Shown here piece by piece: positions 1 to 64,000 of a stretch of DNA of 64,000 nt. Source of the stretch: Xanthocytophaga flava (lineage in GTDB: Bacteria > Bacteroidota > Bacteroidia > Cytophagales > 172606-1); NCBI GenBank assembly GCA_030068525.1, contig JASJOS010000008.1, positions 62,001-126,000 of the forward strand. Reading direction: 5' to 3'. Position numbers and translations under genes: made by a program. Below the pieces are notes generated by a model. It searched no databases. It was not told the DNA's origin and saw nothing but the letters and a program-made list of their open reading frames with translations. Numbering within the stretch: position 1 is the stretch's first letter; each line of letters starts with the position of its first letter.

Positions 1-129
1 ATCTTTTACTATCTGATGGGTACTTGTTGACTCATCATCAAAAATACTCTTTCTGTCTAACGGTATATAGACAGTTAATAGGTGGCTCTGGCTATCAGTG
101 TGCGGATAGCAGCCATAAGGTGTTTGCAT
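1..129 (-). CDS. Possible 5' end of a gene running off the left edge
   Basis: An open frame of 43 codons starts at ATG (129-127) and runs without a stop off the window edge, starting MQTPYGCYPH. An in-frame stop lies 13 codons upstream, so this ATG is the only plausible start. It is the first open frame leaving the window downstream of the cobalamin riboswitch, so it may be the controlled gene. There is no signal peptide and I recognise no family. The leader of about 220 nt is long for a direct riboswitch target, so the real target could start further left. Confidence 0.3.
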   Translation of the reverse strand, partial: MQTPYGCYPHTDSQSHLLTVYIPLDRKSIFDDESTSTHQIVKD

Positions 130-234
130 ACTTTTAACTGTGTTAAGATGAATAGTTAAAAGCTCTTACACTCCACAATGTAACAAGGGATAAAATCATA
201 GACAGGGGAGAGATCTGACTGAAAACAGACATGC

Positions 235-270
235 ATCTGATGAGGTTCATCTACGTGAACCGCCTCAGAT
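235..270 (-). other. Hairpin downstream of the riboswitch, possible expression platform
   Basis: The arms ATCTGA and TCAGAT enclose an inner 6-bp stem (GGTTCA/TGAACC) with a six-base loop and a small internal loop. It lies on the transcript between the B12 box and the first open frame. No run of T follows, so it is not a clear terminator. It could be part of the expression platform. Confidence 0.3.
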
Positions 271-349
271 CCATAGTTTGTAAAAATTTCAGAACAGAAA
301 ATCACCACACCTGACCGTGCTTCAAACCGCGAAAGCATTGTCATACTGG

Positions 350-512
350 AAAAGGCAGGTCTCCTGACTTGTAACACGTATACCATCCTTCCCATATCAT
401 TGATACAGTGGACAAACAAGGGTATACGCTTTGAAGGTTACTTACAGTTGCGCGACAGTTCGTGATTTTCACACGATTCCCTATTAATCGGCATTATGCA
501 GAACCTCTTCCA
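350..512 (-). promoter_or_regulatory. Cobalamin (B12) riboswitch
   Basis: Read on the minus strand, the segment holds the hallmarks of the adenosylcobalamin riboswitch in order: TTAATAGGGAA, then a GTGAAAATCAC hairpin, then CTGTCGCGCAACTGTAAG, then a CCACTGT element, ending with the B12 box AGTCAGGAGACCTGCC at 371-354. These blocks match the family consensus closely and in the right order and spacing. In Bacteroidota such switches usually repress cobalamin uptake (BtuB-type TonB receptors) or B12-independent enzymes when B12 is plentiful. The controlled gene lies to the left, mostly outside the window. Confidence 0.92.
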
Positions 513-712
513 GAGGGTATAAAGTAAAGAACTTACATGAAGGGGGCGAATATACGTGATTTATCTGATTTGGATGTAGGTTTAGATTAATTCCTCTTTT
601 GTTATGCAATTCCATGGATAGGAAGATTGTTTGCTATGCGAGGTATAAACCCTGGTTTTGGTATCCGGTACGGATTATTATATTAGGAAGAATCAAGATG
701 GATTTATTAATG

Positions 713-757
713 AAAAGACACTGATTTGAACCTATAATTCGAATCAGTGTCTTTTTG
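713..757. terminator. Bidirectional intrinsic terminator
   Basis: A 17-bp arm pair (AAAGACACTGATT.../...AATCAGTGTCTTT) has a 7-nt loop and a T run on either side. It sits about 80 nt beyond the stop of the phosphoesterase, the last gene of the leftward pair, and also insulates the riboswitch region. Confidence 0.75.
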
Positions 758-836
758 TTTCAAATGAGATTTAGGAAGATGAGAAAGTTTCATCGTTTAC
801 TAACAATTACATGCTGAATTAGCTGACCAGTAAGCA

Positions 837-1622
837 TCATGGTGCTACTATCAGATGTTCTACAGGTTGGTTCTCCTTTTCCTGAAGTGGTAATTCATAC
901 AAGAAGAAAGGATTAGTATAACCCGCATTATGTAATACAGGTTTGGCAACATTGAACACCTTTACACCTTGTTTGGTGGCACCTTCCAGGTGTCCATGAT
1001 GTGCATGCCCATGAAAGGCAACCGTTACTTCCCTGCGATCCAGCGGTTCTGCTAAGTAGGATGATCCAAGAAAAGGGAAAATCTCCTCAGGTTCGCCAAC
1101 CACCGTTTCTTTGATAGGAGAGTAATGTAATACAGCCACTTTTAGTATATCAATATCATCTCCCTCCAGGCGATACAATGCCTGATCCAGTTTCAAGGAT
1201 TCTTCCACTGCCGCCTGTACATACGCTTTATTCATTTCTTCGCCAAAACGGGGTAGCATAAAGCGGTCAAAGCCCCCGCCAAACCCTTTTACTCCTGCAA
1301 AACCCACTCCATTGATAACCACTGATTCTCCATCCAATACATGAATCTTGTTATTACATAAAACATGTCTGATTTCATCCTGTTGATTATCATGATAATC
1401 ATGATTACCCAGTACTGCTATCACCGGAATAGAGCAAACACTCAATTCCTCAAGCAAGATCTCAGCCTCACTGGCTTGTCCGGTATCTGTCAGATCCCCA
1501 CACAGAATCAGCGCAAATGCCTGTTCTGATACAGACTGAAAGCATTCTTTCCATTTGCCACGGTCAGTCGCTTTAATATGAATATCGCCAATAGCAGCGA
1601 TTTGTTTGCTCTTTAAAGTCAT
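837..1622 (-). CDS. Calcineurin-like metallophosphoesterase
   Basis: A 261-residue cytoplasmic phosphoesterase with every metal-binding motif of the calcineurin-like superfamily: GDIH (D13, H15), GDLTD (D43), GNHDYH (N73, H74), a lone His (H166 in LHYSP) and HGHAHHG (H204, H206). These ligate a dinuclear metal centre that hydrolyses phosphomono- or diesters; the substrate cannot be inferred. There is no signal peptide. It is the second gene of a leftward pair, starting 2 nt after the stop of the nucleotidyltransferase gene, so the two are very likely co-transcribed and perhaps translationally coupled. A strong terminator follows. Confidence 0.9.
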   Translation of the reverse strand: MTLKSKQIAAIGDIHIKATDRGKWKECFQSVSEQAFALILCGDLTDTGQASEAEILLEELSVCSIPVIAVLGNHDYHDNQQDEIRHVLCNNKIHVLDGESVVINGVGFAGVKGFGGGFDRFMLPRFGEEMNKAYVQAAVEESLKLDQALYRLEGDDIDILKVAVLHYSPIKETVVGEPEEIFPFLGSSYLAEPLDRREVTVAFHGHAHHGHLEGATKQGVKVFNVAKPVLHNAGYTNPFFLYELPLQEKENQPVEHLIVAP

Positions 1623-1624
1623 AT

Positions 1625-2422
1625 CTATACGCTTTTCATTGTGATTGTTTTATAATTCCATTCCCGAACGTCAATATCATACTGCGTCTGATCAATGAGA
1701 GGCCCAAGACACAACGTTTGTTGGGGTGTTGGTAAATCATACTGTTCCTTGGCTTTTGCCAGTAACTCCTCCATTAACCATTGGGGAACCAGATCTCTTT
1801 TTGACGGATAACAAAACTGGAAACTAAGCAGCTGAGCCAAGAGCAGTTGCCAATGTATCTCCAGATGCGTCCATACCCGGTTCCAGTTCAAACGGTCTCC
1901 ATAACGCACAATCAGGTGGTTCAAGTCAGCTCCATCAAACCGCTCCCGGTTTTGTACATAGATTTTACACCAGAACAACTCTTCCGCAGATAAAAACTGA
2001 ACAGGTACACCACAAAACTCTCCCGCATACGAATTTTCCATCCAGCTATCATCTACTGTACAAATATTATTTACTGTGTTATATATAATATCCATAAAGT
2101 AATCATCGTGAAAGTACACCTTAGCCAACCATCGGGAATCGGTAATTTCCGTATGATATCCCATAGAAGAAAAGTGTTTGAGAATCTTGGGATACTCACT
2201 GGATTTACAGAATATATCCAGATCCTTGGTGTCACGATAGATGCCTGTATACTGTTGCAGAGCAAATGCTCCTCCTACGAGATAGGATAATCCAGCTTCA
2301 TTGAGCATAGTAAGAGCTTCTTTGTAGAATTTTTCTGCTGTTCTTTTTTCTTCCTCAGTAACTTTACACTTAACCATATGAATATATTTAATCTTTGATA
2401 TTTCTCCCGAAGCTATTCGCAT
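1625..2422 (-). CDS. Nucleotidyltransferase-fold protein
   Basis: A 265-residue protein with the minimal nucleotidyltransferase signature: a GG pair (G50-G51 in YLVGGAFAL) followed by D67-x-D69 in TKDLDIFC, as in polymerase-beta-like transferases. These residues bind Mg-NTP. The rest is an alpha/beta region rich in Trp with no second domain I recognise. Members include MNT/AbiEii-like proteins and aminoglycoside transferases, so the substrate is open. A second start at residue 16 (MVKCKV, position 2377) is at least as plausible and gives a wider divergent promoter region to the GNAT gene at 2493. It is the first gene of an operon with the phosphoesterase. Confidence 0.8.
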   Translation of the reverse strand: MRIASGEISKIKYIHMVKCKVTEEEKRTAEKFYKEALTMLNEAGLSYLVGGAFALQQYTGIYRDTKDLDIFCKSSEYPKILKHFSSMGYHTEITDSRWLAKVYFHDDYFMDIIYNTVNNICTVDDSWMENSYAGEFCGVPVQFLSAEELFWCKIYVQNRERFDGADLNHLIVRYGDRLNWNRVWTHLEIHWQLLLAQLLSFQFCYPSKRDLVPQWLMEELLAKAKEQYDLPTPQQTLCLGPLIDQTQYDIDVREWNYKTITMKSV

Positions 2423-2492
2423 CTAGAAAAGCAAAGCTAAAATTGTGTGCCTCACAATATTGATTGTCAGTTACTAAGTAAAAACAACTCTT

Positions 2493-2966
2493 ATGCATAT
2501 TACCATACAAAAGGGCATTACAGATTTGCAAAAAGCAAGTATCCTGAAACTGTGGAATGAGGAATATCCTCAAAAACTCCAGTATGCATCCATTGCTGAA
2601 TTTGATAAATATTTGGATGGACTGGAAGATAAAACCCATTTTCTGCTCAGAGAAGAGGAAGAAATAATAGGCTGGGCTGCGACCTTTAAAAGGGATGAGC
2701 AACGCTGGTTTGCGATTCTTATAAGTTCGTTTGTTCAGGGGAAAGGATATGGAAAAAAACTCCTCAATGCACTCAAAGAACACGAAACTCACTTATTAGG
2801 CTGGGTAATTGATCATAATAAGGATAGCAAAGCCAATGGAATGCCTTATTATTCGCCTCTGGCATTTTATGAGAAGAACGGTTTTGTGATACAACCCGAG
2901 ATTCGTTTTGAATCAGAGAAGATGTCGGCTTTACGTATTGAATGGAAAAAGATAGCCTCTGTGTAA
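2493..2966 (+). CDS. GNAT-family N-acetyltransferase
   Basis: A 157-residue single-domain protein. The acetyl-CoA pyrophosphate-binding motif is visible as Q82-G-K-G-Y-G87 followed by KKLLNAL, preceded by the hydrophobic strand RWFAILIS. A C-terminal Y-Y-S-P-L-A-F-Y-E-K-N-G-F stretch matches the late GNAT motif (FYEKxGF) that packs on the CoA. It would transfer an acetyl group to an amine of unknown identity in the cytoplasm. It is divergent from the nucleotidyltransferase with about 70 nt between, and is monocistronic. Confidence 0.85.
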   Translation: MHITIQKGITDLQKASILKLWNEEYPQKLQYASIAEFDKYLDGLEDKTHFLLREEEEIIGWAATFKRDEQRWFAILISSFVQGKGYGKKLLNALKEHETHLLGWVIDHNKDSKANGMPYYSPLAFYEKNGFVIQPEIRFESEKMSALRIEWKKIASV

Positions 2967-3074
2967 GTAAACAACTGATCTGTCTGCGCATACTTCTGTT
3001 TTGGATAACCTTCTGTACCTCATTTCTTTAACTCACTGGCTTGAGTTCTGGTATTACCTACAAAAAATATATTA

Positions 3075-3125
3075 ACTGCAATTGCGAATTAAATAAATTG
3101 ATTTATATTTACTGCAATCACGAAT
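3075..3125 (+). promoter_or_regulatory. Direct-repeat operator candidate before the PadR gene
   Basis: Two near-identical 15-mers, ACTGCAATTGCGAAT (3075-3089) and ACTGCAATCACGAAT (3111-3125), are offset by 36 bp. The second ends 12 nt before the padR start codon. PadR-type regulators usually autoregulate, so this is a reasonable binding site, but no binding data are available. Confidence 0.45.
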
Positions 3126-3137
3126 AATATTGAACTA

Positions 3138-3464
3138 ATGAAAAAAACAAAACTGGGAGAGTTTGAAGAACTGGTATTGCTTACAGTTGCTGCGCTGCAG
3201 GAGGATGCCTATGGTGTAGAGATTAAGCGGGAACTGGAAACACGTTTGAAGGAAAAGCTAAGTGTAGGTTCTATCCAGTCGGCACTGAAGCGTATGGAGG
3301 AAAAAGGATTCCTTACTTCGGAATTTGGAGAAGCTACTCAGAAGAGAGGAGGCAAGCGCAAACGTATCTATGCCACTACTTCCTATGCCCATCAGGTCCT
3401 TGCTGAAATGAGAGACATTCGGGCTGGTTTATGGGAAGTCATTCCAAATGTATCGTTGACCTAA
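3138..3464 (+). CDS. PadR-family transcriptional regulator
   Basis: A 108-residue winged-helix protein. It begins KLGEFEELVLLTVAALQ followed by AYGVEIKRELE, the usual PadR start, and includes SVGSIQSALKRMEEKGFL (recognition helix) and a wing with KRGGKRKRIYATT. It should act as a dimeric repressor. The stop is 20 nt before the permease gene at 3485, and this PadR/permease pair is widespread in Cytophagales, so it most likely controls the downstream permease. The direct repeats just upstream are the likely operator. Confidence 0.95.
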   Translation: MKKTKLGEFEELVLLTVAALQEDAYGVEIKRELETRLKEKLSVGSIQSALKRMEEKGFLTSEFGEATQKRGGKRKRIYATTSYAHQVLAEMRDIRAGLWEVIPNVSLT

Positions 3465-3484
3465 CTAAATAAACCCAGACAACT

Positions 3485-6091
3485 ATGAAACAACCGAACC
3501 ACTACGCTCCACCCAAATGGCCTCTCCGGCTTTTGCGCCTGTTTGTAAAAGAAGAATACCTCGAAGAGATTGAAGGAGACATGGAAGAACTTTTTCAGGA
3601 CAATCTGGAAACACTCTCTTACCGTCAGGCCCGAAGAATGTATACCTGGGAAATGATACGTCTGATGCGACCGCTTATCATGAAAAATATACGTATTACA
3701 CTATCTCCTAACCCGTATGATATGTTTAAGAACTACTTCAAAATTTCGTTCAGAAGTTTGATGCGAAACCCGCTGAGTGCATTCATCAATATTATGGGTT
3801 TAGCGGTTGCTATTGGCATTTGTATGCTTGTCTATGCTTTTATTGCCTATGACAACAATATTGATCAATTCCATACTCATAAACATTCTGTTTACCTGAC
3901 TACTTTTTTTGCAGATAGAGAAGGTACGCTACAACAATATGGACAAACACCAGGGCCTCTGGGACAAATGCTGAAGAAAGATTTTGCTCAGATTAAACAT
4001 GTGTGTCGGATAGAAGACAGAAATCTTGTACTAAAATATGGTGATCAGGTATTTACCGAGCGGGTACGTTATACTGACCCTACCTTTTTAGAGATGCTTA
4101 CCTTTCCTCTCAAGTGGGGAACAAGCCAATCATTAGCAGATGTAAATAGTGTGATTCTCAGCGAGGAAATGTCTGTTAAGTATTTTGGTGCAACAAATCC
4201 CATTGGTGAGAACGTTCATATAAAACTAGGCAATGCTGGAACCAAAACATTTAAAGTGATGGGAGTAGCTGCTCCTTTTCCAAAAGCTCATGCCATTGAT
4301 TTTGATTTTCTGATCAATTTTGAAAACCTGCGTTTATCCGAATCGGATGGTGCATTACATGACTGGAATACTTTGGTCAATGCCACCCTTGTTCAGGTAG
4401 AAGATCCATCTGATTTAAAGATTATTCAACAGGGAATGGATAAGTATAAAGTTCTGCAAAACAAAGAAGTGCAGAAGGACTGGGCAATCTCTTCCTTTGC
4501 CTTTGAGCCATTGGCAACATTACATAAAAATTCAGCACAGATACGGGATGATATTTCCGTTGATCCTCCTATCGAAAGTCTGGTTGCACTGCCTGTCATA
4601 GGTATATTTATGCTGGCTCTGGCTTGCTTCAATTATATCAATATCGCACTTGTTTCAACTACGAAAAGACTAAAGGAAATTGGTGTACGAAAAGTCATTG
4701 GAGCCAATAGAGTCCGAATCCTGATTCAGTTTTTAGTTGAGAATATCTCTGTAACATTTTTCGCATTGGTACTGGGATTTATCCTGACCATTACTGTTTT
4801 TCTTCCCTGGTTTATTCCTGTATCTGGCAGAGAGTTGGAGCTTAATCTGATTGATAGTAACTTTTGGGTGTTTCTCCTGGCTATTTTACTTTTTACAGGT
4901 ATTGCCTCCGGACTATATCCTGCTTTGTATATCTCCAGATTTGATGCTGTAAAGATATTTACAGGCTCAGTGCAGTTTGGCAAAAAGAACCCATTGACAA
5001 AGCTGTTTTTGGGTATTCAGTTGGTCCTATCATGTATTCTGATCACAGGAGCTGTGGTTTATATGCAAAATACAACCTTTCAGACTATGCGTAGCTGGGG
5101 TTACAATCAGCGGGATGTATTGTATGTGAACATTCCGAACCAGGCTGCCTATGAACAATTACAGGATAAAATGCTTCAGAATGCCAATGTGCGTTCACTT
5201 GCAGGTTCAAAAGACCATCTTGGGAAAAAGATTTCTACCGCGATAATTCATACACCTGCCAATCGCCAGTACGAAGTGGAGCAGTTAGCCGTTGATGCTC
5301 ATTATGTTAATACAATGGGTTTGCAACTGTCAGATGGACGGAACTTTAACGATCAGTCTGAAAATGATAAACACACAGTCATTGTCAATGAGCTTTTGGT
5401 GAAAAACATGGAGCTATCAAATCCGATTGGACACCAGTTCCGGATAGACAGTACAAAATATCAGATCATTGGAGTGGTAAAGGATTTTCATACCCATAGC
5501 TTTTACAATCCGATTCGACCCACTCTTTTTAAGTTAGCAGACAAGAAAGACTATCAGTTTTTGTCTGTGCAAGTGAAAAATGGTTCACAAGAGGAAACCT
5601 ATCAGGCCTTACAAACTCAGTGGGCTGCTTTATTTCCGGATAGTCCCTTTCAGGGTGGATATCAGGAAGATGTCTGGGGTATATTCTTTAGCCAGTTAGC
5701 ACGTATGGAAGAGTTCACCAGGACAATTGCTTGTATGGCTGTATTGCTGGCAAGTTTGGGATTGTATGGGCTGGTCTCACTCAATGTGGCGGGTCGGGTC
5801 AGAGAGTTTAGCATTCGAAAAGTACTCGGAGCCAGGCTATTGGACTTATCTGTAACCATTGCCAGACAGTATTTGGTTCTGATCATATCTGCGTTGGCAA
5901 TTGGAGTCCCTGTGAGCTATATGTTAATTCACACACAATTAAATATGATGTTTGCTTATCCAATGCCAATGGACTTTTCAGGTGTTTCGATTGCTGTATT
6001 ACTATTGGTTTGTGTTTTGCTGGGTGTGATTTCTATTCAAATTAGAAAGGTAGCTAAGTCAAATCTGGTAAAGGGACTGAAAGTAGAGTAA
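3485..6091 (+). CDS. MacB/FtsX-type ABC transporter permease with prefix domain
   Basis: An 868-residue inner-membrane protein. Residues about 1-75 form the soluble 'permease prefix' region (KWPLRLLRLFVKEEYLEEIEGDMEELF) typical of permeases paired with PadR. A first transmembrane helix lies near residues 95-118, then a MacB-like periplasmic domain. An FtsX core with three helices is at about 365-485 (containing RLKEIGVRKVIGA), then a second periplasmic domain and a second FtsX core at about 740-865 (REFSIRKVLGA). No ATP-binding cassette is present here, so an ATPase encoded elsewhere is needed. The family moves lipids, peptides or drugs or transmits envelope-stress force; the substrate is unknown. 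A terminator follows at 6207. Confidence 0.95.
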   Translation: MKQPNHYAPPKWPLRLLRLFVKEEYLEEIEGDMEELFQDNLETLSYRQARRMYTWEMIRLMRPLIMKNIRITLSPNPYDMFKNYFKISFRSLMRNPLSAFINIMGLAVAIGICMLVYAFIAYDNNIDQFHTHKHSVYLTTFFADREGTLQQYGQTPGPLGQMLKKDFAQIKHVCRIEDRNLVLKYGDQVFTERVRYTDPTFLEMLTFPLKWGTSQSLADVNSVILSEEMSVKYFGATNPIGENVHIKLGNAGTKTFKVMGVAAPFPKAHAIDFDFLINFENLRLSESDGALHDWNTLVNATLVQVEDPSDLKIIQQGMDKYKVLQNKEVQKDWAISSFAFEPLATLHKNSAQIRDDISVDPPIESLVALPVIGIFMLALACFNYINIALVSTTKRLKEIGVRKVIGANRVRILIQFLVENISVTFFALVLGFILTITVFLPWFIPVSGRELELNLIDSNFWVFLLAILLFTGIASGLYPALYISRFDAVKIFTGSVQFGKKNPLTKLFLGIQLVLSCILITGAVVYMQNTTFQTMRSWGYNQRDVLYVNIPNQAAYEQLQDKMLQNANVRSLAGSKDHLGKKISTAIIHTPANRQYEVEQLAVDAHYVNTMGLQLSDGRNFNDQSENDKHTVIVNELLVKNMELSNPIGHQFRIDSTKYQIIGVVKDFHTHSFYNPIRPTLFKLADKKDYQFLSVQVKNGSQEETYQALQTQWAALFPDSPFQGGYQEDVWGIFFSQLARMEEFTRTIACMAVLLASLGLYGLVSLNVAGRVREFSIRKVLGARLLDLSVTIARQYLVLIISALAIGVPVSYMLIHTQLNMMFAYPMPMDFSGVSIAVLLLVCVLLGVISIQIRKVAKSNLVKGLKVE

Positions 6092-6206
6092 GGATAGCAG
6101 GCTTGATAGATCAGTACAGAAGGGGTTAGTGTTACCAGGTTTTGGTGTATAATGTGAATTTTAACATCTGAAGAAGATGCTCTCTGTTAAAATCCATTTG
6201 TTTTTC

Positions 6207-6249
6207 ATAAATTATCCTTGTTTTATGAGTTAAAGCAAGGATAATTTAT
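6207..6249 (+). terminator. Intrinsic terminator after the PadR/permease operon
   Basis: A 14-bp perfect stem (ATAAATTATCCTTG/CAAGGATAATTTAT) with a 15-nt loop is followed by TTTGT. It ends about 50 nt before the next permease start, so 6299-8752 probably has its own promoter. Confidence 0.7.
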
Positions 6250-6298
6250 TTTGTACTTCTTCGCACTAAATGTTCACCTGTTATTCTGCTAACTATTT

Positions 6299-8752
6299 AT
6301 GCTGAAGCATTATCTGGATTTATCACTAAGGAATATCAAAAAGAATACTATCTACTCCGCTATCAACATTCTGGGATTTTCTATTGGTATTGCAGTTGTC
6401 CTATATATTATTCAATATGTAGTGTATGAGTTAAGCTATGATTCCTTTATAAATGAGGCAGAGTATATCTACAGAGTTGACCATACCCAATATACCAGTG
6501 AAAAAGAATGGCAGGGCAGTGCAAGAAATTATTTGGGATTGGGTCCTGCACTAAAGGAAAAACTACCAGATGTAGCTGATTTTTGTAGAATCTCGAAAAA
6601 TCTGGATGCAACCAGAGGGGTGCCACTTAAGTATCAGGATAAGATATTTTATGAGCAAAATGTGTATTATGTTGACAGTACTTTTTTGGATTTCTTTTCA
6701 GTACAGCTGGTAAGTGGAAATAGTAAAACTGCCTTAATGAATGGCAACTCAGTTTTGATATCAACCTCTATTGCAAAAAAGCTATTTGGAGACAAAGACC
6801 CCATCGGATTAGTAATAACTGAACTGGATAATGAAAACTCAAACCGAATAGTTACCGGAGTTTTTGAGGATATTCCTGAAAACTCTCACCTGAAATTTGA
6901 TATCCTTATTCCCATCTTTGGTGATCCTAATTATAAATTTTTTGTTCAGGACCCATGGTATTCACCTGCATGGTATACCTATGTAAAGATGGGTAGCAAG
7001 ATAAAAGATCAGAAAGATGTTAATCTGGTGGCCACATCAATTGCCCGAACCTACAAGGCAGACTTTATAAAAAATCAATTGCGTATTGTGTTCACACCTG
7101 TTACATCCATTTACCTGCAATCTGATTTCAAAGACGAACTAAAAATAAATGGAAGTTTAAATCTTGTATTCTTTCTTATTCTGGTGGCATTTTTACTGTT
7201 GGCAATCAGTAGCATCAACTACTCAAATCTGAGTATCGTGTTTGCTATGGACAGGTCCAAAGAAGTGGGTCTAAGAAAAACTTTTGGTGCCTCCGCAACC
7301 CAGTTGAGGAAACAATTTCTTATTGATTCTTTTGTAACCAATCTGCTTTCGTTGGGGATAGCGATAGTTTTGTATGTGGTATTTTCTCCTTCCTTCAATG
7401 ATATAATTGGTAAAAATATAAACGCCTCTCTGAATTATATAGTTTTTACAGGAGCTGTAATCGGAGTTCTCATCGTATCTACTTTACTCAGTGGGGCGTA
7501 TCCAGCTATACTTCTTTCCTCCTTTAAACCTGTTGACGTTTTGAAAGGGAAGCTTGTGATGAACAACAGAAGTTTTAGTTTGCGAAAGGCATTGGTCGTG
7601 TTCCAGTTTTGTATAGCATTGATACTGATTATCTGGTCTCTTTTCGTATCCGGACAATTGGAATTTATGCGTACAGCGAATATTGGTTTCAATCCGGATA
7701 ACCAACTCATCATTCATAATCCTACAGCCTATAGCAGGGTTGATAATGAACATAGATATGATGACTATCTGGTTTTTAAAAAAGAAGTTCTGAACAGCGC
7801 TGCTATTGAGAGTATTTCTACGTCTTCTTCCGTTCCAGGTACAGAGATAGGCTTTACCTATGTCAATTCTATAAAGAAGCATGTAAATGGAGTATATGAT
7901 CCAACACCCTATAAGGTGATGTATGTAGGATACGACTATCTAAGCCAACTGGAACTTCAATTACTGGCAGGGAGAAATTTCTCAGAAGACTTTCTTTCCG
8001 ATGCTAAGTATGGAAGTATTATTCTAAATGCTGAGGCTATAAAGGTTCTGGGCTATTCTTCCCCTGAAGATGCCCTGAACAAATATATATACTTCCAGCA
8101 GTTAGATGAGTGGGAAAAGGTGCAGATTATTGGTGTTGTAAAAAACTATCGGCATGTATCCCTAAAAAGTCCTGTATCACCCACACTTTTTTACCTAAGC
8201 CAGGATAAGGGGCAACAGGTATTTTACTCACTGAAATTTGCAAAGAACAGCTCTCAGCATGTGATAAGTAGTGTGAAGGATATATGGAAAAAGGTGTATC
8301 CCGGTAAACCCTTCAATTACTTCTTTTTGGATGATCATTATGACATTCAGTATGCACATGAGAAACGATTACAACTACTTACCACTTTCTTTTCCAATGT
8401 TGTGATCTTTATCTGCTGTCTTGGTTTAATAAACCTGGCCTTATTTGAAGGGAAAAAACGTTCCAAAGAAATTGGAATCCGAAAAGTCCTTGGAGCAAGT
8501 CGCCGATCCATACTCTTCCTTCTCATGGCTGATTTCCTGAAGCTGGTAATTCTGGCCAATATCATTGCCTGGCCTATTGCTTATCTGATTATAAATAAAT
8601 GGCTCCAGAGTTATCCTGAAAGGATACATATTAATGGCATACTATTTCTGGTTGCAAGTTTGGCATCTATCGCTCTGGTGATGCTTTCAGTTTTCCTTTC
8701 TACCTATAAAACAACTAATATTAACCCCGTCAAAGCCATAAAAAGCGAATAG
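6299..8752 (+). CDS. MacB/FtsX-type ABC transporter permease
   Basis: An 817-residue paralogue of the preceding permease without the prefix domain. It begins MLKHYLDLSLRNIKKNTIYSA, with a first membrane helix near residues 18-40, a MacB-like periplasmic domain, and an FtsX core at about 285-400 (RSKEVGLRKTFGA). A second helix near 430-448, a second periplasmic domain, and a terminal FtsX core at about 690-815 (RSKEIGIRKVLGA) follow. No ATPase subunit is encoded nearby. It lies in the same direction as the PadR-linked permease but behind a terminator. The two could be parts of one exporter family or independent. Confidence 0.93.
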   Translation: MLKHYLDLSLRNIKKNTIYSAINILGFSIGIAVVLYIIQYVVYELSYDSFINEAEYIYRVDHTQYTSEKEWQGSARNYLGLGPALKEKLPDVADFCRISKNLDATRGVPLKYQDKIFYEQNVYYVDSTFLDFFSVQLVSGNSKTALMNGNSVLISTSIAKKLFGDKDPIGLVITELDNENSNRIVTGVFEDIPENSHLKFDILIPIFGDPNYKFFVQDPWYSPAWYTYVKMGSKIKDQKDVNLVATSIARTYKADFIKNQLRIVFTPVTSIYLQSDFKDELKINGSLNLVFFLILVAFLLLAISSINYSNLSIVFAMDRSKEVGLRKTFGASATQLRKQFLIDSFVTNLLSLGIAIVLYVVFSPSFNDIIGKNINASLNYIVFTGAVIGVLIVSTLLSGAYPAILLSSFKPVDVLKGKLVMNNRSFSLRKALVVFQFCIALILIIWSLFVSGQLEFMRTANIGFNPDNQLIIHNPTAYSRVDNEHRYDDYLVFKKEVLNSAAIESISTSSSVPGTEIGFTYVNSIKKHVNGVYDPTPYKVMYVGYDYLSQLELQLLAGRNFSEDFLSDAKYGSIILNAEAIKVLGYSSPEDALNKYIYFQQLDEWEKVQIIGVVKNYRHVSLKSPVSPTLFYLSQDKGQQVFYSLKFAKNSSQHVISSVKDIWKKVYPGKPFNYFFLDDHYDIQYAHEKRLQLLTTFFSNVVIFICCLGLINLALFEGKKRSKEIGIRKVLGASRRSILFLLMADFLKLVILANIIAWPIAYLIINKWLQSYPERIHINGILFLVASLASIALVMLSVFLSTYKTTNINPVKAIKSE

Positions 8753-9128
8753 TCTACTTTTCTTTATACTTCATATATGAGTGATCTTGAATATTGGAAG
8801 TGAGTTTAGTTTATTTTCAACACCATCACTTATGCTTTTGAAAAGAGTATAGGTGATGGTTAATTTTGAAAAATATCTCTAGTTTGGTTGGTTTATTGTC
8901 CCTTTCATAATTTTTCCACAACCGCTCTCATTTTTTACTTACCCAAAAACAGGTTTTTATCTTCAGAGCATCTCTTTTCTTTAGAAACACAAAAACCTGA
9001 TTTAGGTAAGATATTTAGTATACCCCTGACATTCAGCTGTCATAGACCCACTCTATGTTTGTGTTACTGTGAAGTTATCCTCTGCCGCAGTACTAGAAAC
9101 CTATTTTTTTACTAAACAAACAACAGCT
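8753..9128. other. Intergenic region with a terminator, otherwise empty
   Basis: A stem (CACCATCAC 8821-8829 with GTGATGG 8853-8859, then TTAATTTT) suits termination after the permease. The rest is AT-rich leader of the next gene. I see no gene or other clear signal. Confidence 0.5.
8819..8866 (+). terminator. Intrinsic terminator after the second permease
   Basis: A 9- to 10-bp stem AACACCATCAC/GTGATGGTT with a loop of about 22 nt is followed by AATTTT. It lies about 70 nt after the permease stop. Confidence 0.6.
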
Positions 9129-9986
9129 ATGTATATCATTCTGGGTGCAACGGGACATATTGGCTCTGTAGTAGCCAAAACCCTTCTGAAACAAAATGAA
9201 GCAGTAACAGTTATAACCCGAAATCAGGATAAGGTTCATGAATGGGAACAGCTAGGAGCAAAGGTCGCTGTAGTAGATGTGTTTCAAACAGATGAACTAC
9301 GTTCTGTTTTGCAGCAAGCCAAACGCCTCTTTTTACTGAATCCGCCTGCTCCACCAGATACGGATACAAGCAAACGTGAACTGGATAGCATTCGATCTAT
9401 ATTGTCAGCCTTAACAGATTCGGGGATTGAGAAAGTTGTCGCACAGTCTACCTATGGGGCTCAGCCAGGTGATCAAATCGGAGATTTGGGTGTATTGTAT
9501 GAAATGGAACAGCACCTGTCCAAAATAGGCATTCCAGCTACTATTATTCGGGGCGCTTATTATATGAGCAACTGGGATATGTCTCTGGTTTCTGCTCGTG
9601 AAGAAGGTAAGTTATATACTTTTTTCCCTGCCGACTTTTCCTTACCTATGGTAGCTCCGGAAGATTTAGGTCATGTCGCAGCACAACTAATAACCTCCGA
9701 TTCCCTTACGGGTATATATCATGTAGAAGGTCCGGAACAGTATTCGGTTGCAGATGTAGCCACTGTATTTAGTGTGGCTTTGAAAAGGCCAGTTGAAGTA
9801 GTGACCACTCCTCGTAGCCAATGGGAATCTGTTATGATGGAGGTAGGGTTTTCGAAAGAAGCCGCACAGTCATTTGCAGGTATGACAGATGTTACTTTAC
9901 AAAAAGGTCCTGAAATAGCTGATTCTCCTATTCGGGGAGCTATTACTCTTCAGACCTACATTCGACAGTTGGTTGTGCAACAGTAA
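9129..9986 (+). CDS. NmrA-like NAD(P)-binding oxidoreductase
   Basis: A 285-residue Rossmann-fold protein of the atypical SDR/NmrA group. The start MYIILGATGHIG at 9129 is chosen because the nucleotide-binding loop G6-A-T-G9-H-I-G12 then lies at the N-terminus, as in relatives; an upstream in-frame ATG at 9069 would add 20 unconserved residues. Strand beta2 ends VITRN, favouring NADP. The family includes NAD(P)H:quinone reductases and redox sensors; catalysis is not assured because no YxxxK active site is evident. The gene stands alone and is followed by a strong hairpin. Confidence 0.88.
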   Translation: MYIILGATGHIGSVVAKTLLKQNEAVTVITRNQDKVHEWEQLGAKVAVVDVFQTDELRSVLQQAKRLFLLNPPAPPDTDTSKRELDSIRSILSALTDSGIEKVVAQSTYGAQPGDQIGDLGVLYEMEQHLSKIGIPATIIRGAYYMSNWDMSLVSAREEGKLYTFFPADFSLPMVAPEDLGHVAAQLITSDSLTGIYHVEGPEQYSVADVATVFSVALKRPVEVVTTPRSQWESVMMEVGFSKEAAQSFAGMTDVTLQKGPEIADSPIRGAITLQTYIRQLVVQQ

Positions 9987-10015
9987 GTTCAGGTTCGAAT
10001 AACCCTTTGGACCCG

Positions 10016-10045
10016 CATTGAAAGCAACAAACGTTGCTTTCAATG
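10016..10045. terminator. Perfect stem-loop after the oxidoreductase
   Basis: A perfect 13-bp stem, CATTGAAAGCAAC paired with GTTGCTTTCAATG, with a 4-nt AAAC loop, begins 29 nt after the stop codon. There is no T tract after it, so termination efficiency is uncertain; it could also protect the 3' end. Confidence 0.5.
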
Positions 10046-10334
10046 TAGCTACAGATAGATAACTGCGGCAAAGACTAGATTTATAACCCTCAGGATTTGC
10101 CCCATCCCTCCGGCTAATCCGTTAGTGGATTCATGCTTTGATACTCTACATATTATTCCTAGCTTCCTTCACAGAGATTTCCTCCATACAGATACAACAA
10201 AAGTCAGTGATTTAAAAGAATCGCCATTAGTAAGAATGAGGATGGAAAATATGAAGTAGGGGAGAATGCAGAGCATAATTATTCTTATTCACCCTAAAAA
10301 AGACCCTACTAAACAGAAGAATTAATTTGACACT

Positions 10335-10385
10335 ATACGTCTCTGTTCATTTGACAATAAAACTGAGCAGGACGTATTTTCTTTT
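10335..10385 (+). terminator. Orphan intrinsic terminator
   Basis: A 14-bp stem with one bulge (ATACGTC..CTGTTCA/TGAGCAG..GACGTAT) is followed directly by TTTTCTTTTT. It is 350 nt from the nearest upstream gene, so it may end read-through or a short unrecognised transcript. Confidence 0.5.
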
Positions 10386-10688
10386 TACATACAGTACCCC
10401 TTCTTTATGGTCCTTCTTTATGAATAAGAATACTACTGTACTTGGATGTTAACTATCTGTGTCTGTTGTACCTGTACAAATTATTATATCCGGCTATGGA
10501 TCATAAAATAGTATCAGGATGGTTTGACAGGGTTAAGATTTTCATAAAAAGAAGGATTATTGGTTGGATTTATTTCACAAAAATGCAAATAGAGTGTTCA
10601 GCGTTCTATAGGAAAATTTATATATTTGACAGGCAGAAGCTAAGCTATAAGTTCTTTCTCTTTCCGTTTTTTGTGCATATCCTATAGA

Positions 10689-13127
10689 ATGAGTGATAAA
10701 CAAGATACCTTTATTGAGCATATTCTTGCAGAAAATGAGCGACTACAAGCTGCTCTTCGTTTTGCCCAGATTGGCACTTGGGAACTAGATATAGTAAACA
10801 AACAAGTACATTGGGATGAACACTGCAAGCAACTCTACGGTTTTTCCAAAGAAGATACCGTGACATATGAAGAGGTGCTTACCTACATACATCCCTTGGA
10901 CGCAGAACGTGTTCGTGAGGCTGTGCAATCAGCGCTTAATCCACAAAGCGATGGGGCGTACGATATACAATTTCGTACAATAGGAGCAGAAGATGGGCAG
11001 CTGCGCTGGATTCATTGTAAAGGAAAGACATATTTCAACAAGACAGGCGAAGCGTATCGTTTTACCGGAATTGCACAAAATATAACAGAGCTGATAGAAT
11101 CCCGGGAACAAGCAGAAACGTCAGATCATTTGGCTGCATTGGCACTGGAGGGAGCCAATGCAGGACGATTTACAGTTCGGCTTGAAGATAATCATGTGGA
11201 CCATTCTACTATACTGGCGCATATTCTCACTGGTAATGAACGACTTGTCAATCGGGCCACTTTGGTAGAGCATGTACATTGGGATGATCGTGGTATACGG
11301 GATAAAGCCTATCAACAGGCAGAGAAGACGGGAAAGCTTCGGTATCAGGCTCGTTTTGTCTGGGATGATGGTTCTATACACTGGGTAAGAGTAATAGGAC
11401 AATATCAGTATGATGAAAAAGGAAAGCCTTACCAATTTTCGGGAATAGCTCAGAATATAGACCAGGAGGTAGAAGCGCGGCTGAAACTGGAAGAAAGTGA
11501 GTTGTTTGTTCGAAGTGTTATGCAAAATTCTCCGGTAGCTAAGTTGGTGGTTGTTGGAGAACAGATGACTATCAGTATTGTCAATGACACTATGTTTCAA
11601 CTTCTTGGTAGAAATGATTCTATCTTAGGAAAAACTTTACCAGAGGCATTGCCGGAATTTATTTCCACGCCCTTTATTGATCGGCTCAAGCAAACATTCA
11701 AATCAGGAGAAATATTTTATAAGCCAGAAGAGCGGATAGAATTGGTAAGACATGGCGTTCCCTATACCGGCTATTACAATTATATTTATAAACCTCTTCG
11801 AAATACAACAGGTGTTATATACGGCGTTCTGGTTACGGCTACAGAGGTGACACAGCAAGTGGTATCCCGTCAGCAGGTTGAAGAAGCAGAATCACTTATG
11901 CGTGGGGCTGTGGAACTTGCCCAGTTAGGTACCTGGACAGTAGATCCTGTAACGGGACAAGTCTCGTATTCAAAACGTTTAGCAGAATGGTTAGGTCTTG
12001 AAAAAGAAGGAACACATCTGGAAAATTTTTACTCAGTTATCTTTGTACAGGAGCAGGAACGTGTACGTGTAGCTATTGAATCTGCTTTAAAGCCTGAATC
12101 GGGTGGGGTCTTTGATCAGGAGTATATGATTGTTAATTATCTGACAGAGAGGAAATACATCATACATGCTCAGGCTCGGACAACCTTTAATGAAAAAGGA
12201 GTGCCTGTGAAAATGACAGGTACAGCACAGGACGTAACCACCGATCGTTCATTGCAACTAGCATTACAACAGCAGGTGCAGCAAAGTACGGAAGAACTGG
12301 CAGCCTCTAATGAGGAGCTAGCTGCGGCCAATGAGGAATTGGCTGCTACAAATGAAGAGTTGGCCACAACCAATGAAGAACTTACAGAGTCAAATGAACT
12401 GCTGGCCCGTTCAAACGATAATCTGGAAAAGTTTGCTTACATAGCCAGTCACGATTTACAGGAGCCATTGCGTAAAATTCAGTCATTTGGAGACCTGTTA
12501 AAAAAAGACCATGGTAGCGCTCTGGGTAATGGATTGCATATATTGGAACGAATGCAATCAGCTGCAAATCGTATGTCAATACTGATCAAAGACTTGCTTG
12601 CCTTCTCTCGTATTATGCCTAACAAAGAGGTTTTAACTACTGTTTCACTGAATGATTTACTTACTTCAGTTCTTGCCGAACTTGAATTGCGTATTGAGGA
12701 GACCCATGCCCAGATTCTAATAGATCCGCTACCAGATATTTCTGGAGATACATCTCAGTTAAGTCAGCTTTTTCAGAATCTGTTGAGTAATGCACTTAAG
12801 TTTCACAAGCCAGGTATACCACCAATCATTCAGATACGATATAAGCAAATTACTTTTTCTGATTTGCCTTTATTTGCTAAAGTATCCCGACAAAGTACAG
12901 ATTACCACCAGATCACTGTCATTGACAATGGAATTGGGTTTGAGCAAGAATATGCCAGTCGCATCTTTCAGATATTTCAACGGTTACACAGTCGGATAGA
13001 ATATGCGGGTACAGGTATAGGATTGGCAATCTGTGAAAAAGTTGTCATGAATCATGGAGGAGCCATTATAGCTACCAGCGAACCCGGAAAGGGAGCTACA
13101 TTTACTGTGTTTTTACCTGTGATTTAA
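10689..13127 (+). CDS. Multi-PAS sensor histidine kinase
   Basis: An 812-residue soluble kinase with no membrane helices. Four PAS domains with PAC ends are visible (about residues 15-130, 135-255, 270-385, 395-515; several end GIAQNI or TAQDVT). They are followed by a coiled coil of repeated (A/T)NEEL heptads (about 525-565). The HisKA phosphoacceptor is H588 in IASHDLQEPLRK. The ATPase domain has NLLSNALKF (N box), DNGIGF (G1) and GTGIGLAI (G2). The start MSDKQD at 10689 follows a TATATTTG -7 box at 10621. No receiver is encoded next to it, so its partner is elsewhere. The signal is presumably cytoplasmic. A strong terminator follows. Confidence 0.95.
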   Translation: MSDKQDTFIEHILAENERLQAALRFAQIGTWELDIVNKQVHWDEHCKQLYGFSKEDTVTYEEVLTYIHPLDAERVREAVQSALNPQSDGAYDIQFRTIGAEDGQLRWIHCKGKTYFNKTGEAYRFTGIAQNITELIESREQAETSDHLAALALEGANAGRFTVRLEDNHVDHSTILAHILTGNERLVNRATLVEHVHWDDRGIRDKAYQQAEKTGKLRYQARFVWDDGSIHWVRVIGQYQYDEKGKPYQFSGIAQNIDQEVEARLKLEESELFVRSVMQNSPVAKLVVVGEQMTISIVNDTMFQLLGRNDSILGKTLPEALPEFISTPFIDRLKQTFKSGEIFYKPEERIELVRHGVPYTGYYNYIYKPLRNTTGVIYGVLVTATEVTQQVVSRQQVEEAESLMRGAVELAQLGTWTVDPVTGQVSYSKRLAEWLGLEKEGTHLENFYSVIFVQEQERVRVAIESALKPESGGVFDQEYMIVNYLTERKYIIHAQARTTFNEKGVPVKMTGTAQDVTTDRSLQLALQQQVQQSTEELAASNEELAAANEELAATNEELATTNEELTESNELLARSNDNLEKFAYIASHDLQEPLRKIQSFGDLLKKDHGSALGNGLHILERMQSAANRMSILIKDLLAFSRIMPNKEVLTTVSLNDLLTSVLAELELRIEETHAQILIDPLPDISGDTSQLSQLFQNLLSNALKFHKPGIPPIIQIRYKQITFSDLPLFAKVSRQSTDYHQITVIDNGIGFEQEYASRIFQIFQRLHSRIEYAGTGIGLAICEKVVMNHGGAIIATSEPGKGATFTVFLPVI

Positions 13128-13150
13128 TCTATACTACGTATCATTGTACT

Positions 13151-13196
13151 CATAAGATTGTTTTTGAACCAAATTTAGCTCAAAAACAATCTTATG
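13151..13196 (+). terminator. Intrinsic terminator after the kinase
   Basis: A 17-bp perfect stem CATAAGATTGTTTTTGA/TCAAAAACAATCTTATG with a 12-nt loop is followed by TTTCTTC, 23 nt after the stop codon. Confidence 0.78.
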
Positions 13197-13409
13197 TTTC
13201 TTCTATGCAAAAACTTTTATCTTCTCCAAAACTCAACTGCTCTTTTCTCCAATAGCATGTTTGATATAACTAAATGCAAAAACAAGTTCTGACCCAACTG
13301 TGTTCAAGTGCTCAAGTAGCCAGAGGCGAATAGCATACAAGTTTTATCCCAGATTACTATGAAATGCAAGTCCTCGAATTTTGTTAATGTCAATCACCTT
13401 TCATAGGAT

Positions 13410-13434
13410 TTAATCATTAATAGTAAATGATTAA
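13410..13434 (+). promoter_or_regulatory. Perfect 9-bp inverted repeat upstream of a membrane protein
   Basis: TTAATCATT and AATGATTAA are separated by 7 nt, ending 17 nt before the ATG at 13452. The symmetry and position suggest an operator or a translation-blocking hairpin. The stretch 13197-13409 before it holds nothing else I can support. Confidence 0.4.
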
Positions 13435-13451
13435 TCTTTCCCATTTAGAAT

Positions 13452-13754
13452 ATGCCTATTAGCAGTTATGATAGATTGGCAGGAATACTGCTTTTATATT
13501 TTATGATATTATACCTAGTGATTTTTGTATTTGGTGACACTTTCATTCAAAAAGCTAATCCAAGTACTACCATTATAATTCTCCTTTTATGTATTCATGT
13601 ACTGCTGTCTTCAATTATGGGATATCGAATTGCTATTAGTAAAAACGAAACCTTCAAGCTTATATGCATGATTCCAGCTGTACTTGTCATTAGTGTACTA
13701 TTAATTTTTTGTTTTTTTTCTATGATATTACTCACCGTAGGTCGTGTACACTGA
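13452..13754 (+). CDS. Small three-helix membrane protein (tandem copy 1)
   Basis: A 100-residue integral membrane protein with helices at about residues 9-28, 38-57 and 70-95 and no other domain. It aligns end to end with the next gene: FGDTFIQK against FGETILSE after the first helix, ISKNETFKLICMIPAVLVI against STNKRLQLIALIPCLIF, and short C-termini (GRVH / GGHL). The pair is therefore a tandem duplication. I recognise no family and assign no function. The next gene starts 66 nt after its stop, so one transcript is likely. Confidence 0.65.
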   Translation: MPISSYDRLAGILLLYFMILYLVIFVFGDTFIQKANPSTTIIILLLCIHVLLSSIMGYRIAISKNETFKLICMIPAVLVISVLLIFCFFSMILLTVGRVH

Positions 13755-13820
13755 CACAGGTTTACCCTTTTTGCAAAGACATTACTTGTTTTTCTCAGCT
13801 TACATTCAGATATTCTAGAA

Positions 13821-14126
13821 ATGACAAACTCCTCCTTTACCAGTCAAAAAGATAAAAGAGTTATTCATCTAATTATATTTCTTATAGTTGTCTGTTGCCT
13901 TTTATATTTTGGAGAGACAATTTTATCCGAAACTTTACTGAAAATACTTATACCTTTAGCGTTTATCGCTACTATATTGTTGGATTGGTATGTACTTACC
14001 AGTACAAACAAGCGATTGCAGCTAATCGCCCTTATCCCTTGCCTGATATTTACCTGGCTTGCACAACAAGCCTTTATCGGTTTTGTTGGTTTGATCATTA
14101 TGTGGACCAGAGGAGGTCATTTATAA
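13821..14126 (+). CDS. Small three-helix membrane protein (tandem copy 2)
   Basis: A 101-residue paralogue of the preceding protein with helices at about 16-34, 40-57 and 68-93. Sequence identity is low, but spacing of helices, an acidic residue after helix 1 and a conserved IPxxxx turn before helix 3 are shared. The low identity argues for an old duplication. The function is unknown. It converges with the acyltransferase gene; a short stem-loop sits between the stops. Confidence 0.65.
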   Translation: MTNSSFTSQKDKRVIHLIIFLIVVCCLLYFGETILSETLLKILIPLAFIATILLDWYVLTSTNKRLQLIALIPCLIFTWLAQQAFIGFVGLIIMWTRGGHL

Positions 14127-14152
14127 TGTATAGTATTTCTTAATGCTATACA
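14127..14152. terminator. Short bidirectional stem-loop between convergent genes
   Basis: TGTATAG and CTATACA form a 7-bp stem with a 12-nt loop; the right arm overlaps the acyltransferase stop codon. A weak terminator at best. Confidence 0.4.
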
Positions 14153-15237
14153 ACTTGGGAAACAGTCTTCCTGGATGGCTCTCTTTTACTCATGCCAAAT
14201 AAGAATCTAAGCATATTCACTCTTCTGATTAACTCATACAAGGCAAAACATCCGCCAAAAGTAAATAGTAAAACGAGCATAAACTGAATAGGTGCTGATA
14301 TATTCAGTGGGAAGATAAGCAGAGATCCTGTATACAAAACAGCCATGTGCACAATATACACCGGATAGGCTGCCTGACTTAAATAGCTTAACGTTTTACT
14401 TGGATGATTTAGATAACTAGAGGCAAATCCAAACACAGAAAAGATCCAACAATCTGATTCAAGTACTAACAGATAGCCAGATACTGTAAATTGGCTGATT
14501 CGCAAGATAAATAACACAGTGGCTATAACCAGAAAAAGTACTTTCCAATTACCTATCATTTGCCAGAAGGAAGTACCACTGAGAGCAAAGCAAAAACCAA
14601 AGAAAAAGGCTCCTAATCCCAAAAAGAATCCATGCCATGTCATGGCATATAACTCGTAGGGTTTGGGATCTACTAGTATCACTTCTGCAATAAATACAGA
14701 TACAACAGGCAGTAATCCTAATGGAGTACTCAATAGCTTTCTCATGCCCTGAACTACTTTTCCATGCTGATTTCGTTGCAGGTATAAGAAGACAGGTGAA
14801 AGAATAAATACATACACAAAGATATTACCCAAAAACCACAAATGACCGGGGCTAGGAAAATAGCTTAACTCCATCTTGTAGTAATATTGCCATACATACA
14901 TATGCAGTGGAACAATCAGAAAAGTACCAACGATCAAAGGAATAAGTATTCGTTTACCCCGTTCTGCCATTAACTCACTCCAGTTTCTGTTACGGAGCGA
15001 AAAATATACACCCATGCCAGATACAAAAAATAATAGTGGTATTCTCCATACATTCAGCATTGCCATGGGAATCCATAATGATTCCCATGTTTTTTCGGTT
15101 GTGATAAATCCAATCATAGTACCCCAGGATTGAAATCCAATAGCTACATGATACAGCAAAAGCAATCCTATCGCAATTACCCGTATCCAGTCAATATCGT
15201 ATCTTCTCTCTGCTAGTGTCATAGTTTTATTAAACAA
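14146..15237 (-). CDS. Acyltransferase-3 family membrane protein
   Basis: A 363-residue multi-pass membrane protein. The family signature is clear: RYDIDWIRVIAI..LLLYHVAIGF near residues 12-34 (His is the catalytic candidate) and PLLFFVSGMGVYFSLRNR near 67-84. About ten helices follow, including GHLWFLGNIFVYVFILSP. Such proteins O-acylate exported sugars or surface polymers with acyl groups taken from the cytoplasm. The start MFNKTMTL could be MTLAERRYDID, five residues in. It lies 16 nt downstream of the ankyrin lipoprotein gene, which suggests an operon. Confidence 0.9.
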   Translation of the reverse strand: MFNKTMTLAERRYDIDWIRVIAIGLLLLYHVAIGFQSWGTMIGFITTEKTWESLWIPMAMLNVWRIPLLFFVSGMGVYFSLRNRNWSELMAERGKRILIPLIVGTFLIVPLHMYVWQYYYKMELSYFPSPGHLWFLGNIFVYVFILSPVFLYLQRNQHGKVVQGMRKLLSTPLGLLPVVSVFIAEVILVDPKPYELYAMTWHGFFLGLGAFFFGFCFALSGTSFWQMIGNWKVLFLVIATVLFILRISQFTVSGYLLVLESDCWIFSVFGFASSYLNHPSKTLSYLSQAAYPVYIVHMAVLYTGSLLIFPLNISAPIQFMLVLLFTFGGCFALYELIRRVNMLRFLFGMSKREPSRKTVSQVV

Positions 15238-15253
15238 TAATTTGGTAAATGAT

Positions 15254-15835
15254 TTATTTCAGCATGGCTGCAATTTCAGGCCGAGTCTTTTCAATATAGG
15301 CATAGTCCAGTTTTAGCCCCATGGGCGCGAGTGCCTTACCCATCATTTCATAGATTCCCTTGGCATCTTTGAATGGAGTTGCCACCGATTCATAAGCTGT
15401 TGCATTAAAGTTGTTCCGGATCGTTTTGTCTACGCCTTTGTCTAGTAGCATCTTCACAATTTCAGGCCGACAAAAGAAAGCTGCCGTATGAAGAGGAGTA
15501 GAGCCATCTTTATTTTTAAAATTCAGATCTGCTCCAGCATCAATCAGCATCTTTGCAGCTTCTGTCTTGCCAAATAATGCTGCTGTAATCAGCGGACTGG
15601 ATCCTCCAAAAGGGTCTTTTTCATTGAGATCTGTACCTGCCTCTATATGTTGCTGAAGTGCTTTGATATCATCTTTTACAATAGCTGTATGGATATCAAC
15701 TTCAGGTGCCTTGGCTCCATCTTTTGAAGCCGCAGATGATTCGTCTTTCTGCTTACAGGCAACCAATACCAATAAAATAAATAAGAAAGCGGTTTTACTG
15801 ACTATCTGTAAAGAGTTTGTGGATTGTGTTTTCAT
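15254..15835 (-). CDS. Ankyrin-repeat lipoprotein
   Basis: A 193-residue lipoprotein. The N-terminus has a hydrophobic signal ending LVLVACK, so Cys27 is the likely lipidation site, followed by a charged linker. Ankyrin repeats run from about residue 50 to 150, with typical signatures (SPLITAALFGKTEAAKMLID, then DGSTPLHTAAFF). The repeats would mediate protein binding in the periplasm or at the outer membrane. It is the first gene of a two-gene unit with the acyltransferase (16 nt gap) and is divergent from the AraC/TPR regulator. Confidence 0.88.
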   Translation of the reverse strand: MKTQSTNSLQIVSKTAFLFILLVLVACKQKDESSAASKDGAKAPEVDIHTAIVKDDIKALQQHIEAGTDLNEKDPFGGSSPLITAALFGKTEAAKMLIDAGADLNFKNKDGSTPLHTAAFFCRPEIVKMLLDKGVDKTIRNNFNATAYESVATPFKDAKGIYEMMGKALAPMGLKLDYAYIEKTRPEIAAMLK

Positions 15836-15944
15836 TGTTTGAGTGTGTTAAGTATTAGAGATAAGTAATGAGACAAAGGTAGGATGCTACTATTGGTAGC
15901 ACTAAATACCTATGCTGACAAAACCATTAAGTTTGAAGAATGCT

Positions 15945-15980
15945 ATATAAATTATGACGCATCCATATAAATTATGATGC
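15945..15980 (+). promoter_or_regulatory. 20-bp-spaced direct repeat upstream of the AraC/TPR gene
   Basis: ATATAAATTATGACGC (15945-15960) and ATATAAATTATGATGC (15965-15980) differ at one position and are offset by 20 bp, about two helical turns. This is the layout of AraC-type half-sites, and the nearest rightward gene encodes an AraC-type DNA-binding domain. Autoregulation is an inference. Confidence 0.45.
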
Positions 15981-16116
15981 AACTGATCAATTCAATAGGT
16001 AAATTGCTTTCAAAAAAGCTTGTTTCCGTACTTAACTGGGCTTATCGTAGTGCTGTCAGGTATTTGGAGACTTTCTGTCTTTTTACGCTTACAAACCTTC
16101 TAGTTATCCGACTATT

Positions 16117-18213
16117 ATGCTGGAAAGTCGATCCATTGACAATGATTTTATACGTCAGATTACTGCCATTGTAGAAGAGAATATTTCCAATGAGCAGTTT
16201 GGAGTAACTGAGCTGGCAGACGCCGTGAATATGAGCAGGTCTAACTTATTACGTAAGGTAAAAAAGATGACTAATCTGTCCGTTAGTCAATTTATTAGCC
16301 AAGTGCGCCTCAGGCGTGGTATGGAACTATTGCGAACTTCATCTTTTAATGTATCTGAAATATCCCATCAGGTAGGATTTAATAGTACATCCTATTTTAT
16401 TAAATGCTTTCGTGAATATTATGGCTATCCTCCCGGAGAAGTTGGCAAAAGAGAAGTAGGAGATATGCTGGCCGATCTGGCAGAAGAATTCCAGCCAGTT
16501 GAGCAAAATTCCACTGGTTTAAGTCCGTCCAACTGGAAAAGAAATGCTTTTATCCTTGGAGGAATCCTGCTTGTGATTATAGTACTCGTTGGAGTTGCCA
16601 AACGGTATCTTGGGGTTTTTCCCAGATTCTCACAACTGGAAAAATCAATTGCTGTATTGCCTTTTAAAAATGATAGCAATGATTCTACGAATGTCTATTT
16701 AATTAATGGACTAATGGAATCAACGCTTACTAACCTTCAAAAGATAAAAGAGCTGCGAGTTATTAGCAGGACATCTACTGAGAAATACCGGAATAATACT
16801 CGTTCCATTCCTGAAATGGCCAAAGAACTGAATGTAAGCTACTTTATTGAAGGCAGTGGACAGAAGATTGGAGATCAGATTGTATTAAATATCCAGTTAA
16901 TAGAAGCTGGTAGTGATAAACATCTGTGGGCACGCCAATATAAGAGGGAGACGAAAGACATCTTTGCTTTGCAGCAAGAGATAGCTCAGAATATTGCAGA
17001 AGAAATTGAGGCGATCATTACGCCTGAAGAAAAAAAACAAATCGAAAAAATACCAACAGAAGATCTAGAAGCCTATGACTTTTATCTAAAGGGAAAGAAT
17101 ATGCTTTATCAGGGAACACGGGAAAGTTTGCTGAAGGCCATTCCTTCTTTTAATGAGGCAATCCGGCGTGATCCAAAATTTGCCCTAGCCTATGCCGACG
17201 CCGCTATGACCTATTATTATCTGGATCTTTATCAAACAGAGAAAAAGTATGGAACCGAAATGGGAAGTTATGCAGATAAAGCCTGGTTGTATGACTCAAA
17301 GTTGGCTGAAAGCTTGGTTGCGAAAGCCTTGTTTTATATGCATAAAGGAGAATACAGGCAGGCTGTACCTTATCTGGAAAAAGCATTGGAATATAATCCA
17401 AACTCAGATCTTGCCATTCATTTCCTGTCAGAGTTATACAATAACTATATTCCTGATACAAACAAATACCTGGAGTATGCATTGAGAGGAGTTAGGCAAA
17501 ATGTTCCGTCTCAGGATTCTATTAATACCAGTTACACTTACATGCATCTGAGCAATGCTTTTCTACAAGCCGGTTTTATTGATGAGTCACTTTTGTATAT
17601 CCGGAAGTCGTTAGACTATTATCCAAAGAATCCATTTGCAAACTGGATTAAGATTGGAGCTATTTTTGCCAAAAATAAGGATATTGTACAGGCTAAACAG
17701 CTTTTTAAAAAGGAGTTCGCTCGGGATACCAGTCGATTTTACATCTCCCAAGAACTAGGAAAGGTCAGCTTCCTCATGCGCGACTACAAAGAATCTTATC
17801 TGTATTATAAAAAATTTCTCGCAACCAAAGATGCCCAACAGTTAGATATCTTTAAAAACGAAAGTATGAGAATAGGAATTGTTTGGGGAAAGATGGGTAA
17901 AAAGAAAGAATCAGAAGCTTTTATTAAACAGTTTAAAGAGTTTGTAGACAGTAATGAATCCATTTATAAAAATCTGAATCTAGTAGAATACTATGCTTAC
18001 CAAGGTAATACAGTTAAAGCAATTGAGCATCTGAGACTATTCTCAAAAGAAGAAAATTTTCAGTATTGGGTCCTTTTATTGCCAGATAATCCAGAAGTTG
18101 ACTCGATTAAAAAACATCCTGAATTCTGGAACATTATGCATGAGATTGAAAATCATTTCTGGAACAACCATAAAAAGTTGAAAGCTTCTCTCGAAGAAAA
18201 AGATTTACTATAA
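16117..18213 (+). CDS. AraC-type regulator with membrane helix and TPR domain
   Basis: A 698-residue fusion. Residues about 8-110 are an AraC helix-turn-helix pair (FGVTELADAVNMSRSNLLRK; FNVSEISHQVGFNSTSYFIKCFREYYGYPPGEV). One transmembrane helix is at about 148-167. Residues about 180-300 form a TolB/FlgO-like domain (KSIAVLPFKNDS, LRVISRTSTEKYR, YFIEGSGQKIGDQI). From about residue 330 to the end there are TPR repeats (AIPSFNEAIRRDPKFALAYA, AVPYLEKALEYNPNSDLAIH). This architecture recurs in Bacteroidota. It puts the DNA-binding domain in the cytoplasm and the sensing TPR array in the periplasm. The target genes are unknown. The start at 16117 places the AraC domain at the N-terminus. Confidence 0.92.
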   Translation: MLESRSIDNDFIRQITAIVEENISNEQFGVTELADAVNMSRSNLLRKVKKMTNLSVSQFISQVRLRRGMELLRTSSFNVSEISHQVGFNSTSYFIKCFREYYGYPPGEVGKREVGDMLADLAEEFQPVEQNSTGLSPSNWKRNAFILGGILLVIIVLVGVAKRYLGVFPRFSQLEKSIAVLPFKNDSNDSTNVYLINGLMESTLTNLQKIKELRVISRTSTEKYRNNTRSIPEMAKELNVSYFIEGSGQKIGDQIVLNIQLIEAGSDKHLWARQYKRETKDIFALQQEIAQNIAEEIEAIITPEEKKQIEKIPTEDLEAYDFYLKGKNMLYQGTRESLLKAIPSFNEAIRRDPKFALAYADAAMTYYYLDLYQTEKKYGTEMGSYADKAWLYDSKLAESLVAKALFYMHKGEYRQAVPYLEKALEYNPNSDLAIHFLSELYNNYIPDTNKYLEYALRGVRQNVPSQDSINTSYTYMHLSNAFLQAGFIDESLLYIRKSLDYYPKNPFANWIKIGAIFAKNKDIVQAKQLFKKEFARDTSRFYISQELGKVSFLMRDYKESYLYYKKFLATKDAQQLDIFKNESMRIGIVWGKMGKKKESEAFIKQFKEFVDSNESIYKNLNLVEYYAYQGNTVKAIEHLRLFSKEENFQYWVLLLPDNPEVDSIKKHPEFWNIMHEIENHFWNNHKKLKASLEEKDLL

Positions 18214-18236
18214 TATGATTTTATATCGTAACAGTG

Positions 18237-18252
18237 AGAGATAAGAATCTCT
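18237..18252. terminator. Short stem-loop between convergent genes
   Basis: AGAGAT/ATCTCT with a 4-nt loop then TTTAT, between the convergent regulator and kinase stops. It is weak but is the only candidate in the 39-nt gap. Confidence 0.35.
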
Positions 18253-20253
18253 TTATGCCGGCAGATATACACAAAAAATGGCTCCCTGTCCTGGCATTCC
18301 ATCTGCAGTAATTGTACCTCCGTGGTTTTCGACAACCCGTTTGCAAATCGATAATCCCACACCTGTACCTACAAACTCCTGCTTTCCGTGTAATCGTTGA
18401 AACACCTGAAATATTAGATCCTTATATTGATTGTCAAATCCTATACCTTGGTCATGTACACATATCTGATAAAAGTGGAGCGCATTACCTGTTGGCTTTA
18501 CCTGAGGATCTAATTGAGATCGTTCAATACGTTGAGAAGTAACCCGGATTACAGGAATCTGGTTTGAAATAGTATACTTTATCGCATTAGACAGTAGATT
18601 CTGAAACAACTGAGTTAACTGCAGTTCGTCTCCTTTCAGCTTTGGCAACTCCTCTAGCTCAATCTGAGCCTTTGTTTCCGAAATTTTTTGTTCGAGTGTG
18701 GTTAACACATTGTTCATAATAGAATGCAGTGAAACTATTCCAAACGACGGCTGACGAGTCGATACTTGAGAATAGGCCAATAGATCACTAACCAGCTTAG
18801 ACATACGCTCGCCTGCAGATGACATACGTTCTAGCAGATCCAGACCACTTTCTTCCAATTTATCTGCATATTGTTGTTGCAGTAGAGAACTGAATGTCTG
18901 AATTTTACGAAGAGGCTCCTGTAAATCGTGTGATGCAACATAGGCAAACTGTTGTAAGCTATCATTGGAACGCTGGAGATCCTGATTGGCTATCAATAAT
19001 TCTTGTGTACGTTGTTGTACCCGTTCTTCTAGTATCGCCTCCATCTTTTTGAGATCTGTAATATCTCTGGCAATTGCCAGTACTCCCTGTACCGAGCCAT
19101 CAGGTCCAAACTCTGGAACTAGACGTGAATAGTAATGCATGTTGCCTTTCACTGACGGAAAATGATTGTAATGGTCTATCGGCTGTCCACTATTCAGCAC
19201 TCGTTGCAGGCTTTTCATATAGGGCTCTGCAATTTCAATAGGCTGATCCATTTCCAAATTGGTTTTACCCAATAATGTACTATTCGCAACACCTGTTTTG
19301 GTTTCAAATGCCTTATTGGCGAAGATTAACCTTCGTTGCCGATCCCAGCGTGTAATTACATCTGGTGTATTTTCGACCAGACTTCTGAATAGGATCTCGC
19401 TCTTCTCAACTAATTGCTTCTTTTCTTCAATCTGCTGTCGGATAAGCATCTGATCGGTTACTTCTACACTCACATTAATAATACCATAGATCTCGCCTGC
19501 CGGATCATACAGAGGTTTATAAATGAAATCAAAGTATCTGGTTGTAAGAATTCCATCTGTGAGGAGTATGGCAGGTGTTTCATGGCGGAATACAGGCTTC
19601 CCGGTAAGATATACCTTTTCCAGCAAATCGAAGAATTCCTGGCCTTCCAGTTCGGGCATAACCTCTCGAAAGGGTTTGCCTATAATTGAAGCATCCTTAC
19701 TGATAATCTGAAGCATTGGAATGTTTACAGTTTCAACAATTTGCGACCTTCCACGAAATATCATGGTTGCAACAGGTGTATCCTGTACCAAACTCCGAAA
19801 ATACTGTTCACTATCCCAACGGATCTGTCGGGTAGTTACTTGCTCCGTAATATCCTGAGCTATTCCGGAAATTCTATAAGCTATTACTTGCCCATCTGCT
19901 TGTGACCTGGTAAAATAAGCTTGTCCCTGACAATGCAACCAGTGTAATGGTCTGTTGGAAGAATCTATGATACGAAATTCAATGCTGTATTTCCCATCTG
20001 TAGCTGGGCTCATAGCTTTAGTAAAAACCTCTTGTACCTGTGACCGATCCTGGGGATGTATGTGTTGCCAGAATCTTTCATAGTCTATTTTGTCTTCCTG
20101 AGAGAATCCATACAATTCTTTGCATCTGTCATCCAGATAAATGTTTTTCTGTACCAAGTCTATATCCCAAGTGCCTATTCCCGCTGCTTGCAAAGAGAAT
20201 CTTAGTCGTTTGTGTTCTGCAGAGTCATTTTCAGAAAACTGGTATGCATTCAT
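18253..20253 (-). CDS. PAS sensor histidine kinase
   Basis: A 666-residue soluble kinase closely related in plan to the one at 10689. Three PAS domains are present (about residues 15-135, 150-270, 285-405), with conserved endings such as GIAQDI and AIARDIT. A coiled coil (about 400-430) leads to HisKA with H442 in VASHDLQEPLRK. The ATPase domain has NLLSNAIKY, DQGIGF and GTGVGLSI. There are no membrane helices. A lone receiver gene lies 288 nt upstream on the same strand and could be its partner, although that receiver is also divergent from another kinase. Confidence 0.95.
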   Translation of the reverse strand: MNAYQFSENDSAEHKRLRFSLQAAGIGTWDIDLVQKNIYLDDRCKELYGFSQEDKIDYERFWQHIHPQDRSQVQEVFTKAMSPATDGKYSIEFRIIDSSNRPLHWLHCQGQAYFTRSQADGQVIAYRISGIAQDITEQVTTRQIRWDSEQYFRSLVQDTPVATMIFRGRSQIVETVNIPMLQIISKDASIIGKPFREVMPELEGQEFFDLLEKVYLTGKPVFRHETPAILLTDGILTTRYFDFIYKPLYDPAGEIYGIINVSVEVTDQMLIRQQIEEKKQLVEKSEILFRSLVENTPDVITRWDRQRRLIFANKAFETKTGVANSTLLGKTNLEMDQPIEIAEPYMKSLQRVLNSGQPIDHYNHFPSVKGNMHYYSRLVPEFGPDGSVQGVLAIARDITDLKKMEAILEERVQQRTQELLIANQDLQRSNDSLQQFAYVASHDLQEPLRKIQTFSSLLQQQYADKLEESGLDLLERMSSAGERMSKLVSDLLAYSQVSTRQPSFGIVSLHSIMNNVLTTLEQKISETKAQIELEELPKLKGDELQLTQLFQNLLSNAIKYTISNQIPVIRVTSQRIERSQLDPQVKPTGNALHFYQICVHDQGIGFDNQYKDLIFQVFQRLHGKQEFVGTGVGLSICKRVVENHGGTITADGMPGQGAIFCVYLPA

Positions 20254-20541
20254 CGAATAAAAATATAATTTCCAGATTTACAGCTGAATTCAGCCTGTAA
20301 AGCGTTATTGCTTAATGTCTATCAACGTTTAGTATAAAAGATAATGCCTTTCTATATGATTGATTATGAGTTCTCTAGTAAGAATAGTGTAAATGAAAAA
20401 AAAGAATAGATCTCCTGTAAAAAAGCTGGAAGATGAGCAGTACATCTTATCCGGACTGGTTTCATAGTATTACACTCATATCGAAGAATGTAAAAAGTTG
20501 GGCAAGAATATGGACAAATAACAGGATCTTATCTAACGATC

Positions 20542-20982
20542 TTATTCAAAAATGGGATGCTGACAATAATACCAGTAGCCCAGGATATAGTAAAGTTGCT
20601 GTTTTAGCTCTTTATAATTGCAGCTTTTCTGAAAAAATCCCTGAATGGTTGTTTCTGTATAAGCCTGGTGGACAAGTGTGTCACTAATGGAGGTGGACCA
20701 AAAAATAAAAGGAGTGCATTTGGCTTTTAGCACTGGATCCTGATCAATCTGTTTTTTGAATTCAATGCCGTTAATCATAGGCATATTAATGTCACAGATA
20801 AGGATAAAAGGGTGGACAGTTGCCTGTTGCAGATAATCTAACGCTTCTAACGGGGTAGAGAAATAGATAACTTTATCTGCGAGATTCAATTCTTTAAGAA
20901 TTCTGGTTAAAATAAGTTGATCGTCTTCATCATCTTCAATGATAAGAATAGGTCCTGATAGATTAATCTGAGTATATAACAT
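20542..20982 (-). CDS. Single-domain response regulator
   Basis: A 146-residue receiver without output domain. With the start at MLYTQ (20982), the acidic cluster is E16-D17-D18, the phosphoacceptor is D64 in ICDINMP, and the conserved Lys is in FFQKS near residue 120. A start 9 codons upstream is open but adds a hydrophobic tail unlike relatives. Relatives of this type (ILIIEDDEDDQLIL, CDINMPMINGIEFK) act as phosphorelay shuttles or bind partner proteins. It is divergent from the 7TM kinase at 21204 and upstream of the kinase at 18253; either may phosphorylate it. Confidence 0.9.
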   Translation of the reverse strand: MLYTQINLSGPILIIEDDEDDQLILTRILKELNLADKVIYFSTPLEALDYLQQATVHPFILICDINMPMINGIEFKKQIDQDPVLKAKCTPFIFWSTSISDTLVHQAYTETTIQGFFQKSCNYKELKQQLYYILGYWYYCQHPIFE

Positions 20983-21054
20983 ACAGTAATGTAGGAAAAA
21001 AATATACACTGAAAAAGTTATACCTTATATTGTAAGGCTTCCCCGATAGTCGAT

Positions 21055-21084
21055 TTTGGGGAAAGCTGTTTTGTTCTACTTTTG
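21055..21084 (+). promoter_or_regulatory. Bacteroidota-type promoter of the 7TM kinase
   Basis: A -33 TTTG (21055-21058) and a perfect -7 TACTTTTG (21077-21084) are separated by 18 nt, in line with the Bacteroidota sigma-A consensus. This predicts a leader of about 110 nt before the kinase ATG at 21204. Confidence 0.5.
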
Positions 21085-21203
21085 TTACACTCATCGGGTG
21101 AGTAGGAGAGTTGGTCTGTTATTTTCAGAAATTAGAAGAATAAATTCCTGGTCTGACTTACCAATCTGCTCGTAGATGAATATACAGAAAAGAGGATTAG
21201 AGT

Positions 21204-22787
21204 ATGGTGTTTCTTGCTGGCCGGTCAGACCGGAAACTGTTTGTGGCTTTATTGGTATTGTGGATTTGTTTTTTGTCTGGATATGCACAAGCCTCTGTAG
21301 TGTATACAGATTCTTTGGACATACCGGTTCAAATTCATACTGTACAAGCACAGAATCAAAATCCAGTCGTTACCGGACATGCCAGTGTCTACGAAATTCC
21401 TACACATCAGCAATATTTTCAGACCATTGCAGTCACTTTTGGTTTAATTTCATGTATGCTGTTGGCAGCCTTTTTGGGTTTATTCTGGTATAGAAGAGAT
21501 TATCAGCCGCCCTTGTACTTTGCCTTTGTTTGTTTGCTTTCTGTAGGAGAAATTATAACTAATAATGAAGAATTTATTCTTTTATTTGTTTCTATAAGTC
21601 TGCAAAATGTAGTACGCCTCAATTATTTGTTTTTTGCATTAATTGTTTTTGCTTTTGCATCACACATTCGTTCCGCTTTTCCTCGTTTACTTCCCCAATG
21701 GTTTTACCTGACTATTGGTCTGGTGTGTTCACCTGTAGCTGTTTTGGCATTAGTTAGCCCACTAGAATTACTATATGGAATTTTTCAAGGCTTTAGTTTA
21801 TTTACATTAGTTGTTACTATATACAGTTGGGGTCTACTAGTTGGAGCATGGAGACAAAAGGTAACAGATAGTCGGGAGTACCTGCTGGGTTTTAGTGCAG
21901 TCCTCTTGGCTTTTGTGAATGACTGGGGAAGAGAATTAGGACTTCTACACACAGGGCCTTTTTTGCCACTAGGACTTTTTATTTTTGTGGCACTCATGGC
22001 TTTTGCATTATCCCGTGGTACGGTTCGTACATTGCACCGACTCAAAATGATCAGTCAGTTACGTTATGAACAAAATCATCAGCTCAAACATCTGAATCAG
22101 GAGTTGGATCGGTTTGTGTATCAGACCTCTCATGATCTTCGGGCACCTATTGCTTCATTAATGAGCTTACTGGAGTTGATTCGACAAGAATCTGAAGAGA
22201 ATCAACTAAATAATGAACAGCTTCACCTCTATATGGATTTGGGACAAAAAGTGCTGAAGAAGCAGGATAAAGTCATTGCCGAAATTTTGAAATATTCACT
22301 GAACCGGCGTTTGCAGCTACAAACGCAGACAATTGACTGGGAACAACAAATCGCTGATGTTGTTTCTGGTTTGAAAAAAATACATCCTATTAACGATACT
22401 ATTATTATACAGACTAACTATCAGATATCCGGCCACTTTGTTACAGATCCAGATCGGGTAGAATTGATTTTATCACATCTAATAGATAATGCGATCCGTT
22501 ACCGAAATTATAGCCATGAACGGTCCATTGTGGATATTAAGGTTATCAGTAGCTCATTCGAAACATTGATTGAAATTCGGGATAATGGGATAGGCATCGC
22601 AAAGCAATACCAGACACGTGTCTTTGATATGTTTTTTCGGGCTTCCGAACGATCAGAAGGGGCGGGTTTGGGATTATACCTGGCTGCTCAGGCCGTAGAT
22701 AAACTGAAAGGAACTATTGGGCTGGAATCGCTGGAAAATCAGGGTAGTTGTTTTCGGGTTTGGTTACCCAATCTGGAACGACAATGA
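21204..22787 (+). CDS. 7TM-type membrane sensor histidine kinase
   Basis: A 527-residue kinase. An N-terminal signal/anchor (about 10-30) and a short extracytoplasmic region precede seven membrane helices (about 72-275) of the 7TMR-DISM kind. A coiled linker (LRYEQNHQLKHLNQELDRF) leads to HisKA with H310 in QTSHDLRAPIAS. The ATPase domain has LIDNAIRY, DNGIGI and GAGLGLYL. The N-terminal 7TMR-DISM ligand domain is missing or very reduced. It is divergent from the lone receiver at 20542, a natural cognate partner. A long hairpin begins at its stop codon. Confidence 0.93.
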   Translation: MVFLAGRSDRKLFVALLVLWICFLSGYAQASVVYTDSLDIPVQIHTVQAQNQNPVVTGHASVYEIPTHQQYFQTIAVTFGLISCMLLAAFLGLFWYRRDYQPPLYFAFVCLLSVGEIITNNEEFILLFVSISLQNVVRLNYLFFALIVFAFASHIRSAFPRLLPQWFYLTIGLVCSPVAVLALVSPLELLYGIFQGFSLFTLVVTIYSWGLLVGAWRQKVTDSREYLLGFSAVLLAFVNDWGRELGLLHTGPFLPLGLFIFVALMAFALSRGTVRTLHRLKMISQLRYEQNHQLKHLNQELDRFVYQTSHDLRAPIASLMSLLELIRQESEENQLNNEQLHLYMDLGQKVLKKQDKVIAEILKYSLNRRLQLQTQTIDWEQQIADVVSGLKKIHPINDTIIIQTNYQISGHFVTDPDRVELILSHLIDNAIRYRNYSHERSIVDIKVISSSFETLIEIRDNGIGIAKQYQTRVFDMFFRASERSEGAGLGLYLAAQAVDKLKGTIGLESLENQGSCFRVWLPNLERQ

Positions 22788-22835
22788 TTACAATCAAGTT
22801 TTGGCTAGCATTGTCAGGAACTTGATTGTAATCAT
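22784..22835. terminator. Long stem-loop at the kinase stop codon
   Basis: A perfect 17-bp stem (ATGATTACAATCAAGTT paired with AACTTGATTGTAATCAT) has an 18-nt loop. It includes the stop codon in its 5' arm and lies between convergent genes, so it probably ends both transcripts, though T runs are absent. Confidence 0.55.
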
Positions 22836-22859
22836 TGTCTAATACAAATTCAACGGTGT

Positions 22860-23102
22860 TTATCCCATAGCAGGCTTTGCCTTAGAGACATGACCATTAC
22901 TTAATGGCGTATTTTGACGGTTCAGAGCATCTGAGGCCTGCTCAATCCATTGATTTACTTTCTCCGTACCAATCACTGAAGCTAAAGCAGCTCCTACACC
23001 TACAGCCCCTAAAATAGATAAAAGTGCTTTGTTATTTTTTGCGAAGGGCTTAATGCTTTTCCATAAAGAATTTTTATTCTTCTTCTTTTTTTTCTTTGCC
23101 AT
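22860..23102 (-). CDS. Small lysine-rich single-helix protein
   Basis: An 80-residue protein beginning MAKKKKKKNKNSLWKSIKPF, then one hydrophobic helix (about 27-45, LLSILGAVGVGAALASVIG) and a polar tail. The strongly positive N-terminus predicts an N-in membrane anchor or a nucleic-acid/phospholipid-binding tail. I recognise no family. Codon use and a plausible start support a real gene. It is upstream of no other gene in its direction; the neighbour at 23223 is on the same strand 120 nt upstream. Confidence 0.6.
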   Translation of the reverse strand: MAKKKKKKNKNSLWKSIKPFAKNNKALLSILGAVGVGAALASVIGTEKVNQWIEQASDALNRQNTPLSNGHVSKAKPAMG

Positions 23103-23222
23103 TGTTTTATATCAGATAATAGTAACGAATTGTTAAGTGTTTATCTGAAATAGGCAAAAAACCCATGCCTAAGGATTACCGTGTAACTAAGGGTGTGATT
23201 TCTGTCTAGTATAGGATAATGA

Positions 23223-23591
23223 TTAACTCTCCACAGGTTGTGCAGGATAATGGATTTTGGCAGCAGCTACACAGGCATCAATAAGTTCATCCATCTTCTC
23301 ATAATCAAAAGGCAGATGATGGATGGCTCCTGCATCAAATAATAAATTACCAATTGCTAGTTTAATCTGGTACTCAATAGAATTATTGGCCTGCCACTCC
23401 TTTACCAGTATGTCATAAGAGAAGATGTGGAAGCGGATAATAGCATCTATTTCCAGCGATAACTCGATAGTTAGCTTTATTTTGTTGCTTTTCTGACTGA
23501 ACGCTGACTGCCAGTGTTGAGTTAGCAGTTCATAGAAAACACTGGCAGCTGGATTTCCGTCAACACTGTCGGAATCAAAACTGATAAACAT
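23223..23591 (-). CDS. Hypothetical protein
   Basis: A 122-residue soluble alpha/beta protein (MFISFDSDSVDGNPAASVFY). It has no signal peptide, membrane segment or motif I recognise. Amphipathic stretches (IKLTIELSLEIDAIIRFHIF) suggest a small beta-rich fold. It lies 120 nt upstream of the lysine-rich gene on the same strand. No function is assigned. Confidence 0.6.
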   Translation of the reverse strand: MFISFDSDSVDGNPAASVFYELLTQHWQSAFSQKSNKIKLTIELSLEIDAIIRFHIFSYDILVKEWQANNSIEYQIKLAIGNLLFDAGAIHHLPFDYEKMDELIDACVAAAKIHYPAQPVES

Positions 23592-24141
23592 ATTTTTATA
23601 ATAGTAAAAGCCATTTTTTTAGAAGAGACTATTGGGAGAGGTTTGTTTGCTCATACAAGATAGTGATAATTTTCTGGATTATCAGGTACAAGAAAATAGG
23701 GCAGTACTGCTATCTGTAAGATTTGGAGGTGTGAGAGAAAATGTATCAGGTTAACAGCTAAAAACAGTGAAATTTCTGTTTTTGTTTAGATGCCTTAGAC
23801 TTGAAAAGATAGAGGTATATATTTATTCGGGTAATATGTGTTTTTAAGCCTGTGCTGTTAGAATAGGGCTATCTTTAGTATAGAAAGGTTCTTTTTGCCC
23901 CATTATGGGTGTTTTAAAAAGATCTGGGGTAGTTGAAGTTTTCAATAATCATACAAATTGCCGGATAGTGAACTTTAAGTATACCAACTTGTATGGCAAC
24001 GTGGAAAAAGAACAATAGAAAATAGAAAAAAATGAAAGATGTAGTAAAACCAGAAATAAAAGTAGCTATACCTAAATACATAAGCATATTCAGACGAAAA
24101 GCCGATAAAGTAGAACCAATAAAAAACTGAAAAGAGAGTGT
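23592..24141. other. Intergenic region, no supported gene
   Basis: A 550-nt AT-rich stretch. The only candidate is a 32-codon rightward frame at 24032-24130 (MKDVVKPEIKVAIPKYIS) with a purine-rich leader but no other support. I see no clear promoter, repeat or terminator. Confidence 0.3.
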
Positions 24142-25416
24142 TTAAGATACTGTTACCTTTTTAATTGATTTTTCAGGTAAGAGGATACTGATTTGGGTAC
24201 CCTGGTTTGGCTGGGAATGTACATTCACAGTGCCGCTCAGTAACACAACTCTATTTTGAATACTAGATAAGCCAATCCCCTTTCCGTTTGCCATTTCTCG
24301 TTCTACTTCAAACCCAATTCCATTGTCTTTCACCTGAATAAAGATGTCAGTACCGTTTCGGGTGATTTTCACCAGAGCCATACGGGCTCTGGAATGTTTG
24401 AGAATATTATTGATCAGTTCCTGGACGATTCGAAAGATAGCCATTTCCAGGTTTTGTTCCAGTCGTTGATTGAATCCTCTGTAGTCTAGCGTAACAGTCA
24501 GATCAGGCGAAGATACTTTGCTACATACTGCATTAAGAGCATATTCCAGACCAAAGTCTTTAATCACTGTAGGAACCAGATCATGAGAGATACTTCTGGT
24601 GAGCTCTATGCCTTCTACCAGAAAGTTGTCCACTGTATTCAATGCTTTGGCTACTTCTTTTTGTTTTGAAGTATCCAGCAATGAATGTAATACTTGCAAA
24701 TTGAGCTTAGCCGCATACAATACCTGAGCCAGTCCGTTGTGTAAGGATTCTCCAATGCGGATTCTTTCCTGCTCCTGTGCATTGAGAATAGCATTCATAA
24801 GTTCCTGTTGCTGGGTGAGTTTTAACTGCATGGTTTCCCGCTCCATACTTTTCCGTTCTGTAAGATCTATCACCCCCAGTAAGCATTGTACTGTATTGTT
24901 TGTGTCTTTGATCTGCCAGCCTTCCAGTCGTACCTCTGAGACTTTTCCTGTTTTGTGTGTTAAACCTACTTCACAGAATTGCTTCTCCGTGGTTTCAAAT
25001 ACCTGTTGGATAAAAGTATAAAAGTTCTTGCCTGAATCGAAAGTAAGCAGACTCCGAAAAGGCTTTTTTATAAGAGACGATAAACGACGCCCACTTAGGC
25101 TAGAGCCCATATGGTTTGCCTTTAAAATGATGCCATATTGATCCAATGTAAAATACCCAATGGGTGCCGATTCATAGAGTAAGGCATATTCATTTCTGGA
25201 CTGTTCTGCTTCCATGCGTGAACGCATTAACTCTTCGTTTTGAATCTCCAGTTCTATCTGATGCACATGTAATTCATGAATCAACTGTTTGATATGCTCA
25301 TTGTCAGGTTGTTTCGCTATGAAGTTATCTTGTTCATGCAGCATCTTTTCTGCCAGCATACGCAATTGTGCAAATTTTGACTCTTCATCTGACTCTCTCA
25401 TACAAGATCTCCTCAC
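24142..25416 (-). CDS. PAS histidine kinase of the NarL/NreB type
   Basis: A 424-residue soluble kinase. Residues about 15-90 are a charged coiled coil, followed by one PAS domain (about 75-200, ALLYESAPIGYFTLDQYGII). The dimerisation/phosphoacceptor segment is of the HisKA_3 kind, QEQERIRIGESLHNGLAQVL, with H226. The ATPase domain shows HSRARMALVKI, DNGIGFE and GKGIGLSSIQNRV. Kinases of this class pair with LuxR-type response regulators; the only one in the window is at 40741, 15 kb away. The start may be MRESDEE (25401). The gene lies 88 nt downstream of the CheB-CheR fusion on the same strand and may share its transcript. Confidence 0.92.
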   Translation of the reverse strand: MRRSCMRESDEESKFAQLRMLAEKMLHEQDNFIAKQPDNEHIKQLIHELHVHQIELEIQNEELMRSRMEAEQSRNEYALLYESAPIGYFTLDQYGIILKANHMGSSLSGRRLSSLIKKPFRSLLTFDSGKNFYTFIQQVFETTEKQFCEVGLTHKTGKVSEVRLEGWQIKDTNNTVQCLLGVIDLTERKSMERETMQLKLTQQQELMNAILNAQEQERIRIGESLHNGLAQVLYAAKLNLQVLHSLLDTSKQKEVAKALNTVDNFLVEGIELTRSISHDLVPTVIKDFGLEYALNAVCSKVSSPDLTVTLDYRGFNQRLEQNLEMAIFRIVQELINNILKHSRARMALVKITRNGTDIFIQVKDNGIGFEVEREMANGKGIGLSSIQNRVVLLSGTVNVHSQPNQGTQISILLPEKSIKKVTVS

Positions 25417-25504
25417 ATATAGTTATGGCTCAAGAAAGCCAAAAGTATTTTTGTATAGAACTAAATATAGAATGTTTGTTATGAATATTTTAGTATTAAA
25501 CTAC

Positions 25505-28483
25505 CTATTCAATAGAAATTACAATTAATTCGGCAGATGTTTCCTCTTGTACAATCCGATGACTGTTAATTACAATATTTTTAGTACCTACTCCATCGAA
25601 AGTGTAATTCAACACCTGATTGTTAAACTGCGTTTCGTGACGGGGCAATTCTTCCAGTAATTCCCGCAATGCCGGAATACTTAGCACACCATTACCTATA
25701 GTAAATATCACCTGTCCGGAAACGTGTGGTTCGGAAAGGGAAAACAGTTGCAAAAAGCTATAATTCACTGAGACAATCCGGAAGCTGCTATCTAATACTA
25801 CCATTGGGTATCGAATGGTTTGTACAATATTTTCCGCCAGGCGTATTGCTGCCTTTTCCAGTTGTTTCAGTGTCGAAATATCAATAAAAGAAATAACTAC
25901 GCCACCAATGAAATTATCCAACGTGCGGTATGGATTGATGCGCATGGCATACCATTGTCCATTTTTAGCCTCAACCTGTAATTCTTTGGGTTGCAACAGA
26001 TCCAGTACCTCTTTGGCATCACGGGTGATATGGTTGTAATTAAGGTTTGTACTAATGTGAGCTACCGGGCGGCCAATGTCCGATTGTATCAGATTGACTA
26101 TCTTGGTTGCTCGGTTTGTGAACCGCTTGATTTCCAGCTTTTGGTTGAGAAAGATAGTAGCAATGTCAGAGCTGTTAAGCAGATTGGCCATATCATTGTT
26201 TATCTCAGTCAACTCATCTGTCTTAGCTCTAAATTCCATATTGACGGTAAGCAGCTCTTCGTTCAACGCCTGTGTTTCTTCTTTCGCTGTATTGGCTTCT
26301 TCATTGGTAGACTGTAGTTCTTCATTGGTGGATTGCAGTTCTTCATTGGTAGACTTAAGTTCTTCTACGGAAGTTTCCATTTCTTCAATGGTATGCTGCA
26401 AATGTTCTTTGGTAAACCGAAGCTCTTTTTCCAGTTCCGCTATAAGGCGGTCTTTCTCTGTATCAGTAGAACCATTCCTGTTTATTGTCCGGGTCTTTTT
26501 TACCTGAGGCAAATCCTCAAAAACGACCAGTAGCAGACCCTTCATTTCCAGAGGTTGTTCAATGGGGTCTACCTTTAACCGAATTAAACTAAAGCTGCCA
26601 TTGGTTTTTACACGCACTTCATTGATAACCACAGGTTCTTGCTGGGTATAAGCACGAAGCACTGCATTACGCAATTCAAAACCAAGTCCTTCACGCGCCA
26701 TGTCAAACACATTCATAGCCATCTGTCCCGGATATAATTCCAGGTATTTGCCGGTACGGCCATTGACATAGAGGATAGTACCATTTTCATCAATCAATAC
26801 TGCCGGAGGCGTATGTTTTTCCAGCAGCAGTTTACGGGTCAGATCAGTCAGGAAACTAGGTTGCCGACTAGGCTGTTTCTTCTGTGCAGGCAATGTGATA
26901 GGTAGTTTGGGTAGAATAGTAGTATTGGGAAACTCTGCTATTTTATTGATAGAGGAAGTATTATCTCGTCGTCTGTATAGCTTCCATTTTACGTCAACCG
27001 AGACAAACAGATCTTCATGCCCACTGATTGTTTCCGAAGGGCCCAGAAATAAAACGCCTCCCGCATTGAGCGTATAATGAAACATTGGTAATAGCTTTTT
27101 CTGAAGCTCCTGTGTAAAATAGATTAGCACATTGCGGCAGCAAAGTAGATCAAGCTTTGTAAAGGAGGCATCCTTGAGGAGATTATGTTCAGCAAAGATG
27201 ACCATTTCCCGAATTTCCTGAACGATTTGGTATTGATCATCTTTTTTTATAAACCATCTGTCGAGTCTGTCGGCAGACATGTCATTGCTGATGTTAGCCA
27301 TATACAATCCGCTTCGAGCTTTTTTAATGGCATCTGCATCCAGATCTGTGGCATAGATCTGTACTTTAAAGTTAGGCCTGATTTTGAGTTTGTTGATACA
27401 TTCACGTATTAGAATTGCTATGGAATAAGCCTCTTCTCCTGTGGAGCAGCCTACAATCCATACCCGAAATGCATCATTCTTCCCTTTCTTTTTAAGCAAC
27501 TCTGGTAAAATGCGTTCTTCCAGTGCCAGAAAGCCAGGTGCATCACGAAAGAATTTTGTTACCCCGATGAGCAATTCTTTAAAAAGATTTTCGGTTTCAG
27601 TAGAGTGTTCCTGCAAAAAACGGACGTATTCTTCCAAATCAAAGATTTGATTGGTTTGCATACGACGCTCCATTCGGCGCATAATGGTATTGCGTTTGTA
27701 CAAAGAAAAATCATGGCCAGTCTGAGAACGCAACAATATAAAGACCTTCTGCAGGGCAACAGCCATTTTTTTATCTGTACTCTGGTGTTTTTTCTCTAGC
27801 TTTTTCGAAGGATATTTGATATAATCTATGAGTTTTCCTGCCATTTCTGCAGGTGAAAGGATATAGTCAGGTGTTCCTGTTTGAATTATACTTCGGGGCA
27901 TACTATCATACGTGGCAGTGGCTGGATCCTGCACAATGACGAGTCCGATGCTTTCTTTTATAAAACGAGCTCCCAGTTCGCCATCTGAACCCATTCCAGA
28001 AAAAATGATACAGGCAGCTTTTTCACCCCAATCCTCGGCCAGACTTTGTAAAAAGTTATCGATAGGCATACGGAAGCCCCGTGGTTTGGAAGGTTCAAGA
28101 AGCAATAGCTGACCATTCATTATAGCCAGATCTTTATTCTCTGGGATTACATATACATGATTGGGATGTACTTCCATACCGTCTTCAATGTTCCTTACAG
28201 GCATTAGTGTACAACGTTGAAGTAGATCTGGTAACAAACTTTCGTGATTAGGGTCAAGGTGTTTGACAAGCACAAAAGCAATACCACTGTCAGGAGGAAC
28301 ATTTTGAAGAAACTCTTCGATGGCTTCAAGTGACCCTGCCGAACCACCCATACCTACAATAGTAAATCGTCTGTTTTTGGTTAACGAACCTATTGATGTA
28401 TCCTCCGATAGTTCTTTAGTGTCGGAACTTATTGTATCAGTATTTTCTTTCTGGGTTTGCTTCTTGACATTCTCTTTCATCAA
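25505..28483 (-). CDS. CheB-CheR-PAS fusion protein
   Basis: A 992-residue fusion. Residues about 40-230 are a CheB methylesterase domain with the catalytic set Ser in GMGGSAGSLEA, His in LVKHLDPNHES and Asp in FSGMGSDGELG. Residues about 245-520 are a CheR methyltransferase (GVTKFFRDAPGF, GCSTGEEAYSIA, LCCRNVLIYF). Residues about 560-670 form a PAS domain, then a long coiled coil of ELxSTNEE heptads (about 690-770), then two more PAS domains. No receptors or CheA are encoded here. Such fusions are thought to serve phosphorelays rather than flagellar taxis, modifying unknown proteins. It is likely co-transcribed with the NarL-type kinase and divergent from the second CheB. Confidence 0.95.
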   Translation of the reverse strand: MMKENVKKQTQKENTDTISSDTKELSEDTSIGSLTKNRRFTIVGMGGSAGSLEAIEEFLQNVPPDSGIAFVLVKHLDPNHESLLPDLLQRCTLMPVRNIEDGMEVHPNHVYVIPENKDLAIMNGQLLLLEPSKPRGFRMPIDNFLQSLAEDWGEKAACIIFSGMGSDGELGARFIKESIGLVIVQDPATATYDSMPRSIIQTGTPDYILSPAEMAGKLIDYIKYPSKKLEKKHQSTDKKMAVALQKVFILLRSQTGHDFSLYKRNTIMRRMERRMQTNQIFDLEEYVRFLQEHSTETENLFKELLIGVTKFFRDAPGFLALEERILPELLKKKGKNDAFRVWIVGCSTGEEAYSIAILIRECINKLKIRPNFKVQIYATDLDADAIKKARSGLYMANISNDMSADRLDRWFIKKDDQYQIVQEIREMVIFAEHNLLKDASFTKLDLLCCRNVLIYFTQELQKKLLPMFHYTLNAGGVLFLGPSETISGHEDLFVSVDVKWKLYRRRDNTSSINKIAEFPNTTILPKLPITLPAQKKQPSRQPSFLTDLTRKLLLEKHTPPAVLIDENGTILYVNGRTGKYLELYPGQMAMNVFDMAREGLGFELRNAVLRAYTQQEPVVINEVRVKTNGSFSLIRLKVDPIEQPLEMKGLLLVVFEDLPQVKKTRTINRNGSTDTEKDRLIAELEKELRFTKEHLQHTIEEMETSVEELKSTNEELQSTNEELQSTNEEANTAKEETQALNEELLTVNMEFRAKTDELTEINNDMANLLNSSDIATIFLNQKLEIKRFTNRATKIVNLIQSDIGRPVAHISTNLNYNHITRDAKEVLDLLQPKELQVEAKNGQWYAMRINPYRTLDNFIGGVVISFIDISTLKQLEKAAIRLAENIVQTIRYPMVVLDSSFRIVSVNYSFLQLFSLSEPHVSGQVIFTIGNGVLSIPALRELLEELPRHETQFNNQVLNYTFDGVGTKNIVINSHRIVQEETSAELIVISIE

Positions 28484-28923
28484 TATAAAAAAAAACTATT
28501 GTGTATATGCTAAGGAAGTTATCTGACAGCTTAAACTGGCAACAAGGCATTATTTTTTATGTATATATTAATTACTTTAGAAAGATATACTATCCTGGCA
28601 ATGTAAAAATACCACGTCAAAAACTCTGTCATAATGATATACTGTATAGCAATTACTATAAATAGAGGTAATGCATTAGACAGCATTACATTTTTAGAAC
28701 TTATACTGTCTTTCAGAAACTTATTTTGACTATAACAGGCATTTTATGAAAAAAAAGCAACTAATTCGTGCAGAGTTAACAAATATTGCCTAAAAACAGA
28801 AACAATTGCACCAAAAAATCCTAATACATGAGTCGGTTGTAATTCTTATATAAAGAATACACTTTTGAAACAACAGACACTTCGTTTTTTACTATTTTTT
28901 TCACTACTGACTAGGATCACATT
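28484..28923. other. Divergent promoter region between two CheB genes
   Basis: A 440-nt AT-rich spacer between the leftward CheB-CheR fusion and the rightward CheB. It must hold both promoters, but I cannot fix a convincing -33/-7 pair, and none of the repeated palindromes found from 30.1 kb occurs here. Confidence 0.4.
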
Positions 28924-29934
28924 ATGAACAGACATGATATTGTTGTGATTGGGACATCAGCAGGCGGTCTGGAAACTCTCATTACACTAATTAGTCCATT
29001 AGAAAAGAACTTACCTGCTGCTATCTTTATTGTGCTGCATTTATCTGCTGCCTCTTCTGCAGAAAGTATTGTAGCTACCCTTCAAAAGCACACCATACTC
29101 CCATGCAAGGTTGCTGAGGCAGATGAATCTATAACCTATGGAACTATTTATCTGGCACCGGCAGATTGCCATATGTTACTAACAGACAATCACATTCGTC
29201 TGACCAAAGGACCACGTGAAAACGGATTTCGTCCCTCCATTGATACATTGTTCCGTTCCGCAGCAGCTTATCATGGTTCCAGAACGATTGGAGTTATTCT
29301 AACCGGAATGTTATATGATGGTATTGTAGGAATGGATGCTATACGGCGTAGCAAAGGGATCACGATTGTTCAGGACCCTTCTGAGGCTACCTATCGGGAC
29401 ATGCCTGGAAATGTTTTGCTTCAGATGGATGTGAACTATAATGTACCTGCAGTGGAGATAGGTATTTTAGTTAACGAACTTGTATATCGACAGGTAGAAA
29501 AACATCCGATTCCGGATGATATAAAGGCTGAGGCCGCTATTGTAGAAAGAATTACAACTTCCACTGAAAATGTAGAAGAACTTGGCGAACGGTCTGCATT
29601 TATCTGTCCGGATTGTGGAGGTCCATTGTGGCAGATGAAACATGGCAATGTAGTTCGCTTTCGTTGCCATTCAGGTCATGCCTATGTTGCGCAAACTCTT
29701 CTGGAGGACAAAGACAGACAACTGGAAGAGACCTTATGGATGGCGATGCGAATTCTGGAGGAGCGGAAAAATATGCTAATTTCTATGGTCAATCAGATGG
29801 AGGTTAGTACTGCTGTTCAAGCCATTTACGAAGAAAAGATTGAGGAAGTTGATGAATACGTAAATCGTATCAAACGGGTGATAATGCAGGATATAAGTAC
29901 ACATGAAGTACTGCGGAAACAAACAGAAGAATAG
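28924..29934 (+). CDS. CheB-type protein-glutamate methylesterase with zinc ribbon
   Basis: A 336-residue protein with a CheB catalytic domain at about 1-185: Ser in VIGTSAGGLETL, His in IVLHLSAASS, Asp in ILTGMLYDG. The usual SGMGxDG is changed to TGMLYDG but keeps the Asp. There is no N-terminal receiver. A zinc-ribbon-like module at about 225-257 (CPDCGG ... RCHSGHAY) follows, then a helical tail. This receiver-less CheB plus Cys-rich module is found in non-flagellated bacteria. It could deamidate or demethylate a target of the nearby CheR. It is divergent from the CheB-CheR fusion. Confidence 0.9.
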   Translation: MNRHDIVVIGTSAGGLETLITLISPLEKNLPAAIFIVLHLSAASSAESIVATLQKHTILPCKVAEADESITYGTIYLAPADCHMLLTDNHIRLTKGPRENGFRPSIDTLFRSAAAYHGSRTIGVILTGMLYDGIVGMDAIRRSKGITIVQDPSEATYRDMPGNVLLQMDVNYNVPAVEIGILVNELVYRQVEKHPIPDDIKAEAAIVERITTSTENVEELGERSAFICPDCGGPLWQMKHGNVVRFRCHSGHAYVAQTLLEDKDRQLEETLWMAMRILEERKNMLISMVNQMEVSTAVQAIYEEKIEEVDEYVNRIKRVIMQDISTHEVLRKQTEE

Positions 29935-30093
29935 TTATTTTCTTTAGTGTGCTTATACTTTTCATTTTTAAGGAAAGGATCTTGGCTCGATAGCGAAGGC
30001 CTGTTCAAGCCGCGATTCGCAATGCTCTGCATCAGTAAAGAGAAATATTTTTTGAGGAAGATACTAGAGGCTATCTATTCCTCTTTTTTGCGT

Positions 30094-30159
30094 TAAATAC
30101 CTGTTTTGGTAATTGCGTATTTATCCTCTTTTATACATAAATCCGAAGTATGAACTTTG
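30094..30159 (+). promoter_or_regulatory. Palindrome-promoter P1
   Basis: TAAATAC (30094-30100), 16 nt, GTATTTA (30117-30123), then exactly 32 nt to TTTG (30156-30159) in GAACTTTG. CCTCTTTT just after the palindrome sits where a -33 box belongs. It faces a stretch with no convincing gene but with a strong terminator, so it probably drives a non-coding RNA. Confidence 0.65.
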
Positions 30160-30163
30160 TAGA

Positions 30164-30348
30164 GTCCTTACTAAGAGTAGGTAAGGAAACAGTACTGGTT
30201 TATAATCTATTACACAGATTTGTAGAATGGGCAGAAAGAGAGATAAATAGCCAGATACACAAACATTTCATAAAGGACATAAGGTTTATGTATATATCAG
30301 CATAAATGGGTTTACGAAAAAGCCTCTCTGATTCAGAGGGGCTTTTTT
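30164..30348 (+). ncRNA. Candidate small RNA (unit 1)
   Basis: Inferred transcript of about 185 nt from promoter P1 to the terminator at 30317. It opens with a small hairpin (TCCTTAC/GTAAGGA, 30166-30188) and ends in the strong terminator. A 51-codon frame begins at ATG 30150, but that ATG is upstream of the predicted start site, so translation from it is unlikely. No homology is known to me. Confidence 0.4.
30317..30348 (+). terminator. Strong intrinsic terminator of unit 1
   Basis: AAAAAGCCTCTCTG/CAGAGGGGCTTTTTT stem with a 3-nt ATT loop and a six-T tail. The loop region CTGATTCAG recurs in the terminator at 38467. Confidence 0.85.
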
Positions 30349-30431
30349 ATCTGTTTCTGATTACAGGGAGAGTAATTGGATACTTCCTATATCCCGGACA
30401 AAAACGTAAACACACTTACATAGAATAGGAA

Positions 30432-30800
30432 ATGAAATTATTCAGATGGCAGATAAAAATTCAGAGTGTTTATATTTTGATAACAGCCTTATGGCCATTG
30501 ATAGATATAGAAACTTTTATGATGATAACCGGATATAAAACAGATATCTGGCTGGTAAAAACAGTAGGGGCTCTGCTTATACCTGTTTCGTTAACACTGG
30601 GAAGCTTTTTGTTTGTCCATACAGATGCCAGGCCTGCATTCCTGCTTGGGGCATTGACAGCCCTGGCATTTATCTCTGTGGACTTCTATTATTCTCTTAC
30701 AGATGTAATCTCCAATATCTATATGCTAGATGGTGCAATAGAGATTCTCTTTTTGCTGATCTGGATATATCTGAGTACCCAGACTAACAAAAGTAGCTAA
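30432..30800 (+). CDS. Small four-helix membrane protein
   Basis: A 122-residue integral membrane protein with helices at about 9-27, 42-62, 68-86 and 97-116. It begins MKLFRWQIKIQSVYILITALWPLI. No charged catalytic residues stand out and I recognise no family with certainty; similar short proteins in Bacteroidota are annotated only as membrane proteins. It starts 84 nt after the terminator of unit 1 and converges with the next operon. Confidence 0.65.
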   Translation: MKLFRWQIKIQSVYILITALWPLIDIETFMMITGYKTDIWLVKTVGALLIPVSLTLGSFLFVHTDARPAFLLGALTALAFISVDFYYSLTDVISNIYMLDGAIEILFLLIWIYLSTQTNKSS

Positions 30801-30838
30801 CATACTTTCTCCAATAGAAACTATACATTTAGAGCAAG

Positions 30839-31348
30839 TTACAGCCAGTTAGTCTTTTTCTTCTTTCTTGTTAGCTGGTATAGTAAACCGGCTGCAACTG
30901 TTGTAACTAAGACTCCTGTAACAACTTTTTGAATAGCACCCTTTTTGTTGTATTTGAGTTCCGCATTCCAGCCACGTTCTGCAAATATATTCGGAATATG
31001 GCCATGTAGCAGATCCGAGGCAATACCTTCCCACACATTGATACGGTCTGCCAGTATCAGTGATAGCCAGTGACCCCAGTTGCCCTCACTATATGTAAAG
31101 GCATGCCGACGAATAAGGCCACTCAAACCTGATGGAGGAGACGATGTACCAAAAACAGAAGTCAGACCAGGACGTTCATTGGAATGTAGTATCTCCACTT
31201 TGCTTGGCTGCTGTGGCGGTTTGGCATACGAAAGGCGTTGGTGGTCATCACCTGTATACTTCTTAATTGGATAGGTTGGTTCATTTTCCGGATCAGCATC
31301 TATTCCCCATCCCTTGATATGGGAATAGTCTTCAGGTTTTTTTTTCAT
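30839..31348 (-). CDS. Conserved hypothetical protein with C-terminal anchor
   Basis: A 169-residue protein. The first 75 residues are polar and Pro-rich (PEDYSHIKGWGIDADPENEPTY), followed by an amphipathic helical part (HAFTYSEGNWGHWLSLILAD). One membrane helix near the C-terminus (about 143-160, VVTGVLVTTVAAGLLYQL) is followed by a lysine-rich end, which suggests a tail-anchored inner-membrane protein. It lies 24 nt downstream of the alcohol dehydrogenase, so the two form an operon. I assign no function. Confidence 0.7.
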   Translation of the reverse strand: MKKKPEDYSHIKGWGIDADPENEPTYPIKKYTGDDHQRLSYAKPPQQPSKVEILHSNERPGLTSVFGTSSPPSGLSGLIRRHAFTYSEGNWGHWLSLILADRINVWEGIASDLLHGHIPNIFAERGWNAELKYNKKGAIQKVVTGVLVTTVAAGLLYQLTRKKKKTNWL

Positions 31349-31372
31349 GATAGCTCAGGTTTATGGTTAATG

Positions 31373-32530
31373 TTAGGCTCTTGCAGAAGGAGGTATAAGT
31401 ATTGTCTTGATACAGTTGTCAAGCTTGCGGGAAAAAATATGATAGGCATCTGATACTTCTTCCAACGGTACACGATGGGTGATAATTTCTTTCGGATTGA
31501 GTCGTCCGGCACGTATATGTTCAATAAGCTTTGGTAACAGCCGTTTCACAGAGGCCTGATTGGCCCGGATGGTAATACCTTTGTTGACCACATTGCCAAT
31601 CGGAATCAAATTACCTGTAGGACCATATACACCCACAATAGAAACAATCCCTCCTTTCTTAACAGAGTTAATAGCCCAATGCAGAGCTGTTGCAGAACCG
31701 GCCTGTAGCAGTGTTTTTCTGCCTGTAATGGTTTGAAGTGTACTACCTGCTGCTTCACAGCCTACCGCATCAATACATACATCCGCACCAAAATAATCCG
31801 TTGTCTTTTTCAAAAATAGTACTGGATCAGATAATGAACGGAAGTTATAGGCTTCACATTGAGCAAATCTTTGGGCAAATTCCAATCGATACTCCAGCTG
31901 ATCAATGATAATCACCCGACCTGCTCCGAAAAGCCATGAACATTTTGCTGCCATAATGCCAACAGGTCCGGCTCCGAAGACTACCACTGTATCCCCCTCT
32001 TTAATACCACCCATCTCTGCAGCCTGATAACCCGTTGGAACTACATCTGTAAGCAGGACAGCATCATCCAGGTCCAGATCCGGAGGAATTACCATTGGAC
32101 CTACATCCGCAAATGGAACACGTACATATTCTGCCTGTCCGCCATCAAAGCCACCAGCTGTATGAGAATACCCAAAAATACCACCTACTGCAGTAGCTTC
32201 CGGATTGGACTCATGGCAGTTTCCATATAATTCCTGTTTACAGAAAGGACATACACCACAGGCAATATTAAAGGGTACCAATACATGATCTCCGACCTTC
32301 AGGTTTTTGATGGAGGAACCGACTTCGACGACTTCTCCTGTAAATTCATGGCCAAAGGTTGTTCCTACACGGGTATCTGGCACAAGACCATGGTATAAAT
32401 GCAGATCAGAACCGCATATACAAGACCGGGTAACCCGAACGATTGCATCTTCAGGATGCTCAATGACGGGATCAGGTTTGTTGCGGTCAGCACGGACCCG
32501 AAAAGGGCCCCGAAAATTCATAGCAATCAT
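31373..32530 (-). CDS. Zinc-dependent alcohol dehydrogenase family protein
   Basis: A 385-residue medium-chain dehydrogenase. The catalytic zinc site shows Cys in RSCICGSDLHLYHG and the GHEFTGEVVEVG motif. The structural zinc lobe is CGVCPFCKQELYGNCHESN. The nucleotide loop is VVFGAGPVGIMAAK, and an acidic residue after the next strand (VIIIDQLEYR) favours NAD. The closest known types are glutathione-dependent formaldehyde dehydrogenase-like enzymes. A start at MNFRGPF, three residues in, is equally good. It leads an operon with the anchored protein downstream. A palindrome of the 30-45 kb family lies 333 nt upstream in the same direction. Confidence 0.93.
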   Translation of the reverse strand: MIAMNFRGPFRVRADRNKPDPVIEHPEDAIVRVTRSCICGSDLHLYHGLVPDTRVGTTFGHEFTGEVVEVGSSIKNLKVGDHVLVPFNIACGVCPFCKQELYGNCHESNPEATAVGGIFGYSHTAGGFDGGQAEYVRVPFADVGPMVIPPDLDLDDAVLLTDVVPTGYQAAEMGGIKEGDTVVVFGAGPVGIMAAKCSWLFGAGRVIIIDQLEYRLEFAQRFAQCEAYNFRSLSDPVLFLKKTTDYFGADVCIDAVGCEAAGSTLQTITGRKTLLQAGSATALHWAINSVKKGGIVSIVGVYGPTGNLIPIGNVVNKGITIRANQASVKRLLPKLIEHIRAGRLNPKEIITHRVPLEEVSDAYHIFSRKLDNCIKTILIPPSARA

Positions 32531-32862
32531 AGGAAGTAACTAGTTGAGGTGTATAAATGAATAAACTACAGTATTACAGCCTGTTAACGAATTGGTTATA
32601 AGCTTTTAGGCTGCTTTAACTTTCGCATTAAGGCGATAAAAAATGTACCTTTCTCAGATAATTTTTTGAGAAATTCTCCTTTGCCTCAATTAGAAAGACT
32701 TTAACAAATAAGAAAATAGCTTGTATTCTGTTTTCGTTAGGTTAAATAATTACTTCTACAGGTAGATAAAGCCTGTATAGGATGAGCTAGGTCATATGGG
32801 CTCTCGTTATAGACCAAAGGGAGTCTATACTCTCAAGTTGTCTATGTTAGGATGATATGTGC

Positions 32863-32892
32863 TAAATACTCAATTTTAAAAACAAGTATTTC
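32863..32892 (-). repeat. Palindrome copy 7
   Basis: The same 30-bp layout (TAAATAC, 16 nt, GTATTTC as read on the plus strand). The asymmetric core TTGTTTTTAAAATTGA matches the family in the minus orientation, pointing to the alcohol dehydrogenase operon. No TTTG occurs 32 nt away, so its promoter role is doubtful. Confidence 0.5.
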
Positions 32893-33024
32893 TATCAGTA
32901 AGTTACGTATTAATTCCAGACCTGGGATTTATAAAGATGGGGAACAGGTGGGAGGTTTATCTACAGAAGAAGGTCGTGGTGTATAAAATCTGGTATATAA
33001 AAAAGAGGATCTTGCGAAAGAGAG

Positions 33025-33047
33025 GCAATTCATAGAGATAGAATTGC
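33025..33047 (-). terminator. Weak stem-loop after the RES gene
   Basis: GCAATTC/GAATTGC, 7 bp with a 9-nt loop, just downstream of the RES-protein stop. The following CTCTCTTTC is only partly T-rich. Confidence 0.35.
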
Positions 33048-33051
33048 AGTT

Positions 33052-34359
33052 TTATGAAAGTTGGTTTTCCAAAAATACCAGATAATTTTGTGTGTAGATG
33101 AGTTCAAGCTTACCAGCATAGGTATTCAAATAAAGACCACCATTAATTTTCATATCTTTATAGAGTTCCAAGCGTTGAGAAATGTCTGCAAGGGTTCTTC
33201 TCAGATACGCACTTCTGATAGTGTCTGGTCTATCAGATAGTTGCTGTTCAATATGATGGATCTTATGGTGTATTTTTTCCTCCAAAACTACCTTATCAGA
33301 CAGACCAAAACCTTTCTGATCTTTTACAGTAATCTCAAACATATCAAGAAGATTTTCATCATAAAGAGAATCTTCCTTGTAGGTAGTAAACCATACCAGA
33401 TTGTCCTTGAAACGTAAGTTGGGAAAAGGCATAGAATATGTTATCTTTTGTTCGGAAAAGCTGGTAGACGAGAATATAATACCGTCATATTGGTGCATAC
33501 GCAACACTTCTGTAAATAGCTGGGGAATGACATATTCTTCACAGAAGGCACTACCATTCTCCCTTCTGGGAAAGGTACATACATGAGATAAGATTAATTT
33601 GCGAAAGCAACCTGTCAAATCTGAAATCAATGCCTTTTTTTGTTTCATTGGTGGTTTAGGGTTTGAATCTGTAAGAAAGGCAATCTGCTCATTGACTCCG
33701 TTAAAAAGTAAATTGGTAATGTTAAATAGCTTGGGTTGTCTGGAATGGATTTGATTCAAATCCATAGGATGGAAAGCAAAGGATGCTACATAGGGTTCAT
33801 GTGTGTTTAGATCTCCCTGATTAAACTCAAAATAGATGTCGGCAATACTGGCTCCCAGATATAAGAAAGGAATTCCGGAAAAGCTAAAACGCTGATTCTT
33901 TACTTTGTGTCGTGTGTTGTAAGGTATATGATAAAACTTTTTCTTACCTGTACCTTTTAGGTCAGTACCTCGGAAAAACAGGCTTAGATTCAAGATATCT
34001 TCTTCAAATAACAAATTGTATCGTTCCAGAAGGTCCTGATATTTGAGAGTCGATAGAAAGTGTTTTCCGCGTAGAAATAGGAAATAACCGTCAATGACTT
34101 CCTCAAAAATCTGTTTTGCCACCGGCTCTTCTTTCTGGATGGTTTCACACACCAGTGTAAGCCACTCATTCACAGATTGGTTTTTTCGCAGAGAGCTGGG
34201 CAGATAATGAGTAGGAGAGTCAGGTTTACATTGTCGTAAATGTTGAAAAAATTGTGTCTTGTATTCTTTTATAACATGCTCAAACCGATCATAGCCTTTT
34301 CGGGCTTTTTGTTTGAGCTGATAGTGAAATTCATCAGTGATAAAATCATAGACATGCAT
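33052..34359 (-). CDS. RES-domain protein with helical N-terminal region
   Basis: A 435-residue protein. The central part resembles a RES domain (NAD+ phosphorylase/ADP-ribosyl fold): an Arg in LSLFFRGTD, then RFSFSGIPFLYLGASIADIYFE (given here in two parts: RFSFSGIPFLYLG and ASIADIYFE), and later LRMHQYDGIIFSSTS. The first 130 residues are helical and charged, like the N-terminal domains often joined to RES. Classical RES toxins are about 150-230 residues with a neighbouring Xre antitoxin; here neither size nor partner fits, so it may be a defence or housekeeping variant. A palindrome copy lies about 200 nt upstream. Confidence 0.65.
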   Translation of the reverse strand: MHVYDFITDEFHYQLKQKARKGYDRFEHVIKEYKTQFFQHLRQCKPDSPTHYLPSSLRKNQSVNEWLTLVCETIQKEEPVAKQIFEEVIDGYFLFLRGKHFLSTLKYQDLLERYNLLFEEDILNLSLFFRGTDLKGTGKKKFYHIPYNTRHKVKNQRFSFSGIPFLYLGASIADIYFEFNQGDLNTHEPYVASFAFHPMDLNQIHSRQPKLFNITNLLFNGVNEQIAFLTDSNPKPPMKQKKALISDLTGCFRKLILSHVCTFPRRENGSAFCEEYVIPQLFTEVLRMHQYDGIIFSSTSFSEQKITYSMPFPNLRFKDNLVWFTTYKEDSLYDENLLDMFEITVKDQKGFGLSDKVVLEEKIHHKIHHIEQQLSDRPDTIRSAYLRRTLADISQRLELYKDMKINGGLYLNTYAGKLELIYTQNYLVFLENQLS

Positions 34360-34521
34360 AGCGGAAATAGTAAAAAATGATACTGTATTAAATGATACTG
34401 TATTTGAATAAGATGGTAATAGTAATCAGCTATATATATGCAGGTTAAGTCTTTCAATGAACCTGTCTCTAAAAAAACTCGAGCAAGAGTGAGACACGCC
34501 AAATAGATAAAAACTGATTCT

Positions 34522-34590
34522 CAAAGTATATTCTTTCTGTCTATCAGCTTTTGACTACGTTAAATACTCAATTTTAAAAACAGTTATTTA
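34522..34590 (-). promoter_or_regulatory. Palindrome copy 8 with possible -7 box
   Basis: Read on the minus strand: TAAATAA, 16 nt, GTATTTA, then 35 nt to TTTG (34525-34522) in TATACTTTG. The core CTGTTTTTAAAATTGA is nearly identical to copy 7. It points at the RES-domain gene 163 nt further on. The 35-nt spacing differs from the 32 nt of the other copies. Confidence 0.45.
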
Positions 34591-35023
34591 TACTGATTGG
34601 AGTGAAGTGGATGGATTTGTATAGAGTGAGGAAATTTTGTGGAATTGTAGAAGAACTGACTACAAAAGTCTGATATTCTGATAGAACCATATTGAATGCT
34701 GTAAAAGGTCTGAAAGCCCTAAACTTCGGGACCGATGTTGGTAAATAGTGAGTCTTTACAAAAAGGCATTCCGCGTTGGCTCTGTACGTTTCACAGCAGT
34801 ACATTGTCTCTTATCAAACTACAACACCTCAGTCCTTGAGCAGACTACGAAATATACGAGATTCTTGAATGTGAGGCAGAGTACAACAAGGATATAGATT
34901 CTGATGACTGGAAAATTAGATAAGAAAAGCATTCACTATCGAAAAACTCATTTCTAGGCTTTATTTGATAGTGACTTTCTCCTTTTAAGGGATTTGAAGT
35001 CATTAGTAACTTCTGTTGAGTGA
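34591..35023. other. Intergenic region, no supported gene
   Basis: Between palindrome copy 8 and the PAS/GAF gene stop. A leftward 76-codon frame (34574-34804) overlaps the palindrome and lacks coding character. I see no terminator or promoter I would defend. Confidence 0.3.
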
Positions 35024-37933
35024 TTAATTTACAGTAACTCTTTCGATTGCCGTCCAGATACGTGTCGCAGCTTCTTCCAGCAAGGATATTTCTTCCGATG
35101 AAAAGGTATGTGCTTTTTGATAATGAACAAAGAGAACAGAGATTAAACGTTGATCTTTCACCTGAGGAATACCTATGGTTGCACCTACCTGTGATACTTC
35201 ATATGCCTTTTTCTCTGACTCTGTCAAATAAGGATCATTGGCAACATCATTTCGTACTACAATACGTCCTTCATGAAAAGCTCTTAGTAACTCTGTCCCG
35301 TAATCATTGTATTGGTGGATTCCCTCAATACCTGATACCCCCTGAATATAATTACACGTAATGACAGAGGTAGCGTTATCTCCACGGTCCTCAGCATAAC
35401 CTACCCGATTGGCTCCCAGATATTCCCCTACCAGACGTGCTGCCTGATAGTGTATTTCCTTCGGATCATCTAACGTTCGTAGCAGATCAGTGAGCCGAAG
35501 TAAGAAGGCTTGTTTCTCCTGGCTTTGGTGCAATAGTTGTTCTGTTTGTTTGCGTCGAGTGATATTCCGAAACAACACAGCTACTTTATCACTTTCATTA
35601 ATAGCAAAGGCATTTACTTCATACCAACCACCGATAAGTGCCTGCGCCTGTTCTTCAAACTGAACAGGGTTTCGGGTTTTGGCGACTTCTCCATAAATCT
35701 GAAACCAATGTGATTCATGATTAGGCTCAATCTCTTTCATGGTTTTGCCTACCGCATCTTTGATTCCTGTATGTTTCTCGAAGGCAGGATTCACTTCCAG
35801 AAAACGATAGTCAACAGGCTCATCAGCCTCGTTCCAGATCAGTTCAATGATACAGAAACCATCACTGATAGAATTAAAAAGGGAATAGTATTTATCCTGC
35901 ATCTGTTGAGTCTGAGTTTCATGGATTTGGCTTAGCTCCAGTTCCGATTTCTTACGTTCTGTAATGTCTTCCGAACTAGTTACAAGTCCATCACCCAGTT
36001 TTACACTTACCAGCCTGAACCAACATTCAAAACCCTGATAGGTATAGTATACTTCAAAATCATCAGATATATCTTGTTCTATTACCTTGATATATCTGTC
36101 GAAGATACCTGCTTCTTTAATTCCAGGATATTCCTCTGCATACCGTTTACCTGTTAGTTCTCGATTTCCTGCGTATTCTTTCGCTTTTTTATTTGCATAA
36201 CTCCATTCAAAGTCAATAATCTCTCCCAGTTCATCTCGGATTGTTTTAAAAACAGAAATACCTGACAGAGAAACATTAAATATAGACTCTAGTAATTCCT
36301 GACTTTCAGTAATCTGACTTTCAGACTGCTTCTCTTCAGTGATATTCTGTATCAAGTTAATATATTGCAAGGGCGCTCCCGATTCACTCCTTTTAAATAC
36401 TTTAGCCCTGATTCTGCGCCATTCAAGAGTGCCATCTTTGTGTTGGACTCTGTAATCCACCCTTCGGACCACATCCGTAAGGGTAGCCGGCATCTCATCC
36501 AGTAGTTGCCAGAGTAAACGCCGATCTTCCGGATGGACAATCTTCGTAATCCAGCGCCAGTCAGTCATCTCGTTTAGCTCCTGGTCGGAATAGCCAAAAC
36601 GGGTAAATTGTTTCCGGTTTATGTATACAATTTGTTCTTGTTCAAGATCATAAATACTAATGGTACCTGGTATAGCTTCTGTTATCTGCCGGATAAAATT
36701 AGCCTGTTCATCAATTTCAGTCTGGGCTTTCTTCTGTTCAGTTACATCCTGAGCCATTCCCAAAATCTTAATCGGATTGCCTTTGTCGTCACAGATTACT
36801 TTACCCCGGCTAAAAATATAATGCATTTCTCCGGTAGGCCAGTAAACTCGTCGCAGATATTGATAAGGCTGTTTGGTTTCTATTGCCTTTGTAATAATCT
36901 GAAGGACCTCAATCGCATCCTCTGGATTCGAAATAGAATCAATAAAGTCCAATGTCGGGGTAAATTCATGTGGTTCATAGCCCAGCAGTCGGAACATGCC
37001 ATCTGAAAAGTGAAAAGATTGTAAAGGGAGTTCACCTTCATAACTTCCCAGCCCTGCAGCCTGTTCGGCTTGTTTCATCAGAGAGTCACTGGCTTTTTGC
37101 TTTTCTTCTATTTGTTTCTGTTCAGTAATATCCTGCACTACACCATACATACGATCAATAACTCCTTTTGAATCTATCAGAAACTCCATTCGTCGGCTCA
37201 CAATTCGCACTTTCCCATCTGTTCGAATGATACGATTCGTGATTTCGAAGGAGGTCTTCTGAAGGAGGGCGTCTTGTACGGTTTGATAAAATATTTCCTG
37301 ATCGTCAGGATGTATGAAAGCAACTACTTTATCCAGTGTAATGATTTCACTTTGTGGCTCCAGACCATGAATACGATAAAGTTCATCACTCCAATATAAT
37401 TTTTCTTCACCCAAATGCCGCTCAAAATAACCCATCTTCCCGATTTTCTGAGCAGACTTAAGGCGACGTTGTTCTTCTTTGAGTTGAAGCTGTATATGTT
37501 TCGTTTCTTCAATTTCTGTAGCAAGGACAATTACTCCCGATTGACTAGGTATGGTAGACAATCGTATCCATGTATTCGTAATGGCTGATATATACTCAGA
37601 GGTAGAGATTTCCTGTTGCTTTATAGCTTTGGTAATAGCTATGAAGCAATGGGCTTGAATTGTTTCCGGGAATTCCTCCCAGATACTTTTACCTAACATT
37701 GTATTCTTCGAGCGGGCAAAAAGGATCTCAGCATGTTGATTTATATAGGTAAAACAACTGTTTTGGTCAAGTTCAAAACAGGCAACAGGTATCTTATTGA
37801 GAATTCGTTCCGCTTGCCACAAACGGGGTAAATCTGAGTCGTTATCAGATGAAAGTGTGTCTGCTCGCATAGACAAGAGAGGGAAAGATAGTTCTTCACA
37901 AATTTCAACACTGGAAATAACAAATAGAGACAA
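35024..37933 (-). CDS. Multi-PAS/GAF sensory protein without kinase domain
   Basis: A 969-residue soluble protein with about six PAS/PAC units (about residues 40-150, 155-275, 285-405, 410-535, 545-665, 675-795; PAC ends such as GVVQDITEQK, GMAQDVTEQK, SSEDITERKK). A GAF domain at about 810-965 has HYQAARLVGEYLGANRVGYAE and HYQKAHTFSSEEISLLEEAATR. In relatives a GAF like this is followed by a HisKA/HATPase module. Here the frame stops at the end of the GAF, and no kinase remnant is seen downstream. It may be a sensory scaffold or partner for a separate kinase. It is divergent from palindrome-promoter P2. Confidence 0.88.
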   Translation of the reverse strand: MSLFVISSVEICEELSFPLLSMRADTLSSDNDSDLPRLWQAERILNKIPVACFELDQNSCFTYINQHAEILFARSKNTMLGKSIWEEFPETIQAHCFIAITKAIKQQEISTSEYISAITNTWIRLSTIPSQSGVIVLATEIEETKHIQLQLKEEQRRLKSAQKIGKMGYFERHLGEEKLYWSDELYRIHGLEPQSEIITLDKVVAFIHPDDQEIFYQTVQDALLQKTSFEITNRIIRTDGKVRIVSRRMEFLIDSKGVIDRMYGVVQDITEQKQIEEKQKASDSLMKQAEQAAGLGSYEGELPLQSFHFSDGMFRLLGYEPHEFTPTLDFIDSISNPEDAIEVLQIITKAIETKQPYQYLRRVYWPTGEMHYIFSRGKVICDDKGNPIKILGMAQDVTEQKKAQTEIDEQANFIRQITEAIPGTISIYDLEQEQIVYINRKQFTRFGYSDQELNEMTDWRWITKIVHPEDRRLLWQLLDEMPATLTDVVRRVDYRVQHKDGTLEWRRIRAKVFKRSESGAPLQYINLIQNITEEKQSESQITESQELLESIFNVSLSGISVFKTIRDELGEIIDFEWSYANKKAKEYAGNRELTGKRYAEEYPGIKEAGIFDRYIKVIEQDISDDFEVYYTYQGFECWFRLVSVKLGDGLVTSSEDITERKKSELELSQIHETQTQQMQDKYYSLFNSISDGFCIIELIWNEADEPVDYRFLEVNPAFEKHTGIKDAVGKTMKEIEPNHESHWFQIYGEVAKTRNPVQFEEQAQALIGGWYEVNAFAINESDKVAVLFRNITRRKQTEQLLHQSQEKQAFLLRLTDLLRTLDDPKEIHYQAARLVGEYLGANRVGYAEDRGDNATSVITCNYIQGVSGIEGIHQYNDYGTELLRAFHEGRIVVRNDVANDPYLTESEKKAYEVSQVGATIGIPQVKDQRLISVLFVHYQKAHTFSSEEISLLEEAATRIWTAIERVTVN

Positions 37934-38071
37934 TCAGCATTGTATGGAATGTATAGATACTGTATTATTCTTACCAAGAAAGAACTGTCAGTTATACACA
38001 ATGTAAGCATATATTTTCGCAAAATTGTGCCAACTCAGGAAAACTTATTTCGCTATTATTCTCATATGTGA

Positions 38072-38137
38072 TAAATACTTGTTTTGACAAATGCGTATTT
38101 ACCCTCTTTTATAGATTTATACTAATCTCCAACTTTG
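38072..38137 (+). promoter_or_regulatory. Palindrome-promoter P2
   Basis: TAAATAC (38072-38078), 16 nt, GTATTTA (38095-38101), exactly 32 nt, TTTG (38134-38137) in CAACTTTG. CCTCTTTT follows the palindrome as in P1 and P3. It lies 139 nt from the divergent PAS/GAF gene start. Confidence 0.68.
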
Positions 38138-38308
38138 CAGTGTGTTGATTATCAGGATATACTTCTATTTACTACAGTAGAGACTATATAAAAATAGAAT
38201 GCGACGTTGAATACAAAATGCTTTATGCATACAGAATGGTTTACTGCAATCATCAGTTGAAATGTTATCAACTGGTTAGTTTAAATAGATTGTGGTAAAT
38301 GGAAAAAA

Positions 38309-38383
38309 TTTCAGGGGTAAACGATTCGTACCCTAAGGATGACTTAGCTGTAACTACCACTTATAACCTGTTTATCCCTGAAA
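38309..38383 (+). other. Conserved long-stem hairpin, copy in unit 2
   Basis: The 14-nt arms TTTCAGGGGTAAAC and GTTTATCCCTGAAA pair with one G-T wobble. An inner stem CTAAG/CTTAG (38333-38347) is followed by TAACTACCACTTATAACCT. The 32-nt 3' segment (38351-38382) differs at only 3 positions from 45019-45050. Confidence 0.6.
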
Positions 38384-38466
38384 CATCTTACTTAGCTGTC
38401 AGGAGTATCTTGAAACAGTAGATACTAGCCTATAAAGTAATTACTGATTATGCAGCCAAAGTTGAG

Positions 38467-38496
38467 AAAAGCCTTCCTGATTCAGAAAGGTTTTTT
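38467..38496 (+). terminator. Intrinsic terminator of unit 2
   Basis: AAAAGCCTT..CTGATTCAG..AAAGG then six Ts. It closely resembles the unit 1 terminator, including the CTGATTCAG apex. Confidence 0.75.
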
Positions 38497-39529
38497 CTGT
38501 TCGCTACTGAAAATCGTACAAAGTTGGATGCAATACATCCAGCATACATAGTTTTCCGAATTAATGAATTGTTTATACACAAATCAGTCAATAAATTTAT
38601 CAGAGTGCAGCTGGAAATCGTAAATAAACAGCCCCACAGATACAGCTTATCTGTCAGTTGACAAAGCTTCAGAAATTAAAACGGAGCTGAGCTGGTAAAA
38701 TTATTACAGGAAAACCAATACAAAAAGTCCCGACAAACTTAATTTATCTTACTGAAAGAATAATGAAAGGGACAATAAGCCAACATAGGAAGAGAAATTT
38801 ATCTAAAAATAAGTATCGCCTATGCTCTTAGTTTATACTCTTTTGAAAGCACCTACGTCAGTTTTGTAAAATTATCTCCCATTCAAAGCTTGGGAATATC
38901 TCGGCTTAGATATCACTACTCGAAGATACCTACCAAATAGTCTGTTAAGGGACTGGTATGACTGAAAGAGTAACTAGCCACTCTCTGCTATTAGTGTGAC
39001 GAGTAAAGCCGCCAACCTCTTTACAATTTACAACTTCTTTTACCCTATGCAGAGAAGTTGTGGCTGGATGAACAATGGTGGAATGACTTTCATCAGTTGC
39101 TGCATACACTGGCTACAGGTGAAAAAGTTTACTATTGATTGACTCTGCTAATACTCCCATATCAGTATGTACAGAGACGAAGACAGACTCCACTTCATGA
39201 CACGGACCTTTGTAGTAGAATAAGCAGGCGAACAGGAATAGTTTTTTACGCAATCTATGTCTGATCAGGAGTAAATGTTTTTGGTTAAGTGAGTTATCCT
39301 GAAAGAATCTTCCCGACACAAATGTACAGGTGTGACAAATAACGAAGTGCTGGTTGATTGGTTAAATGATACTATAATCAAGGAGTGACTGACTTGTAAT
39401 AGAATCATTTAGGAAATCATAAAATCAGATAAAATACATGAGTAATAGAACAAAGGGAAAAGTATCCTGGAATGCCAGCATGGTACATTGACCTGATGGT
39501 ACGAAATAACAGTTATATAGTAAGGCACC
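38497..39529. other. One-kilobase region without intact genes
   Basis: No intact gene is supported. An inverted pair (TACCAAATAGTC/GACTGGTA) is near 38929-38958. At 39052-39221 short, protein-like stretches in two frames (EKLWLDEQWWNDFHQLLHTL, then RDEDRLHFMTRTFVVE) are broken by stops, possibly a decayed gene. The leader of the DUF421 gene occupies the right end. Confidence 0.35.
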
Positions 39530-40318
39530 ATGAAAAAAGAAGACATTCATTTAGGAGATTGGCAACGAATTTTGTTAGGGGATGCTCCTGCTATTTTTCT
39601 ATTAGAGGTATTTCTGCGAACAATCTTTATTTTTTTGTTTTTGCTGGTAATAACTCGTCTTCTTGGAAAAAGAATGAATGCACAGTTGAGTCTCACAGAA
39701 ATGTCTGTGATGATTACACTTGGTGCTATTGTTTCAGCTCCAATGCAAGATCCGATACGTGGTCTCCTACCAGGTGTTGTGATTCTTCTCTGTGTGCTTG
39801 TTGTACTAAGGGGGCTTAACCTACTTTCGTATAAATACCGAAAGATAGAGTTACTCGTACAGGGAGATGTACGCCTATTAGTAAAAGATGGCATCTTACA
39901 ACTTGATCAGATCCGTCAGGAAGGTTTTGAACGCGAGCAGATCTTTGCTCATCTCCGTTCAGAAAATATTATACATTTAGGTCAAATAGCACGAGTATAT
40001 CTGGAAGCATGTGGTACGTTGAGTATCTATAAAAGTGTATCTCCTAAACCTGGGTTATCCGTTTTGCCCTCCAACGATCGGATCTTAGTAAACCGACAGG
40101 CAAAGACACATTCACATCTGGCTTGCGCCAGTTGTGGTTATGTGGTAACGTCAGCAGTACACAGTGTCAAGGCATTGTGCCCTAATTGCCAGTCGATTGC
40201 CTGGACAGAAGCTTTTATAAAAGACACCACTATTCAGAATAAAAATCCTCATTCTGGTCCAACGGATCCGGAACTGACAAAAGATGATCAGAAGAATATT
40301 TCTTCCTATACACATTAA
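39530..40318 (+). CDS. DUF421 (YetF-like) membrane protein with C-terminal zinc ribbon
   Basis: A 262-residue protein. Three membrane helices (about 20-38, 58-75, 80-98) include the family signature RLLGKRMNAQLSLTEMSVMI. The soluble alpha/beta domain that follows (about 105-180) contains VQGDVRLLVKDGILQLDQIR and the family's REQIFAHLR region. A C-terminal extension carries two CxxC knuckles, CASCGY and CPNCQS, a probable zinc ribbon. Bacillus YetF/YdfS homologues have roles in spore or envelope functions; the role here is unknown. Its leader lies in a long non-coding stretch; palindrome-promoter P3 follows its stop. Confidence 0.9.
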   Translation: MKKEDIHLGDWQRILLGDAPAIFLLEVFLRTIFIFLFLLVITRLLGKRMNAQLSLTEMSVMITLGAIVSAPMQDPIRGLLPGVVILLCVLVVLRGLNLLSYKYRKIELLVQGDVRLLVKDGILQLDQIRQEGFEREQIFAHLRSENIIHLGQIARVYLEACGTLSIYKSVSPKPGLSVLPSNDRILVNRQAKTHSHLACASCGYVVTSAVHSVKALCPNCQSIAWTEAFIKDTTIQNKNPHSGPTDPELTKDDQKNISSYTH

Positions 40319-40343
40319 TAGACCAGAAGCAAAGGGATTGTGG

Positions 40344-40409
40344 TAAATACCTGTTTTGACAAATGCGTATTTACCCTCTTTTTTCACTGAAACTTTTCTG
40401 CGAACTTCG
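40344..40409 (+). promoter_or_regulatory. Palindrome-promoter P3
   Basis: TAAATAC (40344-40350), 16 nt, GTATTTA (40367-40373), exactly 32 nt, TTCG (40406-40409) in GAACTTCG, one base off the -7 consensus. The palindrome core CTGTTTTGACAAATGC is identical to P2 except its first base. Confidence 0.62.
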
Positions 40410-40532
40410 TTTCGCATTATTGACAAGGTACTATACAGGTAAGATCTGGAATATGTGTGCTTACTAGTACAATCCAGCAAGAAACCGGTTATTATCGTTA
40501 GAGGCGAACATATAGAATAATAGAAGGTAAAT

Positions 40533-40607
40533 CTTAGGGGTAAACAGTGATTTTTTGTAAGATAAAGATTAATATATATAAACCACTTACCCTGGTTTAT
40601 CCCTAAG
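40533..40607 (+). other. Conserved long-stem hairpin, copy in unit 3
   Basis: The 13-nt arms CTTAGGGGTAAAC (40533-40545) and GTTTATCCCTAAG (40595-40607) pair with one G-T wobble. The 3' side carries AAACCACTTACCCTG, matching the ACCACTTA core of the other two hairpins. It lies in the leader of the 28-residue peptide gene. Confidence 0.55.
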
Positions 40608-40629
40608 GTTTATTTTAAGAAGCAATTTT

Positions 40630-40716
40630 ATGTTAGTTATAAGATTTCTTTTACTTATCCTCGTTATCTTATTCATAGGCTACAAAATTTTCTCTGTGTC
40701 AGAGAGCTTTTTGTAG
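40630..40716 (+). CDS. Small hydrophobic peptide, type I toxin-like
   Basis: A 28-codon frame starting MLVIRFLLLILVILFIGYKI and ending SVSESFL. It has a single strongly hydrophobic helix with one Arg near the N-terminus and a Lys/Ser end, the general shape of type I toxin peptides and of small membrane regulators. The start lies 22 nt after the long-stem hairpin with an AAGAAG purine run before it. The stop codon falls inside the terminator stem. No antisense RNA has been shown. It may be by chance, but the frame sits in a promoter-hairpin-terminator unit with no other product. Confidence 0.4.
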   Translation: MLVIRFLLLILVILFIGYKIFSVSESFL

Positions 40717-40721
40717 CCTAT
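40675..40721. terminator. Bidirectional terminator between unit 3 and the NarL regulator
   Basis: The outer stem ATAGGCTACAAAA/TTTTGTAGCCTAT (13 bp) encloses an inner stem TCTCTG/CAGAGA. T-rich ACTTTTATAT follows on the plus strand. It serves the rightward unit 3 and the leftward regulator gene. Confidence 0.75.
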
Positions 40722-40740
40722 ACTTTTATATAGTAACTAA

Positions 40741-41478
40741 TCAGTCCAGTAAATGATGGGAGGAGGCAAAATGAATCAGCATAGCCGTATTGTTGCAGCC
40801 GGTTTTAGCAAGCAGGCTTTGACGATGATTCTCAATGGTTCTTTTGCTGGTGAAGAGCAGATCTGCGATTTTGGCATTTGTATAACCTTTAGCTACCAAT
40901 TGAAGAATCTCCATTTCTCTCTTGGATAATCCTATTCCTTCTGACTGCCCGGTGTGTGCTGCGTCTGCTCTGGGACCTAGCTTTTCTGATTTGGTAACAT
41001 TTTCCATAGAAGTAACAGGCGAGGATACTGAATCTGCATAAGTCACTGGTATTTCACTATGAGAAAGTTTACCCAACAATGACAATGTAATTTGCGCTGT
41101 TACATAACGACTTCCTTTATGTACAATTTCGATAGCATGGATTAGTTCTTCGCGTCCTGCTGATTTGAGAAGATAACCTTGTGCACCAGCTTGAAACACT
41201 TTCGCAATCAGATGCTCATTTTCTACCATAGAAAGAATTAGTACTTTAGTTTCGGGGTGGTTTCTGGCTATATAGGTAGTTGTTTCCAGACCATCCATTT
41301 CTGGCATATTCATATCCAGCAGCACTACATCTATTTTTTCTCTCTCCAGTTGTTCCAGAACTTCCTTTCCATTAGAAGCTTCCGCCACCACTTGAATTGA
41401 AGCATCTGAGAATGTGAGCACCGCTTTTAGGCCATCACGGATGATTTTATGGTCGTCGGCTAATAATAGGTTAATCAT
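40741..41478 (-). CDS. NarL/FixJ-family response regulator
   Basis: A 245-residue regulator. Receiver residues: D8-D9 acidic pair, phosphoacceptor D55 in VVLLDMNMPEMDG, and Lys near 105 in YLLKSAG. A linker of about 50 residues rich in Ser/Thr precedes the LuxR helix-turn-helix (about 178-238; LSKREMEILQLVAKGYTNAKI, TIENHRQSLLAK). Its partner is probably a HisKA_3 kinase such as the one at 24142. It is the only receiver with a DNA-binding output in the window, and it is flanked by palindrome-promoters, so it is a candidate regulator of them; this is inference only. Confidence 0.95.
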   Translation of the reverse strand: MINLLLADDHKIIRDGLKAVLTFSDASIQVVAEASNGKEVLEQLEREKIDVVLLDMNMPEMDGLETTTYIARNHPETKVLILSMVENEHLIAKVFQAGAQGYLLKSAGREELIHAIEIVHKGSRYVTAQITLSLLGKLSHSEIPVTYADSVSSPVTSMENVTKSEKLGPRADAAHTGQSEGIGLSKREMEILQLVAKGYTNAKIADLLFTSKRTIENHRQSLLAKTGCNNTAMLIHFASSHHLLD

Positions 41479-41948
41479 AACTTCTTTTGATTGAGTAAGT
41501 GTGGCAAATAAAGTACAATCCTGTTGCCAATCAGAGATAATTTTGAGCTTTTTTACTCATTCTTAACCTTTTTATAAAGGAGTTGATAGCACAAGCTAAT
41601 ATATAAAAAATTATGCCTGTCACTTTTATAAATTTGTGAAATTTCCCCCCAAGAGGCAAAAGAAAAAAAAGATTGGTTTTGAGTTCTTTTTCAGCCTGTT
41701 ACTTGTTGGTATCATTTATCAAAAAGGGTGATAATGGCGTAAAGTTAATTTTCTTCTGCACAGCAGATATACTCAACCCAACTAAAGTTCGGCACAAACT
41801 TTGTGCGAAAGGAGTAATAAGCCAAACCATACATTTTCTGCTAAATTTGCTAACAGGAGAGTACTCAATCTTCCTGACAGGTAGTGCTTTACTTTTTAAG
41901 TGAGTTCTTTCTATCTCCCTTGTAACTCCTTTATCAACTTTTAACTGT
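41479..41948. other. Intergenic region with an imperfect palindrome
   Basis: Divergent spacer between the NarL regulator and a secreted protein. Besides the palindrome at 41788-41809 I see only AT-rich sequence. A 76-codon rightward frame (41673-41903) overlaps it and lacks coding character. Confidence 0.35.
41788..41809 (+). promoter_or_regulatory. Imperfect palindrome upstream of the secreted protein
   Basis: TTCGGCACAAA and TTTGTGCGAA around a central C (one bulged G) form a compact dyad about 140 nt before the ATG at 41949. It could be an operator or a short hairpin. Confidence 0.3.
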
Positions 41949-42707
41949 ATGAAAAGAAAATATTACAGTTTACTCTTAGTGATAGTATTTACAACCTTAC
42001 TCAGTTCTATCCCAAATTTATCTGCTCAAACTGATCAGAAATTTGTGGTTGAACCAGGTCAGATTCCTATCAGGATAATTCCGTTTAACGATCAATATAC
42101 ATTTAGCAATTTTAGACAAGGTACTATCAGCTTTCACAACGGACAGGTAGTGGGAGCCTTACTGAATTACAACCGATTATTTGGAGAAATCCAATTTATC
42201 AATTCAAAGGGTGATACATTATCTTTTGCTCAGGAAAAGCTTATACAACAGATTAATATAGATGATGAACTATTTTATTATGATCCAGAGAATGGATATG
42301 TAAATGTCGCTATAATGTATTTATTTGTCAAACTAGCCGAAAAACAACTATTTACGCTAGAAGGATCAAAAGGTAACAATGGAAGGTTTTCCGGATATTT
42401 TGGTCCCACAATTTATGGTAATCGTGGACATAGTCTTGAAACTTCAGAGGACGGAACTATCGAAGCAAATAAGTTATTCAGGCAAGAAACCAAATATACA
42501 TTAACTTTTCGTAAAAGAATATATTATTATTTTGTTGATCAGAATAATCGTATTCATAAGGCCAGTGTGTATGCTGTACGGAAAATATTTTCCCGATATC
42601 GAAAGGAGATTAACCAATATTTGATTGGTAACCCTATTAACTTCAAAGATCCTCATGATTTACATAAGTTGCTTACATTTTGTACCCAGTTATCAGACCA
42701 AAAATAA
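41949..42707 (+). CDS. Secreted hypothetical protein
   Basis: A 252-residue protein with a clear Sec signal peptide (KRKYYSLLLVIVFTTLLSS..., cleavage after LSA, about residue 26). The mature part is beta-rich and Tyr/Phe-rich (YNRLFGEIQFINSKGDTLSF, FRKRIYYYFVDQNNRIHKAS) and has no Cys lipobox. It is therefore probably periplasmic or surface-associated. Similar proteins of unknown function are common in Cytophagales. It is monocistronic, with the P4 unit about 190 nt further on. No function is assigned. Confidence 0.75.
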   Translation: MKRKYYSLLLVIVFTTLLSSIPNLSAQTDQKFVVEPGQIPIRIIPFNDQYTFSNFRQGTISFHNGQVVGALLNYNRLFGEIQFINSKGDTLSFAQEKLIQQINIDDELFYYDPENGYVNVAIMYLFVKLAEKQLFTLEGSKGNNGRFSGYFGPTIYGNRGHSLETSEDGTIEANKLFRQETKYTLTFRKRIYYYFVDQNNRIHKASVYAVRKIFSRYRKEINQYLIGNPINFKDPHDLHKLLTFCTQLSDQK

Positions 42708-42897
42708 TGGCAACACATGAAAGAACTTTGTGATAAGTAAGCTGTACATAATCCATAAATATATACCTAAATAAAGATTCCTTCATTTATGAGGAAAACC
42801 ATCCGGATTAATAAAAGCAAAGAAACATTGTCATACAAAGCCTTGTCTAACTATTTGATAAAGAATAGATAATTCTGTTGGAAGCCTCTTCTTGCGT

Positions 42898-42963
42898 TAA
42901 ATACATGTTTTGCAAAATAGGTATTTACGCTCTTTCTATATCAATAGATATTGTACAAATTTG
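42898..42963 (+). promoter_or_regulatory. Palindrome-promoter P4
   Basis: TAAATAC (42898-42904), 16 nt, GTATTTA (42921-42927), exactly 32 nt, TTTG (42960-42963). The predicted start site falls just before the ATG at 42975 and rules out a TTG start at 42951 that would lie inside the -7 box. Confidence 0.68.
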
Positions 42964-42974
42964 CTTCTGTCAAT

Positions 42975-43406
42975 ATGGATTTATTCCCTTTAACGCTTAT
43001 GATATCTATTCCAACACAGCAGATTCTACTAATAGAAGACAATGCTGACTACCGCTGGGAGTTGGCTTGTTGTCTGGAGACATCTTTGAGCAATTGCCAG
43101 ATTGTTACCCTTTCTGAAAATGAACAGGCATTAGCCTGGCTTAGTTATGCACCTGTACAGCCTGATCTGATTTTGTGGAGTGTAGATATGATGCTGAAAG
43201 ATAATTTTCAACAGATTATAGCTATCCAGAATAATGACGTGTGTAAATATGTACCCATTGTAGCCTTGGCAGATTATTGCAATGAAGAATGGATACTACG
43301 TTGCTATAGAATGGGAGTGAAAGCCTATGTAGTAAAACCTCACTCAAAAGGAGAATGTCTGGCACTCGAGCGAATTATTGAGTCGTTTCAGCCTATCACT
43401 ACCTAA
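42975..43406 (+). CDS. Pseudo-receiver (response-regulator-like) protein
   Basis: A 143-residue lone receiver fold. The acidic pocket E21-D22 (LLIEDNADY) and the C-terminal Lys (YVVKPHS) are kept. At the phosphoacceptor position the sequence is LILWSVDMML, so Ser69 replaces Asp (unless the alignment slips two residues to Asp71), and the conserved Thr/Ser after strand 4 is Ala (IVALADYC). It is therefore probably not phosphorylated in the normal way and may act as a binding module. The ATG at 42975 or 42999 is the start; an upstream TTG would overlap the -7 box of P4. Confidence 0.75.
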   Translation: MDLFPLTLMISIPTQQILLIEDNADYRWELACCLETSLSNCQIVTLSENEQALAWLSYAPVQPDLILWSVDMMLKDNFQQIIAIQNNDVCKYVPIVALADYCNEEWILRCYRMGVKAYVVKPHSKGECLALERIIESFQPITT

Positions 43407-43505
43407 CCAACTTATGTGTGAGAGTTACTTTCTGATTAAATCAAAAACGGATTATAATTAATCCTGGAAGGTGGCCATTTAGTAATTAGTGTATCAGACT
43501 TGCGT

Positions 43506-43571
43506 TAAATACTTATTTTACAAAATGCGTATTTAATACCTTTTATTCTCTGCAAAGCTTACTAATATTTG
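43506..43571 (+). promoter_or_regulatory. Palindrome-promoter P5
   Basis: TAAATAC (43506-43512), 16 nt, GTATTTA (43529-43535), exactly 32 nt, TTTG (43568-43571). Preceded by TGCGT as in P1 and P4. The coiled-coil gene starts 85 nt after the -7 box. Confidence 0.68.
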
Positions 43572-43656
43572 TAGTTCCCTACCACTCAATTTTGGTAAAC
43601 AGGAGATTAGATGGAAACGTATTCTATTTGTTAATCACTACTAAAACTTTAAAGCT

Positions 43657-43869
43657 ATGGATAGATATTCTCATATTATTCGTGAAAAGATTTATCAGTT
43701 ACAATGTGTCCTATCCTGGCAGGAAGAGCAAATCCGGACGATGGTTGCATCACAAAATAAAAACCGTATAGAATTACAACGAATGCTTGAACTTGAGCGG
43801 TTACAAATGCAGGGAGAATCTATTGACTGGATGTCTTCTTTGGATGCACCTGTTATGAAGTCGGAATAA
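43657..43869 (+). CDS. Small coiled-coil protein (paralogue 1)
   Basis: A 70-residue, mostly helical, charged protein with heptad spacing (YSHIIREKIYQLQCVLSW, then KNRIELQRMLELERLQMQG). It has no signal or membrane helix. It shares the pattern IxxKIxxLxxxI...(R)IELQRxLE and length with the protein at 44803, so the two are paralogues. Both are expressed from a palindrome-promoter of the same family. A likely role is a small adaptor or coiled-coil partner; no family is recognised. A strong terminator follows at 43985. Confidence 0.65.
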   Translation: MDRYSHIIREKIYQLQCVLSWQEEQIRTMVASQNKNRIELQRMLELERLQMQGESIDWMSSLDAPVMKSE

Positions 43870-43984
43870 CCCAATTACTGATTCAAAAGAGCAATAGTAT
43901 ACTTTGTGTATAACCTCTAAATAAATAGTATCTTAAAGGAAATTCATTGTAATCATCTTGCTTATTGTCTATAGATTATGATTG

Positions 43985-44017
43985 AAAAGAAGTAAGCCTT
44001 TGGCTGCTTCTTTTTTT
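43985..44017 (+). terminator. Intrinsic terminator of unit 5
   Basis: GAAG-TA-AGCC and GGCT-G-CTTC with a 3-nt loop, then seven Ts. It closes a unit of about 440 nt beginning at P5. Confidence 0.82.
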
Positions 44018-44088
44018 ATTTTATAGGTATTGTCTTTCAAATTATCCTCTTCTGACTATAGTATAGCTGAGTATATATATTGTTTTGC

Positions 44089-44340
44089 ATGTCTGCTGTC
44101 CAGAAGTCTGGTCATACAGGTTAGTGACTGCAACTATGGTCAGCCAATAAGTTGACTGGTATTCGAATCGTTGTCACATCTGAACAGTGTTCCAGTCACT
44201 CTGAAAAGTGACTATTCTTCTGGTCATTCTCAAAAATGAACAGAATTCGAATATTTCTGAAAAGCGACCAGAACTCCAGTCAAAATAAAAAGTGAACAGA
44301 GTTCTGGTCATTTTGCAAAGTGATTCGATTTCTGTTCATT
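44089..44340. repeat. Nine 28-bp degenerate tandem repeats of palindromic units
   Basis: Nine consecutive units of exactly 28 nt (44089, 44117, 44145, 44173, 44201, 44229, 44257, 44285, 44313). The shared core is close to TGAACAGAATTCTGGTCA, itself an imperfect palindrome, with A-rich CTGAAAAG before it. Units 4-9 are best conserved; weaker matches continue to about 44368. Each unit could form a hairpin or be a dyad protein site. No coding frame runs through it. Confidence 0.85.
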
Positions 44341-44715
44341 TGTCTTGCTAAACAGTTGCCAGATCAATTTATCTTTAAGTAGAAAATTGACCATACATCA
44401 GATATTTCTTCAGAGTAATTGGAGTTACGGTCATTGTACTCATTGACTGTAACTCCAGCCATCTTTTAAAGGGTATAAAGGCAAATAATAGTAAAGTTCT
44501 TGAAGAACTAAAAGGCCTTTGCTATACCATTGTCCATTTTTCGACCTATAGATTTTGCTACATTGCGACTGATTTATAGGCTATAATCTCATCTCGCTAC
44601 AAAATCTGCTCGTTAAGCTTCTTTAAAATAAGGTAGGCTACCACTCAGATGTGTATTGTCACAGGCATAGTACAGGCAATTATGTAATTTGGGTTGATAT
44701 TCAGATTGTTAATGT
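44341..44715. other. Non-coding spacer between repeat array and P6
   Basis: It contains one clear hairpin, GGAGTTACGGTCA/TGACTGTAACTCC at 44420-44455, whose arms echo the array's GGTCA core, but no gene or promoter I can support before P6. Confidence 0.35.
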
Positions 44716-44782
44716 ATAAATACTTATTTTTCAAATTGCGTATTTACGCTCTTTCAGAAATGCTTTCTAATTCTCACCTTTG
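44716..44782 (+). promoter_or_regulatory. Palindrome-promoter P6
   Basis: TAAATAC (44716-44722), 16 nt, GTATTTA (44739-44745), then 33 nt to TTTG (44779-44782), one longer than the other copies. The -7-like CACCTTTG is 20 nt before the ATG at 44803. Confidence 0.62.
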
Positions 44783-44802
44783 AAATGTAGTCCACTCATA
44801 CT

Positions 44803-45009
44803 ATGAACAAAAAAAGTGTATATATACAAAATAAGATTGTTCATTTAAAGACATTGATTGCTGCAAAGTCTGCCAGCATTCATAAACTCAATAAGGAACA
44901 AAACGAAGTGCGTATAGAACTTCAGCGCACGCTTGAGAACAAAACTGAAGATCAGATAAAAGATCAAAATGAGATTCAGGGAGAGACATCCTCATACTTG
45001 CAAGAATAA
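44803..45009 (+). CDS. Small coiled-coil protein (paralogue 2)
   Basis: A 68-residue helical protein (MNKKSVYIQNKIVHLKTLIA, then EVRIELQRTLENKTED), a paralogue of the protein at 43657 with the same size and a shared RIELQRxLE core. There is no signal or membrane helix. Its last 13 codons overlap the 5' arm of the conserved long-stem hairpin, so translation termination and RNA folding could be linked. It is expressed from P6 with a very short leader. Function unknown. Confidence 0.65.
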   Translation: MNKKSVYIQNKIVHLKTLIAAKSASIHKLNKEQNEVRIELQRTLENKTEDQIKDQNEIQGETSSYLQE

Positions 45010-45054
45010 CTTTGCCTATAACTACCACTTACAACCTATTTCTCCCTGAATCTC
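44971..45054 (+). other. Conserved long-stem hairpin, copy in unit 6
   Basis: The perfect 14-bp arms GAGATTCAGGGAGA (44971-44984) and TCTCCCTGAATCTC (45041-45054). The inner GCAA/TTGC stem and the segment TAACTACCACTTACAACCT match unit 2 closely. The 5' arm is inside the coiled-coil gene and the stop codon is in the loop region. Confidence 0.65.
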
Positions 45055-45077
45055 TATATATAAACCGGCAAGTAAAG

Positions 45078-45142
45078 TGAATAGAGGTATAGTCACTTCC
45101 TTAGTGATTCGAACTCTATTCATTTGCTTACTAAGTATTTTT
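45078..45142 (+). terminator. Probable terminator of unit 6
   Basis: The outer 9-bp stem TGAATAGAG/CTCTATTCA encloses a TCACT/AGTGA hairpin; TATTTTT follows within 20 nt. Complex shape, moderate confidence. Confidence 0.45.
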
Positions 45143-45444
45143 CCATTCCTCTATCATCCATTTGATCATAACTCGAACAGTCGTCAGTAACCAGATTTCC
45201 TGCCATTTCTTAAGGAGCAACATTAAGGGTATGAGCCCTGAACACAAATACGTCCTTCCTCAAGTGAAGTAAACTTTCCTTTGTGTGTTGCTGTGCCCAT
45301 CTTTTTCTCAAAAATCTGGAAAGACAAGAGAAAATATAAAAAACACTTACATGCACTCAGGTTCCGTCCTCTTTTAATAATATCAGACAGATAAATTTAA
45401 TTTTTTGGTAACAGACAAAATTACCTTTAAAAATATCATTGCTC

Positions 45445-45452
45445 TACCTTTG
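45445..45452 (+). promoter_or_regulatory. Perfect -7 box without nearby gene
   Basis: TACCTTTG matches TAnnTTTG exactly. A convincing -33 box is not seen. It precedes a short non-coding stretch ended by the hairpin at 45511. Confidence 0.35.
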
Positions 45453-45457
45453 AGATC

Positions 45458-45538
45458 AGTTCCGTATAAAATAGATAGTATAACAAATGAAATGATTTAA
45501 AAACAATCCTGCAGAATGTCTTATTATTCTGCCATTTT
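45458..45538 (+). ncRNA. Candidate short RNA of about 80 nt
   Basis: Inferred from a perfect -7 box at 45445 and a terminator about 60 nt further on. The only start codons in it lead to stops after one residue, so it is not coding. It is weak evidence and could be the leader of a longer transcript to the sigma factor gene. Confidence 0.28.
45511..45538 (+). terminator. Intrinsic terminator
   Basis: GCAGAAT/ATTCTGC, 7 bp with an 8-nt loop, followed by CATTTTTA. Confidence 0.55.
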
Positions 45539-45553
45539 TAGGGATACCGAGAC

Positions 45554-45593
45554 AATCAATTGTACAAACCATACTTTGTACAATTGATTTTAT
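45554..45593. terminator. Perfect 15-bp inverted repeat
   Basis: AATCAATTGTACAAA (45554-45568) and TTTGTACAATTGATT (45575-45589) with a 6-nt loop then TTA. It is either a terminator or an operator dyad 130 nt before the sigma factor gene. A second hairpin just upstream (45511) suggests an insulating region. Confidence 0.6.
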
Positions 45594-45718
45594 CTTAAGT
45601 TTTCAACTACAGACTATTTACTCTTCCGTCACCAGACTGCTTTTCGAAAACGCCAATTTTCAGTGGCAACATTCAGTTAACCATACCAAAACTTTTTTCT
45701 ATCTGTATTTCAAACCCT

Positions 45719-46351
45719 ATGACACCTGTAGATACTGATCAGCTATTAGTGGATATGTTTAAGGAGGGAAATGAAAAGGCACTGGAACTGATATTCGTCA
45801 AATATTATGTGACGTTGTGCGATTATACTGCCTTTATAGTCAAAAATGATAGCATAGCAGAGGAGATTGTTTCAGATGTATTTGTGAATCTATGGCACAA
45901 ACGCAAAGAACTTCTTATTTCAATCAGTCTGAAGGCTTATCTGTACGCTTCTGCCCGAAATGCAGCCTTGAATGCTATTCGAAAGAAGAAGATCAAATTT
46001 ACTGCTTTAAGTAAAAGCCTACAGGCAAGCCACTCTACTCAAGTTACACCCTATGAACAAATCAAAGAACAGGAACTTGCAGAAGGGCTGGACCAGATCA
46101 TTGAACGACTACCCAAGCAACGCCGACGCATCTTTTTGCTGAACTGGAAAGAAGGTTTACATATATCCCAGATTGCACTAGAATTAAATGTATCAGAAAG
46201 TACTGTGAAAAATCAGTTACAAAGTGCTTATCGTTTTGTGAAAGCACAACTACCCTATTTGTTTAGCCTAAGCACAATGGGATTGGGGTATCTGGGTCAG
46301 TTAAGTTATCTGTATGAGAGGTTTTTATATGATTTGTTAACAATAACTTAA
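45719..46351 (+). CDS. ECF RNA polymerase sigma factor, FecI-like
   Basis: A 210-residue sigma-70 family ECF factor. Region 2 includes YYVTLCDYTAFIVKNDSIAEEIVSDVFVNLWHKR (quoted in parts: YYVTLCDYTAF and AEEIVSDVFVNLWHKR). Region 4 is LPKQRRRIFLLNWKEGLHIS then LNVSESTVKNQL at about 135-185. The C-terminal hydrophobic tail is typical of Bacteroidota FecI members. It directs polymerase to the promoter of the TonB receptor and neighbours once released by the FecR partner. The stop is 80 nt before the fecR-like gene; together they head a locus of surface proteins. Confidence 0.95.
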   Translation: MTPVDTDQLLVDMFKEGNEKALELIFVKYYVTLCDYTAFIVKNDSIAEEIVSDVFVNLWHKRKELLISISLKAYLYASARNAALNAIRKKKIKFTALSKSLQASHSTQVTPYEQIKEQELAEGLDQIIERLPKQRRRIFLLNWKEGLHISQIALELNVSESTVKNQLQSAYRFVKAQLPYLFSLSTMGLGYLGQLSYLYERFLYDLLTIT

Positions 46352-46431
46352 CCTGTCAGGATAGTCTTTTTTTACACAAATCGTGTCTCTGATCATACCA
46401 AACAGCACCAGTTTTTTTTAAAGACAGTTTT

Positions 46432-47442
46432 ATGCAGGAAGAATTAATGATCAGGGTTTTACTGGGGAAGGCTTCAGAAGAGGAGGCCCGGCAACTGGCA
46501 GAATGGCTGGCGACTGATCCGGCTTATCAGGCTATATTTGATCAGCTTAGCATTAGTCTGCAACAAGCTTCTGCCCAAAAATACGATACTGCAACCGGAC
46601 TGGAAAAACTGAAGAACAGGCTGCAACAGGAAAAATCTGCAGAATCGGATAGTAGCTTTATCTACTACAGGCCAACCTATAAGCAAATTTTCCGACTGGC
46701 AGCTTCTGTGCTGATTGTGCTAGGAGCAGGCTGGCTGGGGTTTGTCTGGTACTTGGCCTCTGCTTCCCATAAACCTTCTGTGGCTATGATGGAAATTCAA
46801 ACCATGCGTGGCGAACGCAAACAGGTTACCCTTCCGGATGGATCACAACTCTGGCTTAGTGCAGCAAGCAAAATACGCTTTCCCAGATCTTTTCAGGGAA
46901 ACAAGCGGGAAGTATTTATGGATGGAGAAATCTTCTTTAAGGTAAGCCATAACAAGGAAAAACCTTTTATCATTCATACAGATACACTTCAGGTACAGGT
47001 TCTAGGGACTTCCTTTGTTGTGCGTTCGTATCTGAACCATCCCAAAACTACGGTTACGGTCGCTACCGGAAAGGTGGCGGTGAGTCTGGCAGGCACCTCT
47101 CACAAAATGGCAACTTTAACAGCCAGTCAGTCACTGATATTTCATAAAAATACACAGCAGTCTAGTATCACCTCAGAGCTAAATGTAGCTGAGAACAGAT
47201 GGAAAGAAGGTCGGCTGGTCTTTGATAAGTTGACCTTTGCAGAGATCTCCGCTGAACTAGAGCGGTATTATGATGTGAAGATTGTATTTGCAACTCCCGA
47301 ACTGGCTCAGTGTGTGTTCAAGGCAACCTTCAAGCCTATGCACCTGGAGCAGATTTTACAGGTGCTGCAGCAGACAAAATCTTTTCACTATGAATATAAT
47401 AGGCAAAATAAAAAAGTAATCCTATCAGGCAAAGGGTGCTGA
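46432..47442 (+). CDS. FecR-like anti-sigma factor
   Basis: A 336-residue single-pass membrane protein. The N-terminal cytoplasmic part (1-85) would hold the sigma factor. One helix is at about 86-105 (AASVLIVLGAGWLGFVWYL). The periplasmic FecR domain follows (about 120-220; RGERKQVTLPDGSQLWLSA, VFMDGEIFFKVSHNKEKPFI) and a C-terminal STN-like domain (about 260-335; LVFDKLTFAEISAELERYYD). It senses the occupied TonB receptor and releases the ECF factor. The TonB receptor starts 355 nt downstream. Confidence 0.95.
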   Translation: MQEELMIRVLLGKASEEEARQLAEWLATDPAYQAIFDQLSISLQQASAQKYDTATGLEKLKNRLQQEKSAESDSSFIYYRPTYKQIFRLAASVLIVLGAGWLGFVWYLASASHKPSVAMMEIQTMRGERKQVTLPDGSQLWLSAASKIRFPRSFQGNKREVFMDGEIFFKVSHNKEKPFIIHTDTLQVQVLGTSFVVRSYLNHPKTTVTVATGKVAVSLAGTSHKMATLTASQSLIFHKNTQQSSITSELNVAENRWKEGRLVFDKLTFAEISAELERYYDVKIVFATPELAQCVFKATFKPMHLEQILQVLQQTKSFHYEYNRQNKKVILSGKGC

Positions 47443-47796
47443 AGAGCTGATCATCAACTAAAAACCAATCACCTATGCGAGAGTGCAACAGAACAACTAC
47501 AAAACCCTAACAGCCATTCCAAGGTGGTCATGCTCAGAAATACCAGGAATGTTGACGCATTCCCAGTAGAAGCTGAAATGTGACTACTATCCTTCCCTTA
47601 TTGTTTGGCAACATTACTGAAATGGATAAAAAGCACATACAACAGGTGCTTCAGGGAAGCTTTTTGCTTTCCAAAAGCGACTAAAAATAGAAAAAATGAA
47701 GTACAATTAAAAATCAAAAGCTCTTATGTCAACTTTATTTATCTGTCATGGAGCTCACTTACAAGCTAAATACCTTTTACAATCTATTTATACTTT
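47443..47796. other. Spacer before the TonB receptor gene
   Basis: A 354-nt non-coding stretch that should carry the sigma-factor-dependent promoter of the receptor. Only short frames are seen, such as a 20-codon one near 47622. There is a partial TAAATAC at 47767 but without the second half at the right distance. No hairpin I trust. Confidence 0.35.
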
Positions 47797-50700
47797 ATGA
47801 GATTTATTTACTTTATCAGACTTAGCTTCTGTCTTTTTCTGACTGGTTACTTTCTAACAACTTTCTCGGCATACGCCCAAACAGGATCAACTCTTTTATC
47901 TCACAAAATATCCATTCGGCTGTCAGTTGTTTCACTGGCTGATGCACTCGATCAGGTTCAGCGAATCAGCAGCATTGATATTACCTATAATGTACAGCAA
48001 CTGGATAGCAAACGAAAAGTGAGTATTCAGGCGAGTAACGAATCGCTTCAGCAGGTACTCACTAGTATTCTCTCCGGTACAGAACTAACCTATAAGCAGG
48101 TCGGAGCCAATATTGTCATTGTATCCAAACCTGTCCCTGTTAAGATCTCCTATGGAAGTATCGAAGGTGTAGTACAGGATTATCAGACGAAAGAAAGTTT
48201 GCCAGGTTGTTCGGTTGTGATACAGAACTCAACCAAAGGAGCTTCTACGGATGCTGAGGGTAGGTTTCGGTTGGACGGAGTGGCAGAAGGGGTCTATTCT
48301 TTGATTTTCTCCTATGTCGGATATAAGCAAGTAATAGCTGAGCAGATACAGGTAAAAGCCAATGCTGTAACCCGTGTCAATCAGAATCTGGTTGCAGATA
48401 ATGTATTGGGTGAAGTAGTAGTAAAAGCAACCGTACAACTGGAAAATTCCACCGAGATTTCGGTTATCAATGAGATAAAAGGGGCTAACAATATAGTAAC
48501 AGGTATATCCAATGAACAGATTGCCCGTAACCTGGATCGGGATGGCGCAGAAGTAGTACGTAGGGCCACAGGAGTTACATTGGTACAAGACCGCTTTGTT
48601 GTGTTACGTGGCCTTGATCCCCGCTACACACTGACTATGCTCAACGACATCCCCACACCCAGTGCAGAAAGTGATCGTCGTGCCTTTTCGTTTGATATGC
48701 TCAACAGTTCTATCCTGGATCGGGTAATGGTGTATAAGACAGCTTCACCGGAGTATCCGTCTGACTTTGCAGGAGGGGTTGTAAAAGTATACACTAAAAA
48801 TTCTGCTAATGCCCGTCAACTTCAGATTCAGCTTTCTACTCAGTATCGCTTGGGCTCAAGCTTTACAGACTATTATACGTATAAAGGAGGTAAAACAGAC
48901 TGGTTAGGCTTTGATGATGGCACCCGCAATATGCCCAATTATGTACCATCTAGTAAAGAGTTTCCTGTGGTGGGAATTTCAGATCAGAGCAATGCAGAGA
49001 ATGCCCGTTTTGCACGATCCTTTTCCAACAACTGGAACCTGATGAATGCTCGTAGTAATCTGGATAAAAGAGTTGTTATCAACTACTATGCATCCTGGAA
49101 AATGCCAAGAATGGGATATGTAAATAGTCTAAGTTCGGTTACCTATACCTCTACAACTAACCTAAATGAAATAAAACGGTTTTTTGGATACTCTAAATAT
49201 AATGCTGAAGGTGTTTCTACTACAATTTATCAAGACAAACCTATCGACTTATATAATTCCCAGAATAACGAACAAAGTCATATTCAGAGTGTACGTCTGA
49301 CTGCAATGCAGAATTTCAAATGGGTATTTAATGACAGGCATTCTATTGACTTTAAGAATTTCTTCAATCAGTTAAATCGTGATCGTGTCATTACACAGGA
49401 TTACAGAACCTCAACCAGTACACTGGATAATTATGTAAACTATCTGGATAAGACCTTGTACTACAATTTTCGTAGCCGAAGCCTTTATACCGGAACCCTT
49501 TCTGGAGACCATATCCTGAGTAAACCATGGCTTACATCTGTTAACTGGCGATTCGGATATGGACATACTAATGATAAGCAACCCGATTTGCGTTCCATCT
49601 CTTTTAAAAGAAGAGACGTATTGGTTGGCTTTGAAGGAGAAAGCGATCCAATAGGGGCCTATCAGTTTAACATACCAAGTGCCACTATTAAGGTCACTGA
49701 TTTAAATACACATCAGTATGATGATCTGGCAGAAGATACCTATACTGGAGCTATCGACCTGGAAAAAAAGTTTGCATCAGAAGCTTCCATTAAAGCCGGT
49801 ATCTTTATGGACTACCGTACACGCCGCTATACAACACGCCGCTTTGCTTATAATGGTAATGTAGGAGTAGATACATTGCTAACAGCTACCATCAAAGATT
49901 TGCCTTTTATGGCAAATCAACTTTTTGACCGTCGTTTTTTTCGGAACGATGGTACAGGATTGCAGATTCATGATAATACAGGTTTTACGTTGGCTGAAGG
50001 CATTGACGGAAATGATGGATACGAGGCCAATAATAATCAGCGTGCCGGCTATGTGGCATTTAATCTACCCTTATTCAATAAGCATTTGACAGTGTATGGT
50101 GGGGTCCGGGCTGAATGGAATCATTTCAGCTTTCCAGGAACCTTCAGCGTCTTAGAAGATAATTCAATCGTTCAGATAAGTGTTGATCAGAAAAAACTTT
50201 ATTGGTTACCCAGTCTGAATGTATCATATGTCTTTACTCCTAAGATGCAGGTACGGGCAGCCTATGGAATGACGCTTAACCGTCCTGAATTTAGAGAGGT
50301 AGTACCTATTCAGGCGCGTGACCTCGACCGGAATATGGATTTTGTTGGAAACTACAAACTCACTAATGCTGAAATAGATAATTATGACCTTCGCTGGGAG
50401 TTTTATCCGGAAGCTGATGAACTCATTTCTATAGGTGCTTACTATAAGACTTTTCGAAATGCAATTGAGTTGTATTCTATTGCGGCTGTAAACTTTGAAA
50501 GAGACTTCTTCAATTTTGCCAATACAAAACAGGCGAAAGGATATGGACTTGAATTAGAAGTACGAAAACGCCTCTCCTTTATTCCGCTGCCATTGTTTGA
50601 ATATATGGCAGTTAATGCGAATCTGACCTTATTAAAAACTGAGATAGACATTTCAGACCAGATTGAACAAGGAGGACAGTATAATGATTTGCGTCGTTCG

Positions 50701-51102
50701 ATTCGTCCTTTGCAAGGTTCATCACCCTACTCAATAAATGTAAATTTATATTATGACAATACTCCATCTGGAACGCAGGTATCAGCTTTATATAATGTGA
50801 TTGGGCAACGATTAACTACAGTTGGTAATTCCTTTACTTCTGAATTGTACGAATTACCTCGTGATGTAATTGATCTGACAGTGACCCAACGAATCAATCG
50901 CTATCTGAGAATACGTGCAGGTGTACAGGATATCCTGAATCAGGCCTTTCGTATTTATCGTGACAGAGATCGTTCCAGAACATATAATCCAAATCACTTA
51001 AGTCTGTATGATCCGGAGGCTAAGACCTATATCCGGGATTATATGGAAGAAAAATACCGGCCCGGAAGTTACTTCTCTCTGGGACTCATATTAGCCTTCT
51101 AA
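47797..51102 (+). CDS. TonB-dependent outer-membrane receptor with STN domain
   Basis: A 1101-residue receptor. A signal peptide (1-27, cut after YAQ) is followed by a secretin/TonB N-terminal signalling domain (about 37-110; KISIRLSVVSLADALDQVQ, then QQVLTSILSGTELTYKQVG). A carboxypeptidase-regulatory-like beta domain is at about 122-190 (GVVQDYQTKESLPGCSVVI). The plug is at about 200-330 (GVTLVQDRFVVLRGLDPRYT), then a 22-strand barrel ending in the terminal Phe (YFSLGLILAF). It imports a large ligand using TonB energy and signals through the FecR partner by the STN domain. The ligand is unknown; the neighbouring secreted proteins hint at a surface complex rather than SusD-type glycan import, since no SusD homologue is present. 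Confidence 0.95.
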   Translation: MRFIYFIRLSFCLFLTGYFLTTFSAYAQTGSTLLSHKISIRLSVVSLADALDQVQRISSIDITYNVQQLDSKRKVSIQASNESLQQVLTSILSGTELTYKQVGANIVIVSKPVPVKISYGSIEGVVQDYQTKESLPGCSVVIQNSTKGASTDAEGRFRLDGVAEGVYSLIFSYVGYKQVIAEQIQVKANAVTRVNQNLVADNVLGEVVVKATVQLENSTEISVINEIKGANNIVTGISNEQIARNLDRDGAEVVRRATGVTLVQDRFVVLRGLDPRYTLTMLNDIPTPSAESDRRAFSFDMLNSSILDRVMVYKTASPEYPSDFAGGVVKVYTKNSANARQLQIQLSTQYRLGSSFTDYYTYKGGKTDWLGFDDGTRNMPNYVPSSKEFPVVGISDQSNAENARFARSFSNNWNLMNARSNLDKRVVINYYASWKMPRMGYVNSLSSVTYTSTTNLNEIKRFFGYSKYNAEGVSTTIYQDKPIDLYNSQNNEQSHIQSVRLTAMQNFKWVFNDRHSIDFKNFFNQLNRDRVITQDYRTSTSTLDNYVNYLDKTLYYNFRSRSLYTGTLSGDHILSKPWLTSVNWRFGYGHTNDKQPDLRSISFKRRDVLVGFEGESDPIGAYQFNIPSATIKVTDLNTHQYDDLAEDTYTGAIDLEKKFASEASIKAGIFMDYRTRRYTTRRFAYNGNVGVDTLLTATIKDLPFMANQLFDRRFFRNDGTGLQIHDNTGFTLAEGIDGNDGYEANNNQRAGYVAFNLPLFNKHLTVYGGVRAEWNHFSFPGTFSVLEDNSIVQISVDQKKLYWLPSLNVSYVFTPKMQVRAAYGMTLNRPEFREVVPIQARDLDRNMDFVGNYKLTNAEIDNYDLRWEFYPEADELISIGAYYKTFRNAIELYSIAAVNFERDFFNFANTKQAKGYGLELEVRKRLSFIPLPLFEYMAVNANLTLLKTEIDISDQIEQGGQYNDLRRSIRPLQGSSPYSINVNLYYDNTPSGTQVSALYNVIGQRLTTVGNSFTSELYELPRDVIDLTVTQRINRYLRIRAGVQDILNQAFRIYRDRDRSRTYNPNHLSLYDPEAKTYIRDYMEEKYRPGSYFSLGLILAF

Positions 51103-51177
51103 AGTGCCTTTGCCTTTGCCCTTCCAATCTATTCATAAAGTACAGTGCTATTTAAACCTCAACCGATTACAACATTT

Positions 51178-52554
51178 ATGAAAAACAGACTTCAATTGCT
51201 CGCGTTTTCAGCTGTAACCAGTGTAGTACTGGCGGCTACTTTCTCTTCCTGTAAAAAAGAAGAAATTGCTCAGGATGGATCTATCCATGCTGCTGCTGTT
51301 GTAACAGTTGGTACTTGTAGTGCCAATACACTGATTTCAACCAACACTACCTGGTCTTCAGCAAATACCTATGTATTACGTGGTAAAGTACGTGTCCAAC
51401 CAGGTGCTACACTGACTATTCAGGCAGGTACTCGCATTCAGGGTGAGTGTGATGGTACATTGATTGTAGAGCGTGACGCAGATATTGTTGCTATAGGTAC
51501 TTCTACTGCTCCTATTGTATTTACTTCTAACAAAACTACTGCGAAAGTTCCTGGTGACTGGGGTGGAATTATCATTTTAGGACGTGCGCAAAACAATCAA
51601 GGTGCTAACGTAGCCATTGAAGGTATCACAGTAGGTACTGCCGGCAACAATGCTCCAGGCTATCATGGCCCAGGTGGCGCATTGAATAATGCGGATAACT
51701 CTGGACGCCTTAGCTATGTACGTATTGAGTATGCTGGGCAGGCTCTTTCTGCAAACAATGAAATCAACGCTCTTACATTGGGTTCTGTAGGTACAGGTAC
51801 TACACTTGATCATATCCAGGTTCTGTATGGTAACGATGACTCATTTGAGTGGTTTGGCGGTACAGTAAATGCTTCTTATCTGTATTCGTATGGTACTGTA
51901 GATGATGATTTTGATACGGATTTCGGTTATTCTGGACGTGTTCAGTTTGCTGCTGCTGTACGTGTACCTTCTCAGTTTGACGTAGTTTCTGCTTCTAACA
52001 ACTCTAACGGTTTTGAATCAGATAACGATGCTGCTGGTAGCTCATTAACACCATTAACTTCTGCTATTTTTGCTAACGTAACTGTAGTAGGACCTACTGG
52101 AGCAGATGGTGTATACTTTGGATCAGGTGCTTTATTACGTCGTAATACTGCTCAGAAAATCTATAACTCTGTTGTCTTCGGATACGGAAAAACTGGTACT
52201 GCTGCTGTCAATGCAACAGGTGCTAATGCTTCCGCACAAGTAATTTCTTCTACTTTACAGAACTATGCTCCAGGTGCAACTACTATCCCAACAGGATGGG
52301 CTGGTCTGGTAAGCAGTTATACATCAGCTGTAGTTGCTTCTGAGCCTGCAACGGGTACAACTAGCTTTACTGTTAATAGCTTAGTACCTCCAACATTTGC
52401 AGTAGATGCAACTGACTTGACTACTACTACAGCTCTTCCAAGTGGTTTCTTCGCTTCAGCTCCTTACCGTGGTGCTTTCAGCGCTACAACAGCTAACAAT
52501 GCTGGCTGGAACTTGGCTGGAACCTGGTTAAGATTCCCTACTGTAGGAAACTAA
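51178..52554 (+). CDS. Secreted lipoprotein, probable beta-helix
   Basis: A 458-residue protein. The start MKNRLQLLAFSAV at 51178 is chosen because the lipoprotein signal then follows at once (FSSCKKEE, lipid Cys about residue 25); an upstream ATG at 51145 adds 11 residues. The mature part is Gly/Thr/Asn-rich with a parallel beta-helix look (GKVRVQPGATLTIQAGTRIQG, then GDWGGIIILGRAQNN). Proteins of this kind often sit next to TonB receptors of this type as surface partners. It is 76 nt after the receptor stop, so co-transcription is likely. A terminator follows. Confidence 0.85.
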   Translation: MKNRLQLLAFSAVTSVVLAATFSSCKKEEIAQDGSIHAAAVVTVGTCSANTLISTNTTWSSANTYVLRGKVRVQPGATLTIQAGTRIQGECDGTLIVERDADIVAIGTSTAPIVFTSNKTTAKVPGDWGGIIILGRAQNNQGANVAIEGITVGTAGNNAPGYHGPGGALNNADNSGRLSYVRIEYAGQALSANNEINALTLGSVGTGTTLDHIQVLYGNDDSFEWFGGTVNASYLYSYGTVDDDFDTDFGYSGRVQFAAAVRVPSQFDVVSASNNSNGFESDNDAAGSSLTPLTSAIFANVTVVGPTGADGVYFGSGALLRRNTAQKIYNSVVFGYGKTGTAAVNATGANASAQVISSTLQNYAPGATTIPTGWAGLVSSYTSAVVASEPATGTTSFTVNSLVPPTFAVDATDLTTTTALPSGFFASAPYRGAFSATTANNAGWNLAGTWLRFPTVGN

Positions 52555-52559
52555 AAATC

Positions 52560-52604
52560 AAAACAGAGGCGGTATGCCAGAATAACATTCACTCCTCTGT
52601 TTTA
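52560..52604 (+). terminator. Terminator after the beta-helix lipoprotein
   Basis: The stem AAAACAGAGG/CCTCTGTTTT, with a loop of about 23 nt, is followed by ATAAAAC. It would end the receptor transcript or attenuate before the next lipoprotein. Confidence 0.55.
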
Positions 52605-52740
52605 TAAAACAATATAGATGGAAGGGACTTTTGAGTGGGGCATAGTTCGCAGCTATGCTCCATTTTAAAAAAGCATCTATATCATAGATCAGATCTTAAA
52701 AAGCGAAGTTATTTATTTTCTTACCACTTGCCAACTAAGT

Positions 52741-54456
52741 ATGAAAAAATCATACCCATTCTTTTTGCAAATACACTATTTGATTATACTCTTTTTAGTA
52801 AGTGTGACTCTTTTTTCGACTTCCTGCAAAAAAGAGAAAGAAGTCACATTGCCTGTCATTACGGCAATTAGTCCAGACAGTGCCTACATTGGAGATACGG
52901 TTGTGGTCTCCGGAAAGTTCTTTGAGGCCTATGGAGAAGATAACTTTGTCCTTTTTAATGGAAAGGCTGCCAAATTAATAGATGGAAATGAAAGTCAAAT
53001 GCGGATCATCGTTCCCTATGGTGCTGAAACAGGTCCTGTTGTGATTGATGCCAATCACAGAATCAGTGCCGAATTTCTCTTCAAAGTCAGAAGGCGTGGT
53101 ACTGTCATTACCTCTATTTCTCCCACTAATTCAGAAGAAGCACCTCTTGGAAGTGGAGTAGTGGAAATCAAGGGGAAAAACTTCAGAACAAATGACTTTT
53201 TAGAAGGAAAAGCGTATGTAAATTTTACCAATAGTGAAAGAAATAGTGTTTTCTATGCGACAGATACTTTGTTAATGGTTAGTGTGCCTCAGGCAGCCCG
53301 AACCGGACAACTATCATTAGTTCAGGAAGGCCTTACATTTACAGGGCCTGTTTTTACTGTCAAAGAACCTTCTCTCATTTCGGTTTCTCCTGCAGAGGCA
53401 ACCGAAGGTATAACAATCACTTTACAGGGTAATGCCTTATTTTCTGTCAACGGTTTCAGCATAAACGGACAGGCTATCAATAACTATTCAATTTTGAGTA
53501 ATACTGAAGCTCAACTAACATTACCTGCTGGTTTGGGTACAGGAGACTTTCCGATTGTTATGATTTTTGGAGATACGCCCATAACAAGTGAGACGGAAAT
53601 CATACTTAAACCTTTGACCAATATTATATCAACCATTTACTATACAGACGGAAATTCAACGTATCGCAGAAGTATAGATGGTGGTGGGAATGAATACAAT
53701 GCTTTGTTACCAATCAGTACGTCCAATCGATGTATGACGGTAGACCGTTCAGCAGGCAAAATTTATTATGGAGGTTTTAATGCTCTGGCATCTGCCAATC
53801 TGGATGGGACAGACTTTAAAGTCCTATTTCAGACAGATCCTAGAGGACCTGGCATTGTTACGGATTTAGAAGCCATAAATGGCAAACTTTACTGGACTGA
53901 CTCCAACAATAATCAGATTAAGTCTGCTAATGTAGATGGTAGTGGAACCATACAAGTCTTATATGGTGATTCACCTTCTGATCAAATAACGGGAGTTTTT
54001 GGTATCGCCGTAGTAGGAACCGACATTTTCTGGACTGATCAGAACAGTCAAAAGATTGGCAAAGGAAGCATTGATGGATCAGGTACTCCTTCTTTTATGA
54101 CTGTTTCAGGGACAGCCCCTCTTTTTCCTTTAGATATAGATGCTATAGCTATTAGTGGCACAATACGTATCTATATAGTGGATCAGGTTTCTAATATAAA
54201 CTGGGGTGAGCCAGATCGTATTCTCTGGAGTAATGTAAACGGAACATCTGTTTCATTGAGTTCATTAAATACTTTATCTCCAGGGGCCGGTGGAATTTCA
54301 AGTACCCAATTCCTTACAATCGAGCCTACAAAGCAAAAAGTACAATGGGCAGACAATTCTGGCTATAGTCTTATGGAGAGTAATCTGGATGGCGGTGGTA
54401 TTATCACAAAATCTACACTCTCGACTAGCTATGTGAATTTCTTCATAGTGGAATGA
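52741..54456 (+). CDS. IPT/TIG-domain lipoprotein with YWTD-like propeller
   Basis: A 571-residue lipoprotein with lipobox FSTSCKKEKE (Cys about residue 29). Three IPT/TIG immunoglobulin-like domains (about 37-115, 118-215, 217-300; VITAISPDSAYIGDTVVVSG is the first strand pair) are followed by a beta-propeller of YWTD/low-density-lipoprotein-receptor type (about 305-571; repeated KLYWTDSNNNQIKSANVDGSG). Both modules bind proteins or glycans outside the cell. It follows the beta-helix lipoprotein in the same direction and is probably part of the same surface system. Confidence 0.85.
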   Translation: MKKSYPFFLQIHYLIILFLVSVTLFSTSCKKEKEVTLPVITAISPDSAYIGDTVVVSGKFFEAYGEDNFVLFNGKAAKLIDGNESQMRIIVPYGAETGPVVIDANHRISAEFLFKVRRRGTVITSISPTNSEEAPLGSGVVEIKGKNFRTNDFLEGKAYVNFTNSERNSVFYATDTLLMVSVPQAARTGQLSLVQEGLTFTGPVFTVKEPSLISVSPAEATEGITITLQGNALFSVNGFSINGQAINNYSILSNTEAQLTLPAGLGTGDFPIVMIFGDTPITSETEIILKPLTNIISTIYYTDGNSTYRRSIDGGGNEYNALLPISTSNRCMTVDRSAGKIYYGGFNALASANLDGTDFKVLFQTDPRGPGIVTDLEAINGKLYWTDSNNNQIKSANVDGSGTIQVLYGDSPSDQITGVFGIAVVGTDIFWTDQNSQKIGKGSIDGSGTPSFMTVSGTAPLFPLDIDAIAISGTIRIYIVDQVSNINWGEPDRILWSNVNGTSVSLSSLNTLSPGAGGISSTQFLTIEPTKQKVQWADNSGYSLMESNLDGGGIITKSTLSTSYVNFFIVE

Positions 54457-54732
54457 GATGAGGATACCTGGGCTAGGATCACATGTTCGAATGTGATTTT
54501 TAGACTGATGGTAGAGTGTTTCACAGGTTGGTCATGGCAGGAAAAATAATGATATATCAAAAGCCTGCCAATGCTTTATTCTAAATAAGGGTGCTAAGCG
54601 TTAAAGTTTATTCTGATAAAATACTGCTTTTAGGATACCAGGCAAAATATAATTTCAATCAGGAAATAGTTCATCAACAGACATATGTCTGGTTCTACTA
54701 CTTATTAATCAATCACTTCAATCACACTTACT

Positions 54733-56172
54733 ATGTTGTATTCTTACTTTTCCTACGTGCTGCATAAACCTGCATGTTGGTTTGCTTTAGCATTTTGTTT
54801 TTTATCCGCTTGGAGCGTCCAGGCTCAGGGAGGCGTATCTGCCAGTCAGTATCAGGCGTTGGTGTCTCTTTATAATTCTACTGGAGGACCAAACTGGTAT
54901 ATAAAAGATAACTGGTTAAGCGCTGAACCAGTTAACACATGGTATGGCGTTAGTGTAGATAGTACCGGCAAGGTAGTTGTTTTGAATCTATCTTATAATA
55001 ACCTGACTGGCAACTTACCTGCGTCTCTCAGTAATCTGCCTTTAGTAGAATTACAGGTAAGTGGCAACCAACTGGCACGAATCACAGCATTACCCGCCAG
55101 TCTGGTTTCACTCAATGCAGATAACAATATGATTTCTGCTTTACCATCTCTGCCTTCCAAACTGGAAATTTTGCGTATTAACTCTAATCAAGTTAAAAGC
55201 CTTCCTACGCTTCCTGTTGCATTGACGGTGTTAGACGCAAGCTCAAACTTGTTATCTTCATTACCATCCTTACCTGCTAGACTAACTAATTTATCAGTTT
55301 CTACTAACCGGATCAGTTCTCTACCAACTTTGCCTGTTGCATTGACTAGTTTGAATATCAGTTCTAATCGTATCAGTACTTTACCAGCTTTACCTGCAAA
55401 TCTAGGTAGCTTGATTGTCAGTTCTAATCGTATCAGTTCGTTGCCAACTTTACCTTCAACCCTTAGCTATTTAAACGTAAGTGGAAATCGTCTGTCGGCA
55501 CTGCCAACTTTGCCTGCTGGATTAAGTATCAGTATTGTGAATGAGAATCGTCTGACGTTCGAAGATCTGGAACCTATTATAAACCGATTCTTTGATCCTG
55601 GTTTCTATGCTCCTCAGGCTGATATTGGCAATGAAGGCATTGTAGTTACTGCTGCTGGATGTTCTATCCAACTTTCTGCCAATTATGCTGGCAATAGTGC
55701 AAATAATCAGTACATATGGTTTAAAGACAGTGTGGCTATTGATACACTGACTACACCTTATCTGATGCTTAATTCTATTAAGACTGACGATGCCGGTACC
55801 TATACCTGCCAGGTGAGTAATACCCTTGTGCCAGGTTTGGTATTAAACCGTAAACCTATTTATGTGTATGTATATGGAGGCTCTTCATCAACTTCTGTAC
55901 GGGTAAGTTCACCGGAAAGTCAGCGGGAAGAAAGCAGTCTGACCATAGGACCTAATCCTTTTGTAGATGCGCTTTATGTATTTGGCACTCATACATCAGA
56001 ACAGAAAGCCCATATTACGATAACCGATGTGCAAGGCCGATTAGTATATGAATCTTCAGCCCATTCCCTAACCCAACCTATCCAATTAGATAAAGGTCTA
56101 CCCAGTGCACTCTATGTGATGCGAGTGAGTATGGGGGCTAAGACACAAACATTCTCTATTGTAAAGCAATAA
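54733..56172 (+). CDS. LPX-type leucine-rich-repeat T9SS-secreted protein
   Basis: A 479-residue secreted protein. After the signal peptide (1-32, ending VQA) comes a plant/bacterial-type cap (ALVSLYNSTGGPNWYIKDNW). About eight leucine-rich repeats follow, mostly with a 20-residue period of the form LPxLPxxLxxLxxxxNxLx (about residues 115-265), the pattern known from type III effectors YopM and IpaH. An immunoglobulin-like domain (about 305-385, DDAGTYTCQV) and a C-terminal T9SS type A sorting domain (about 405-479, IGPNPFVDAL to the end) complete it. The sorting domain sends it through the type IX secretion system to the surface, where the repeats would bind proteins. Confidence 0.9.
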   Translation: MLYSYFSYVLHKPACWFALAFCFLSAWSVQAQGGVSASQYQALVSLYNSTGGPNWYIKDNWLSAEPVNTWYGVSVDSTGKVVVLNLSYNNLTGNLPASLSNLPLVELQVSGNQLARITALPASLVSLNADNNMISALPSLPSKLEILRINSNQVKSLPTLPVALTVLDASSNLLSSLPSLPARLTNLSVSTNRISSLPTLPVALTSLNISSNRISTLPALPANLGSLIVSSNRISSLPTLPSTLSYLNVSGNRLSALPTLPAGLSISIVNENRLTFEDLEPIINRFFDPGFYAPQADIGNEGIVVTAAGCSIQLSANYAGNSANNQYIWFKDSVAIDTLTTPYLMLNSIKTDDAGTYTCQVSNTLVPGLVLNRKPIYVYVYGGSSSTSVRVSSPESQREESSLTIGPNPFVDALYVFGTHTSEQKAHITITDVQGRLVYESSAHSLTQPIQLDKGLPSALYVMRVSMGAKTQTFSIVKQ

Positions 56173-56325
56173 TGCATACTATAATTATAAACTGTTTTCA
56201 GATCAGCACATAACAATGTGCTGGTCTACTTTTCCTGCTTAATCAATCAGGCACTCAGTAATATTGATCATTCCTGCTAATGGGTATATAGGGTACAGAT
56301 TTGTTATTTATGAATTATTTCTTTT

Positions 56326-58350
56326 ATGAAAACACAGGTTGCTCAACCCGAAATAGCTCATACTCATACTCACGATCTGGTTACCTGGATTCACTTGGGG
56401 TATGTGCTGGTATTTACATTTTTTGCTTACTCACCCACCTTAAGTGCTGCTTTTCTTAACTGGGATGATGTTCCCTATGTAGTGGAGAATCCTGTGATAC
56501 GACAATGGTCTTTGTTGAATATAAAACGAATCTTTACAGAATATACTTTTGGTAATTATCATCCGCTTACTATTCTCTCACTTTCTGTAGACTATGCGTT
56601 GGGTAAACTTAACCCACAGCTATATCATTGTACAAATATTCTGCTTCATCTTGGTAATACAGCTCTGGTCTTTTTCCTAGTTCGTAAGCTAAGTCCATCT
56701 TCCCAAACTGCTCTTATCTGTGCAATACTTTTTGGCCTACATCCCATCCATGTCGAATCCGTTGCCTGGATTGCTGAACGCAAAGATGTTCTGTATACGT
56801 TTTTCTATTTCTGGGCATTAATCTGTTATGTTCGGTATACGAGAGAACAAAAAACTTCTCTGTATGTATATACTCTAGCCTTATTTCTGTTATCTATTCT
56901 GTCTAAGGCGATGGCAGTTTCATTACCTTTAATTTTGCTGGCCATTGATTACTTGCTGAAGCGAAAGATTTTTAGTCGTACCGTTCTGCTTGAGAAAGTG
57001 CCATTTTTTCTGTTGGCTTTGTTTTTTGGGTTGGTTGCGATCTGGGCACAAAAAGCTTCTCAATCAATTGTTGAAAATGATCCCTGGAACTTTGCGGAGC
57101 GTATTGTTTTGGCCAGTTATGCCTTTGTGCAATACCTGATAAAACTACTATGCCCAATTCAATTGTCTGCTATCTACCCTTATCCCGAAAAATCAGGGCA
57201 GTGGATACCTCTTATCTATGTGGCATATGTACTAGCTGTCCTCTTAGTAGGAGGATTGGTATTGTATTCTGTACGGTTTACTAGGACTTATCTGTTTGGC
57301 TTTCTATTTTTTACGGCCTCCATTTGCATGGTTTTGCAGCTTTTACCTGTGGGACGTTTTATTATGGCAGACCGATATGCGTATATTCCTTCACTGGGCG
57401 TTTTCTGGATTATGGTTGTCTGCTTCCAGAAAATAGTATCTGGATTTTCGTCCCATCGGAAGTTTATTATCGGTTTGGGTTTTGTGTATCTGGCTTTGCT
57501 GGCAGCAGGTACCTATCGCCAATCTACCTTATGGAAGGACGATTTGTCTTTGTGGAATGATGCTGTTCAACAATATCCTGATTTTTCAGAAGCGTATAAT
57601 CTGCGGGCGCATGCACGAATCAAACATAACGATACAGTAGGAGCGTATGCTGACTTTGATAAATGTATAGTTCTCAATGGAGATAATAAAGCCGGGTATT
57701 ATGGTAGCCGAGCAGGGATTAAAGCAAGCGTAAAGGATTATGTCGGAGCACTAAAAGATTATTCACTAGCCATTTCGTTTGCCGACACAACTAAAATGTA
57801 TGCATCCTCTCTCTATATCAACCGAGGGGCTGTCTATGCTGAACTTAAAAATTTTTCTGCAGCATTTACTGATTTCGAAAGAGCAGAACATCTTCCTATA
57901 GTTGATCCTGACTTTTTTCTAAATCGCGGAATCCTTTTTCTGGAATCTGAAAAGTATACAGAAGCTATCGCCGATCTGAACCATGCGATTGTCCGAGAAC
58001 CCAATTCAAAAGAGGCTTACTATCATAGAGCAGAAGTATATTATCTTCAGGGAAAAGGGCATATGGCTTTACAAGATTGTAATCAGGCCATCAAGATTGA
58101 TCCTGCCTATGCAAAGGCATACAATTTAAGAGGATTACTAGAGGTTAAGATAGAGCAATTTCAAAAAGCTCTTAGTACCTTTAGCGATGCTATTGAGGCA
58201 GATCCACTATTGGCAGAGGCTTATTATAACCGGGCCTATCTCAATCAAAGTCTTGGTTTAACAGAGACTGTGTGTGAAGATATGAAACAAGCTTATAAAC
58301 TCGGTTATCGTTCGGAAGCTGCCTATATGCAACAAATCTGCCCGAATTAA
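56326..58350 (+). CDS. O-mannosyltransferase-like membrane protein with TPR domain
   Basis: A 674-residue protein. About eleven membrane helices (about 25-440) precede a soluble TPR array (about 445-660; AIADLNHAIVREPNSKEAYY, DCNQAIKIDPAYAKAYNLRG). A conserved luminal motif HPIHVESVAWIAERKDVLYT lies between helices, and WDDVPYVVENP near the start has the acidic pair seen in GT-C glycosyltransferases. This matches the TMTC/PMT-like proteins that add mannose or other sugars to proteins at the periplasmic face. Linked to secreted proteins, it could glycosylate them; that is inference. It ends 30 nt before the subtilisin gene, so the two are probably co-transcribed. Confidence 0.85.
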   Translation: MKTQVAQPEIAHTHTHDLVTWIHLGYVLVFTFFAYSPTLSAAFLNWDDVPYVVENPVIRQWSLLNIKRIFTEYTFGNYHPLTILSLSVDYALGKLNPQLYHCTNILLHLGNTALVFFLVRKLSPSSQTALICAILFGLHPIHVESVAWIAERKDVLYTFFYFWALICYVRYTREQKTSLYVYTLALFLLSILSKAMAVSLPLILLAIDYLLKRKIFSRTVLLEKVPFFLLALFFGLVAIWAQKASQSIVENDPWNFAERIVLASYAFVQYLIKLLCPIQLSAIYPYPEKSGQWIPLIYVAYVLAVLLVGGLVLYSVRFTRTYLFGFLFFTASICMVLQLLPVGRFIMADRYAYIPSLGVFWIMVVCFQKIVSGFSSHRKFIIGLGFVYLALLAAGTYRQSTLWKDDLSLWNDAVQQYPDFSEAYNLRAHARIKHNDTVGAYADFDKCIVLNGDNKAGYYGSRAGIKASVKDYVGALKDYSLAISFADTTKMYASSLYINRGAVYAELKNFSAAFTDFERAEHLPIVDPDFFLNRGILFLESEKYTEAIADLNHAIVREPNSKEAYYHRAEVYYLQGKGHMALQDCNQAIKIDPAYAKAYNLRGLLEVKIEQFQKALSTFSDAIEADPLLAEAYYNRAYLNQSLGLTETVCEDMKQAYKLGYRSEAAYMQQICPN

Positions 58351-58380
58351 GGTATTGTATATAGTTACTTTTATCATTCT

Positions 58381-59583
58381 ATGAAACCTGTTTCTTTTTT
58401 TATTCAGCGTAACTCTCTTTTTGTTGCTATCCTTTGTTTTGCATGGTATTTAATGAGTTGTAAGAAAAAAGAAGAGCTGAATATTGATCCGGGTATTGTT
58501 CCTGTTGCCTGTTTTTCTGATCATTCTCCCAATAATGGAAGAGTAATTGAAGGCATATATATTATTAACTATCGTTCAGAGACTATAAATCCGGCCCTTC
58601 GGACACCTGAAAAGCTTTCTGTATTTGCGAAAACCATTCTTGGCAGAAATGCTATTCCGGATCAGACACTACGATCAATCAATAAACATAGCTTTATCTG
58701 CAGGTTGACTGCTGAGCAGGCAACTCGTCTGCAAAACGATCCAGCTATTGAGTTTATTGAGCCAGATCGGGTGGTTTCCATCGCTTCTGCTTGTCTTGGT
58801 GTGGTAGATAGTAACACGCTAACATGGGGAGTAAAACGGGTTGGTTATGGCGATGGCACCAGTACTGGACGCACTGTTTGGATCATTGACAGTGGCATTG
58901 ATACTCAACATCCTGACTTGAATATTGATATTGTCCGCAGTCGTTGTTTTATTGAGGGTCAGAGCTCTGTCGAGGATGAACATGGACATGGTACCCATGT
59001 GGCCGGTATTGTTGGAGCTAAAAACAATGGTATTGGAGTAGTTGGAGTTGCTGCTGGTGCAAATCTTGTTGCTTTAAAAGTACTAAACCAGCTTGGCGAA
59101 GGAAGGGGTTCATCGGTAGTAGCTGCACTGGAATATATTGACCAGCATGCCTCCAGGGGAGATGTAGTCAATATGAGTCTGGTAGTAGATACTATCTCAC
59201 CAAGTATTGATAAGCAGGTGACGGCCATTGCTAATAAAGGCATACTGTTTTCTATCGCTGCAGGTAATACCAGCCAATCTGCTGCATTGATTTCTCCATC
59301 CCATATCAATCATCCTAATGTATTCACTGTCGCTGCCATGGACGATACCGATACATGGGCAAGTTTTTCTAATTATGGGAGTGATATTATCGATGTGGCA
59401 GCACCAGGAGTTGGTATTTTGTCTACTTACCGAAATCAGCAATATGCTACTATGAGTGGTACTTCTTCCGCAGCTCCACATCTGGCCGGATTACTGTTGC
59501 TCGATGGTAGAAAATTTGCCTTATCAGGCTATGTAAAAAATGATCCGGATACTCCTTCCGCACCTATTCCTCACAAATTATAG
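58381..59583 (+). CDS. Subtilisin-like (S8) serine protease, lipoprotein
   Basis: A 400-residue protease. A lipoprotein signal (YLMSCKKKEE, Cys about residue 26) is followed by a propeptide of the I9 inhibitor kind (about 40-140), then the catalytic domain. The triad is D170 in IIDSGIDTQHPDL, H203 in HGHGTHVAG and S362 in MSGTSSAAPHLAG; the oxyanion Asn is in AAGNTSQ. It is attached to the membrane and faces the periplasm or surface. It shares a strand with the surface-protein locus and may process those proteins. The C-terminus ends shortly after the catalytic Ser with no sorting domain. Confidence 0.93.
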   Translation: MKPVSFFIQRNSLFVAILCFAWYLMSCKKKEELNIDPGIVPVACFSDHSPNNGRVIEGIYIINYRSETINPALRTPEKLSVFAKTILGRNAIPDQTLRSINKHSFICRLTAEQATRLQNDPAIEFIEPDRVVSIASACLGVVDSNTLTWGVKRVGYGDGTSTGRTVWIIDSGIDTQHPDLNIDIVRSRCFIEGQSSVEDEHGHGTHVAGIVGAKNNGIGVVGVAAGANLVALKVLNQLGEGRGSSVVAALEYIDQHASRGDVVNMSLVVDTISPSIDKQVTAIANKGILFSIAAGNTSQSAALISPSHINHPNVFTVAAMDDTDTWASFSNYGSDIIDVAAPGVGILSTYRNQQYATMSGTSSAAPHLAGLLLLDGRKFALSGYVKNDPDTPSAPIPHKL

Positions 59584-59677
59584 ATTTTATCACTTAACTG
59601 TCTTCTTCTAATCTACAGTTATTCAATAGGTTTTATTTTCAATGTTAAGAAATTGTTAAAATAATATTAATTAAATA

Positions 59678-59707
59678 TTGCTTAATGGGAAAGATGTCCT
59701 AATTTTG
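59678..59707 (+). promoter_or_regulatory. Bacteroidota-type promoter of the lysine-rich gene
   Basis: A -33 TTG (59678-59680) is followed by 19 nt and a perfect -7 TAATTTTG (59700-59707). It lies 39 nt before the ATG at 59746, so the gene is probably transcribed separately from the surface-protein locus. Confidence 0.6.
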
Positions 59708-59745
59708 AATTCAATAGAAAGGCTACATCTTAAAATATATTTCTT

Positions 59746-60135
59746 ATGAGTAAATCTAAAAAACAATCTATCAAACCATCTAAAGAACCATCGTTAAAAA
59801 AACAGTTAGCCACTCAGTTAACTGCAACCATTTTTGAGTTTCTGGAAAAGGCATTAAACAAAGCTGCTAATAAAAAGAAAGGCATAGTAAAATCAGGGAA
59901 GCTGAAGAAGCTTACCCGAAAAGCAAGTAAGAAAGCTGTTAAGCAATTACGGAAAGCACAGGAATCTCAAAAAAAGGTATTGGGAAAAGTAAGTGCAGAA
60001 AAAATAAAACAAGTAGCAGATAAAGTTGTTCCGGTGGCAAAGGAAGCTACAAAAGCTTCATCAACAAAGGATTCAACCAAAACTACACAAACAAAGTCAC
60101 TTAGTGACAAAACGGTTTCTCAACCAGTTCAGTAA
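59746..60135 (+). CDS. Lysine/alanine-rich histone H1-like protein
   Basis: A 129-residue, highly basic helical protein (MSKSKKQSIKPSKEPSLKKQ, then LTRKASKKAVKQLRKAQES) with a Ser/Thr/Lys tail. It contains no Cys and no membrane helix. The composition resembles the histone H1-like nucleoid proteins of Bacteroidota and Chlamydia, but low-complexity sequence makes that uncertain. It has its own well-formed promoter and a terminator-like stem after the stop, so it is a single-gene unit. Confidence 0.75.
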   Translation: MSKSKKQSIKPSKEPSLKKQLATQLTATIFEFLEKALNKAANKKKGIVKSGKLKKLTRKASKKAVKQLRKAQESQKKVLGKVSAEKIKQVADKVVPVAKEATKASSTKDSTKTTQTKSLSDKTVSQPVQ

Positions 60136-60144
60136 AAGAAAAAA

Positions 60145-60213
60145 GAAAACTGATCCGAAAAATACCATGATTGAGAGGAGCAAAGGCAAGAGGGCTGTTA
60201 CCGGATCAGTTTC
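60145..60213 (+). terminator. Terminator-like stem after the lysine-rich gene
   Basis: GAAAACTGATCCG and CGGATCAGTTTC pair over 12 bp with a 44-nt loop, then TCTCAG. The large loop weakens it. The rest of the spacer to 60497 holds an AAAATTCAGT/ACTGAATTTT pair (60281 and 60379) and no gene. Confidence 0.4.
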
Positions 60214-60497
60214 TCAGAGTACCAGGTTTGCAGAATATCTCTGATCCTTAGTCATTATAAGCTAAGCTGACTGGACGGGCAAAATTCAGTATTACCCATT
60301 ATGAAGGGTTCTGATAGGGTAATCTATTGATAGAACATACCCTTAGGGATATGAGTAAATGGGATATCTAAGCCTAAAACTGAATTTTACAAAGTAAGCA
60401 ACCGATGAAATACATTATGTATTCCACCGGATACTTGCGTTTTTTATACTTTATGTATAGAAACAATTCATCGTAGATGAGTCTGGGTTTACTACTT

Positions 60498-60959
60498 TTA
60501 TTCTTTTATTGAGATAAAAGTTTCTACCTCAGACTGGTCGCCATTGTTATATTTTTTCCCGTGGACTGTAAAATCAGCTTTGTAAGCCCGGTTCAGGTTA
60601 GTATTTTGCCATATTTCTATCCAGGTATTCACAATTGCTTCAGGCATTTTACCTTTTGAAACAAATTTTTGGTAGGCTTCTTTTTCGATTGTGATTCCTG
60701 TAAAACCTTCAGGAATATTTTCCAATGAACTTACGGATGATCCAATAATGACACTGTAAGGACCAGTGAAGTCGGTTTCATAATCGGTGTAAACGGCGTA
60801 AATATCATCATTGACTTTGTTGGGAATTTGATTTTGAATTTGTTCGCCCCAAAATTTGCCCCACACTGTCTCAATGTCCTTGGCTGATTGTCCGTTTTGA
60901 TTCGTTGTTCGGATAGAAATACCTATCACATAAAATTTTTGGATAATTTGATTGTGCAT
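60498..60959 (-). CDS. GyrI-like effector-binding domain protein
   Basis: A 153-residue single-domain protein of the GyrI/AraC-effector-binding (SHS2) fold. It shows the family pattern: a strand with GISIRTTNQNG at the start, IYAVYTDYETDFTGPYSVII in the middle, and the late TWIEIWQNTNLNRAYKADF with the conserved Trp and Glu/Asp. Such proteins bind drugs or small hydrolysable ligands, alone or next to AraC regulators. An AraC regulator lies 600 nt away on the other strand; a link is possible. No DNA-binding domain is present. Confidence 0.88.
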   Translation of the reverse strand: MHNQIIQKFYVIGISIRTTNQNGQSAKDIETVWGKFWGEQIQNQIPNKVNDDIYAVYTDYETDFTGPYSVIIGSSVSSLENIPEGFTGITIEKEAYQKFVSKGKMPEAIVNTWIEIWQNTNLNRAYKADFTVHGKKYNNGDQSEVETFISIKE

Positions 60960-61563
60960 TGTTTTGGATCTTTGGTTGATATTGGTGATTGGGCTCCCAA
61001 TGAGAATAACTTACCTGTCTAAAGTACTTGGTGGTAGCGTTTTTCGTAACTAGTACCATTTTTTATGCTACAAATTTCAAAAGCACTACTGACAACCCTA
61101 TGTCAACAGAGGTGAGCATTTTTTTATATTTGCTTCAAAATACTCGTCAGTGTTGTATAAATAATGAGTTGAAGCTTCCATAAAAGAAGGAATACCAGTG
61201 AGGACGTAGCCAATCACACAGATATCAGAAATTTTCGGAATAAATTTTTTGGGTAGATTTGAATTGTCATCAATTAAGCACATTTTCTGCTTCTCAGCTT
61301 TTTTCGTCTAATTCTCTCTACGATTCTTTATCAATTTTGCTTTTACATGTACTTTATAGTACCAGTGCTTGCACTCCAACGATTGGCATGTTTAAACAAT
61401 GCAAAGTTGCACTTCGAGTCATCTTCCTCACACCAGGTTTGAGAAAACCTTCCTGCTGTCTGAGGGAAATGGTTTCAGATTCTCATCATAGAAGAATAAA
61501 TGTATTGCAAATGCTAAAAAATGTCATTGGAGTTTTATGGGGTAGAATAAATTTGTAGATTCA
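60960..61563. other. Divergent spacer, no confident gene
   Basis: A 600-nt AT-rich stretch between the GyrI-like gene and the AraC regulator. A 61-codon leftward frame (61098-61283, MCLIDDNSNLPKKFIPKI) and a 99-codon rightward frame (61259-61558) overlap partly and show no family features. It should contain both promoters, which I could not fix. Confidence 0.35.
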
Positions 61564-62451
61564 GTGCCATTGATCTGCCAAAGACTAAATCGCAATCTAT
61601 TGATTTTCAGAAAGCACATACCGACCTATCCGTTATCGCAATACATAGAGCACATTATTTATGCCAATGGCCCACAACACTTTCCCTATCTGATGGAGTT
61701 GCCTGATGGAAGAATAAACCTAGTTATTGAACTCCGGCATCATACCACCAATACCCTATTTACAGAAGCCAGTTTTACAAAGGGTGATACTGCCGAGCCC
61801 GGTTTTACCGGTGAGCATACCATGAAGCATGGTTGGATTTCAGGAGCCAATGCCAAAGCTATTGTCTATAAAAATAACAAGGATTCTGCCATTCTAAGTA
61901 TTCGCTTTGCTGTTGGTGGTTTTTACGCGCTTACAAAGATTCCCATGTCTGAGATTATTCATCCTGGTCTGGAAATTGAACTCCTCCTTGGTAGTTCTTT
62001 TAGCAGGCTCTACCAGCGATTGGTGAACGAAACCGATATCGACAAGAATTTCCAACATATAGAATCCTATTTTCAAAACTATATTCAGGATAATAGCTTT
62101 GAAACATCGATTGTTAAATTCATCCATACGAATATCGCTCAACCAATAGACTGGCTGGTCAGTAGGTCAGGGTATTCGCAAAAACACCTGATCCATATGG
62201 TAAAAAAAGAGACAGGATTTTCGCCAAAATATCTACAACGTCTGCAACGGTTTCAAAATGTGCTAGGATCTTTGCGGCAAGCCAATGGGCAAGTAAACTG
62301 GGCATCAATTGCCTACGAGCATGCATATTTTGATCAGTCTCATTTCATTAAGGAATTTATTCACTTTACCGGGCTTAGCCCGCTGGAATACCTCAATCGT
62401 AGTGTAGCATCGGAACACAACAAACTGTTGACCGATATCCAGCTTTTTTAG
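61564..62451 (+). CDS. AraC-family transcriptional regulator
   Basis: A 295-residue regulator with a beta-rich N-terminal ligand/dimer domain (about 10-170; FPYLMELPDGRINLVIELRH is typical of the DUF6597 group) and a C-terminal AraC helix-turn-helix pair (about 190-285; WLVSRSGYSQKHLIHMVKKE, IAYEHAYFDQSHFIKEFIHF, TGLSPLEYL). The annotated start is a GTG at 61564; the first clearly conserved residues are about 20 in, so the true start may differ slightly. It is 115 nt upstream of the epoxide hydrolase in the same direction and may control it. Confidence 0.88.
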   Translation: MPLICQRLNRNLLIFRKHIPTYPLSQYIEHIIYANGPQHFPYLMELPDGRINLVIELRHHTTNTLFTEASFTKGDTAEPGFTGEHTMKHGWISGANAKAIVYKNNKDSAILSIRFAVGGFYALTKIPMSEIIHPGLEIELLLGSSFSRLYQRLVNETDIDKNFQHIESYFQNYIQDNSFETSIVKFIHTNIAQPIDWLVSRSGYSQKHLIHMVKKETGFSPKYLQRLQRFQNVLGSLRQANGQVNWASIAYEHAYFDQSHFIKEFIHFTGLSPLEYLNRSVASEHNKLLTDIQLF

Positions 62452-62566
62452 GGAAGTAGTGAGAATAGGATTCTATAGGTAAATTTTTTACAATGCCTTG
62501 CTTATCAGGGTTTGTACCTTTGGTGTATAATCCTAATAAGATTACCAATCCTAAAAAACAGTAACC

Positions 62567-63709
62567 ATGGCTACAATCAATGATCTGCGTATCTCTGACT
62601 TCCGCATCTCTGTTCCACAAAATGAACTGGATAACCTTATAGCAAGAATACAAAACACCCGCTGGACAGCCCAGCCAGAGGGCTCAGGCTGGGGGTATGG
62701 CACTAATGCTGAGTATCTGAAAGAACTGGCTGATTACTGGGTAGGTACCTACAACTGGCGTACACATGAGGAAGCACTAAACCAATTTCCTCAGTACACT
62801 ACAACTATCGATGGCATTTCTATCCATTTTATTCATATCAAAGGCAAGGGACCCGTTAAAAAAACGTTATTGCTGATTCACGGCTGGCCGGATTCATTCT
62901 ATCGTTTTCATAAAATCATTCCTTTGCTTGCTGCTTCCGATCCTTCCTATGACCTGATTATTCCTTCCATACCTGGGTTTGGGTTTTCAAGCCCTCAGGC
63001 TGTGAATGGCGATGTGTCAGCTACTCTGTTTCACAGATTGATGACAGAGGTATTATCCTATACTCACTATTTTGTGGCCGGTGGCGATATGGGAACACTT
63101 ATCGGGAAATCCATGGCGGTGCAGTTTCCTGAACAGGTAAAAGCCTTACACCTTACCGATGTGGGCTATCCCGACGGCCAGGAAGACTGGAGCACGATGT
63201 CGCCGGCCGAACAGGCGTTTGGGCAGATGATTCAGGGCTGGTTTTTCAGTGAAGGGGCTTTCAATATGATTCAGTCTACCAAACCACAGACGCTCGGTTA
63301 CGGGCTCAACGACTCTCCGGTAGGCCTGGCGGGATGGTTACTGGAAAAATTCAATGCTTGGAGCGATAACAAAGGGCATATCGAAAATAGTTTTACAAAA
63401 GATGAGCTGATCACAAACATCATGATCTACTGGATAAGCCAGTCGATCAACAGTTCCATCCGGACGTATGCCGAAAATGCAAAAGCCGCTTACACCGGCG
63501 GACTGAAATCCTCTCAGAAAGTCAGTGTACCCACCGCCGTATCCTTGTTTCCGGGAGAAGCTCAGTTTCCACAGGAATGGGCCGAAAGAAAGGTCAATCT
63601 GGTAAGCTTTACCAAACCAGAAAAAGGAGGGCATTTTGCGGCACTGGAAGTACCCCAGATATATGCAGCTGAATTAAATGACTTTTTTGGAAAGCTGAAA
63701 CTGGATTGA
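62567..63709 (+). CDS. Epoxide hydrolase, alpha/beta fold
   Basis: A 380-residue hydrolase of the EHN-type (microsomal epoxide hydrolase-like) group. The N-terminal lid/anchor region (1-95; ARIQNTRWTAQPEGSGWGYG) is typical. The oxyanion-hole motif is HGWPDS (H105), the nucleophile is D174 in GGDMGT, and the catalytic base is H356 in KGGHFAALE. It would open epoxides to diols in the cytoplasm. The second half of the gene is visibly richer in G+C than the region around it, which may mean horizontal acquisition. An AraC regulator immediately upstream is a likely partner. Confidence 0.93.
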   Translation: MATINDLRISDFRISVPQNELDNLIARIQNTRWTAQPEGSGWGYGTNAEYLKELADYWVGTYNWRTHEEALNQFPQYTTTIDGISIHFIHIKGKGPVKKTLLLIHGWPDSFYRFHKIIPLLAASDPSYDLIIPSIPGFGFSSPQAVNGDVSATLFHRLMTEVLSYTHYFVAGGDMGTLIGKSMAVQFPEQVKALHLTDVGYPDGQEDWSTMSPAEQAFGQMIQGWFFSEGAFNMIQSTKPQTLGYGLNDSPVGLAGWLLEKFNAWSDNKGHIENSFTKDELITNIMIYWISQSINSSIRTYAENAKAAYTGGLKSSQKVSVPTAVSLFPGEAQFPQEWAERKVNLVSFTKPEKGGHFAALEVPQIYAAELNDFFGKLKLD

Positions 63710-63810
63710 CCGGTTAAGATTTATTCCGGATAGGTTTTTGGTTTTAAAGTGACTTACCACTTCCAAAGGCATGTAGGGATTCCTGCCTGCTTTTAAGCCT
63801 GGAAGCGTCG

Positions 63811-63874
63811 TAGCCTGTCTGTTAAACTTTGGCTGGATGAGTAAAATCAGATTGGGCCACTAACAGACAGGTTA
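63811..63874. repeat. Inverted repeat near the right edge
   Basis: TAGCCTGTCTGTTA (63811-63824) and TAACAGACAGGTTA (63861-63874) pair over 12 or more bp with a 36-nt loop, then TTTA. It may be the epoxide hydrolase terminator or a small repeat. The rest of 63710-64000 shows no gene. Confidence 0.45.
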
Positions 63875-64000
63875 TTTACCCATCTACTCCATTATACAAA
63901 ATCTGACCCTGACTCACTATATGCCTGTTAGTTCTTTCACCAAGTATACATAATTCTGTTGTATCGGAAGATTTCGGTTGTTTGGCTGGTTAGCCTAAAT

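Follow-up and report, generated by a model that had tools for sequence, protein, structure and literature searches.

The 64-kb stretch of the Xanthocytophaga flava genome analysed here (64,000 nt; hereafter the window) contains a palindrome that recurs between 30 and 45 kb, and this locus raises the questions of what the repeat does, how far it extends in the genome, and which protein recognises it. An initial annotation had described six rightward copies of TAAATAC-N16-GTATTTA, each followed at a near-fixed distance by a -7-like box, as the control sites of a local regulon. Judged from sequence, the repeat appears to be a genuine operator-promoter of a genome-wide stress-type regulon, for which we propose a regulator.

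Dyad and promoter elements in the window

All six palindromes were present in exact form, at 30094, 38072, 40344, 42898, 43506, and 44717 and all rightward, compared to a mean of 0.007 exact dyads per 64 kb in 150 first-order Markov sequences. Five of the starts were as annotated; the last is 44717 instead of 44716, and with this correction the 33-nt spacing ascribed to one copy reduces to a one-base slip, so that all six dyads lie 32 nt from TTTG (TTCG at 40344). On the plus strand, the first site (30094-30159), which is conserved in a congeneric species (G001), comprises the dyad (30094-30123), a -33 box CTCTTTT (30126-30132), and a -7 box GAACTTTG (30152-30159). The second and third sites span 38072-38137 (dyad 38072-38101, -33 box 38104-38110, -7 box CAACTTTG 38130-38137) and 40344-40409 (dyad 40344-40373, -33 box 40376-40382, -7 box GAACTTCG 40402-40409). 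The remaining three are at 42898-42963 (dyad 42898-42927, CTCTTTC 42930-42936, -7 box CAAATTTG 42956-42963), 43506-43571 (dyad 43506-43535, ACCTTTT 43538-43544, -7 box AATATTTG 43564-43571), and 44717-44782 (dyad 44717-44746, CTCTTTC 44749-44755, -7 box CACCTTTG 44775-44782). Conservation of the N16 core was as described, and the CTCTTT reported just after the palindrome is found in five of the six copies, the copy at 43506 having ACCTTTT in its place.

Two leftward near-copies had been overlooked, each with one mismatch, the same core, and no -7 box at the fixed place. The first (32863-32892, minus strand) lies 333 nt before a zinc alcohol dehydrogenase-like gene (31373-32530, minus strand; Pfam ADH_N and ADH_zinc_N). 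The second (34561-34590, minus strand) precedes a 435-aa gene with no recognised family (33052-34359, minus strand) and has a TTTG 3 nt further out than the fixed -7 place. Beyond 30-45 kb, the window contains no exact or one-mismatch copy, as had been stated.

Sites across the genome and their fixed geometry

When the site consensus was run against the 9.49-Mb assembly with as many as 3 mismatches allowed, 17 matches were forward and 19 reverse, counts in which a palindromic site can score on both strands, compared to 0 and 1 for the reversed pattern. After merging, the working set consisted of 23 sites: eight in the window, eight more clustered at 229-256 kb of contig C44, two others at C44:262468 and C44:410007, one at C62:142550, which is 16.5 kb beyond the end of the window, and single sites on C5, C12, C33, and C8. 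A misplaced entry (L026 10734) was excluded, and a 24th site, C44:234734 (minus strand), found only in the composite search described below, stands outside all 23-site counts. These genome-wide matches rule out a regulon confined to 30-45 kb, and the word local in the original proposal has to be dropped, since sites occur on five other contigs as well as past the window end. The proposal had named random placement with no constant distance to a start site as one outcome that would speak against it. The genome gives a different picture: all 23 sites lie outside ORFs of at least 90 aa (greedy gene set), and 14 keep the distance to the -7 box.

Counted from the dyad start, TTTG occurs at offset 63 in 13 of the 46 flanks of the 23 sites (mean 0.49 per offset), and CTTT at offset 35 in 15 (mean 0.82). 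The 14 sites with a -7 box at the one exact offset, counting TTCG, all read nAnnTTYG; two further sites have CTCTTTT with TTTA at the -7 place, and the abutting promoter is absent from the remaining seven. At many sites elsewhere in the genome, the symmetry reaches outward to TTGYG...CRCAA and is fullest where the abutting promoter is absent; in promoter-bearing sites, the right outer arm is replaced by the CTCTTTT box. The claimed constant distance between the dyad and a Bacteroidota-type -7 box is thus borne out by the fixed TTTG offset and its conservation across species, which supports the conclusion that the repeated element is an operator plus a promoter.

Start-site mapping in a flavobacterium, as given in the available text of PMC9723704, places TAnnTTTG at -12 to -5. 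On this frame, the dyad centre would fall at about -55.5, the proximal arm would end at about -41, and CTCTTTT would lie over the -33 region, which suggests an activator-type position. Compared to the Bacteroidota sigma-A promoter described in that text, the copies share the constant nAnnTTTG and a -33 region that starts 23 nt before TTTG; they differ in that the T of TA is missing almost throughout and in that the -33 element is a CTCTTTT placed directly after the operator. Of 15 aligned sites, all 15 have the A of the -7 box, 13 have the G of TTTG, and only one has the first T. An ECF sigma factor encoded at 45719-46351 (Pfam) was set aside as the reader of these promoters in view of their housekeeping-type -7 box.

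The same geometry bears on whether the dyad might instead be a repressor operator, with stress releasing a repressor and so freeing the promoters. Promoter-adjacent dyads can serve either way, and the outer right arm comes close to the -33 region, but the dyad is estimated to lie next to the -33 and -7 boxes without covering them, and the loss of the first T is as expected in a promoter that needs help. We consider repression improbable and favor activation from the dyad.

Conservation of the sites

In G001, the consensus gave 19 and 23 matches and the control 0 and 0; a third genome of the genus (72% complete) yielded no consensus match. In 15 ortholog pairs between the two species, ungapped identity reached 0.97 and 1.00 for the two arms, 0.94 for the core, 0.93 for CTCTTTT, and 0.98 for TTTG, compared to 0.72 in the upstream and 0.66 and 0.62 in the downstream flanks; the spacer separating the -33 box from the -7 box also shows fair conservation (0.88). 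On C8, both arms of the site are perfect and the -7 box is present, but the core is divergent (3 mismatches to the consensus); in the G001 counterpart, arms, box, and position are retained although the flanks have changed.

This footprint is difficult to reconcile with the palindromes being a mobile or repetitive element that lies upstream of genes by accident. The copies do cluster in two regions that hold paralogous genes, and some may consequently have been duplicated along with those genes. Yet flanks are mostly unrelated between copies, the sites keep to non-ORF positions and to one distance from the -7 box, and from one species to the other the dyad and boxes hold while the surrounding sequence diverges. 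We regard a mobile or repetitive element as extremely unlikely and continue with the operator-promoter.

In the remaining genomes of the family, the strict motif is at background level. A composite pattern (dyad, -33, and -7 boxes at fixed spacing), run against 390 genomes of the order, gave 17 matches in X. flava and 18 in G001, with no control matches in either. In this and the other order-wide searches, matches outside the genus mostly look like chance, since the reversed control also matches in many genomes. Among the matches listed, 12 outside the genus have at most one mismatch, and a LuxR-type regulator lies within 3 kb of five (G006, G007, G118, G206, and G135) and of none of the other seven; the G118 dyad is poorly symmetric (14/26). 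Sites in relatives with 2 mismatches or with the palindrome only were chosen by eye and do not constitute a count. In G005, a dyad precedes a GSDH gene whose product is 64% identical to the GSDH target in X. flava.

Genes downstream of the sites

The genes behind the sites point to a general-stress-like regulon, as far as gene content can indicate. One site is followed by a manganese catalase gene, then by a small coiled-coil-like gene and a paralog of the 122-aa hydrophobic protein encoded at 30432-30800 (plus strand) in the window (71% DNA identity over 301 nt, on C44); the 122-aa protein itself has no Pfam or NCBIfam match. Five small coiled-coil-like proteins of one kind, which were aligned with one from G001, are encoded behind sites, including a 70-aa protein at 43657-43869 (plus strand; no Pfam match) and a 68-aa protein at 44803-45009 (plus strand), both assigned by alignment. 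Behind the 42898 site, a receiver-like protein (42999-43406, plus strand; Pfam Response_reg, 1.9e-08; an ATG at 42975 is also possible) seems by eye to have its phospho-acceptor Asp replaced. Further targets include a DUF4142 gene, a GSDH gene with an SDR gene behind it, a DUF421 gene beside C62:142550, the zinc alcohol dehydrogenase-like gene of the window, and, by Pfam, a MacB/FtsX-type permease at the C12 site.

The site on C8 precedes an operon whose products have the domains RsbRD_N-STAS, STAS, HATPase, HATPase-SpoIIE, and PAS-HisKA-HATPase, in that order. By its predicted domains, this operon is an RsbR-RsbS-RsbT stressosome module that ends in a histidine kinase.

Predicted small RNAs and a shared hairpin

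Some sites had been said to lead to apparent non-coding RNAs, and this view stands for 30094 and 40344; the 38072 site is followed by a hairpin and then by a decayed coiled-coil-type gene. The 30094 promoter is predicted to yield an RNA of about 180 nt (30164-30347, plus strand; start estimated) that ends in a hairpin of the intrinsic terminator type near 30316-30347. Ahead of this terminator, the RNA encloses no complete ORF of 15 or more codons, and its last 113 nt are 95.6% identical in G001. In the stretch after 40344, the only ORF in common with G001 is a 19-codon GTG frame, which lies inside a different hairpin.

This second hairpin (40526-40613, plus strand; covariance model E 1.3e-13), contained in the small RNA predicted from the 40344 promoter and 96.5% identical over 85 nt in G001, belongs to a family with members at 38303-38388 (plus strand; E 3.8e-18) and 44969-45056 (plus strand; E 2.3e-13), the latter overlapping the 3' end of the 68-aa gene. 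A fourth copy follows C44:229234 on the minus strand. When 150 first-look candidates were scored per genome with the covariance model, X. flava and G001 each yielded four strong matches (E no worse than 9.2e-13), followed by matches at E 0.09 to 0.18; four other genomes of the family had no hairpin at E ≤ 1. The hairpins lie 182-280 nt downstream of dyad sites. Because three copies had initially been noticed by eye close to sites, and the fourth emerged from a profile search that covered near-site loci, the independent part of this linkage is that strong copies are absent elsewhere. Across the eight sequences (four paralogs in two species), 3 of 13 stem pairs are changed on both sides, the covariation term is small (-0.23), and several pairs are broken in two sequences, so that support for the structure comes chiefly from the long stem that each copy forms. 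A search of Rfam with window positions 25-50 kb returned nothing at the gathering score, and the hairpin appears to represent a new RNA family in these two species. It may provide a post-transcriptional arm of the regulon.

A candidate regulator of the regulon

The most likely dyad binder would be the NarL/LuxR-type response regulator encoded at 40741-41478 (minus strand; Pfam Response_reg, 1.1e-30, and GerE, 2.9e-16), which we consider the best candidate and probably the right one. Residues D8, D9, D55, and K105 are invariant in eight homologs, thereby supplying the acidic pocket, the phospho-accepting Asp, and the Lys, and the C-terminal GerE helix-turn-helix is present. The regulator lies inside the site cluster in both species and is 96% identical in G001; among the 150 of 172 X. 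flava candidates scored, no other protein reached E 1e-30. In a search of genome contigs with the regulator alignment, the best identity among the matches listed was 43% (Pedobacter).

Relatives offer further associations. Among the matches listed, the only 0-mismatch composite match in G006 lies 291 bp from a homolog of the regulator and points away from it, and the only one in G007 lies 161 bp from a homolog, with the same orientation; G007 also has a 2-mismatch match elsewhere and control matches. Both genomes belong to a sister genus in the same family, and the two cases may consequently reflect a single event. In G227, from another family, a 2-mismatch site picked by eye lies 153 bp from a homolog. 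The G003 homolog, which has no site upstream, has in its neighbourhood a CheB (60% identical to the product of 28924-29934), a CheR-like gene, and a relative (39%) of a protein from the C44 cluster.

These observations also bear on whether the same regulon and geometry could be served by a different binder, namely an AraC-type protein or another LuxR-type regulator. In favor of this alternative, the gene of the window regulator is itself not preceded by a good site, and 15 of 18 homolog upstream regions lack a site (best scores below 0), in a test that was not blind, since its three positives were known beforehand. Site-bearing regulators do not group as a clade, and in G118, G206, and G135, similar sites occur no more than 3 kb from HK-RR regulators of another lineage, which weakens the assignment to one protein; the preference may be common to LuxR-type regulators. 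An AraC-type binder would suit the 42-44 bp spanned by the fully extended dyad, and an AraC-like gene, named by eye, is present in the C44 cluster. Against this alternative stand the perfect composite sites adjoining regulator homologs in G006 and G007 and the position of the regulator within the cluster in both species. On balance, a different binder seems rather unlikely, and we retain the NarL/LuxR-type regulator.

Our preferred reading, which is probable, is a genome-wide general-stress-like regulon of this one Bacteroidota genus, with a dyad operator-promoter that is activated by this NarL/LuxR-type response regulator. The regulator, bound to the dyad, would assist the housekeeping polymerase at promoters with a CTCTTTT -33 box and an nAnnTTTG -7 box. 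Phosphorylation would activate it, with the histidine kinase encoded in the stressosome operon as a plausible source; that operon would itself be a regulon member. The outputs would be defence enzymes, small coiled-coil-like proteins, signalling proteins, and small RNAs with one shared hairpin. The model builds on the sites, their spacing and non-ORF placement, the cross-species footprint, the gene content, and the hairpin linkage, all of which are observed. From these we infer the identity of the regulator, activation over repression, the phosphorylation route, and the stress signal. Besides the points raised for another binder, the seven sites that have no abutting promoter, the fair conservation of the spacer, and the background level of the strict motif in the rest of the family count against the model. 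With a defined operator, a fixed promoter geometry, one leading regulator candidate, and about two dozen sites, the output of a stressosome system becomes testable.

Comparison with known systems

The candidate resembles NarL/FixJ (LuxR-type) regulators in having a receiver plus a GerE domain, and the dyad resembles their operators in its inverted half-sites that start with TAC. NarL operators are arranged as 7-2-7 inverted heptamers; the half-sites here are 8 bp apart and not 2, and the dyad is much longer. The half-sites themselves, TACYTRT and TACKCAT, resemble the NarL heptamer TACYYMT, as given in the available text of PMC4886647.

Like the SigB general stress response with its RsbRST stressosome in Bacillus, the system has RsbR, RsbS, and RsbT genes and a regulon of the catalase and defence type. 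In contrast to the Bacillus system, the C8 operon, which alone was examined, contains no SigB, RsbU, RsbV, or RsbW and continues into a histidine kinase, and the targets carry an operator plus a housekeeping-type promoter. According to the available text of PMC9237108, RSTX modules without SigB occur in Bacteroidetes and are often followed by two-component proteins. The apparent likeness to the RSTX modules with two-component output described there (Vibrio vulnificus) lies in the order RsbR-RsbS-RsbT-phosphatase followed by a two-component kinase. The C8 operon differs from these in that its fourth gene combines SpoIIE (PP2C) with an N-terminal HATPase domain, compared to a single-domain phosphatase, and in that it is preceded by a site of the regulon itself; neither operator nor regulon is described in that text. 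In the open literature available on the motif, general stress, and RST-kinase topics, we recognised no regulon behind a Bacteroidota RSTX module. Tentatively, a stressosome may signal through a histidine kinase and a NarL-type regulator to a long dyad at housekeeping promoters, in place of SigB and together with a family of hairpin small RNAs.

A hairpin RNA family downstream of the regulon's sites

Copies of a hairpin RNA lie at positions 38303-38388, 40526-40613, and 44969-45056 of the window and, on the minus strand, at 4899-4984 of L026, a locus on contig C44 of the same genome (G000). Strong copies number four per species in two species (G000 and the congeneric G001), and every one is located downstream of a regulon site. 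The 3' loop of the family contains a conserved stretch close to ACCACTTAYMACCTG. At L026 5235 (G000:C44:229234), the site is two-way, with CTCTTYT-type boxes on either flank; one side leads to a coding gene and the other to a hairpin-bearing RNA with a terminator at its end.

A small coiled-coil-type gene is present at window positions 38463-39010 in decayed form, containing stops (tblastn 6e-8); both C44 and G001 carry intact counterparts. A repetitive stretch (44132-44358) precedes the 44717 site; part of G001 contig C20 matches it at ≈70% identity.

Two sites, L029 8551 (C62:142550) and L027 12411 (C44:255910), have the full outer dyad without an abutting promoter and share a downstream GGCATTATTTTATA stretch; they perhaps represent a second promoter class.

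Similar dyads in other families

In other families of the same order, similar dyads adjoin one operon type at five loci (L171, L179, L184, L187, and L190), encoding a small protein, a membrane protein, a HisKA_3-like kinase, and a LuxR-type regulator, where gene names were assigned by eye and the L190 regulator by Pfam. These dyads may mark a distinct regulon whose operator is a related one.
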